Position numbers and translations under genes: made by a program
Origin: Bacteroidales bacterium
GTDB taxonomy: Bacteria; Bacteroidota; Bacteroidia; Bacteroidales; FEN-979
Assembly (NCBI GenBank): GCA_028706295.1
Contig: JAQWBQ010000032.1
Location: 1-38,133 of the forward strand
Length of the DNA: 38,133 bases
Direction of reading: 5' to 3'
Notes under the pieces: generated by a model
Told to the model about the DNA's origin: nothing
Seen by the model: only the letters and a program-made list of their open reading frames with translations
The model's database searches: none
Shown here: positions 1 through 38,133 of the stretch, piece by piece
Position numbering within the stretch: the stretch's first letter is position 1
Layout of the letters: each line of letters opens with the position of its first letter

Positions 1-24
1 ATTACAAATAAGAAAGTGTTAATT

Positions 25-52
25 AAATTCATTGGTTATTTCCAATGAATTT
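25..52. repeat. Perfect 11-bp inverted repeat upstream of secDF
   Basis: Two arms of 11 bp (25-35 and 42-52) are exact reverse complements around a 6-nt spacer. The repeat covers the probable -33 region of the secDF promoter. It could be an operator, or an AT-rich terminator for a gene left of the window, because a T-rich tract follows it. The sequence alone does not decide between these. Confidence 0.6.
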
Positions 53-62
53 TCTAATTTTG
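32..62 (+). promoter_or_regulatory. Putative secDF promoter (TTG-N20-TAATTTTG)
   Basis: TAATTTTG at 55-62 fits the Bacteroidota -7 consensus TAnnTTTG. TTG at 32-34 lies 20 nt upstream, the expected -33 spacing. The transcript would start near 67-70, leaving a leader of about 45 nt before the ATG at 116. Confidence 0.6.
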
Positions 63-115
63 CACCCTCAAAAAAACAGGCATCCAGAAAACCAGTACAT
101 TAAAATTCAAAACTC

Positions 116-3100
116 ATGCAGAATAAAGGTGTTATTAAATTTTTCGCGATCACATTTGTCTTAGTATGTTTATTTCAGTTATCCTTTACGGTCATAAGCT
201 ACATCTACTCTGGAAAAGCTGAAGATTACGCCAATGCTCCCAAGGTGACTACTTTGGCGAAGGAGATGGCAAAAGGCGATCGGCTGATGGAAGAGTATTA
301 TTATGATTCTCTTGCAAAATCGCGACTGGAATATTACAACGATTCAATGGCCAATGTGACCGTTTACAATATCCTGTTGAAAAAGTACACCCTTAAAGAT
401 GTTCGGGAGCGTGAGATCAATCTGGGTCTCGACCTCAAAGGCGGTATGAACGTTACCATGGCTGTTTCGGTTCCCGATGTGATCCGGGCTTTATCGGGAT
501 ATAACCAGGATCCGACTTTCAACAAGGCCATGCTGAATGCCATTGAAAAGGAAAAAACAAGCACTACCGATTTTGTGGATCTCTTTTATAAATCCTTTAC
601 CGAACTCGATCCCAATGCCAAATTGGCCGCAATTTTTAATACAGTCGAATTGAAAGATAAAATAAACTACAACAGCAGCAATCAGGATGTTGTGAAGGTG
701 ATCCGGGAAGAGAGCAATGCCGCAATCGACAGAACTTATAACATTCTGACTACCCGTATCAACCGATTTGGTGTGGCACAACCTAATATTCAAAAACTTC
801 AGACCGCCGGCAGAATCCTGATCGAATTACCCGGTATTAAAGATCCTGAGCGTGTACGTAAGCTTTTACAGGGAACTGCCCAGCTTGAATTCTGGGAAAC
901 ATACCAATTCCCTGATCTTCAGCCATTCTTTGGGGAGGCTAACAAAAAACTGCCGGGGATTCTCCTGGCGGGTTCTGATTCTGTGGCAGCCGACAGCACC
1001 CTGAAAACGGATACCGCAGCAACAGCCAAAGCTATTGCATCAAAACAGGTATTGGCTGAGAAAAAGGAAGCTCCCAAACAGGCAGCGAAAACAAAAGCGG
1101 ATACTGGTAAAGCCGATACTTCCAAGGGTAATGCGCTGCTTAAACAATTAGGAAAAGATACCTCAGCAGCATCAGTTGCTGCAAAAAAACAACAGTCCTT
1201 TGAAGAATATGCCAAACTGAATCCGCTGTTCGCCTATCTTAACCCTGCCATTTACCAGGATAAAAACGGTCAGTATGTCGCGGGTCAGACTGCCATGGTC
1301 GGCCGGGCATTTATCAAGGACACTGCACGTGTTAACCACATGTTGCGCCTGACCAAGAATCTCTTCCCAAGAGACATGAAATTAGCCTGGACTGTCAAAC
1401 CCAGGGATGAAGCAAAAGATGTACTTGAACTTGTCGCCCTGAAAATTACCTCCCGTGACGGCAGCCCAGCCCTCGGCGGCGACGTGATCACCAATGCGCG
1501 TCAGGACTACGATCAAAATGGCAGGGTTGAAGTATCTATGTCGATGAACTCAGAAGGGGCAAGAATCTGGAAACGACTAACCGGTGAAAATATCGGAAAA
1601 CAGATTGCCATTGTACTTGACGGGTATATCTACAGCTATCCGAATGTAAACGGTGAAATCCCCAATGGGATGTCGTCCATCACCGGCGGCAATATGACCG
1701 TTGAAGAGGCCCAGGACCTTGCCAACATTCTTAAAGCCGGGAAGCTGCCCGCACCCGCACGAATCGTTGCTGAAGAAATCGTCGGCCCCTCCCTCGGCCA
1801 GGAATCCATTAACGCCGGTTTGCTCTCGTTCATCATTGCATTCATTGGTGTGCTCCTTTATATGTCGCTCTATTATAACGGTGCAGGACACGTTGCAGAC
1901 ATTGCGCTCTTTGCAAACGTATTTTTCCTCTTTGGCGTAATGGCTTCTATCGGGGCAGTTCTGACCCTTCCGGGTATCGCCGGTATTGTTCTTACCCTGG
2001 CCATGGCAGTCGACTCCAACGTTATCATCTACGAGCGTATGCGAGAGGAGATCAGGGCTGGAAAAGGAATGCGACTGGTTGTTAAAGATGGTTTCAGACA
2101 CGCCCTTTCGGCAATCATCGACGGTCACGTGACTACCATCCTCACCGGTATCGTCCTTTATATTTTTGGTTCGGGCCCGGTTCAAGGTTTTGCCACCACC
2201 CTCGTGTTAGGTCTTCTGCTCTCCCTGTTTTCCTCAATCTTCATTGCCCGACTGGTCTTTGAATGGATGCTCGACCGCGACATGCATATTACCACGGGCA
2301 ACCGCTTTACCATGGATCTGCTCCACAATACGAAGATCAATTTCATCGGACTTCGTAAAAAGATGTATATTCTGTCGATAGCCCTTTTGGTCCCCGGAAT
2401 CTTCAGTATTTTCATCAGGGGACTCGACCCGGGTCTTGATTTTACCGGTGGCCGCAGTTTTATTGTCCGTTTTGATCAGAATGTTTCAACCAACCACATC
2501 CGCGAATCGCTCCGTAATCAGTTCGGTGAATCGCCCGAAGTAAAAACGTTCGGACCGAACAATCAGGTCAAGATCACTACCAAGTATTTGATCAGTGAGC
2601 GCGACCAGAAAGCTGACTCAATCGTGAATGCGAAGTTATACGATGGAGTAAAATCTTATTATAAAGTTCCCTTATCGTACCCGGATTTTAAAGCAACCGA
2701 TGCCACCAAAGTGATTGGCCTGTTAAGCTCTCAAAGGGTTGATCCCACAATCAGCTATGCCCTGATCTGGAAATCATTTATGGCTGTTATGTTCTCACTC
2801 CTCATCATCTTTATCTATATAGCAATCCGTTTCAAAAACTGGCAGTTCGGACTTGGCGGGGTTATCGCTCTGGCGCACGACTCATTGATCATCATCAGCC
2901 TCTTCTCTATCTTCCACGGTATTTTACCATTCGGCATGGAGGTGGATCAGCACTTTATAGCTGCCATTCTGACCATCATCGGATATTCCATTATGGACAC
3001 CGTTATCATCTTCGACAGGATCCGTGAATACAGGGGTTTGTACCCCAAACGCGATCTTGCCGTGAACATCAACGGAGCTATCAACAGCACGTTGGGTCGA

Positions 3101-3319
3101 ACCATCAACACTTCAGGAGTCACCCTGGTCACACTGATCATTATCTTTATTTTCGGTGGTGAAGTGCTCCGGGGATTCACTTTCGCACTAACGGCCGGTG
3201 TCATTATCGGTACCTACTCTTCGGTGTTCGTTGCGACTCCTATCTCATATGACATCCTGAACTGGCAGAAAAAACGCCGTGAAAAGAAAGAATTATCCGA
3301 AAAAACGAAGGGTAAATAA
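116..3319 (+). CDS. secDF: Protein translocase SecDF fusion protein
   Basis: This 1067-residue inner-membrane protein helps the SecYEG channel drive protein export using the proton gradient. SecD and SecF are fused into one chain, as is usual in Bacteroidota. An N-terminal membrane segment (about 8-30) is followed by the SecD signature LGLDLKGG near residue 103, a large periplasmic region, and a SecD membrane block at about 565-735. The SecF half begins with LDPGLDFTGGRSF near residue 768 and ends with a second membrane block (about 885-1045) and a basic tail. Residues about 285-361 form a low-complexity Ala/Lys/Thr/Asp segment inside the first periplasmic domain, probably a flexible linker. 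The gene has its own promoter and terminator and seems monocistronic. Confidence 0.97.
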   Translation: MQNKGVIKFFAITFVLVCLFQLSFTVISYIYSGKAEDYANAPKVTTLAKEMAKGDRLMEEYYYDSLAKSRLEYYNDSMANVTVYNILLKKYTLKDVREREINLGLDLKGGMNVTMAVSVPDVIRALSGYNQDPTFNKAMLNAIEKEKTSTTDFVDLFYKSFTELDPNAKLAAIFNTVELKDKINYNSSNQDVVKVIREESNAAIDRTYNILTTRINRFGVAQPNIQKLQTAGRILIELPGIKDPERVRKLLQGTAQLEFWETYQFPDLQPFFGEANKKLPGILLAGSDSVAADSTLKTDTAATAKAIASKQVLAEKKEAPKQAAKTKADTGKADTSKGNALLKQLGKDTSAASVAAKKQQSFEEYAKLNPLFAYLNPAIYQDKNGQYVAGQTAMVGRAFIKDTARVNHMLRLTKNLFPRDMKLAWTVKPRDEAKDVLELVALKITSRDGSPALGGDVITNARQDYDQNGRVEVSMSMNSEGARIWKRLTGENIGKQIAIVLDGYIYSYPNVNGEIPNGMSSITGGNMTVEEAQDLANILKAGKLPAPARIVAEEIVGPSLGQESINAGLLSFIIAFIGVLLYMSLYYNGAGHVADIALFANVFFLFGVMASIGAVLTLPGIAGIVLTLAMAVDSNVIIYERMREEIRAGKGMRLVVKDGFRHALSAIIDGHVTTILTGIVLYIFGSGPVQGFATTLVLGLLLSLFSSIFIARLVFEWMLDRDMHITTGNRFTMDLLHNTKINFIGLRKKMYILSIALLVPGIFSIFIRGLDPGLDFTGGRSFIVRFDQNVSTNHIRESLRNQFGESPEVKTFGPNNQVKITTKYLISERDQKADSIVNAKLYDGVKSYYKVPLSYPDFKATDATKVIGLLSSQRVDPTISYALIWKSFMAVMFSLLIIFIYIAIRFKNWQFGLGGVIALAHDSLIIISLFSIFHGILPFGMEVDQHFIAAILTIIGYSIMDTVIIFDRIREYRGLYPKRDLAVNINGAINSTLGRTINTSGVTLVTLIIIFIFGGEVLRGFTFALTAGVIIGTYSSVFVATPISYDILNWQKKRREKKELSEKTKGK

Positions 3320-3340
3320 ACTCTTTTCCTAATCCTATTT

Positions 3341-3379
3341 GAACCCTGCCGGCCGCTCTTCCGTCAGGGTTCTTTTTTT
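3341..3379 (+). terminator. Rho-independent terminator of secDF
   Basis: An exact 8-bp stem (GAACCCTG at 3341-3348 with CAGGGTTC at 3365-3372) encloses a GC-rich loop and is followed directly by seven T residues. It lies 21 nt past the secDF stop codon. Confidence 0.9.
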
Positions 3380-3403
3380 ATCTTTTCACACCAGACTTTT
3401 ATC

Positions 3404-3411
3404 TATCTTTG
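3404..3411 (+). promoter_or_regulatory. Putative -7 promoter element of the OmpA-family/purM unit
   Basis: TATCTTTG matches TAnnTTTG. It lies just after the secDF terminator and 32 nt before the chosen ATG at 3444. No clear TTG is seen at -33. Its position argues against the longer reading frame that opens at 3339, which would start upstream of the promoter. Confidence 0.6.
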
Positions 3412-3443
3412 TACGTTATAATGCATATCCAATTGGCATAAAC

Positions 3444-6065
3444 ATGCGTCACACCAGGTTTCTTTTATTGCTTCTCGTCCTGATTGCCTCGACCCAGATT
3501 CTTTTTGCTCAGAATAAACTGACCCGGGCAGCCGATGATGCTTATTCAGATCAGATGTATTTATTGGCACTTCAGAAATACCAGAAAGCATACTCCAGAG
3601 TTAAGAATAACAAAGCGGAACGTGACCGCATCTCTTACCGGATCGCCGAATGTTACCGCATGATGAACAACACGAAAAAAGCTGAGACAGCTTATAAACG
3701 GCTCATCACGAACCCCAAGTATCTTAAAAGTGATCCTAAAGTGCTCCTTTCTTATGCCAACATGCTAAAAGCAAATGGCAATTATGATGAAGCAATTAAG
3801 CAATATAAAGCCTATAAGGAGCTCGTGCCTTCTGATAAATCAGTCGATGTTTTCGTTGAGAGCTGTTTACAAGCGAAAGAATGGATCGCCAATCCAACCA
3901 AGTATGATGTAAAATGGCAAAAATTGCTTAACACAAAGGAGGATGATTTTGCTGCTGCCTATGCAGATAAAAAGTTTAACTCGATAATCTTCACATCCGA
4001 CCGCAACGGAGCCAAAGGAAGAGACGTCGACAATTGGACGGGGTTGGGTTTTTCTGATTTCTTTTTCAGTAGAATAGATAAAAAGGGGGACTGGAGCAAG
4101 CCTGTGATTGCTGACGGAGGCGGAATGATCAACTCCAAAGCCAATGACGGGGTTGGCCAGTTCAATCAACGCTTTTCGTCATTTTATTTCACCCGGTGCT
4201 GGAATGATCCTAGAAGGAAAAACGGGTGTGCCATTTTTAAAGTAAGCCGTCAGGGAGGAGTCAATTGGTCAGAACCTGAAATTGTTGATTTGGGAGGAGA
4301 TTCCTCAACGGTCGTTGGGCATCCCTCCATCTCGTCCGACGAATCCATCTATTTTTCTGCAGATTTGCCCGGCGGATACGGAGGAAAAGACATCTGGGTC
4401 GTAAAAAAGGATAAAAAGACCGGGAAATACCTGAAAAAAAATCTGGGCCCCGAAATTAACTCGCCGGGCGATGAACTGTTTCCTTTCATCCGGAATGACA
4501 GTATCCTCTATTTTGCATCAAACGGTCACCCGGGAATGGGTGGCCTCGATATTTTTGTCTCTACTTTTTCTAAAACCGGAGTTAGTCCCAAATATCAGTG
4601 GGGAAGTACCTCCGGGAAGCAGCAACTTTCATCGATCAGCGGCGCAACCAGCTATCAATGGCAAAGTACCGGAACCGAACAGCCATTATCCACTGTGAGC
4701 GGGGCTACTTCACAGGCATACCAAGCCCCGGCAATACCGGCACAACCCGGGTGGACCACCCCGGAAAACATGCGTTACCCGATCAATTCAGCAGCCGATG
4801 ATTTTGCGATCGTTTTCAATGGTGATGAATCGGAGCAGGGTCTCTTCTCTTCAAACCGTCCGGGAGGGAAAGGACGTGATGACATCTATTCCTTCGTCGT
4901 TCCTCCGGTGTACTTCACACTCGAAGGCACCATCACCGATGATCGCACCCTTCAGCCTGTTGCCGGCGCAAAAGTACAGATTACCGGTACAAACGGGCGG
5001 GAGCTTGAAGACCTGACAGATGACAAAGGACATTACGGTTTTAATAAAATGCAGATTGCTGCAAATACTACCTATGATATCCTTGTCACCCGAAAGGAGT
5101 ACTTTAATGAAAAGGGACGGGAGACCACGGTAGGTCTTGAAAAAAGCAAAGATCTTGTCCGGAATTTCATTCTCAGACCCATTCCGAAAAAGCCTGTCGT
5201 ACTTCCCGATATTCTTTACGATCTGGCTAAATGGGATTTGAAGCCGCAGTACCGCGATTCTCTTCAAGGCCTGATCGAAACCCTCGATGCAAATGAAAAC
5301 CTGGTTATCGAACTGGCATCCCACACCGACTCCCGTGACATTGATGAAAGGAATGATATCCTCTCCCAACGGCGCGCCCAAAGTGTTGTCGATTACCTTA
5401 TTACCAGAGGAATTGACCCGGAACGGCTGGTTGCCAGAGGGTATGGTGAGCGTGTGCCGCGTACCCTTACCAAAGATATCACCCGTGAGGGTTATGTATT
5501 CAAGACAGGAACAATCCTTACAGATTCGATCATCGGTCTTTTACCTACAACTGCCGTTAAAGAAGCTGCACATCAATTGAACAGAAGGACTGAATTCTCC
5601 ATTCTCAGAAATGATTACATCCCGAAAACAAAAATTTCTAAGACAACAACGACAAAAATCGAACTCGTGGTCAAGCCCGAGGAGAATAATGTGTCTGTAA
5701 AAAAGACCAAGGAGGGATATTTCGAAGGAACCGGTTATATCAACGGTATCACCACTACATTTAACCTGGATTCCAAAGAAAAATCGGTATATATCTCCCC
5801 GGCTGTCACCCTCAAATTACTAAAGGACGGGGTCATCGATAAATCAAGTTTCGAAGGGGATCCCACAAAAATACTCGGAGAAGGTACGGTAGCCGACAAA
5901 GCCGTGGTAACACTGAAGGAAGTCCGAATTGGTAAAAACACGGTCAAAGAATTGAAAGCAACGGTCAATAAAAAGATCACTACACTCCAGTTTGGTGATA
6001 ACACGTTGAAATTGTTCGGTGCTTTCAGCATCGATGAAACCAACGGAGAGATAATTTTCGAATGA
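3444..6065 (+). CDS. OmpA-family outer-membrane protein with TPR, PD40 propeller and degenerate retropepsin-like tail
   Basis: This 873-residue envelope protein probably links the outer membrane to peptidoglycan. A signal peptide (MRHTRFLLLLLVLIASTQ, ending ILFAQ) fixes the start at 3444. Next come TPR-like helices (about 20-130), PD40/WD40-like blades (about 150-480), a carboxypeptidase-regulatory-like beta domain (about 489-572), and an OmpA peptidoglycan-binding domain (about 589-675) with the typical ASHTDSR and QRRAQSVVDYL motifs. Two oddities stand out. Residues 384-423 are two tandem 20-residue YQW...SGATS units inserted in the propeller. Residues about 758-873 resemble a Bacteroidota retropepsin-like domain in which the active-site Asp-Ser-Gly reads D776-S777-K778. 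The layout is reminiscent of the PorE and gliding-motility OmpA-like proteins linked to T9SS, but that is inference. The stop overlaps purM. Confidence 0.88.
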   Translation: MRHTRFLLLLLVLIASTQILFAQNKLTRAADDAYSDQMYLLALQKYQKAYSRVKNNKAERDRISYRIAECYRMMNNTKKAETAYKRLITNPKYLKSDPKVLLSYANMLKANGNYDEAIKQYKAYKELVPSDKSVDVFVESCLQAKEWIANPTKYDVKWQKLLNTKEDDFAAAYADKKFNSIIFTSDRNGAKGRDVDNWTGLGFSDFFFSRIDKKGDWSKPVIADGGGMINSKANDGVGQFNQRFSSFYFTRCWNDPRRKNGCAIFKVSRQGGVNWSEPEIVDLGGDSSTVVGHPSISSDESIYFSADLPGGYGGKDIWVVKKDKKTGKYLKKNLGPEINSPGDELFPFIRNDSILYFASNGHPGMGGLDIFVSTFSKTGVSPKYQWGSTSGKQQLSSISGATSYQWQSTGTEQPLSTVSGATSQAYQAPAIPAQPGWTTPENMRYPINSAADDFAIVFNGDESEQGLFSSNRPGGKGRDDIYSFVVPPVYFTLEGTITDDRTLQPVAGAKVQITGTNGRELEDLTDDKGHYGFNKMQIAANTTYDILVTRKEYFNEKGRETTVGLEKSKDLVRNFILRPIPKKPVVLPDILYDLAKWDLKPQYRDSLQGLIETLDANENLVIELASHTDSRDIDERNDILSQRRAQSVVDYLITRGIDPERLVARGYGERVPRTLTKDITREGYVFKTGTILTDSIIGLLPTTAVKEAAHQLNRRTEFSILRNDYIPKTKISKTTTTKIELVVKPEENNVSVKKTKEGYFEGTGYINGITTTFNLDSKEKSVYISPAVTLKLLKDGVIDKSSFEGDPTKILGEGTVADKAVVTLKEVRIGKNTVKELKATVNKKITTLQFGDNTLKLFGAFSIDETNGEIIFE

Positions 6066-7237
6066 CCCCCGGTACAAAATATGAACAACGTGGGGTCTCT
6101 CCGACAAAAGAAGAGGTGCACAACGCTATTCGTTTGGTCGACAAGGGATTGTTCCCAAAATCATTTTGCAAAATCATTCCGGATATTCTTGGCAAGGATC
6201 CGGAATGGTGTGACATTATGCATGCCGATGGTGCCGGCACCAAATCCTCTCTGGCCTACCTCTACTGGAAAGAAACCGGCGATCTGACCGTATGGCGTGG
6301 TATCGCCCAGGATGCCATCGTGATGAACCTGGATGATCTTTTATGCGTCGGTGCGGTAGATAACATTCTCATTTCCTCAACGATCGGCAGGAATAAAAAT
6401 TTAGTACCTGGCAATGTGATCGCAGAGATCATTGATGGAACCGAAACCTTTCTTGAAACGATGAGGGGTCTTGGGATCGGGATTTGGTCGACAGGAGGTG
6501 AAACCGCCGATATCGGGGATCTGGTAAGGACGATCGTTGTCGATTCGACTGTTGCCTGCCGGATCAGGCGAGATGAGATCATCGACAATGCCAATATCCG
6601 GGAAAAGGACGTCATTGTCGGGCTCGCTTCGTCCGGCCAGGCTCGCTATGAAAAGGACTACAACGGAGGGATGGGAAGCAACGGGCTTACCTCGGCACGA
6701 CATGATGTGTTGGGCTCTGAATACGGCGCCACTTACCCCGAAAGTTACGATCCCTCTATCCCCGCTCATCTGGTGTACTCAGGCTCCAAAAAGCTCACCC
6801 AGCCTTCTGAAGTTCCCGGCCTGGATATCGGACATCTGATCCTGGCTCCTACCCGCACCTATGCTCCGGTAATTCGTGACATACTCCTCAAAATGCGACC
6901 GGTTATCCATGGAATGGTTCATTGCAGCGGAGGCGGACAGACAAAAGTTCTTCATTTCATTGACCAGCTTCATATTAAAAAAACCGATCTTTTTCCCATT
7001 CCTCCCCTCTTCCGACTGATCCGGGAAGAATCGAATAGTTCCTGGTACGAGATGTACCGGGTATTCAATATGGGGCATCGGTTTGAGATATACCTCCCCG
7101 AAACGTATGCTAACAAAATCATTGAAATCGCACAATCATACGACATCGAAGCACGTGTAATCGGACATTGTGAAGCCTGCATCGGGAAAAAACTTACCCT
7201 TGCAGGACCTGAAGGCGATCTCACATATACCCATTAA
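6062..7237 (+). CDS. purM: Phosphoribosylformylglycinamidine cyclo-ligase (AIR synthase), Bacteroidota form
   Basis: This 391-residue cytosolic enzyme closes the imidazole ring of AIR from FGAM with ATP, step five of purine synthesis. It shows the family's GAGTKSSLAYLYW motif, the DDLLCVGA segment and the STGGETADIGDLVRT glycine-rich loop. It is longer than the roughly 345-residue E. coli enzyme and matches the Bacteroidota version, which starts with a ...RGVS..KE.VHNAI segment. The start codon overlaps the upstream OmpA-family stop by 4 nt (ATGA), so translation is probably coupled. This is an odd pairing of an envelope protein with a purine enzyme. No other pur gene is in the window. Confidence 0.93.
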   Translation: MTPGTKYEQRGVSPTKEEVHNAIRLVDKGLFPKSFCKIIPDILGKDPEWCDIMHADGAGTKSSLAYLYWKETGDLTVWRGIAQDAIVMNLDDLLCVGAVDNILISSTIGRNKNLVPGNVIAEIIDGTETFLETMRGLGIGIWSTGGETADIGDLVRTIVVDSTVACRIRRDEIIDNANIREKDVIVGLASSGQARYEKDYNGGMGSNGLTSARHDVLGSEYGATYPESYDPSIPAHLVYSGSKKLTQPSEVPGLDIGHLILAPTRTYAPVIRDILLKMRPVIHGMVHCSGGGQTKVLHFIDQLHIKKTDLFPIPPLFRLIREESNSSWYEMYRVFNMGHRFEIYLPETYANKIIEIAQSYDIEARVIGHCEACIGKKLTLAGPEGDLTYTH

Positions 7238-7325
7238 GACTCATCAATCCTTTTTAATCCGGATCGAGTAAGTGTCAGGGGTTGTCTGAGATTCATCATC
7301 GGGCAGTACCTTCCGTAATTTTTCC

Positions 7326-7333
7326 TAACTTTG
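7326..7333 (+). promoter_or_regulatory. Putative -7 promoter element of prfA-pyrF
   Basis: TAACTTTG matches TAnnTTTG and lies 14 nt before the prfA ATG at 7348, implying a short leader. No good -33 TTG is seen. Confidence 0.55.
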
Positions 7334-7347
7334 CAGGCCAATAATTA

Positions 7348-8427
7348 ATGCAGATGATTGAGAAGTTAGAAGCGATCAAGGTTCGTTATGAAGACATTCA
7401 GACTCAGATGAATGATCCGTCCGTGATGGCTGATATGAAACGATATATCAAACTCAGTAAAGATTACAAGGAACTTCAGCCGATCATGGAGGCTTTTGAA
7501 CTATACAAAAACATCCTCGCAAACCTTGATCATGCCCGCGACATCCTTTATAATGAGAAAGATGAGGAGTTTCGTGCCATGGCAAAAGAAGAGTTGGCAG
7601 TATTGACCGGCGACAAGGAGAAACTGGAAGAAGAGATCAGGGTGATGTTGGTCCCGGCAGATCCTGAAGACAGGAAAAATGCCGTGGTTGAGATTCGGGC
7701 GGGTACCGGTGGGGATGAAGCCAGCATCTTTGCCGGAGACCTTTTCAGGATGTATAATAAATATTGTGAAAACCGCCGGTGGAAGGTCGATCTTGTCGAT
7801 TTCACCGAGGGCACAATGGGTGGATTCAAGGAAATTATCTTTGATGTTTCGGGTGAGAATGTATACGGACAACTCAAATATGAATCCGGGGTTCACCGGG
7901 TCCAAAGGGTTCCCCAGACCGAAACCCAGGGAAGGGTTCATACTTCCGCTGCGACAGTTGCCGTACTTCCCGAGGCTGATGAATTTGACGTTGAAATTAG
8001 AACTGCAGATATCAGAAAGGATACCTTTTGTTCATCCGGACCAGGCGGTCAATCGGTTAATACTACCTACTCAGCGATCCGGTTAACCCACATTCCAAGT
8101 GGAATCGTCGTTTCCTGCCAGGATGAAAAATCTCAGATCAAGAATTACGAGAAAGCGCTTAAAGTTTTAAGAACCAGGCTCTATGAGCTTGAACATCAGA
8201 AGTACCTGGATGAAATTTCGAAAAAAAGAAAAACCATGGTCTCCACCGGCGACCGGTCGGCAAAGATTCGGACCTACAATTATCCGCAAAGCCGTGTGAC
8301 CGACCATCGTATCAACATGACCCTGTATAATCTCCCCACCATCCTCGACGGGGAGGTTCAACCCCTGATTGATGCGTTACAACTTGCCGAAAACGCCGAA
8401 AGGCTTAAAGAAGCGGGAACCGAATAA
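7348..8427 (+). CDS. prfA: Peptide chain release factor 1
   Basis: This 359-residue translation factor releases the finished chain at UAA and UAG codons. The catalytic GGQ is at residues 233-235 within [15 protein letters not shown]. The stop-codon-reading PxT tripeptide is P189-Q190-T191, in the class I position expected for RF1 (PAT in E. coli); release factor 2 would carry SPF. The N-terminal region is a helical coiled domain. MQM at the start gives two possible Met codons, at 7348 and 7354; the first is used here. pyrF follows after 8 nt, so the two are probably co-transcribed. Confidence 0.96.
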
Positions 8428-8435
8428 ATTAATGT

Positions 8436-9260
8436 ATGGAAAGAAAAGCACTCATTGATCTGATTTTTTCGAAAAAAACATTTCTCTGTATCGGTCTGGA
8501 TACGGACATTTCAAAGGTTCCGGTGCATTTGCTTGAGCACGAGGATCCCGTTTTTGAATTTAACAGGCAGATCATTGACGCTACCCATGACCTGGTTATT
8601 GCTTACAAACCCAATTTTGCTTTTTATGAAGCTGCTGGCATTAAAGGACTTACCAGTCTTGCAAAAACCATTCAGTACCTGAATAAAAACTACCGGGACC
8701 AGGTATTTACCATTGCAGATGCAAAGCGTGGCGACATCGGGAATACTTCCCAACAATATGCCCGTGCGGTATTTGATGAATCCTCCTCGGGAATGAATTT
8801 TGACGCGGTCACCGTGGCTCCATATATGGGCGAAGATTCGGTAAAACCTTTCCTATCATATCCGGATAAATGGATCATTGTTTTAGCACTGACCTCAAAC
8901 AAAGGAGCTGAAGATTTTCAATTTTTTCAGGACGGGGCAACCCGATTATTTGAGCGTGTACTTATCAATTCTCAGCAGTGGGGCAATCCAGGAGATATGA
9001 TGTATGTTGTTGGGGCTACCCAGGCTGAAATGCTGACCCGTGTGCGGGCGCTGGTGCCCGACCATTTCCTGCTGGTTCCCGGCGTTGGTGCACAGGGAGG
9101 CAGCCTCCAACAGGTCATTCAACACGGAATGACCCGGGAATGCGGATTGATCGTAAACTCCTCAAGAAATATTATTTATGCCTCCAAGGGCATCGAATTT
9201 GCAGATGCTGCCCGGCTGGAGGCCCGGAGAATGCAATCGGAAATGTCAGGATCTCTATAA
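8436..9260 (+). CDS. pyrF: Orotidine 5'-phosphate decarboxylase (type 2)
   Basis: This 274-residue enzyme converts OMP to UMP, the last step of pyrimidine synthesis. The catalytic motif DAKRGD is at residues 95-100, giving the Asp-Lys-Asp charge network. LCIGLDTD near the N terminus and [10 protein letters not shown] near residue 210 fit the phosphate- and base-binding parts of the barrel. The length matches the longer type 2 form, not the roughly 240-residue enterobacterial form. An overlapping ATG at 8432 is in another frame and is rejected. The stop codon directly abuts the stop of the opposing ilvE gene, with no bases between. Confidence 0.95.
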
Positions 9261-10280
9261 TTATTCGACAATGGTTATCCAACCGTGCCTGTCGGGGATC
9301 CTTCCTTCCTGTATGCCTTTTAGTTCGTTGTAGAGTTTTTCTGACACAACTCCGGCTTTCCCATCCTTACAATAACGATATTCTTTCCCGGTTTCGCGGT
9401 CATGGATCAGTTTAATTGGAGAGATTACAGCAGCCGTTCCGCACGCGCCGACTTCTTCAAACTCATCCAACTCCTCAACGGGCACATGGCGTCGTTCGAC
9501 TTTCATACCCATCTCAACAGCCAATTCACGCAACGACATGTTGGTAATGGACGGCAGAATGGATACTGAATCGGGAGTGATGTAAGTATTGTTTTTAATT
9601 CCGAAAAAATTGGCCGGACCGGCTTCGTCAATGTATTTTTTCTCACGGGCATCAAGGAATATTGCTGAGGCAAACCCGTCATGATGCGCCCGTTCGCCGG
9701 CCCTAAGGCTTGCTGCATAATTTCCACCAACTTTAATGTGGCCGGTACCTAAAGGAGCGGCTCTGTCAAAATCGCGGACAACCTGCATTTTGACAGGATT
9801 AAAACCCTCTTTGAAATAGGGACCTACCGGGCCCACAAAAACCATAAAGGTATATTCCTTGCCCGGTTTAACCCCAACTTCAGGACCAGTTCCGATCAAC
9901 AAAGGTCGGATATACAGGGAGGCACCCGTTCCGTAAGGCGGAACATATTTGATATTGAGTTTCACAGCTTTTAATACGGCCTCTGTGAATAAGGACACGG
10001 GAACTTCTGCCATAAGCAATCCCTGAGCAGATGTGATCATCCGTTTGGCATTCTCTTCAATCCTGAAAATCCGGATCTTACCATCAACTCCCGTAAAAGC
10101 CTTCAATCCTTCAAAGGCTTCTTGTCCATAATGGAGGCAAGTGGCAGCCATGTGCATTGTAATGTATTCCGAATCAGTGACCTCAAGATCACCCCACTTG
10201 CCATCTTTGTAATAACATCGAACATTGTAGTCCGTCTTAAAATACCCAAAAGGTAAGTTTTTCCAATCAATCGCGTTCAT
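9261..10280 (-). CDS. ilvE: Branched-chain amino acid aminotransferase
   Basis: This 339-residue class IV PLP enzyme transfers the amino group in the last step of valine, leucine and isoleucine synthesis, or the first step of their breakdown. The PLP lysine is K183 in TGHIKVGGNYAAS. YGQEAFEGLKAF and FFGIKNNTYITP are typical of the family, as is the C-terminal EVGACGTAAVISPI. The start is placed at MNAIDWKNLPFGY (10280). The frame opens 24 codons further upstream, but that extension is hydrophobic, not family-like, and would overlap the probable promoter. The gene converges on pyrF with zero spacing. Confidence 0.94.
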   Translation of the reverse strand: MNAIDWKNLPFGYFKTDYNVRCYYKDGKWGDLEVTDSEYITMHMAATCLHYGQEAFEGLKAFTGVDGKIRIFRIEENAKRMITSAQGLLMAEVPVSLFTEAVLKAVKLNIKYVPPYGTGASLYIRPLLIGTGPEVGVKPGKEYTFMVFVGPVGPYFKEGFNPVKMQVVRDFDRAAPLGTGHIKVGGNYAASLRAGERAHHDGFASAIFLDAREKKYIDEAGPANFFGIKNNTYITPDSVSILPSITNMSLRELAVEMGMKVERRHVPVEELDEFEEVGACGTAAVISPIKLIHDRETGKEYRYCKDGKAGVVSEKLYNELKGIQEGRIPDRHGWITIVE

Positions 10281-10319
10281 ATAGGTAGATTTTATAATTT
10301 GGTCTTCACTTAGGCTTTG

Positions 10320-10352
10320 TAAAATTATGAAAATTCTTTTTGCAAACAGCAA
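10320..10352 (-). promoter_or_regulatory. Weak candidate promoter for ilvE
   Basis: On the minus strand TAATTTTA (10327-10320) is one base from TAnnTTTG. A TTG (10352-10350) lies 22 nt upstream. The leader would be about 35 nt. It is only a near match. Confidence 0.3.
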
Positions 10353-10405
10353 ATAACTGATTTTTTACACTTACGAATAATTCATCTACAGTTACTTATT
10401 CATGG

Positions 10406-10436
10406 TTGACATCCGCTCTGACTTATGCTATTTTTG
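10406..10436 (+). promoter_or_regulatory. Strong Bacteroidota-type promoter for the 40-residue peptide gene
   Basis: TTG at 10406-10408 is followed after exactly 20 nt by TATTTTTG (10429-10436), a full match to TAnnTTTG. The next ATG in an open frame is at 10454, 17 nt downstream of the element. Confidence 0.7.
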
Positions 10437-10453
10437 TTTAAAACGTTCGAGAT

Positions 10454-10576
10454 ATGGATTTAGAGGCATTACAACCCAGCGAGAAGCATTATGCTTTCTT
10501 TACCATTGCCACTGTCGGCTTTTTTATATTGAATACCGCGGTCGTGGTTAGTCTGATCATGATTTTTACAAAGTAG
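10454..10576 (+). CDS. Small single-pass membrane protein, 40 residues, family unknown
   Basis: The frame encodes 40 residues. The first 13 (MDLEALQPSEKHY) are polar. They are followed by a hydrophobic stretch of about 24 residues (AFFTIATVGFFILN, then TAVVVSLIMIF) and end in TK. It looks like a one-helix inner-membrane peptide. I do not recognise the family. It is supported as a real gene by a consensus promoter 17 nt upstream and a long stem terminator 19 nt after the stop, making it an independent transcription unit between ilvE (divergent) and htpG. It is too short for standard gene callers. Small respiratory-complex subunits such as CydX have a similar size and topology, but no sequence motif links it to them. 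Confidence 0.6.
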   Translation: MDLEALQPSEKHYAFFTIATVGFFILNTAVVVSLIMIFTK

Positions 10577-10595
10577 AAAAATTCATAATTTTTTT

Positions 10596-10635
10596 CAAAG
10601 GGCTGTATCATTCTGATACGGCCCTTTGTCATTTT
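10596..10635 (+). terminator. Strong rho-independent terminator after the 40-residue peptide gene
   Basis: CAAAGGGC (10596-10603) pairs with GCCCTTTG (10621-10628). The stem continues through TGTATCA with TGATACG, giving 15 pairs with one G-U and a 3-nt loop, followed by TCATTTT. It separates the small gene from htpG. Confidence 0.85.
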
Positions 10636-10665
10636 GGCAGACCCGGTATCCTGGCACTTTCTTTG
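10632..10665 (+). promoter_or_regulatory. Candidate htpG promoter
   Basis: TTTTG (10632-10636) is spaced 21 nt from TTTCTTTG (10658-10665), one base off the TAnnTTTG consensus. It lies 31 nt before the htpG ATG and after the preceding terminator, so some promoter must be in this short gap. Confidence 0.45.
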
Positions 10666-10696
10666 ATAAAGCCTCCGGAAATTAAAACTGACTTCT

Positions 10697-12604
10697 ATGC
10701 AAAAAGGTAAAATCAACGTTCAGACTGAAAACATCTTTCCGATCATTAAAAAATTCCTTTACTCAGAACATGAGATATTTCTTCGGGAACTTATATCCAA
10801 CGCGGTTGATGCAACTCAAAAGCTCAAGACGCTCGCATCTCTCGGAAAATTTGACGGAGACCTGTCCGACCTGACCATTGAAGTAACACTGGACAAAAAA
10901 AAGAAGACCATCTCGGTAAAAGACAAAGGTATTGGCATGACATCAGCCGAAGTGGACAAATATATCAACCAGATTGCATTCTCCAGCGCGGAAGAGTTTA
11001 TTAAAAAATTCAAGACCAAGTCAGAAGCAGAAATGAATGCAATAATAGGTCATTTTGGCCTGGGATTTTATTCCAGTTTCATGGTCTCCGACAGGGTTGA
11101 AATCCTGACCAAGACCTATCTGAAAAAGGGAGATACCAAAGCTGTTCACTGGGAGTGCGACGGCAGTCCGGATTATACCATGGAGGAATCCGATAAATCG
11201 GAACGGGGAACTGAAGTCATTCTTCATATTGCCGATGATTCCAAAGATTATCTGGAAGAGCATACCCTCCTTGAAATTCTTAAAAAGTACTGTAAGTTCC
11301 TTCCTGTGCCCATTCGATTCGGTAATGAAAAGCATTGGGAAAAGGTGGAGGGAGAAAAAGACAAGGATGGTAACGACAAGGAGGTGGAGGTTGAAAAGCC
11401 ACGGATCATCAACAACACCGACCCGATCTGGAAAAAGAAACCCGTGGACCTCACCGATGAAGATTATAAAAAATTCTATAGGGAACTGTATCCATTCACT
11501 TTTGAAGAACCCTTGTTCTGGATTCACCTGAATGTCGATTATCCGTTTAATCTCACCGGAATTTTATATTTCCCAAAGGTTAAGAGAAACCTGGAAGTTC
11601 AGAAAGACAAAATCCAGTTGTACTGCAACCAGGTATTTGTGACCGATTCGGTTGAGGGAATCGTACCTGATTTTCTGACCCTCCTACACGGAGTGCTCGA
11701 CTCACCCGATATTCCGCTCAATGTTTCCCGGAGTTACCTTCAGAGTGACCCGAATGTCAAGAAAATATCCAATCACATCACAAAAAAAGTTGCCGATAAA
11801 CTGGAGTCTTTATTTAAAGATACCCGGACCGATTTTGAAGCAAAATGGGATGACATTAAAGTCTTTATTCAGTATGGCATCATATCACAACCCGATTTTT
11901 ACGACCGTGCAAAAAAATTCTGTCTTCTCAAGAACATCGAAGGAAAATATTTCACGTTCGAAGAATATGAGAAAATGGTCAGGCCTGTTCAGAAAGATAA
12001 GGATGGCCAGTTGATTTATATTTATGCGACCAACAAAGAAGATCAGTTCGGGTTTATTCAACCTGTCACCGAAAGGGGTTACGATGTTTTACTGATGGAT
12101 GGGATTCTCGAATCGCATTTTATCAATACTCTTGAACAGAAATTTGAAAAAACCCGGTTTACGCGTGTGGATGCCGATACGGTCGACAAATTGATCAAAA
12201 AGGAAGAGGCATTTCCTATGAAACTCAACGAGGATCAGCAGAAAGCCGTGAAGGAATTACTGGAAAAGCAGATTGATGCCAAGAGGTTCACAGTGGTTTT
12301 CGAAAGCCTGAGTGAGAAGGATCAACCCATGATGATCGTGCAGAATGAGTTTATGCGACGTATGAAGGATATGTCGGCGCTTGGTGGCGGAGGATATGGT
12401 TTCATGGGTGAAATGCCCGATAATTATAACCTGGTCGTCAATGCAAACCATCAATTGATTGGAAAAGTTTTGGTCGAACCGGACAATGGAAAACAACAAG
12501 AAATATTACGTCAGCTTTTCGACCTGGCTTTGCTCGGTCAGAATCTTTTACGGGGTAAAGACCTGGCAGATTTCATAAAAAGATCGACCGAAAAAATAGT
12601 CTGA
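10697..12604 (+). CDS. htpG: Molecular chaperone HtpG (Hsp90)
   Basis: This 635-residue cytosolic ATP-driven chaperone remodels late-folding client proteins. The GHKL ATPase domain has the catalytic/Mg-binding helix RELISNAVDA (around residues 30-39), the DKGIGM motif and the GHFGLGFYSSFMV lid region. A charged linker with Lys/Glu/Asp runs (about 216-236) separates it from the middle domain, which holds the conserved NVSRSYLQ segment. The C-terminal dimerisation part is present. No CIRCE-like inverted repeat was seen upstream. The 65-nt gap to lemA could hold a further promoter. Confidence 0.96.
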   Translation: MQKGKINVQTENIFPIIKKFLYSEHEIFLRELISNAVDATQKLKTLASLGKFDGDLSDLTIEVTLDKKKKTISVKDKGIGMTSAEVDKYINQIAFSSAEEFIKKFKTKSEAEMNAIIGHFGLGFYSSFMVSDRVEILTKTYLKKGDTKAVHWECDGSPDYTMEESDKSERGTEVILHIADDSKDYLEEHTLLEILKKYCKFLPVPIRFGNEKHWEKVEGEKDKDGNDKEVEVEKPRIINNTDPIWKKKPVDLTDEDYKKFYRELYPFTFEEPLFWIHLNVDYPFNLTGILYFPKVKRNLEVQKDKIQLYCNQVFVTDSVEGIVPDFLTLLHGVLDSPDIPLNVSRSYLQSDPNVKKISNHITKKVADKLESLFKDTRTDFEAKWDDIKVFIQYGIISQPDFYDRAKKFCLLKNIEGKYFTFEEYEKMVRPVQKDKDGQLIYIYATNKEDQFGFIQPVTERGYDVLLMDGILESHFINTLEQKFEKTRFTRVDADTVDKLIKKEEAFPMKLNEDQQKAVKELLEKQIDAKRFTVVFESLSEKDQPMMIVQNEFMRRMKDMSALGGGGYGFMGEMPDNYNLVVNANHQLIGKVLVEPDNGKQQEILRQLFDLALLGQNLLRGKDLADFIKRSTEKIV

Positions 12605-12669
12605 TGTGTAACCTGCAAGGAATTATGCGTCATTTTAACTAATTTAGCTGATTATTAAAAAACAAAACT

Positions 12670-13266
12670 ATGAAACTAAGTAAAGGTTGGATCATACTGA
12701 TCGTGGTCATTGGTATTATTTTTCTTCTGATCGCATGGATAACCGGCATAAACAACAAGCTGGTTACCAAAGAAGAGGTGGTGAATCAACAATGGGCCAA
12801 TGTTGAAAATGTTTATCAACGGCGTCTCGACCTGATACCAAATCTGGTAAATACGGTTAAAGGCGTTGCCAATTTTGAACAACAGACCCTGACCGCAGTC
12901 ATCGAAGCAAGAGCGAAAGCAACGAGCGTTCAGATCAATCCTAAAAACCTGGATGAGGGATCTCTTCAGAAATTTCAGGAAGCACAAAACGGAGTAAGTT
13001 CGGCATTGGGCCGGCTGATGGTAGTCGTCGAAAAATATCCCGAACTAAAAGCCACGCAGAACTTCCTGGAATTACAGGCACAGCTTGAGGGGACAGAGAA
13101 CAGGATAACTGTAGAACGCATGAAGTTCAACGAGGCTGCACAGGCTTTTAATACCTACCTGCGGAAATTCCCAAACTCTATTTTTGCCGGGATGTTCGGT
13201 TTCAGTAAAAAAGCCTATTTCCAGGCACAAGCCGGCGCTGAAAAAGCCCCTGAAGTCAAATTCTGA
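12670..13266 (+). CDS. lemA: LemA family membrane protein
   Basis: The 198-residue protein starts with a membrane segment (residues about 6-24) preceded by a short basic N terminus. The helical LemA core follows, with the hallmark QWANVENVYQRRLDLIPNLV. The rest is alpha-helical with FNEAAQAFNTYLRKFPN near the end. The molecular role of LemA proteins is poorly defined; they are tied to the envelope and often sit beside TPM-domain genes, as here. Two TPM genes follow within 25 and 15 nt, so the three form one operon. Confidence 0.9.
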   Translation: MKLSKGWIILIVVIGIIFLLIAWITGINNKLVTKEEVVNQQWANVENVYQRRLDLIPNLVNTVKGVANFEQQTLTAVIEARAKATSVQINPKNLDEGSLQKFQEAQNGVSSALGRLMVVVEKYPELKATQNFLELQAQLEGTENRITVERMKFNEAAQAFNTYLRKFPNSIFAGMFGFSKKAYFQAQAGAEKAPEVKF

Positions 13267-13290
13267 TTCTGAAAAATTGCATTTTTAGCC

Positions 13291-13737
13291 ATGGGACTTA
13301 CCGCTGAGAGTTTCTTCGCAAAACATGATCAGGAAGATATCCGGCAGGCCATAATGTTAGCCGAACTGGATACATCTGGCGAGATCAGGGTGCACATTGA
13401 AAATTATTGCAAGGGGGACGTTATGGATCGTGCTGCCTATCTTTTTAAACAGTTGGGAATGGATAAAACGGAAAAACGTAACGGTGTCCTGATATACCTG
13501 GCTGTCAAAAACCGCAGATTTGCCATTGTCGGGGATGTCGGGATAAACACCGTAGTCCCGGAGAATTTCTGGGATGATACCAAATTGTTTATGCTGGATC
13601 ATTTCAGGGACAATAGGTTTACCGACGGACTTATTGGAGCAATTGAAAAAACCGGAAAACTTCTCAAGGAACACTTTCCTTATCACCGTAATGATATTAA
13701 CGAACTTTCAGATGATGTTTCATTTGGAAAGGACTGA
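13291..13737 (+). CDS. TPM-domain protein, soluble form
   Basis: The 148-residue protein has a TPM fold: the segment SGEIRVHIENYC, then RNGVLIYLAVKNRRFAIVGDVGINTVVPENFW, then the conserved F.DGLI.AI stretch. It has no signal peptide and no clear membrane helix, so it may act on the cytoplasmic side of LemA or the third protein. TPM domains occur in plant TLP18.3, which was reported to have phosphatase activity, but the bacterial role is unsettled. It lies between lemA and a second, exported TPM gene. Confidence 0.85.
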   Translation: MGLTAESFFAKHDQEDIRQAIMLAELDTSGEIRVHIENYCKGDVMDRAAYLFKQLGMDKTEKRNGVLIYLAVKNRRFAIVGDVGINTVVPENFWDDTKLFMLDHFRDNRFTDGLIGAIEKTGKLLKEHFPYHRNDINELSDDVSFGKD

Positions 13738-13752
13738 CCTCAGCCCCATCTC

Positions 13753-14559
13753 ATGATACACAGAAAACTAAAATACCTGCTCCTTTTCTTTATTGGTCTG
13801 CTGGTTATTGATGCAGGTCAGGCCCAGGATATTCCTCCGCGACCTGATCCACCTCGGCTCGTTAATGATTTTGCCGGAATTCTGACACCAGAGCAGATCA
13901 ATAATCTGGAATCTAAACTCGTTGCCTTTAACGATTCCACTTCAACCCAGCTGGTGGTGGTAACTGTGAAATCGCTGAATGGATACGATAATAATCAGTT
14001 TGCTTACATGATTGGTCAACGGTGGGGGGTTGGTCAAAAAGGAAAGAACAATGGCGCTGTTATCCTGGTTAAGCCTAAATATCGGGATGAAAAGGGGGAG
14101 GCCAGTATTCAGACCGGTTATGGGTTGGAAGGAGCTATCCCGGATGCACTTTCCAAGAGGATTGTTGAAAATGAAATGATCCCTGCATTCAGGGAAGGAA
14201 ATTACTATGCCGGTATCGATGCCGCCGTAAACACCATGATTTCGCTGGCAAAAGGCGAATTCACTGCTGACCAGTATATAAAAAGAAACAAAAACCAACC
14301 CATCGGGATCATTATTCCGATAATTATTATTGCCGTGGTTTTCATGTTGATGCGCGGTAGCCGGGCCCGATCCCATTCGATCGGAAAGAATATTCCTTTC
14401 TGGACAGCCTTCTGGCTCTTAGGATCTATGGGCCGCGGACACAGCGGATCCTGGAACAGCTTCACCGGAGGAAGCGGATTCGGCGGTGGCGGTGGCGGCG
14501 GTTTCGGGGGATTCGGAGGAGGTGGTTTCGGCGGCGGTGGAGCCGGTGGGAGCTGGTAG
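13753..14559 (+). CDS. Exported TPM-domain protein with glycine-rich tail (YgcG-like)
   Basis: The 268-residue protein has a signal peptide (about 1-24, ending DAGQAQ), a periplasmic TPM domain (about 30-170) with NDFAGILTPEQ, STSTQLVVVTVKSL and GYGLEGAIPDA, a membrane helix at about 187-200 (GIIIPIIIIAVVFML), and a C-terminal tail made largely of Gly, Phe and Ser. The Gly tail is typical of YgcG-like TPM proteins. It completes the LemA-TPM-TPM module. The tail is encoded by GGC/GGT/GGA-rich DNA that could slip during replication. Confidence 0.88.
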   Translation: MIHRKLKYLLLFFIGLLVIDAGQAQDIPPRPDPPRLVNDFAGILTPEQINNLESKLVAFNDSTSTQLVVVTVKSLNGYDNNQFAYMIGQRWGVGQKGKNNGAVILVKPKYRDEKGEASIQTGYGLEGAIPDALSKRIVENEMIPAFREGNYYAGIDAAVNTMISLAKGEFTADQYIKRNKNQPIGIIIPIIIIAVVFMLMRGSRARSHSIGKNIPFWTAFWLLGSMGRGHSGSWNSFTGGSGFGGGGGGGFGGFGGGGFGGGGAGGSW

Positions 14560-14560
14560 A

Positions 14561-14623
14561 TGACAATGGACAATTGACAATGGACAATGGACAATTGAAA
14601 ATGGAAAACGGAAAACGAAAAAT
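14561..14623 (+). repeat. Heptamer tandem array, nine units
   Basis: The array begins two bases after the TPM stop codon. Five heptamers alternate TGACAAT and GGACAAT (14561-14595). Four degenerate units follow: TGAAAAT, GGAAAAC, GGAAAAC, GAAAAAT (14596-14623). The period of 7 is kept throughout, so the array looks like an old slippage expansion that has since diverged. Confidence 0.85.
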
Positions 14624-14641
14624 TTAATAGATCGGAGAAAT

Positions 14642-14721
14642 TCAATCAATCAGTCATTCAGCCATTCTGTCAATCACTCAATCACTCAATCACTCATTCG
14701 CTCATTCAGTCATTCAGTCAA
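14642..14721 (+). repeat. Tetranucleotide tandem array (TCAN), 20 units
   Basis: From 14642 the sequence reads as 20 consecutive 4-nt units, mostly TCAA, TCAC, TCAT or TCAG. A higher order TCAATCAC 8-mer is repeated three times in the middle. Units 5-7 and 15 are degenerate. It ends 6 nt before the TTG start of the DUF4492 gene. Confidence 0.85.
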
Positions 14722-14727
14722 TCTTCC

Positions 14728-14949
14728 TTGAGGCTACTTCGGAAAATATGGCTTTTTTATTATGATGGCTTCCGATCAATGACTGTTGGCAAACAATTAT
14801 GGATTATTATCCTCATCAAACTTTTTATTCTGTTCGCCATCTTAAAGTTGTTTTTCTTTCCCGATTTTCTGAAATCAAAATTCGGAAGCGATCGCGATAA
14901 ATCCGATTATGTCGGAAAGGAATTGATAAACAGGAACAATTCACGCTGA
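14728..14949 (+). CDS. DUF4492 small membrane protein (TTG start)
   Basis: The 73-residue protein matches the DUF4492 pattern: a short basic N terminus, FYYDGFRSMTVGKQLW, one membrane helix (about 25-45), the segment LKLFFFPDFL, and a charged tail. In other Bacteroidota, to my knowledge, this family often sits beside the cytochrome bd genes; none are in this window. The start is TTG at 14728, which gives the family's usual N terminus. The frame is open upstream to 14599 through the tandem array but has no ATG or GTG, so TTG is the only reasonable choice. Confidence 0.78.
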   Translation: MRLLRKIWLFYYDGFRSMTVGKQLWIIILIKLFILFAILKLFFFPDFLKSKFGSDRDKSDYVGKELINRNNSR

Positions 14950-14960
14950 ATCCTGCCTGC

Positions 14961-14983
14961 TCCGGACCCCGGATTTCATTATT
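14961..14983 (+). terminator. Probable terminator after the DUF4492 gene
   Basis: TCCGG (14961-14965) and CCGGA (14969-14973) form a short GC stem with a 3-nt loop, followed by a T-rich tract. It lies 12 nt after the stop codon. The stem is only 5 bp, so this is moderate evidence. Confidence 0.45.
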
Positions 14984-15063
14984 TTCTTTAAACTTCTAAC
15001 GACTTGTTATCAATGCGGTAAGGGGATTTTCTGCCCTCGTCCTTCCCATATTGAGCTTTTTTG

Positions 15064-15071
15064 TACCTTTA
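15064..15071 (+). promoter_or_regulatory. Candidate -7 element of the T9SS operon
   Basis: TACCTTTA is one base from TAnnTTTG and lies 26 nt before the ATG at 15098. No TTG at the proper -33 distance was found. Confidence 0.35.
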
Positions 15072-15097
15072 CGGCTTAAACGAAAAACACCGGTCAC

Positions 15098-18000
15098 ATG
15101 AAGAAAATTCTATTTTTCCTTTCAGCAATGCTGTTTTCACACCTCGTTAATGCTCAGACTCCTTCCGGTCAATCCGTAAATGACACCGCAAATTATCCCT
15201 ACTGGATTGAAATGATGCAGGATCCGACGGCAAATTTCTACCAAACCCAACGTGCCTTTCAGCAGTACTGGAAAAATCGGAAAATCACCAAAGGATGCGG
15301 TTATAAGGTCTTTAAAAGATGGGAATACATGATGCAGTCAAGGATTAATCCCGACGGATCACGCCCCGACCCGGCCTCTACCATGAATGCCTATCACAGT
15401 TATCAGGAGCAAACCAGGTCGATGAGCGGAAACTGGGTATCAATTGGTCCTGCAACGATTCCGGATCCAGGACCGGCCGGTTACGAAGGACTGGGCAGGC
15501 TCAATGTGGTGGCTTTTCATCCAACTGATCCCAATAAATTTTATGTCGGGGCTCCTTCCGGTGGATTATGGCAAACCGCTGATGGCGGCAATACATGGGT
15601 TACACATACCGACACCATGCCGACGTTAGGGGTTTCAGCTATTGTAGTCAGTTACTCCAACCCGGACATCATCCTGATCGGAACCGGCGACCGTGATGCC
15701 GGCGATGCCCCCGGCCTGGGCGTTTATAAAAGCACCGATGGTGGCATCTCCTGGGTCGCTTCTAAGACCGGTATGAATAATAAGACCGTTGGCCGTATCA
15801 TCCAACACCCTGTTGATCCGCAGATTTTCCTTGCTGCCACCAGCGGAGGAGTCTACAGGTCGACCGATGGCGGAACCAACTGGACCCTGACTCAATCAGG
15901 CAATTTCAAAGATATTCATTTCAAACCGAATGATGCAGCCATTGTTTACGCTGCCGTTAACAGTGATTTTTACAGGTCCTCCAACAATGGGGTCACTTTT
16001 ACAAAGATTACATCAGGTATAACCGCGGGCCAGCGGGGCGCCATTGCCGTGAGTCAGGCTAATCCGAATTATGTCTACTTCCTGCAATCCGATAACAGCA
16101 GCGGTTTTAAATGCCTCTACCGTTCAACCGATGCCGGTTTGACATTTACAGCCCAATCAACCTCTCCGAATATCCTTGATTGGTCCTGCGACGGAAGCGG
16201 TACAGGGGGTCAAGGTTGGTATGACCTTGCAGTGGCCGCAGACCCTAACAATGCTGAAGTTTTATATGTTGGTGGCGTAGATGTATGGAAATCAACAAAC
16301 GGAGGCGTTACATGGACAATAAACGCTCACTGGTACGGTGGGTGCAGTGTTCCCGCGGTTCATGCCGATTGCCATTTTCTTGGCTTTTCACCGGTCAATG
16401 GTAAGCTTTATGCGGGCAATGATGGCGGATGTTATTCCACAAGCAATGGCGGAACTACCTGGACTGATCATACCGTTGGTATGACTATCGGTCAGATATA
16501 TAAACTGGGACAGGCGCAAACAGTAAAGAACAAAGTGATCAACGGATTTCAGGATAACGGAACCTATTCCATAACGCCAACCGGATGGATTGCAGTGGGA
16601 GGAGGCGACGGTATGGAATGTGCCTACGATTATACCAATGCAGCCTATTCCTATCACACCATTTATTACGGAAATATCTATCGTAAAATTAACAATTCCA
16701 ATGAAGTACAGATTGGCGGTCAAGGCGTAAATGGCATAACGGAGGAAGGAGCCTGGGTAACACCTTTTTGCCTGAGTAAATTCAACCATAAAACCATGTT
16801 CGCAGGTTACAAGAATATCTGGCGAAGCAACGATGTTACGACCAATCCGGTAGTCTGGACGCAAATTTCGAACAGCCTTGCCGGCAGCAACAGTACCAAC
16901 ATGTCGGTGGTTGAACATAGTTCGGCAAACGAAAATATGTTATATGTTGTCAGGTCTGATAAAAAACTATTCCGCACCGATGACTGTCTGAGCAGTAATC
17001 CGGTTTGGTACGACCTGACTAATTTTTTACCCGTTTCGGCTACCCCCTCCGACATCAAGACCATCGCTGAGGACGAAAATATAGTTTACATGGCGCTTAA
17101 TAACAAAATTTATAAATCCAACGACAAAGGACTTACCGGGACCAGCATAAAGGCAAATCTGCCTACGATTCCCATCAATTCCATTGCCTGCTACAAGAAC
17201 GCGCTGGATGGACTCTATATTGGAACAGATGCCGGGGTCTATTACAAAGATCAGGGAACCAACGGATGGATTGCGTTCAGCGACGGCCTGCCTGTGAATT
17301 CAAAGATCACGGAGGTTGAGATTTATTACGATAATGATTCTGTTTCACAGGATGTTATCAGAGCCAGTTCTTACGGCCGGGGCTTATGGGGATCAGACAT
17401 GTATCATGAGACACCTCAAGCTGACTTCACCACTGCCCACACTACCATCCCGACCGGTTGTGCAATCGATTTCAAAGATTTATCCTCCGGAGTGCCAACT
17501 GACTTTCAATGGTATTTCCAGGGCGGAACTCCCTCCACTTCAAACCTGAAAAATCCAACCGGCATCCTTTACAGCGCTCCGGGCAACTATGAGGTTAAGC
17601 AGAAGGTTTGGAATGTTTACGGAGCCGATTCTGTGACAAAAGTCAATTATATCACCGTTAGCGGTACCATGTTGCCTGAACCAGATTTCACAGCTGACCG
17701 GCAAGTAACCTGCCAGAATGAAGTGATACATTTCATTGATAAAACACTGAACTGTCCGATAAGCTGGAACTGGCAGTTTCAACCTTCGACCGTGACCTTT
17801 TTAGACGGAACTACGTTCAACAGCCAGAATCCCGTAGTACTGTTCAATGAACCCGGCCCCTATGATGTGCAACTGACTGTTTATAATGCAGTAGGCCCCG
17901 GTACGGTGACAAAACAGGATTACATTTACCAGGGTGGATTTACCCTGCCCTTTTCCGAAACATTCGTGAATGGTTTCGGCGAGCGCCACTGGAAAGTGAT

Positions 18001-18760
18001 AAACCCCGACTTTCTGGTTACGTGGGATACAATATCCGTAGCCGGAGTTGTACCGGGTTCTAAAGCACTTTGGATGAATTTCTTTGACTATCAGGCTGTG
18101 GACCGCCGGGATCAGATCATCAGTCCGGCTTTGAATTTCAGCGGATACGGAAACATCACCTTACATTTCAAACATGCCTATGAACAGAGAATCCGAAAGG
18201 ATTCACTCATCATCAGAGGATCGGATGATTGCGGCGCCACCTGGGTCCGGTTATGGGGCATGGGACCTGATGGCTCTCCGAATACTTTTGTGACCCATCC
18301 AAGTACCCTGACAGAATTTTTCCCACAATCGGCCGACGACTGGTGCGGAGGCAGCTATGGTACCGACTGCTATATAATTGATTTATCGGAATATAGTAAC
18401 AAAAACAATGTTCAACTCATGTTTGAATCCTATAATCGATATGGCAATAACCTGTTTATTAATGATATAGTTATTAACGGAACAGTGGGAACGGCTGAAT
18501 TGAAGAATAAGCAGCCTGATATTTCGCTATTCCCGAATCCGGCTTCAGGTAGCGTGACCGTTAATATTACCGGAGTAAAAGACCAGGTTATGATGGCAGT
18601 TTTCACACCCGAAGGGCAAATGGTTCTCCGGCAGACGCTTCAGGTGAAAGGAACGGCCATCTCGGAACAAATCGACTTATCAAATCTGAAACCAGGTATC
18701 TACTTCATTGAATTGACCGGACGTCAATTCAATGAAGTTAAAAAAATCATAATCTTTTAA
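15098..18760 (+). CDS. Secreted Asp-box (BNR/sortilin-like) and PKD protein with T9SS sorting domain
   Basis: The 1220-residue protein has a signal peptide (MKKILFFLSAMLFSHLVNAQ). A beta-propeller region (about 110-770) follows with repeated Asp-box motifs: STDGGISW, STDGGTNW, STDAGLTF, STNGGVTW, SNGGTTW. Two PKD domains (about 775-860 and 865-945) and a jelly-roll, MAM-like domain (about 950-1125, from LPFSETFVNGFG) come next. The C-terminal NPASGSVTVNI...LKPGIYFIEL...KKIIIF is a type A T9SS sorting signal, so the product should cross the outer membrane and be anchored or released. No catalytic residues for a glycosidase could be assigned; binding or adhesion is as likely. The M14 peptidase gene starts 2 nt after its stop. 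Confidence 0.88.
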   Translation: MKKILFFLSAMLFSHLVNAQTPSGQSVNDTANYPYWIEMMQDPTANFYQTQRAFQQYWKNRKITKGCGYKVFKRWEYMMQSRINPDGSRPDPASTMNAYHSYQEQTRSMSGNWVSIGPATIPDPGPAGYEGLGRLNVVAFHPTDPNKFYVGAPSGGLWQTADGGNTWVTHTDTMPTLGVSAIVVSYSNPDIILIGTGDRDAGDAPGLGVYKSTDGGISWVASKTGMNNKTVGRIIQHPVDPQIFLAATSGGVYRSTDGGTNWTLTQSGNFKDIHFKPNDAAIVYAAVNSDFYRSSNNGVTFTKITSGITAGQRGAIAVSQANPNYVYFLQSDNSSGFKCLYRSTDAGLTFTAQSTSPNILDWSCDGSGTGGQGWYDLAVAADPNNAEVLYVGGVDVWKSTNGGVTWTINAHWYGGCSVPAVHADCHFLGFSPVNGKLYAGNDGGCYSTSNGGTTWTDHTVGMTIGQIYKLGQAQTVKNKVINGFQDNGTYSITPTGWIAVGGGDGMECAYDYTNAAYSYHTIYYGNIYRKINNSNEVQIGGQGVNGITEEGAWVTPFCLSKFNHKTMFAGYKNIWRSNDVTTNPVVWTQISNSLAGSNSTNMSVVEHSSANENMLYVVRSDKKLFRTDDCLSSNPVWYDLTNFLPVSATPSDIKTIAEDENIVYMALNNKIYKSNDKGLTGTSIKANLPTIPINSIACYKNALDGLYIGTDAGVYYKDQGTNGWIAFSDGLPVNSKITEVEIYYDNDSVSQDVIRASSYGRGLWGSDMYHETPQADFTTAHTTIPTGCAIDFKDLSSGVPTDFQWYFQGGTPSTSNLKNPTGILYSAPGNYEVKQKVWNVYGADSVTKVNYITVSGTMLPEPDFTADRQVTCQNEVIHFIDKTLNCPISWNWQFQPSTVTFLDGTTFNSQNPVVLFNEPGPYDVQLTVYNAVGPGTVTKQDYIYQGGFTLPFSETFVNGFGERHWKVINPDFLVTWDTISVAGVVPGSKALWMNFFDYQAVDRRDQIISPALNFSGYGNITLHFKHAYEQRIRKDSLIIRGSDDCGATWVRLWGMGPDGSPNTFVTHPSTLTEFFPQSADDWCGGSYGTDCYIIDLSEYSNKNNVQLMFESYNRYGNNLFINDIVINGTVGTAELKNKQPDISLFPNPASGSVTVNITGVKDQVMMAVFTPEGQMVLRQTLQVKGTAISEQIDLSNLKPGIYFIELTGRQFNEVKKIIIF

Positions 18761-18762
18761 AA

Positions 18763-21261
18763 GTGAAAAAAGCTGTTTTGCTTTTTCTGTCATGGTCCAT
18801 GTCAATGTTGACTTTGGGCCAGGGTTGGCGCCCCGGCGAGATGGAACTCATCGCACAATTGAACAGTTCCGGTGATCTTTTACAGATTCAACGATTGACA
18901 AAGAATATTGAACCTGCCTCGGCTGATGGTAAGCTGTTTAGAATTTATCTGGTTCCCAAAGAGTACGAATTGTTCAGAAAATTGGATATCCGTTACCAGA
19001 TTACCATACCGGATCTCAATCTTCACTATCAACTTTTTTGGGATGACCAGGATAATCCATACGGATATTACACCTATGACCAGATTATTTCGATCATCGA
19101 CAGCCTTTCCTTGAATTTTCCAACCATTTGTAAGAAATATTTGCTGGGAACCTCTTCCGGCGGCCGTCAATTGTCGATTTTAAAGATCAGCGACAATGTT
19201 GCCATCGATGAACCGGAAGCCGAGATCATGTTCGACGGAGGAATTCATGGCGATGAAGTCGGCGGCCCCCAGAATATTATTCTTCTTGCGCGCGAATTAT
19301 GTCTGAATTACGGAATTAATCCGACTTATACCGACCTGATCAATACCCGTGAAATCTGGCTTTATCCGATGGTGAACCCCGATGGAAGGGTGGCAATGTC
19401 GCGTTACAACAGCTATGGAGTTGATATCAACAGGGATTGTGGTTATATGTGGAATGCCGAGGGACAAAGTACCGGCGCGTTTTCACAGATTGAAACGAAA
19501 ACACTTCGAAAAATAATTCTGGACAACCAATTTGTCGTTTATACCAACTATCACAGCGGAACCGAGATCCTTTCCTACCCGTGGAGCTATAGGTCAAGTT
19601 CGGCCCGGGATTACAACCTCTTTAACAGCCTTGGCAGTGTTTATTCCATCACTTCGGGTTATTCTTCGCTTCAGTATGGGCAAGGTTATAATGTCATGTA
19701 CGCCATTAACGGAAGTACGAAGGATTTCACCTATGGGTGTACGGGAAACATTGGCTGGTCCATCGAAATTTCAAATAATAAGCAGCCCCCTTCGTCGCAG
19801 ATCATGACCTTCTACAACAACAATAAACCGGCTATGATTGAAATGATAAGCCGGAGTAACTGGGGCATCTCAGGAATGATAACAGATTCCGCCACAGGTG
19901 AGCCTTTGCGTGCCTCAATATGGATCAATGATTATTATCCGGTTTATTCGGATCCTGAAGTTGGTGATTTTCATAAATATATTATTCCCGGAAACTATAC
20001 GGTAAAAATCAGGGTAAACGGATATAAAACCAAAACATTGACCAACATCACTGTTCCATTGACCGGATGCATCGAAGTAAATGCAGAACTGGTCCCTGAG
20101 CCAAAATGGTACGCGCACCAGGTGATCAGCTGTCATATACCCGGAAATAACTTCGGGGACCCCGGATTTACTCCGGGCGCGCTCGGGGCTCCTGATGGAA
20201 CACCTTATGCACTCGGACATCTTGGCTGGATTATCCTTGATATGCATGATACTTTATGCAATGGCGAAGGAAACGATTTCAAAGTAATTGAGTCCGGTTC
20301 CGCATCCAAGTCTTTTACCGTTTCCGGTAGTAACAGCATGGACGGGCCTTTCTATGTCATTGGAACGGGTAACGGTACAACTTCCTTCGATCTGTCTGCA
20401 TGCCCCCTCGATAAAGTCCGTTATCTGCGTATCGTCGATAATGGAACAGGAGCTATATCGGGTTCCGGAGCAGGATTTAACCTCGATGGGGTGGAAATGC
20501 TCACACCCCCTTTAATTGTTCGCTTTACCTCCGACTCCGACAGCATCTGTGCAGAAAATGCAATTCACTTTACAAACAATTGTTCAGGAAACCCAAACCA
20601 GTGGAATTGGTCTTTCCCTGGAGGGGTACCTTCCTCATCATCTTCTGAAATACCACCCGAAATTCACTACAATTTACCCGGAACCTATGATGTTTCACTT
20701 ACCATCTCAAACGGATTCACCTCCAGTTCACTTACAAAACAGGGATTTATCAAGGTTTTTGAATCACCGGTAGTTGAACTCGGTAAGGACACCGCGTTAT
20801 GTCCCTGGCAAAATATTACTCTCGACGCAGGAAATCCCGGTGCTACCTTTCTATGGTCGACCGGCGACACCAGTCAGACAATTCTGGTTGATTCAACTGG
20901 AATTGGTATCGGCTCGAAGATATACTGGGTCGATGTGAGTTTAAACCAGATCTGTGCCACCAGGGATTCCGTCAGGGTTACCTTTCAGATCTGCAGCAAT
21001 GTTCCAAAGTCCACAATCTTACCCGTTGTTCAAATTTACCCTAATCCTGCTACCGAGTACTTCACTGTGAAAACAACAGGACTTTCCGGATCAACCTGGA
21101 TGCTCTTTTCCCCCCTGGGTATTATGGTTCTAAATGGAACTATTGGTGATGACGAGGGAATAAATATCATATCAACAAATAATCTGAAACCGGGAACTTA
21201 CTTTTTAAAGATACAGAACAACATTTCTGTATTCTCTGGAAAGATACTGATTCACCGATAG
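18763..21261 (+). CDS. Secreted M14 zinc carboxypeptidase with PKD and T9SS sorting domain
   Basis: The 832-residue protein starts with GTG and a signal peptide (MKKAVLLFLSWSMSMLTLGQ). The M14 peptidase domain (about 95-365) has the zinc ligands H162 and E165 in GGIHGDEVGG, H264 in NYHSGTE, and the catalytic E335 in GWSIEIS. NPDGRVAMSRYNSYGVDINRD is the substrate-binding region. A carboxypeptidase-regulatory-like beta domain (about 367-445), a discoidin-like domain (about 450-590), a PKD domain (about 592-670) and an adhesin-type segment LGKDTALCPWQNITLDAG follow. The chain ends in a T9SS sorting domain with YPNPATEYFTV and LKPGTYFLKI. It should cut C-terminal residues from peptides outside the cell. 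Its tight spacing to the preceding gene suggests joint expression. Confidence 0.93.
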   Translation: MKKAVLLFLSWSMSMLTLGQGWRPGEMELIAQLNSSGDLLQIQRLTKNIEPASADGKLFRIYLVPKEYELFRKLDIRYQITIPDLNLHYQLFWDDQDNPYGYYTYDQIISIIDSLSLNFPTICKKYLLGTSSGGRQLSILKISDNVAIDEPEAEIMFDGGIHGDEVGGPQNIILLARELCLNYGINPTYTDLINTREIWLYPMVNPDGRVAMSRYNSYGVDINRDCGYMWNAEGQSTGAFSQIETKTLRKIILDNQFVVYTNYHSGTEILSYPWSYRSSSARDYNLFNSLGSVYSITSGYSSLQYGQGYNVMYAINGSTKDFTYGCTGNIGWSIEISNNKQPPSSQIMTFYNNNKPAMIEMISRSNWGISGMITDSATGEPLRASIWINDYYPVYSDPEVGDFHKYIIPGNYTVKIRVNGYKTKTLTNITVPLTGCIEVNAELVPEPKWYAHQVISCHIPGNNFGDPGFTPGALGAPDGTPYALGHLGWIILDMHDTLCNGEGNDFKVIESGSASKSFTVSGSNSMDGPFYVIGTGNGTTSFDLSACPLDKVRYLRIVDNGTGAISGSGAGFNLDGVEMLTPPLIVRFTSDSDSICAENAIHFTNNCSGNPNQWNWSFPGGVPSSSSSEIPPEIHYNLPGTYDVSLTISNGFTSSSLTKQGFIKVFESPVVELGKDTALCPWQNITLDAGNPGATFLWSTGDTSQTILVDSTGIGIGSKIYWVDVSLNQICATRDSVRVTFQICSNVPKSTILPVVQIYPNPATEYFTVKTTGLSGSTWMLFSPLGIMVLNGTIGDDEGINIISTNNLKPGTYFLKIQNNISVFSGKILIHR

Positions 21262-21271
21262 ATTGTTTACC

Positions 21272-21988
21272 ATGCAGCTTTTCTATACCTCTTCAAGCCA
21301 GCAACCCGGCGATGTACTCAACCTGAGTGAAGAAGAGTCGTGGCATTGTGCAAAGGTTTTAAGACTCCGGAAGGACGACTCGCTCTATCTGACCGAGGGA
21401 CAAGGATCTCTTTATCGTGCAAGAATATTGGATATTAATTCCAAATCCTGCCGGATCCTTATTGAACACCGTGACCCAAAAAGAGAAAAACCACCATCCC
21501 TTCATATTGCAATCGCACCGACGAAAAATTCAGAACGGTTCGAATGGTTTCTTGAAAAAGCTACAGAGATAGGCATCGGCTCAGTGACTCCGATCCTCTG
21601 CGACCATTCTGAACGGTTGGTTATTAAAAAGGATCGTCTTGAAAAAATTCTGATTGCAGCAATGAAACAATCGCAACGTCTCTGGTTACCCGTGTTAAAT
21701 GATGTCAGCAGGTTTACTGATTTGATTGCCGCACCATGCAGTAAGCAGCGCTACATTGCACATTGCGGCAACGATAATCCAAAAGCACTTTCCCATATTT
21801 ATATTCCACATTCGGAAGTTACTATTTTGATTGGCCCTGAAGGCGATTTCTCAGACCAGGAAATAACTCATGCGAAGCTGGCAGGTTTTGTACCTGTTAG
21901 TCTGGGTAACGCCCGATTACGTACCGAAACCGCTGGTATTGTTGCAGCCCATACCATTAATCTTCTTGACCAAATGAATTCAGGATGA
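21272..21988 (+). CDS. rsmE: 16S rRNA (uracil-1498-N3)-methyltransferase
   Basis: The 238-residue SPOUT-family enzyme methylates U1498 of 16S rRNA with S-adenosylmethionine. The knotted C-terminal domain shows LIGPEGDFSDQEI and VSLGNARLRTETAGIVA, which form the cofactor site. The N-terminal PUA-like part has SWHCAKVLRLRKDD. The ATG at 21272 (MQLFYTSS) is chosen; the frame also has a TTG at 21263, only 2 nt after the M14 stop, giving three extra residues. It overlaps the next gene by 4 nt. A ribosome enzyme in an operon with secreted proteins is probably only a matter of shared transcription. Confidence 0.94.
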   Translation: MQLFYTSSSQQPGDVLNLSEEESWHCAKVLRLRKDDSLYLTEGQGSLYRARILDINSKSCRILIEHRDPKREKPPSLHIAIAPTKNSERFEWFLEKATEIGIGSVTPILCDHSERLVIKKDRLEKILIAAMKQSQRLWLPVLNDVSRFTDLIAAPCSKQRYIAHCGNDNPKALSHIYIPHSEVTILIGPEGDFSDQEITHAKLAGFVPVSLGNARLRTETAGIVAAHTINLLDQMNSG

Positions 21989-22671
21989 ACAAAAGACCCG
22001 GGATTCTTATACTTTTCCTTCTGTGGTCCCTGAGAACGGTTCTTGGAGGCTTACCAGTTCCCTCCTACCAGATCGCACTGCTGAAATATAACGGAGGTGG
22101 TGACTGGTATGCAAATCCGACCTCCCTGCCCAATCTGGTCAGGTTTACCAATAAAATGTTAGGGACTAATATCAATGAGGAAATTGCTACAGTCGAAGCA
22201 GGAAGTTCTGAAATACTGAATTATCCCTTTGTTCACATGACCGGCCACGGAAATGTGATCTTTTCGGATCAGGAAGTGGAAAACCTGAGAACCTATTTGA
22301 TGGCAGGAGGATTCCTTCATATTGATGACAACTATGGGTTGGATGAATTCATCAGACCTCAGATAAAAAGATTATTCCCGGAAGTGGATTTGATTGAGTT
22401 ACCATTTGACCATCCGATCTATCATCAGAAATTCAATTTTCCCGCAGGATTGCCCAAGATTCACGAACATGACGGGAAAGCGCCCCGGGGATTTGGAATA
22501 ATTTACGATGGCAGGCTCGTCATCTTCTATAGTTATGAATGTGACCTGGGAGACGGATGGGAAGATCCAGCCGTCCACGGGGACCCGGAAACAACAAGAT
22601 TGAAAGCGCTTCAGATGGGATCAAATATCCTCTCATACATTTTCTCAACCGGATTGACAAATGGGAATTAG
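21985..22671 (+). CDS. DUF4159 domain protein with signal peptide
   Basis: The 228-residue protein has an N-terminal signal sequence (about 1-22) followed by one DUF4159 domain. This domain has a glutamine-amidotransferase-like (ThuA-type) look: ALLKYNGGGDW, then HMTGHGNVIFSDQEVENLRTY and GGFLHIDDNYG, ending with a pocket segment FDHPIYHQKF. It is predicted to act in the periplasm or outer envelope; the reaction is unknown. Bacteroidota often carry DUF4159 genes near MoxR/DUF58 clusters; a DUF58 gene is 10 kb away on the other strand, not adjacent. The start overlaps the rsmE stop by 4 nt (ATGA). Confidence 0.85.
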   Translation: MNKRPGILILFLLWSLRTVLGGLPVPSYQIALLKYNGGGDWYANPTSLPNLVRFTNKMLGTNINEEIATVEAGSSEILNYPFVHMTGHGNVIFSDQEVENLRTYLMAGGFLHIDDNYGLDEFIRPQIKRLFPEVDLIELPFDHPIYHQKFNFPAGLPKIHEHDGKAPRGFGIIYDGRLVIFYSYECDLGDGWEDPAVHGDPETTRLKALQMGSNILSYIFSTGLTNGN

Positions 22672-22688
22672 ATCAAACGGCTTTTTTA

Positions 22689-22696
22689 TATTTTTG
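22689..22696 (+). promoter_or_regulatory. Candidate -7 promoter element of the hdr operon
   Basis: TATTTTTG fits TAnnTTTG and lies 19 nt before the first hdr start codon at 22716, in the only gap (44 nt) on this stretch of the strand. No good -33 TTG is seen. It would allow the hdr genes to be expressed apart from rsmE and DUF4159. Confidence 0.5.
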
Positions 22697-22715
22697 AAAA
22701 TAGAAAACAAGATGA

Positions 22716-23429
22716 ATGGGTAGACTTTTCGAAAAACTCACACAAGATGTCAGGTTCATTGAAGGACTGAAGGCATGTTTAAACTGCGGAACCTGCACTG
22801 CCATTTGTCCGGCAGCAGAATTTTACGATTATCAGCCACGAAAAATCGTTGATATCTTACAAACCCATGAGGATGATAAGATTGAAGCACTTTTGAAAAG
22901 TGAAACAATATGGTACTGCGGCGAATGCATGTCGTGTGTAACGCGATGCCCCAGGGGAAATGCCCCCGGATTGCTGATCACAGCTTTAAGGTCACTGTCA
23001 CAGGAAATGGGATTCTTCATTGAGTCAGAAAAAGGGAGGCAACAACTGGCGATTAAACGAACTATCGGCGAGTGGATATTAAACTATGGATACTGTTTGT
23101 ATCCTTCCTTGATTCAACCAGAAATGCATCCGGAACAAGGTCCGGTCTGGGAGTGGGAACACCAAAACCTGAGTGAAATCATGGATCGCCTGGGAGCTAA
23201 CTATCAGAAAACAGGCCCGGGAATTCTGAGAAAAATACCCCGGGAAGATCTGGATGAGATAAAAAGGATCTTCGACGAAACTGGGGCAACCGAAAGATTT
23301 GCAAAAATTGAAGAGTTTTCGAAAAAAAAGGCACATGAAATGAATATGGATTTTGATGAAAGCATGGACAATGAATATTTTAAGCATATCTACAATAAGA
23401 CCGAAAAAGATCACATCCGCGAAAAATGA
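22716..23429 (+). CDS. HdrC-like 4Fe-4S dicluster protein with long C-terminal extension
   Basis: The 237-residue protein carries two ferredoxin-type cluster motifs: C21, C24, C27, C31 (CLNCGTCTAICP) and C68, C71, C74, C78 (CGECMSCVTRCP). This is the HdrC pattern of electron wires between HdrA and HdrB. Archaeal HdrC is around 185 residues; this one has a charged C-terminal tail (about 190-237) of unknown use. The stop overlaps hdrB by 4 nt. An ATG at 22712 is ruled out because it hits a stop after three codons. A different name such as QmoC N-terminal-like is possible; the cluster motifs are certain, the partner is inferred from the operon. Confidence 0.88.
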   Translation: MGRLFEKLTQDVRFIEGLKACLNCGTCTAICPAAEFYDYQPRKIVDILQTHEDDKIEALLKSETIWYCGECMSCVTRCPRGNAPGLLITALRSLSQEMGFFIESEKGRQQLAIKRTIGEWILNYGYCLYPSLIQPEMHPEQGPVWEWEHQNLSEIMDRLGANYQKTGPGILRKIPREDLDEIKRIFDETGATERFAKIEEFSKKKAHEMNMDFDESMDNEYFKHIYNKTEKDHIREK

Positions 23430-24505
23430 ATATTCAGGGTAAACGAAATATCTGGAAGGATTATCAGAAGGAAATCGCAACTGATCGCTATTTTTATGTT
23501 CGAAGCTGTGTAAGGCAAAACTTCTTTCCTGGTTCTGAAAAAGCATTTCTCAGGATATTGAAGGAGGAGTTATCCAGGGATGTTTATGAAAATGCCTCAC
23601 ATACAACTTGTTCCGGAATCGGGTATCATAGCGATGTCGTTCCGTTTGAAACCGCAATGACCATGGTCGCCCGCCAATTCGCTCTGATGACAGAATCGGG
23701 CTATGAAAACTTCACCACTTCCTGCATTACCTCCTTCGGACTTTACTCCGAAATTCTTGAAACCTGGCACCATTTCCCGGAGGTCGAAGAAAGGATTCGC
23801 GAACATTTGCTTCGGGCAACCGGAAGAACCTTTAAAAAACCAGCTAACCTTTCACATGCAAGCGATGTCATCTTTAAATTCAGGAAAGAGATTGCCGAAA
23901 AAGCAAAGCACCGTTTGATCAATCGGAAGACAGGAAATCCGCTGAAGGTAGTGGAACATATCGGATGTCATTATTCAAAGATGTTTCCCAGCAAGGGGGT
24001 CGGCGGAGCCGAATATCCCTATGTTCTTGTCGGTATGATTGAAGAATGGGGAGGCGAGGTCATTGATTATCCCGAAAGAAGACATTGTTGCGGGTTTGGA
24101 TTCCGACAATACCTGGTCAAGGCAAACCGGGGTTATTCATTGGCCTGTTCAAAAAAGAAATTCGAATCGATGGCCCCATATAAACCCGATTTCATTCTGA
24201 CTAACTGCCCGGGATGCCCGATGTTCCTCGACCGTTGGCAATACGCCCTGAGTGAGATGGAAGGAATAACCTATGGGGAAAACGGTTTTGGTATTCCGGT
24301 GCTTACATATGAAGAGCTTGCAGGACTTGTGCTGGGTTATGATCCCTGGGATCTTGGATTGCAGGTTCATCAGGTGACTGTTGACCCACTATTGGATAAA
24401 TTAGGTGTGGATTACGATCCTTCAGCGAAATTTACCGGAAAAAACGGAATCGATCTGGGAAAACCTGAACCTCCCACCTTCCTGAAATTCTATCAAAATG
24501 AATAA
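23426..24505 (+). CDS. HdrB-like CCG-domain protein with degenerate N-terminal cluster motif
   Basis: The 359-residue protein has two CCG-type domains. The second is complete: HIGCHYSK, then RRHCCGFGF, then TNCPGCPMF, the five-cysteine set that in archaeal HdrB holds a non-cubane 4Fe-4S cluster at the disulfide-reducing site. The first is incomplete: C28, then T61-C62 where Cys-Cys is expected, then C100 with S103 in place of the last cysteine. So three of five ligands remain. The residues after the last motif (about 275-359) form a tail not needed for clusters. It overlaps its neighbours by 4 and 8 nt. It probably contacts HdrC; the electron acceptor is unknown. Confidence 0.88.
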   Translation: MNIQGKRNIWKDYQKEIATDRYFYVRSCVRQNFFPGSEKAFLRILKEELSRDVYENASHTTCSGIGYHSDVVPFETAMTMVARQFALMTESGYENFTTSCITSFGLYSEILETWHHFPEVEERIREHLLRATGRTFKKPANLSHASDVIFKFRKEIAEKAKHRLINRKTGNPLKVVEHIGCHYSKMFPSKGVGGAEYPYVLVGMIEEWGGEVIDYPERRHCCGFGFRQYLVKANRGYSLACSKKKFESMAPYKPDFILTNCPGCPMFLDRWQYALSEMEGITYGENGFGIPVLTYEELAGLVLGYDPWDLGLQVHQVTVDPLLDKLGVDYDPSAKFTGKNGIDLGKPEPPTFLKFYQNE

Positions 24506-25523
24506 ATCGACAATCGTAGTTGGCGGAGGAATTGCCGGTATGACTGCTGCCGGAGAACTGTCACGACTTGGAGTTGAAGTCACACTGGTCGAACAAGAAC
24601 AAATATCAGGCGGGCACGCAGCATGTTGGGACCGGCTTTTCCCGACACGCAGACCTGCAGAAGAGGTAATCAGCTTTCTCCGGGAACAAACCGATTCCAA
24701 GGTTAACACATTTTCCGGTAGGCCGGTTACTGAAATCCTGCATCACGAAAGCATGTTCACCGCGACATTGTCCGACGGAACCATTTTACGTGGAGAGAGC
24801 CTGGTTCTTGCAACGGGATACGATCTCTTCGATGCCTCAAGAAAGGAAGAATACGGATATGGTATCTACGACAATGTGATTACCTCTGCCGAACTGGAGG
24901 GTTGGTTCAAAAATCATCAGCCAGTCAGAACCAAAAATGGCAGAATACCTTCTCGGGTCGCTTTCATACATTGTGTCGGATCCCGTGATGAAAAAGTCGG
25001 TAACCTTTATTGTTCCAAAGTGTGCTGTATTACCGGTGTCAAACAGGCGATTGAAGTTAAAGAAGCATTACCCGCGTGTGATGTCTATTCATTTTATATG
25101 GATCTTAGAATGTTCGATCGGAATTTCGAAGAACTTTATTTCGAAGCCCAAAAAAACTATGGAATCAATTTTATAAGGGGAAGACTGTCCGAATGCTCTG
25201 AAAATGAAGATCACACTCTGGTTGTCAAAACAGAAGATACACTGACCGGGAAACCAATGAAAATGATCGTTGATCTCGTGGTTTTATTGGTAGGATTTGT
25301 TCCAAGGTCACAAAATACTCAGATGCTTTTAAAACTTAAACTGATTACCGGTAACGATGGATTTCTGCAACCCGAGGATGAACACAATGGCGACAACCTG
25401 ACGCGAATCCCCGGATTGTTTATTACCGGTGCGGTAAAAGGTCCGGTGACGATCGCAAATGCCGTTGCAGATGCCCGGGCCACTGCCCTCCAGGTTTATT
25501 CATTTCTTCATTCCAACCGCTGA
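24498..25523 (+). CDS. Short HdrA/QmoA-like FAD protein
   Basis: The 341-residue flavoprotein starts with a dinucleotide-binding motif (VVGGGIAGMTAAGEL, residues 7-21) and LVEQE. A 4Fe-4S site is formed by C159, C172, C176 and C177 (CVGSR...YCSKVCC), diagnostic of HdrA/QmoA. The C-terminal GLFITGAVKGPVTIANAVAD completes the FAD site. It lacks the N-terminal extension and the ferredoxin insertions of the methanogen HdrA used in electron bifurcation, so it has one FAD and one cluster. It is therefore closer in size to QmoA. The start overlaps hdrB by 8 nt and the stop shares one base with the next gene. It should be the cytosolic flavin branch of the complex. Confidence 0.9.
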   Translation: MNKSTIVVGGGIAGMTAAGELSRLGVEVTLVEQEQISGGHAACWDRLFPTRRPAEEVISFLREQTDSKVNTFSGRPVTEILHHESMFTATLSDGTILRGESLVLATGYDLFDASRKEEYGYGIYDNVITSAELEGWFKNHQPVRTKNGRIPSRVAFIHCVGSRDEKVGNLYCSKVCCITGVKQAIEVKEALPACDVYSFYMDLRMFDRNFEELYFEAQKNYGINFIRGRLSECSENEDHTLVVKTEDTLTGKPMKMIVDLVVLLVGFVPRSQNTQMLLKLKLITGNDGFLQPEDEHNGDNLTRIPGLFITGAVKGPVTIANAVADARATALQVYSFLHSNR

Positions 25524-25852
25524 TGAAAGATTTCGGGTATCAGGCCCATCGGGACAATACCATCGATTTTGAAAAAAATGATTTCAGGATCGCCCGGTTT
25601 CTCCTCGAAAGAGAACCATCGCTGAATTTGTGCATCGGTTGTGGAAGTTGTACGGGAACCTGTTCAACCGGCCATTTTACTGAATTTAACATACGGAAAA
25701 TCCATACTTTGATAAAACGAGGTGACACAGAAATGGCAAGAAAACAAATCCGTCAGTGTATGTTTTGCGGCAAATGCCAGCTGATTTGTCCGAGAGGCAT
25801 AAACCTTCGTAATGTAATATTGGGTATTAACAGGGCCTTGGAAAAGATCTGA
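25523..25852 (+). CDS. Small HdrC-like 4Fe-4S dicluster protein
   Basis: The 109-residue protein holds two cluster motifs, CIGCGSCTGTC and CMFCGKCQLICP. The fourth cysteine of the first motif is followed by STG rather than Pro. It resembles the second HdrC or the Fe-S half of QmoC, and lies directly between the flavin subunit and the membrane subunit, overlapping each by 1 nt. It most likely wires HdrA to the membrane HdrD part. It is distinct from the first HdrC gene in the same operon, so the complex has two different dicluster wires. Confidence 0.87.
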   Translation: MKDFGYQAHRDNTIDFEKNDFRIARFLLEREPSLNLCIGCGSCTGTCSTGHFTEFNIRKIHTLIKRGDTEMARKQIRQCMFCGKCQLICPRGINLRNVILGINRALEKI

Positions 25853-27723
25853 TGATAAACTTCAACCTCTTCGTTCTGCCCTTCTCACTTGGACTCCTTT
25901 ACCTGATCCTGAAAATCGGAAAAGATTGGTACAAGTGGATAACAACGCTGTCGCCCGTCGATAAAGTCAAGTTTACGTCCGGTATCCGCAACCCGATCCA
26001 AATCCTCATCAGTTTAAAAGAGGTTTTCTTCGAAGTTTTGATCCATCGGAAGATGTGGAAGAGAAATCCATTGTTGGGATATATGCATATGAGCTTCGCG
26101 TTGGGCTGGTTCTTACTGATTGTCCTCGGAAATATCGAAAGTCGCTTCTACAGCGGGACACACCTGAATGCACCTTACTATCCTATTTTCCTCAAGTTTT
26201 TCATCCACGATAAACTGGTCATATTTTTCGAAGTTTATGCGGTACCCCGGTTTTTTCGCTTTATCATGGATCTCCTCCTTCTTTATATTCTTAGTGGTTT
26301 ATTGCTGGCCTTTCTGAAAAGAAAAAAATCGAAATGGTTCGGAATGAAACAGGTAACCCGCTACCAACTGACCGATCATGTAGCTCTGACCACCCTTTGG
26401 TTGATTTTTCCAATGCGGCTGCTCGCCGAAAGTTTCACGGCAGGCTATTATGGCAGCGGAGGAGGATTCATGACCCAACCACTGGGAAATTTTTTAACCT
26501 GGATCGTTCCTTTGCCAACTGATTTAGTGGCTTATACCATGTGGTGGGGCTATTCCCTGGTATTGGGTATTTTTTTTGTGACCCTCCCCTATTCCCGCTA
26601 CATGCATATACCAACCGAAGTGCTTCTGATCTTTTTCAGAAACTTCGGTATCAAGCCTAAAAAATGGTACTCCGGATATTCCGACACGGAAGTTCATTCC
26701 TGTTCAAGATGTGGTGTTTGCCTCGATATTTGTCAGATGAACCTTGCTGGAATCCATGATTCCCAGGCAGTATATTTTATCCGCGATGTACGTGATAAGT
26801 ATGTTTCCGAACAAATCTCCAGAAAATGCCTGGTATGTGGCCGCTGCCAAGAGGTATGCCCTGTGGGTATCCATTCCGATTCATTAAGATTGATCAAGCG
26901 CAGAGAACTCTCCTCCGGACAGGATGCTGATTATTCCTTTGTCTCGGTAAGTACTGTAAGAACTGCCGAAGTAGTGTATTTCTCAGGATGCATGTCGCAT
27001 CTCACGCCTTCTATAATCCGCTCTATGAAAGGGATTATGGAAGTCGCGGGGGTCTCTTACCTGCATCTTGATGAGAATCGTAGCATCTGCTGTGGGCGAC
27101 CATTAATGCTCGCTGGAAAAGACCGTCAGGCTCACGACCTGGTCGAGTTCAATAAAAAACTGATCAGAGATGCAAGAGCTGGAATCCTGGTCACCTCCTG
27201 TCCGATCTGTTACCGGGTTTTTAAAGAAGAATACAACCTCCCCATAAGAATTCAACATCACGCACAGTTTTTATTGGAACTGGTCCGTTCAGGCAAAATC
27301 CCGCTTCAAAGCATGCACCGCCGCATTATCTATCATGATCCTTGTGATCTCGGTCGCGGCTCCCATGTATATGAAGCGCCCAGGGAACTATTGGGTAAAT
27401 TTTCAGATCTGCTTATAAGTAAAGAGGAAAAAAATAACGCCCTTTGTTGCGGCGGAAGCCTTGGAATGTTCGAAGCGGATCATCAACAACGTGATCTCAT
27501 GACAAACGGAGCGCTCGATTCACTATTAACTTTTGGTCCGGAAATACTTGCTACAAGTTGTCCGTTATGCAAGAAAACATTTGGAAAAATGAACAGGGTC
27601 CCTGTAAAAGATTTAGCAGAACTGGTGTTTGAATCCATTCCTGATGGCAGGATCAGAAGCGCTTCTGGCTCCGTTTCCGTTCCGTTTCATCCAGAATTAT
27701 CTTCCGAAGCCGAATCGATTTAG
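25852..27723 (+). CDS. Membrane b-cytochrome/HdrD fusion (HdrED- or DsrMK-like)
   Basis: The 623-residue protein joins a NarI/HdrE-like membrane part (about 1-262, five predicted helices) to an HdrD-like iron-sulfur part. Candidate haem ligands are H65, H79, H176 and H252 (GYMHMSFALGW, DHVALTTLW, SRYMHIP). Two ferredoxin motifs follow (C284, C287, C290, C294 and C326, C329, C332, C336), then two complete CCG domains (C380, C413-C414, C450/C453 and C498, C532-C533, C570/C573). The parts are normally two proteins in HdrDE and DsrMK. It should exchange electrons with the menaquinone pool and pass them to, or take them from, the soluble Hdr subunits. The last 24 codons overlap the end of typA on the other strand; the C terminus may have extended after loss of an earlier stop. 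Confidence 0.9.
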   Translation: MINFNLFVLPFSLGLLYLILKIGKDWYKWITTLSPVDKVKFTSGIRNPIQILISLKEVFFEVLIHRKMWKRNPLLGYMHMSFALGWFLLIVLGNIESRFYSGTHLNAPYYPIFLKFFIHDKLVIFFEVYAVPRFFRFIMDLLLLYILSGLLLAFLKRKKSKWFGMKQVTRYQLTDHVALTTLWLIFPMRLLAESFTAGYYGSGGGFMTQPLGNFLTWIVPLPTDLVAYTMWWGYSLVLGIFFVTLPYSRYMHIPTEVLLIFFRNFGIKPKKWYSGYSDTEVHSCSRCGVCLDICQMNLAGIHDSQAVYFIRDVRDKYVSEQISRKCLVCGRCQEVCPVGIHSDSLRLIKRRELSSGQDADYSFVSVSTVRTAEVVYFSGCMSHLTPSIIRSMKGIMEVAGVSYLHLDENRSICCGRPLMLAGKDRQAHDLVEFNKKLIRDARAGILVTSCPICYRVFKEEYNLPIRIQHHAQFLLELVRSGKIPLQSMHRRIIYHDPCDLGRGSHVYEAPRELLGKFSDLLISKEEKNNALCCGGSLGMFEADHQQRDLMTNGALDSLLTFGPEILATSCPLCKKTFGKMNRVPVKDLAELVFESIPDGRIRSASGSVSVPFHPELSSEAESI

Positions 27724-29458
27724 GTGTCACCTCCACATATTCATCATCTTTGATGTATTCCATCGCCTCTTCCAGAGAGAATTTAACCGGTGGATATATG
27801 ACTGCTTTCTCATCAGAACCCGATGCCCGTACATTCGATAATTTTTTCGTCCGGTTCACATTGACAACGATATCATCACTCCGGGTACTTTCACCGATGA
27901 TCTGCCCGGTATAGACTTCCTCAAACGGGTCAATAAAAAAAATCCCCCTGTCCTGTAATTTATCCAGGGCATAAGTAATGGCAGTCCCTGTGTACATTGA
28001 AATCAGCGATCCATTATTTCTGCCCTGCATCTCCCCTTTCCAGGGTTCAAACGATTTGAAATGATGAGCCATTACGGCTTCCCCTTCCGTCGCCGTTAAT
28101 ACAGGATTACGAAGGCCGATTAATCCTCTGGCAGGTACAGTAAATTCAAGCACTGTACGATCCCGCTTATGTTCAATCTGTACTAAGTCCCCTTTCCTCC
28201 GACTGACCAATTCGATGACTTTCCCTGAAAAAGGCTCAGGAACCTGTACTTTCAACAATTCCACAGGCTCACATTTCTGTTCTTCGATCACCTTGGTGAT
28301 TATTTGCGGCTGACCAAGCTGAAATTCGTACCCCTCACGACGCATTGTCTCCACAAGAATGGCCAGGTGCAGAATTCCCCTGCCAAAGACCTGAAAGCGA
28401 TCCGGCGAATCCATCTCCTCCACCCTCAGCGCAAGGTTCTTCTCTGTCTCTTTGAACAGCCGTTCCCTTAAATGCCTTGAGGTGACATAACTGCCCTCCT
28501 TTCCTGCAAAAGGTGAATTATTGATCGTGAACTGCATACTCATGGTCGGTTCGTCGACATTGATGGGCGCCATTCCCTCTGGGAATTCAAAATCAGCAAT
28601 GGTATCCCCGATTTCAAAATTTTCAGGACCTAAAACCGCACATATCTCTCCTGCAGATACCTCCCATTTCACCTTCTCTTTTCCCAATCCTTCAAAAAGA
28701 TAAAGTTCTTTGACAATCGATTTTAGAATCGTGCCGTCATTTTTAACCAACGATACCGTCATTCCAGCCTTAATGGTCCCCCGGTTTATCCTTCCTACGG
28801 CGATCCTGCCAACATAGGATGAATAGTCAAGAGAGCTGATCTGTAACTGCAGAGAACCGGGACCACGGGCCGGAGGCGGAATATGCTCCACAATCTGATC
28901 CAGTAAATAACTGACATCCTGCGTTGGCTGCCTCCAGTCTTCCGACATCCATCCCAGTTTTGAGGAACCGAAAACAGTCGGAAAATTCAATTGGTCTTCA
29001 CTGGCGTCAAGACTGAACATCAAGTCAAACATGGCTTCCTGCACCTCGTCGGGGGCACAGTTGGCTTTATCTACTTTATTGATCACCACAATGGGCTTTT
29101 TCCCTAATTCCAAAGCTTTCTGAAGAACAAACCGTGTTTGAGGCATAGGCCCCTCGAATGCATCTACCAGAATTAACACGCCATCTGCCATATTCAGGAC
29201 ACGCTCAACCTCTCCGCCAAAATCAGAGTGACCAGGGGTATCTATTATATTGATCTTTACTCCCTTGTATCGGACCGATACATTTTTCGAAAGAATGGTA
29301 ATGCCCCTTTCACGCTCCAGATCATTGGAGTCAAGAATCAGATCGCCTACATTCTCATTTTCACGGAACAGCCTGACCTGGTGAAGAATCCGGTCAACTA
29401 ACGTGGTTTTGCCATGATCAACATGGGCAATAATTGCAATATTTCGGATATCATACAT
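27653..29458 (-). CDS. typA: Translational GTPase TypA/BipA
   Basis: The 601-residue GTPase binds the ribosome and aids assembly and stress responses. G-domain motifs are AHVDHGKTTLVD, DTPGHSDFGGEVERVL and NKVDKANC, followed by the EF-G-like domains and the C-terminal TypA domain ending with SIRLRKIILDETERKR. The start is set at MYDIRNIAIIAHVDHGKT. An in-frame ATG eight codons upstream (29482) overlaps the valS stop by 4 nt and could give a coupled start, but the extra residues are not family-like. The 3' end overlaps the opposing hdr gene by 71 bp. It is probably co-transcribed with valS. Confidence 0.95.
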   Translation of the reverse strand: MYDIRNIAIIAHVDHGKTTLVDRILHQVRLFRENENVGDLILDSNDLERERGITILSKNVSVRYKGVKINIIDTPGHSDFGGEVERVLNMADGVLILVDAFEGPMPQTRFVLQKALELGKKPIVVINKVDKANCAPDEVQEAMFDLMFSLDASEDQLNFPTVFGSSKLGWMSEDWRQPTQDVSYLLDQIVEHIPPPARGPGSLQLQISSLDYSSYVGRIAVGRINRGTIKAGMTVSLVKNDGTILKSIVKELYLFEGLGKEKVKWEVSAGEICAVLGPENFEIGDTIADFEFPEGMAPINVDEPTMSMQFTINNSPFAGKEGSYVTSRHLRERLFKETEKNLALRVEEMDSPDRFQVFGRGILHLAILVETMRREGYEFQLGQPQIITKVIEEQKCEPVELLKVQVPEPFSGKVIELVSRRKGDLVQIEHKRDRTVLEFTVPARGLIGLRNPVLTATEGEAVMAHHFKSFEPWKGEMQGRNNGSLISMYTGTAITYALDKLQDRGIFFIDPFEEVYTGQIIGESTRSDDIVVNVNRTKKLSNVRASGSDEKAVIYPPVKFSLEEAMEYIKDDEYVEVTPKSIRLRKIILDETERKRSQKRF

Positions 29459-29478
29459 GTTATACACCCCCGGAAAAA

Positions 29479-32121
29479 TCATCCTTTCTGACTGGTAATC
29501 CGTTCTTCGAGCACAGCAATCCTGGAGATGGCGTCCTGTTGCTTTTTGCGTTCCGCTTCCACAACCGCGACAGGGGCATTTTTAATAAAGCTTTCATTAT
29601 TAAGTTTCAGCATAACTTTCGACAGAAACCCACGTGTGTAAAGAAGTTCCTCTTCAATTTTAAGAATATCCTCCTCCGCGTTGATCTGATCACCCACAGG
29701 AATAAAAAATTCTGTGCTTCTCACAATGAAGGAAATACAGCCGGGGGATTTTACATCGATGTAAGAAATACTCTTCAGATTGCATAGTTTTCCGATGATC
29801 CCGTCGAAGGTAGTGTCAGCCTCTTCACCATGATTTTTCTTAATAAACAGCGCAATGGGCTCTTTAAAGGAAATATTCCTTTCCTTCCTGACATTACGGA
29901 TTGCAATAATCACCTCAGAAGCAAAAATGAATTGATCAATGATCCCCTGATTGAAAGGTTTAGCTTCAGGCTGTGGAGTAAGTAAAATCGATTCGCCTTC
30001 TTCACGTTCCTTGAGGATATGAAATATTTCCTCTGTAATAAATGGCATGAAAGGATGAAGCAGGCGAATCAATTGATCGAGAAATCCGGTCGCAGCCTCA
30101 TAGGATCTGCGATCAATGGGTTGCTGGTAAGCAGGTTTGATCATTTCAAGAAACCAGGAACAGTAATCATCCCAAATCAGTTTGTACGTCGTCATTAAGG
30201 CCTCTGACAAACGGTAATCGGAAAACTGGTTTTGAATGGTCTGTAACGAAGAATTGAAAACAGATGCAAACCATGCAATGGCAATCTTGTTTTCAGCGGG
30301 TTGATCGATTTCTTCAGAAACCTGCCATCCCCTTACCAACCGCATCGCATTCCATATTTTATTACAGAAATTCCTTCCCTGCTCTATGAGGCCATCATCA
30401 TAAAGGAGATCATTACCCGCGGGAGAACACAACAACATACCTACACGAATAGCATCCGCTCCGTTTCGGGCAATGAGATCCAGCGGTTCGGGAGAATTTC
30501 CAAGTGATTTCGACATCTTACGACCCAGCTTGTCCCGCACGATACCTGTAAAATACACATTCCTGAAAGGGATCTCTTTCCGGTATTCCCAGCCTGCCAT
30601 TATCATCCGTGCAACCCAGAAGAAAATGATCTCAGGTGCCGTGATCAGTTCGTTGGTCGGATAATAATACCGGATATCAGGATTGTCGGGATTTCTGATT
30701 CCATCGAATACCGAAATTGGCCATAACCAGCTTGAAAACCAGGTATCCAACACATCTTCATCCTGCTTTAAATCCTCAATTTTAACTTCTGACGTCTGAT
30801 TTTTAATTTTTAATTTCACCTGTTCAAAAGCCTCTTCCCTGCTCCTGGCAACTACAAATGTTCCATCAGGCAGATACCATGCTGGGATGCGATGCCCCCA
30901 CCATAACTGACGGGAAATGCACCAATCAGTGACATTCTCCATCCAGTGCCGGTACATGTTTTTATATTTCGCCGGATGAAACCGAATGGTATCGTTTTCA
31001 ACAAGATCCAATGCCGGTTTTGCCAACTCGTTCATTTTCAGGAACCATTGAATAGAAATCCGGGGTTCTATCACCTCTTCGGTACGTTCCGAATATCCGA
31101 CTTTGTTGGTATAATTTTCAATTTTTACAATATGACCCTGTTTCTCCAGTTCAACGGCTATTTTTTTTCGCACGGTAAACCGATCTTCCCCGACAAATAA
31201 CCGGGCTGCTTCACTCATGGTACCGTTTGCATTGAATGTATCAATAACCTCCAGCTGATGTTTGATCCCCAGCTTATAATCATTGATATCATGTGCCGGT
31301 GTCACTTTTAATGCTCCGGTTCCGAACTCCCGGTCGACATATTCATCGAAAATTACCGGGATTGGTCGGTTAATCAACGGAACCATTATCTTTTTCCCCT
31401 TGAGATGCCGGTACTTTTCATCCTCAGGATGTACACAAATTGCGGTATCTCCCAAAATAGTCTCAGGCCGGGTTGTGGCAATCGTGACCCATTCATCAGA
31501 AGTTCCCGCGATAAGATACCTTACATAATACAATTTAGAATTAACCTCCCTGTATACAACCTCCTCGTCCGATACGGCAGTCAGCGCTTTCGGATCCCAG
31601 TTTACCATTCTTACCCCACGGTAAATCAATCCTTTTTCGTAAAGATCGATGAAAACCTTAATAACCGAATCGTACAAACCATCATCCATCGTAAAACAGG
31701 TACGCTCCCAGTCGCATGAAGCACCCAGTTTTTTCAACTGATCCAGGATGATACCACCATGTTTGTGTTTCCATTCCCAGGCATGTAAAAGAAACTGATC
31801 GCGAGTCAGATCGGATTTCCTGATCCCGTCCTCTTTAAGCTTCGCAACAACCTTTGCTTCTGTTGCAATTGATGCATGATCGGTACCGGGCACCCAACAG
31901 GCGTTTTTACCTGCCATTCTGGCCCTGCGCATCATAACGTCCTGTATGGTGTTGTTGAGCATGTGTCCCATGTGCAAAACCCCGGTAACATTGGGAGGTG
32001 GAATCACAATACAATATGGCTCCCGGCTATCCGGTTCCGAATGAAAAAGTTTATTCTTCAGCCAGTAGGAGTACCATTTATCTTCGACCAATGCAGGATT
32101 GTATTTCGAAGCAATTTCCAT
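29479..32121 (-). CDS. valS: Valyl-tRNA synthetase
   Basis: The 880-residue class I synthetase charges tRNA-Val. The HIGH signature is HMGH at 50-53 (after PPPNVTGVL), and KMSKS is at 535-539. The editing domain lies between them, with the conserved [10 protein letters not shown] and [28 protein letters not shown] is intact. The C-terminal coiled coil (about 815-880) that clamps the tRNA is present. Around residues 436-448 the chain reads [13 protein letters not shown], encoded by AT-rich DNA that resembles a dispersed Bacteroidota repeat. It carries a few more residues than I recall for homologues at this point, without breaking the frame. Confidence 0.97.
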
Positions 32122-32140
32122 AAATTATTTTTTGGGAGTG

Positions 32141-32148
32141 CAAAGGTA
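32141..32148 (-). promoter_or_regulatory. Candidate -7 promoter element of valS-typA
   Basis: Read on the minus strand this is TACCTTTG, a full match to TAnnTTTG, 19 nt before the valS start, in the 53-nt gap after the DUF58 gene. The -33 position has only CTG. Confidence 0.5.
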
Positions 32149-32174
32149 ATAAAAATACACGGATGGATTCAGTT

Positions 32175-33110
32175 TCAGAACAGCTTACTCCGTTTAACGA
32201 GGTACGGTAATAGGACCTGTTCAAAACCAGCACGAATATCAACTTCTACCATATCAATATGGTACTGCCCGCATTTGATCTTCATTTCATTTTTGAACCA
32301 TTCAAGTTTTTCAATGTACCTTGAACGGACTTGTCCAGGTTGTACCCGTAACTGCCTGCCAGTCTCCAAATCGATAAACCGGTAAGGTCGCTCCTCGAAT
32401 TCAAAATTCAATTCCGTTCTCTTATCCACAACATGAAAAAGCACAACCTCATGCTTGTTGTGTTTCAGATGTTGAAGGGCCGCAAACAGTTCAGCAGGTT
32501 GGCTTATGCGTTCAAACATATCACTCAGGATGATCACCAGGGATCTCTGGTGAATCCGTTCTGCCAGTAAATGAATGGATTTTACCACTTCCGTCCCTTT
32601 CATCACTTCAGTTGAACGGGTTATCAAAAGTTTCTCGAGTTCAGTGAACAGGTACCTGTAATGCATCGAACTCGACTTTGACATGGTATGCAACTCGACC
32701 GAGTCTGAAAAAATGCTGATACCTGAAGCATCACGCTGACGTCGTAACAAATAGATCAGCACAGCGGCAATATACGTGGCAAAGGTAATTTTATTGGGGT
32801 TTTTCAGATCGGTTCTGTTCATGACTGGATACCCCATGGAGGAGGAGTTATCAATCAGAATCTGACATCTTAAGTTGGTCTCCTCCTCGTATCTTTTTGA
32901 GTACAACCGGTCAGTCCTCCCATAAAGCTTCCAATCAATCGATTTGATCGATTCACCGTTATTGTAAAGCCTGTGTTCGGCAAACTCGACACTGAACCCA
33001 TGAAAAGGACTTTTATGAAGGCCTGTGATGAAACCCTCCACCACCTGCCGTGCTAAAAACTCCAGTGAAGAAAACTGTTCCAGCCGATTCTGATCAATCA
33101 ATGCCGTCAC
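32175..33110 (-). CDS. DUF58 domain protein (von Willebrand A-like)
   Basis: The 311-residue cytosolic protein has the DUF58 signature NNGESIKSIDWKLYGRTDRL followed by YSKRYEEETN, and a von Willebrand A-like fold with the metal-site start ILIDNSSSM (D-x-S-x-S). No membrane segment is seen. In Bacteroidota, DUF58 genes usually sit after a moxR ATPase in the BatA-type aerotolerance cluster; here moxR is missing and the neighbours are trx and valS. A promoter-like pair (TTTTG and TATTTTTC, 21 nt apart, at 33147-33114 on the minus strand) sits so close to the start that the transcript would have almost no leader. That is a weak call. Confidence 0.88.
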   Translation of the reverse strand: MTALIDQNRLEQFSSLEFLARQVVEGFITGLHKSPFHGFSVEFAEHRLYNNGESIKSIDWKLYGRTDRLYSKRYEEETNLRCQILIDNSSSMGYPVMNRTDLKNPNKITFATYIAAVLIYLLRRQRDASGISIFSDSVELHTMSKSSSMHYRYLFTELEKLLITRSTEVMKGTEVVKSIHLLAERIHQRSLVIILSDMFERISQPAELFAALQHLKHNKHEVVLFHVVDKRTELNFEFEERPYRFIDLETGRQLRVQPGQVRSRYIEKLEWFKNEMKIKCGQYHIDMVEVDIRAGFEQVLLPYLVKRSKLF

Positions 33111-33180
33111 TTGGAAAAATAAGGGATCAGGAAATTAAAAACCAAAATCTCCTGAATGAATTTTAACCCGAATCAGGGTT

Positions 33181-33498
33181 TTAAATATACTTCTCAATTA
33201 ACGCTTTATACGATGCCTTCGGAACAGCTCCTACCTGCTTGTCCACAACCTGACCATTCTTAAAAAATAAAACGGTCGGGATGTTGCGTACACGGTACAT
33301 GGCGGTAGTGGTTGGATTTTCGTCAACATTCATCTCCCCCGCAACGATTCTACCTTCATATTCGGTAGCGAGTTCATGAATGATCGGCGATACCATCCTG
33401 CAAGGACCACACCACTCAGCCGATAGATCAACAACGGCCAGTTTCTCACTTTTTAAAACCTTTTCTTCAAAATTTGCATCGGTCAGTTTTTCAATCAT
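33181..33498 (-). CDS. trx: Thioredoxin
   Basis: The 105-residue cytosolic disulfide reductase shows the active site WCGPC at 29-33, the DENP motif (residues about 60-63), the cis-proline loop RNIPTVLFF and the C-terminal glycine-containing GAVPK. There is no signal peptide. It lies 70 nt upstream of the DUF58 gene and 196 nt downstream of dnaE on the same strand. In the dnaE-trx gap (33499-33694) I see no gene and no strong terminator. Thioredoxin is a natural partner for the Hdr-type complex 6 kb away, but nothing in the sequence ties them together. Confidence 0.96.
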   Translation of the reverse strand: MIEKLTDANFEEKVLKSEKLAVVDLSAEWCGPCRMVSPIIHELATEYEGRIVAGEMNVDENPTTTAMYRVRNIPTVLFFKNGQVVDKQVGAVPKASYKALIEKYI

Positions 33499-33694
33499 AT
33501 AGATATATCTTTAAATGTTTTTTAAGATGAATAATGAGGCACTCGTTGGTAAATCAATTACCCATCAACCAATTATTTAAGAGTAAAACCATGAAACTCA
33601 GAACCTAAAATTTTTCCTTGCGAATTTACGAAAAAATCATAATCGGATGAAATGCAGTCACGACAGAAAAACGGAAAAGAGAACAATAGTCAGA

Positions 33695-36600
33695 TTAAAT
33701 TCCAATGGCTCTGATCGGAAATTCATACAAGTCGTTCATCAGGTTAATGAATTCCCTGGGGTTGACCTTGTATTTTCTCGACGGCAATTCGATGACAATA
33801 TTTTCGATCGGGTCAACGATCCGGATTCTGAGGGCAGAACGGCCCTTGCTTTGCTTTACCCTCGAAAGAAGCTTGGTGACAATCTCCGGGGTAATATCAT
33901 TCAGGGGAAAAGTTATCACAAGAGCCTTGGTCATTTTTTCAAGTACTTCCTGAAGAAGATTGATCTGGGTTACCTTCACTACAAGCTGGTCGGGATTATC
34001 AAACCGGGGTTCGATCCTGCCCCTAAGAAACAGGTACTGACCTGTCTCAAGCAAGTGTTTCCATCTCAGGTAATCTTCTGAAAATATATTGATCGAAATA
34101 AAATTATAATAATCCTCAATAATGAATGTTCCGAACGGTTTACCGGTTTTCCCGATCTTATGTGTTGCCTCCAGAACAATCCCTGCAAAGGTAATCTCCT
34201 TCCCCCTCAGAGGTTTCATATCCTGTTTCAGATCTTCAATGGTCACCGTGCAGAATTGTTCTATCTCAAATTGAAAATCATCCAGCGGATGACCACTCAT
34301 GTAAAATCCCGTGACCTCCTTTTCAAATTTTAGTTGCTCAAGTTTTGACCATGGCCGACAATCAGGCAAAGAAATTTCAGGATAATTCACCTCATCGGAG
34401 TCACCAAAAAGGGATTGCTGCATCGAATCTTTTCGTGCATGGAAATCCATGGAACTGCGGATGACTTTTTCGAGAAATATCGGATCATCGCTTGTTTCCT
34501 GATAAAAATACTGTGCCCTGTGACAGTTTTCAAAACAATCGAAAGCACCAGCCTTTGCAAGAGCCTCGAGACATCGTTTATTCACGGTGTGTGCGCTTAT
34601 CCTGCTGGTAAGATCAAAAATTGATGTAAAATTCCCATGTGCCGACCTTTCCTCTACAATAGCATTTACGGCTGCCTCGCCTACATTTTTTATTCCTGCC
34701 ATCCCAAACCGGATCTCACCTTTCTTATTTACTGTAAAGGCAGTAGCGCTTTCATTGACATCGGGACCCAGCACCGGAATTTGTAATCGTTTACATTCAT
34801 CAAGAAACAATGCAATATCTTTCAAGTCAGTCCGGTTCCTGCTTAATACGGCAGCCATGAACTCGGCGGGGTAATGTGCCTTAATGTATGCCATCTGATA
34901 AGCCACATAGGCATAACAAGTCGAATGGGATTTATTGAAAGCATAATTGGCAAATGCCTCCCAGTCTTTCCATATCTTGTTAACGACCGTCTCCCCATGC
35001 CCGTTTCTCTTACACCCGTCAAAAAACTTTGGCTTAAGATCGTTCATCATCGACTCGATCTTTTTTCCCATCGCTTTCCGGAGTGAATCAGCCTGGCCTC
35101 CCGTAAAGCCAGCCAATTCCTGCGAAAGTAACATAACCTGCTCCTGGTAGACAGTTATTCCATATGTATCGCGAAGGTATTTCTCCATCACCGGAATATC
35201 ATAAGTAATCTGCTCACGGCCGTGTTTCCGGTTGATAAAGCTGGGAATGTACTCCATGGGCCCGGGTCGGTAAAGAGCATTCATCGCAATCAGGTCCTCA
35301 ATCTTGTTTGGCTTAAGCTCACGGAGATACTTCTTCATGCCATCCGACTCAAACTGAAAAACTCCGGTAGTTCTTCCCTCACTAAACAGCTCGTAAGTCT
35401 CAGGATCATCAAAGGAAATCCTGTCCATATCCACTGTTATTCCCCGTGAAGCTTTAATGGTATCCAGGGCATCTTTAATAATGGCAAGCGTCTTCAATCC
35501 TAAAAAATCCATCTTCAGCATTCCTACCTTCTCAATATAGGTACCCTCATATTGAGTTACCAGTAAGGAGGAATCCTTCGAAGTCGTCACCGGAATGTAT
35601 TCCATAAGATCATCACGGCTGATGATGATCCCGCAAGCATGAATACCGGTTTGCCGTACAGATCCTTCCAGACTTTCTGCAAACCGTAAAGTTTCCGAAA
35701 TCAGTTTATTGGGCGATGACCGGGCCGTTTTTAGTTCCGGCACCTCCTCATAAGCCGATTTCAGAGTAATACCCGGCCGGGAAGGCACTAATTTGCACAA
35801 ACGGTTGACCTCGTCAAGAGGTAATCTTTCAACCCGCCCAACATCCCTGATGGCTCCTTTCGCAGCCATTGTTCCAAAAGTAATAACCTGGGCCACTTTA
35901 TCCCAGCCATATTTCTCAACTACCCATTTTAAAACCTTATCCCGGCCATCTTCATCGAAATCAATGTCGATATCAGGCATCGAAATTCGATCCGGATTCA
36001 AAAAGCGCTCAAAGAGAAGGTCATATTTCAGCGGATCAACATCGGTGATCCGGATACAATATGCCACCACCGAACCTGCCGCAGAACCACGACCAGGCCC
36101 GACTGAAACTCCCATGGACCGGGCTGCACTCAAAAAATCCTGAACAATAAGAAAATAACCCGGATATCCCATGTTTTTAATGACATCCAATTCATAATCA
36201 ATCCGACTTCTGATCTGGGTAGTAATTTCGGGATATCTTGTTTCTGCCCCGCTATAGGTTAAATGACGCAAAAAGGAATCTGCATCAGGAAAGCCATCAG
36301 GAATCGGAAAATCCGGCATAATGGGATCCCGGTTTAGGCTGTAATATTCTACCTTATCAAGAACCTCGATCGTATTTTCCAACGCTTCAGGAACATCTGA
36401 GAAGAGTTCATTCATCTCTTCCTTCGACTTGAACCATTCCTGCCCCGTGTACCGCATTCTCTCAGGATCATCAATGAATTTACCGGTATTAACACATAAT
36501 AACCGGTCATGAGCATCTGCATCCTCCTCGTTCAGAAAATGAACATCATTCGTAGCTACCAATTTCACCTTCAATCTTCGGGAAATGTCCATGAGAGCTT

Positions 36601-37192
36601 CACCGACAATCATTTGGCGTTTGTATACATCTCTGTCGCGTGTGGGATCGGTGGCAGGATGCCGCATCAGCTCCAGATAAAAATCATCGCCAAATAATTC
36701 CTGGTAATCCCTTACAACAGACTCTGCTTTATTCAGGTTTCCGGCAAAAATGGCACGTGGTATTTCACCGGCCAGACAAGCGGATGAAGCGATAAGACCT
36801 TCATTGTACTTTCTTAAAAGTTCCTTGTCAATCCTGGGCTTATAGTAATGCCCTTCCGTCCATGAAAACGAAATCAGTTTGAGAAGATTCTTGTAGCCCG
36901 TCTCATTTTTTGCCAACAGGATCAAATGGTCACCTTTCCGGTCAATCTGTTCAACTTTGTCAAGCCGGCTGCGCCGGGCTACATATGTTTCACAGCCGAA
37001 TATAGGTTTAAAATTCTCCTGTTTTGCTACAATTTCCGAAAACTCTTTTATACCAAATAAATTTCCGTGATCTGTAACTGCCACCCCCTTCATGCCAAGC
37101 GTGACGGCTTTTGAAACCATTTCCTTGATACGGCATGCTCCGTCAAGAATTGAATATTGGGTGTGTAAATGTAAATGTACGAAATCCACCAT
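33695..37192 (-). CDS. dnaE: DNA polymerase III alpha subunit
   Basis: The 1165-residue replicative polymerase has an N-terminal PHP domain (FVHLHLHTQYSILDGACR), the catalytic aspartates in PDIDIDFDEDGR (P406, then D407, D409, D411), the helix-hairpin-helix region, and a C-terminal OB fold. The QQSLFGD beta-clamp binding motif lies near residue 920. It is of the DnaE1 type. The start is taken at MVDFVHLHLHTQYS (37192). A Met six codons upstream would leave almost no leader from the promoter. Codons for DVYKRQ around 36614-36631 are genuine coding sequence (see rejected list). Confidence 0.96.
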   Translation of the reverse strand: MVDFVHLHLHTQYSILDGACRIKEMVSKAVTLGMKGVAVTDHGNLFGIKEFSEIVAKQENFKPIFGCETYVARRSRLDKVEQIDRKGDHLILLAKNETGYKNLLKLISFSWTEGHYYKPRIDKELLRKYNEGLIASSACLAGEIPRAIFAGNLNKAESVVRDYQELFGDDFYLELMRHPATDPTRDRDVYKRQMIVGEALMDISRRLKVKLVATNDVHFLNEEDADAHDRLLCVNTGKFIDDPERMRYTGQEWFKSKEEMNELFSDVPEALENTIEVLDKVEYYSLNRDPIMPDFPIPDGFPDADSFLRHLTYSGAETRYPEITTQIRSRIDYELDVIKNMGYPGYFLIVQDFLSAARSMGVSVGPGRGSAAGSVVAYCIRITDVDPLKYDLLFERFLNPDRISMPDIDIDFDEDGRDKVLKWVVEKYGWDKVAQVITFGTMAAKGAIRDVGRVERLPLDEVNRLCKLVPSRPGITLKSAYEEVPELKTARSSPNKLISETLRFAESLEGSVRQTGIHACGIIISRDDLMEYIPVTTSKDSSLLVTQYEGTYIEKVGMLKMDFLGLKTLAIIKDALDTIKASRGITVDMDRISFDDPETYELFSEGRTTGVFQFESDGMKKYLRELKPNKIEDLIAMNALYRPGPMEYIPSFINRKHGREQITYDIPVMEKYLRDTYGITVYQEQVMLLSQELAGFTGGQADSLRKAMGKKIESMMNDLKPKFFDGCKRNGHGETVVNKIWKDWEAFANYAFNKSHSTCYAYVAYQMAYIKAHYPAEFMAAVLSRNRTDLKDIALFLDECKRLQIPVLGPDVNESATAFTVNKKGEIRFGMAGIKNVGEAAVNAIVEERSAHGNFTSIFDLTSRISAHTVNKRCLEALAKAGAFDCFENCHRAQYFYQETSDDPIFLEKVIRSSMDFHARKDSMQQSLFGDSDEVNYPEISLPDCRPWSKLEQLKFEKEVTGFYMSGHPLDDFQFEIEQFCTVTIEDLKQDMKPLRGKEITFAGIVLEATHKIGKTGKPFGTFIIEDYYNFISINIFSEDYLRWKHLLETGQYLFLRGRIEPRFDNPDQLVVKVTQINLLQEVLEKMTKALVITFPLNDITPEIVTKLLSRVKQSKGRSALRIRIVDPIENIVIELPSRKYKVNPREFINLMNDLYEFPIRAIGI

Positions 37193-37221
37193 CGATTGAA
37201 AATCCTTCAAGTCTGAACAGG

Positions 37222-37229
37222 CAAAATTA
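37222..37229 (-). promoter_or_regulatory. Candidate -7 promoter element of dnaE
   Basis: Read on the minus strand this is TAATTTTG, a full match to TAnnTTTG. Transcription would start near 37215, which supports the ATG at 37192 over the one at 37210. The -33 region is not a good match. It is back to back with the DUF2231 promoter. Confidence 0.5.
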
Positions 37230-37295
37230 TTTCAATTCTGAAAGTAAAACTTAAATGTTCATAAATTGTGGGAACAAGGGATCCGGATAAATTAT

Positions 37296-37327
37296 TTTGA
37301 TAATTGCGTGAAAAGCAGTTAAATTTG
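37296..37327 (+). promoter_or_regulatory. Promoter of the DUF2231 gene
   Basis: TTTG at 37296-37299 is followed after 20 nt by TAAATTTG (37320-37327), matching both Bacteroidota elements and the spacing. The ATG at 37343 lies 15 nt further. This rules out the upstream TTG at 37304 as start. Confidence 0.7.
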
Positions 37328-37342
37328 TTACAAAAAAATCAC

Positions 37343-37771
37343 ATGTTCAATTCCGCTCATTTTCATCCCATGATGGTCCATTTCCCCATCGCTATCATTA
37401 CAGTGGGCTTTTTTACCGATGTACTTGGTTTACTGATTCGAAAGGAAAAATGCCTGTCCCGAATGGGTTACTGGCTGGAGGTGATTGGCATGATAACAGC
37501 ACTTGTAGCTTACACTACCGGATATTTTTTTACAACACCCATGGATGGAGAAGCAGGTCAGATGCGTGATCAACATGAATTCTTTGCAACCCTGACACTG
37601 ATTGGGATATTCATTGCTACAATGTTCAGAATCCTGATCCGCCGGTTGAAGAAAGAAGATACAACACTCAAATATCTCTCCCTGGTTTTGTTTTTTATCT
37701 CTTTCGCTTTTGTTTCATTTACAGGATATCTCGGTGGTAGTTTGGTGATTGATTTTATGATTGGGTTGTAA
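37343..37771 (+). CDS. DUF2231 family inner-membrane protein
   Basis: The 142-residue protein has four predicted membrane helices and the DUF2231 hallmark HPMMVHFPIAI near its N terminus, plus DQHEFFA before the third helix. The histidines at the helix ends suggest haem or metal binding, as proposed for the family, but the function is unknown. The frame is open 13 codons further upstream from a TTG; the ATG is preferred because the promoter sits on top of the longer start. It is divergent from dnaE. A rubrerythrin gene follows 98 nt downstream on the same strand. Confidence 0.87.
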   Translation: MFNSAHFHPMMVHFPIAIITVGFFTDVLGLLIRKEKCLSRMGYWLEVIGMITALVAYTTGYFFTTPMDGEAGQMRDQHEFFATLTLIGIFIATMFRILIRRLKKEDTTLKYLSLVLFFISFAFVSFTGYLGGSLVIDFMIGL

Positions 37772-37869
37772 AGAAACGTTCAGAAATCCGGAAGAAACAG
37801 TATTTCTTTCATTGTAAATTGTCAGGATTCTGTATAAAAGTAAAGGTAGTTTCCACAAATTTGAACAAT

Positions 37870-38133
37870 ATGAAAACGCACATCCAATTGGGCATTTTTT
37901 TAATGTTAACAACCGGTTTTCTTTCTTTTGCCGGTTCTGAAAAGACCATTGAAAATCTGAAATCCGCCTACAACGGGGAATATAATGCCAGCATAAAATA
38001 TGCTGATTTCGCTGATCAGGCAAGAAAAGAAGGATTGACAAATATCGCGATTATGTTCTCCGCAACCTCAAAGGCTGAGGCCATCCACGCCGAAAACCAT
38101 AAAAAAGTACTTTCCAGGATGGGACAAACCGTT
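37870..38133 (+). CDS. Rubrerythrin-family protein with signal peptide (cut by window end)
   Basis: The first 88 codons are present and the frame is still open at the window end. The chain begins with a signal-like segment (MKTHIQLGIFLML, then TTGFLSFAG, about 1-22), which cytosolic rubrerythrins lack. The ferritin-like diiron part follows: ENLKSAYNGEYNASIKYADF supplies the first ligand glutamate, and EAIHAENHKKVL supplies the ExxH ligands. The C-terminal half with the second ligand pair, and any rubredoxin domain, lie outside the window. The family detoxifies peroxide. An exported form would act in the periplasm. No cysteine follows the signal, so it is not a lipoprotein. Confidence 0.82.
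   Translation, partial: MKTHIQLGIFLMLTTGFLSFAGSEKTIENLKSAYNGEYNASIKYADFADQARKEGLTNIAIMFSATSKAEAIHAENHKKVLSRMGQTV

Follow-up and report, generated by a model that had tools for sequence, protein, structure and literature searches.

Five consecutive genes of a Bacteroidales bacterium probably encode one membrane-bound complex that would move electrons between a sulfur compound and menaquinone, and the complex is best read as an sHdr-like core joined to an EtfD-like quinone module. About one third of the genomes sampled from the order (91 of 295, hereafter carriers) possess a relative of its short HdrA subunit and with it a conserved, probably respiratory complex, of which no description was found in the literature searched.

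Organization and distribution of the operon

The five genes proposed in the first-pass annotation, HdrC1-HdrB-HdrA-HdrC2 followed by a cytochrome/HdrD fusion, were all recovered as open reading frames (ORFs) in the window, i.e., the whole stretch of 38,133 nucleotides analyzed here (Table 1), and overlaps of 4, 8, 1, and 1 nt were confirmed at the C1/B, B/A, A/C2, and C2/fusion junctions. The subunit labels agree with Pfam, which detects ferredoxin pairs in C1 and C2, a Pyr_redox_2 FAD domain in HdrA, one CCG domain in HdrB and, in the fusion, a ferredoxin pair and two CCG domains C-terminal to an N-terminal membrane region. Since residues 3-335 of the 341 in HdrA match PDB chain 6tjr_A (E 1.3e-60) and 79 of 91 relatives within the order share this gene arrangement, the operon lies far beyond chance. 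Overlap at every junction is not a general feature, gaps varying widely among the 50 loci in which all five genes were found. A scan for promoters and terminators gave counts equal to or below those of shuffled sequence.

Table 1. Genes of the operon and features of the encoded subunits
Subunit	Position in the window	Strand	Features
HdrC1 (sHdrC1-like), 237 aa	22716..23429	+	two [4Fe-4S] ferredoxin motifs; C127, an extra invariant Cys
HdrB (sHdrB1-like), 359 aa	23426..24505	+	N-terminal site trimmed, C-terminal CCG site complete
Short HdrA (sHdrA-like), 341 aa	24498..25523	+	FAD domain, one four-Cys motif
HdrC2, 109 aa	25523..25852	+	two [4Fe-4S] ferredoxin motifs
Membrane subunit (b-cytochrome fused to HdrD), 623 aa	25852..27723	+	EtfD-like fold (model)

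The surmise that such a complex is widespread is borne out within one order: all five genes stand in line at 79 of the 91 loci, representing 45 of 48 family codes. Two more loci carry the full set in the order C1-C2-ED-B-A, and in three genomes it is split in two, with B-A apart from C2-ED and C1 clearly adjoining C2-ED in two of them. A search of genome contigs with one operon protein returned one near-identical locus. In a sample of the phylum (n = 395), the short HdrA relatives were the operon's own and those of sHdr loci in two genomes (G005 and G087), which share 35-36% identity with the operon HdrA; the other full-length HdrA matches sat in longer frames. As had been claimed from inspection, no dsr, apr, mcr, flx, or hydrogenase domain was detected among 17 other window proteins by a Pfam scan that covered the window outside ORFs 29479-32121, 33695-37210, 37304-37771, and small overlapping ORFs; ORF 29479-32121 is ValS-like by eye. 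A constant partner gene is likewise missing from the neighbor listing, in which every family is confined to at most 9 of the 48 family codes, and an invariable position beside dsr or apr genes was not seen. No dehydrogenase recurs among these neighbor families, and no substrate gene is linked to the operon. The one recurrent neighbor, a histidine kinase with a LuxR-type regulator, occurs at 10 of 94 clustered loci from 9 families, and was dropped as evidence on the substrate.

Conserved residues and proposed electron path

The motif cysteines of all five subunits are invariant across 51-55 aligned relatives each. HdrC1 keeps its eight motif cysteines and C127 in 51 of 51 proteins, a count that includes the window protein and its near-copy from locus L039. 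In HdrB, the N-terminal site is made up of three cysteines (C28, C62, and C100), the complete C-terminal CCG site comprises C181, C221, C222, C261, and C264, and these site cysteines are kept in 53 of 53 proteins; the AlphaFold model (pLDDT 84.6) finds its best match in methanogen HdrB (5odc_B). The four-Cys motif of HdrA (C159, C172, C176, and C177) is retained in 55 of 55 sequences and the eight cysteines of HdrC2 in 53 of 53. In the membrane subunit, the cysteines as well as His65, His79, and His252 are invariant (52 of 52), both CCG domains are complete, and the N-terminal region contains five long helices in the model and four according to a simple hydropathy scan.

These features are consistent with a thiol, disulfide, or persulfide substrate, small or protein-bound, which would be handled in HdrB between the trimmed three-Cys cluster site and the complete non-cubane site. 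From HdrB, electrons would pass to HdrC1, to the FAD and cluster of HdrA, and to HdrC2, which would hand them to the membrane subunit, where they would cross the ferredoxin, two CCG clusters, and a b haem before reaching menaquinone; the downhill direction would be thiol oxidation into the quinone pool. The presence of HdrB does not prove thiol chemistry, since HdrB-type subunits act purely as electron carriers in some other enzymes. A ferredoxin substrate, also entertained in the first-pass annotation, seems unlikely because HdrA, with its 341 residues, is short and has none of the additional ferredoxin domains that long HdrA carries. The proposed link to quinone, by contrast, is supported as probable: a menaquinone marker (MenA or MqnA/D) is present in 85 of 91 carriers and in 167 of 204 other genomes, a modest association (Fisher p 0.012, kinship ignored). 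MqnA/D matches and no MenA match were obtained in the operon's own genome, and six of the 91 carriers have neither marker at the thresholds used.

An sHdr-like core

By sequence comparison, the nearest relative of the soluble core is sHdr, which the first-pass annotation did not name; the idea of a blend between methanogen HdrABC and Qmo does not fit the soluble half, in which HdrA is sister to sHdrA and HdrB bears an N-terminal motif of the sHdrB1 type. In a tree of 53 HdrA rows picked from 100, the operon clade groups with three sHdrA references with a support of 97/84, and QmoA/B and long HdrA fall in clades apart from it. The N-terminal changes in HdrB (S/T-C-S/T and C-x-T-S) are common to the sHdrB1 proteins of two type II sHdr loci, whereas position 261, a cysteine in 53 of 53 operon proteins, is an aspartate in both sHdrB1 references. 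The HdrB tree comprises just three groups and its branches are very long, so that its topology leaves the kinship undecided; by score, operon HdrB is nearer to methanogen HdrB than sHdrB1 is.

The operon shares with sHdr-LbpA systems of types I and II the C1-B1-A order (in the window and at 79 of 91 loci), a minimal HdrA with a nearly full-length match to 6tjr, and the sHdrB1-type motif. It differs from them in having a separate HdrC2, a membrane subunit, and a complete C-terminal CCG site in HdrB, and in having no adjoining LbpA, etfAB, B2, or fused B3. Type I is described as containing C2 and B2, and type II as combining fused B3 and etfAB in one cluster (PMC11582611); the window operon, with its separate HdrC2 and membrane fusion and no etfAB, has the gene content of neither. 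The complex resembles the known sulfur-oxidizing sHdr machine without being one, and many Bacteroidota genomes could be wrongly labeled if sHdr sulfur oxidation were called solely from homology to HdrA or HdrB.

LbpA, a lipoate-binding GcvH-like protein, is described as always found with sHdr (PMC6067878). No LbpA was seen adjoining the window operon, and a match to the H-protein family PF01597 is absent from 7 of 91 carriers, which rules out a lipoyl H-protein as an obligatory partner; an sHdr-like core can occur in genomes devoid of a detectable H-protein-type lipoyl carrier. Because such a match is present in the other 84, a lipoyl substrate may hold there, the identity of these matches with LbpA being only putative. 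GcvH-like matches are found in 178 of 204 other genomes as well (p 0.24), and three occur in the window's own genome. That genome also encodes a DGC-lipoyl fusion (contig C43), which is too rare to be a general partner: among the matches listed, at least 5 of 295 genomes have whole fusions, 4 of those being carriers.

An EtfD-like membrane subunit

In a fold comparison without an HdrDE reference, the modeled membrane half came nearest to EtfD, the best PDB match being 9ojn (E 2.7e-20, TMq 0.65). Like EtfD/EMO (ETF:menaquinone oxidoreductase), it unites cytochrome, ferredoxin, and CCG parts in one chain; unlike EtfD/EMO, it sits with an Hdr core and has no adjoining ETF genes. Its identity to the EMO-like protein of another locus (L122) is about 21%, and the N-terminal CCG motif is degenerate in that protein whereas both are complete here. 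Two complete CCG sites are known from HdrD.

Alternative readings

EtfD-type proteins are partners of ETF, and this, together with the fold, favors a complex serving as a mere electron wire, in which HdrA or HdrB would be fed by a soluble dehydrogenase or flavoprotein in the manner of EtfD and ETF, and HdrC2 would pass the electrons to the membrane subunit with no thiol chemistry involved. This is quite unlikely given the two complete CCG motifs and the lack of a recurring dehydrogenase neighbor; moreover, the genome's own etfBA lies on another contig (C83), where it adjoins an acyl-CoA dehydrogenase and an EtfD-like pair of its own (names assigned by eye), so that its ETF was rejected as the partner. 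A dithiol shuttle, in which soluble FlxABCD-HdrABC would produce a dithiol to be re-oxidized by the operon complex with menaquinone, is very unlikely. Contig C86 of the same genome does carry HdrC-HdrB-long HdrA, an FlpD gene, and Flx-like genes (by eye), but none of these Flx or FlpD genes is in the operon, and the FlpD marker (PF02662) occurs in 16 of 40 carriers and 9 of 40 non-carriers (p 0.15; one hand-picked genome per family code, from the 91 carriers and 204 others), which rules out Flx-HdrABC as a general partner. Scarcely credible is a plain Qmo variant or a methanogen-type HdrABC plus HdrDE. The domain types are shared, a comparison of HdrB with its methanogen counterpart yields 113.7 bits, and HdrA-type flavoproteins exchange electrons with quinone in QmoABC. 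However, those of the HdrA, HdrB, HdrC, QmoC, and DsrK models that matched, the curated methanogen HdrABC models among them, did so far below their cut-offs, and the short HdrA and trimmed N-terminal HdrB site set the operon apart from methanogen HdrABC. In contrast to QmoABC, it has one HdrA, of a different clade, as well as HdrB and HdrD, and no apr or dsr family recurs among its neighbors.

Judged from sequence kinship, the operon might instead represent a third, LbpA-free type of sHdr that oxidizes sulfane sulfur to sulfite and delivers electrons directly to menaquinone rather than to EtfAB, the sulfite serving cysteate and sulfonolipids in some lineages. Anaerobic Bacteroidota would then be able to convert sulfane sulfur to sulfite, and respiration would supply a building block of membrane lipids. 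The affinities of HdrA and of the HdrB N-terminal site fit this reading; the aspartate of sHdrB1 at position 261 and the LbpA and PF01597 results weigh against it, and it is rather unlikely. There is a weak hint of a link to sulfite: of 48 carriers possessing a cysteate-synthase-like gene, 6 (from 4 of 30 families) have it no more than 8 kb from HdrA, where 0.23 genomes would be expected (Poisson p 2e-7, or 8e-5 when families are counted; both values are post hoc, for an assumed 3.3-Mb genome, and uncorrected for gene choice). Genome-wide co-occurrence is weak, however: genes over the cut-off plus two fragments are found in 33 of 91 carriers and 49 of 204 others (p 0.035), the weaker type in 15 of 91 and 40 of 204 (p 0.63), and neither type in 43 of 91 carriers, which excludes cysteate synthase as an obligatory partner. 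The cysteate synthase cut-off is passed in two of the six close cases (G402 and G615, one family; 0.16 expected, p 0.01). In three of the other four, which were scanned, the cysteate synthase model is outscored by threonine-synthase models, and no score reaches its cut-off. All four have an SPT-like acyltransferase or fragment nearby and three an SDR gene, the SPT-like and SDR proteins scanned staying below every cut-off.

Organization and distribution of the operon

The five open reading frames lie exactly where the first-pass annotation had placed them, with junction overlaps of 4, 8, 1 and 1 nt. By Pfam and NCBIfam, HdrC1 and HdrC2 are ferredoxin-pair proteins, one CCG domain is detected in HdrB, HdrA is an FAD protein, and the membrane subunit, a b-cytochrome–HdrD fusion, combines two CCG domains with a ferredoxin pair. 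Searching 295 genomes of the order with HdrA (E ≤ 1e-45) yielded matches in 107; 91 of these, representing 48 family codes and referred to here as carriers, harbor a short HdrA at E 4.9e-69 or better (cut by a contig end in G627), and the 16 that matched solely with longer or different HdrA proteins were left out. In a phylum sample, 77 of 395 genomes match HdrA at E ≤ 1e-30, the only short relatives being its own and those of genomes G005 and G087 (35–36% identity). Flanking DNA was examined around HdrA in all 91 carriers, and the order HdrC1-HdrB-HdrA-HdrC2-membrane subunit recurs in line at 79 of 91 loci and in 45 of 48 families, with junction gaps that differ between loci. Of the 12 non-standard loci, five are truncated where a contig stops; two (family f136) have the complete gene set in the order HdrC1-HdrC2-membrane subunit-HdrB-HdrA; three (f57) have HdrB-HdrA at the HdrA site and HdrC2-membrane subunit elsewhere, with HdrC1 clearly beside the latter pair in two; and in G483 and G633 HdrB and HdrC1 were not found beside HdrA. 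HdrB is the best-conserved subunit (61–78% identity to the window, whole copies); for HdrA the range is 37–56% (53 order relatives).

Relationship to sHdr and EtfD

The first-pass annotation is borne out in its observation and in part in its interpretation: the operon encodes a widespread, probably quinone-linked complex without a linked partner gene, with a core like sHdr, the sulfur-oxidizing Hdr-like complex, and a membrane arm like EtfD, an ETF:menaquinone oxidoreductase (EMO). HdrA matches PDB 6tjr, presumably the sHdrA of Hyphomicrobium (the molecule name in the search output differs), over almost its entire length, and methanogen HdrA mostly in its second part. A maximum-likelihood tree with some long branches was built from 53 rows, using 19 of 54 order relatives and omitting near-duplicate references. 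In it, the operon HdrA proteins form a single clade (support 99/93) that is sister to three sHdrA (97/84); QmoA/B and long HdrA, so labelled from length and context, fall elsewhere. A minimal class A0 is mentioned for sulfur oxidizers in PMC12054007, and the window HdrA fits this class by size. Two loci of the same phylum, L122 (G005) and L123 (G087), are type II sHdr clusters encoding C1, B1, A, fused B3, EtfB, EtfA, EMO-like, LbpA-like, DsrE-like and thioredoxin-like proteins, named by reading the open reading frames against the sHdr definitions in excerpts of PMC11582611. HdrB shares with sHdrB1 an N-terminal site trimmed to three cysteines by the same kind of substitution; in contrast, position 261 is Cys in 53/53 proteins of the operon type, where both sHdrB1 have Asp, and against methanogen HdrB the window protein scores 113.7 bits but sHdrB1 56.7. 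With its extreme branch lengths, the tree built for HdrB does not settle this kinship. HdrC1 bears an extra cysteine, C127, that is invariant (51/51) and Gln in both sHdrC1 references.

A model of the membrane subunit built from 34 sequences (pLDDT 90.1) shows five long N-terminal helices, and a simple hydropathy scan gives four membrane segments. Among PDB folds, M. smegmatis EtfD is the closest match (E 2.7e-20, TMq 0.65, rmsd 9.1). His65, His79 and His252 are invariant (52/52) and, judged from sequence, would suffice for at least one b haem. The two CCG motifs are likewise complete throughout (52/52); in the EMO-like protein of L122, by contrast, the N-terminal one is degenerate. The operon departs from sHdr in the defining LbpA, B2/B3 and etfAB, and from EtfD in the defining etf linkage, and is therefore filed as a new variant within the Hdr superfamily. 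No description of it was recognized in the open-licence literature, seen in part, most subscription papers lying outside this scope.

Proposed electron path

Menaquinone has a potential of −74 mV (abstract of PMC10734219). MenA occurs in 132 and MqnA/D in 124 of the 295 order genomes, and one or the other in 85/91 carriers versus 167/204 others (p 0.012, kinship ignored). Composition, conservation and kinship are the observed part of the mechanism; a thiol or persulfide would deliver electrons to HdrB, from where they would travel via HdrC1, HdrA and HdrC2 to the HdrD clusters and be handed on by haem b to menaquinone. With the quinone at −74 mV, ordinary dithiols would, at their usual potentials, be oxidized downhill. 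The short HdrA is devoid of ferredoxin domains, which makes electron bifurcation unlikely.

Neighbouring genes and candidate substrates

The 91 carriers supplied 94 loci, three of them second-half loci, whose flank genes were clustered; the flanks are of uneven length because contigs end. The first-pass proposal to list conserved neighbours returned, as the widest recurring one, a histidine kinase with a LuxR-type response regulator (10 loci, 9 families: L071, L084, L100, L106, L111, L120, L208, L211, L213, L216), upstream of the operon, and on its strand in 9/10 loci. An SDR cluster recurs in 6 families at scattered positions. Another cluster, from 8 families, was rejected as a shadow frame on the opposite strand overlapping the operon.

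A lipoyl-protein query (H-protein) matched in 84/91 carriers versus 178/204 others (p 0.24), and a PF01597 search of the 7 carriers without a match found none. Of the three PF01597 proteins in the window's own genome, G000, two are fusions, and a lipoyl substrate is therefore possible there. The DGC–GcvH-type fusion occurs in five genomes among the matches listed, 4/5 of which also carry the operon. G000 also has a separate, split EtfD system (L127) and a second Hdr system (L125). The Flx marker was found in 16/40 carriers versus 9/40 others (p 0.15; one genome hand-picked per family code).

Cysteate synthase, which uses sulfite, scores over the cut-off in 80 of the 295 order genomes, with 2 fragments and 55 weaker matches. 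The first two categories together occur in 33/91 carriers versus 49/204 others (p 0.035), the weaker type in 15/91 versus 40/204 (p 0.63), and neither type in 43/91 carriers. Six genomes (G402, G615, G435, G500, G576, G474) have a cysteate-synthase-like gene 2.9–7.9 kb from HdrA, with 0.23 expected. It exceeds the cut-off in G402 and G615 (for this type alone 2 observed versus 0.16 expected, p 0.01) and reaches about 107–120 bits in the other four, in three of which, when scanned, threonine-synthase models outscore the cysteate synthase model, all below cut-off; the proximity p-values are optimistic because the excess was noticed after viewing all neighbours. Sulfonolipid enzymes take cysteate as their start (PMC11211663 and PMC9304779).

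Coordinates of the features discussed
Feature	Location	Content
HdrC1	window 22716-23429	
TypA/BipA overlap	window 27653-27723	convergent gene; 71 nt shared with the 3′ end of the membrane-subunit gene
Sortilin-Vps10/PKD protein	window 15098-18757	1220 aa, Por secretion sorting tail
L134	G000 contig C43, about 5762-12736	DGC domain fused to GcvH-type lipoyl domain (Pfam DGC, GCV_H); two more DGC proteins; by eye, ArsR-like regulator, thioredoxin-like, CcdA-like, rhodanese-like and HdrA-N-terminus-like proteins, ferredoxin, ACR3-like permease
L131	G000 contig C102, 340-2037	periplasmic-binding-protein-like domain (below cut-off) fused to GcvH-type domain; adjoins sensor-kinase-like gene
L127	G000 contig C83, 5960-11642	etfB-etfA, cytochrome b-ferredoxin protein, separate HdrD-like protein, acyl-CoA dehydrogenase-like gene
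L125	G000 contig C86, 4515-11403	HdrC-HdrB-long HdrA-FlpD and further Flx-like genes (by eye)
L039	SACF01000006.1, 74456-91478	97% colinear over 17 kb with window 16499-33520

The L039 record is titled Alphaproteobacteria bacterium and is probably a mislabelled Bacteroidota MAG. Por_Secre_tail sorting domains, a mark of Bacteroidota, are found on window proteins, and the host is accordingly placed in that phylum, probably within the Bacteroidales. Next to the Sortilin-Vps10/PKD protein lies an M14 carboxypeptidase that has a sorting tail of this type too.
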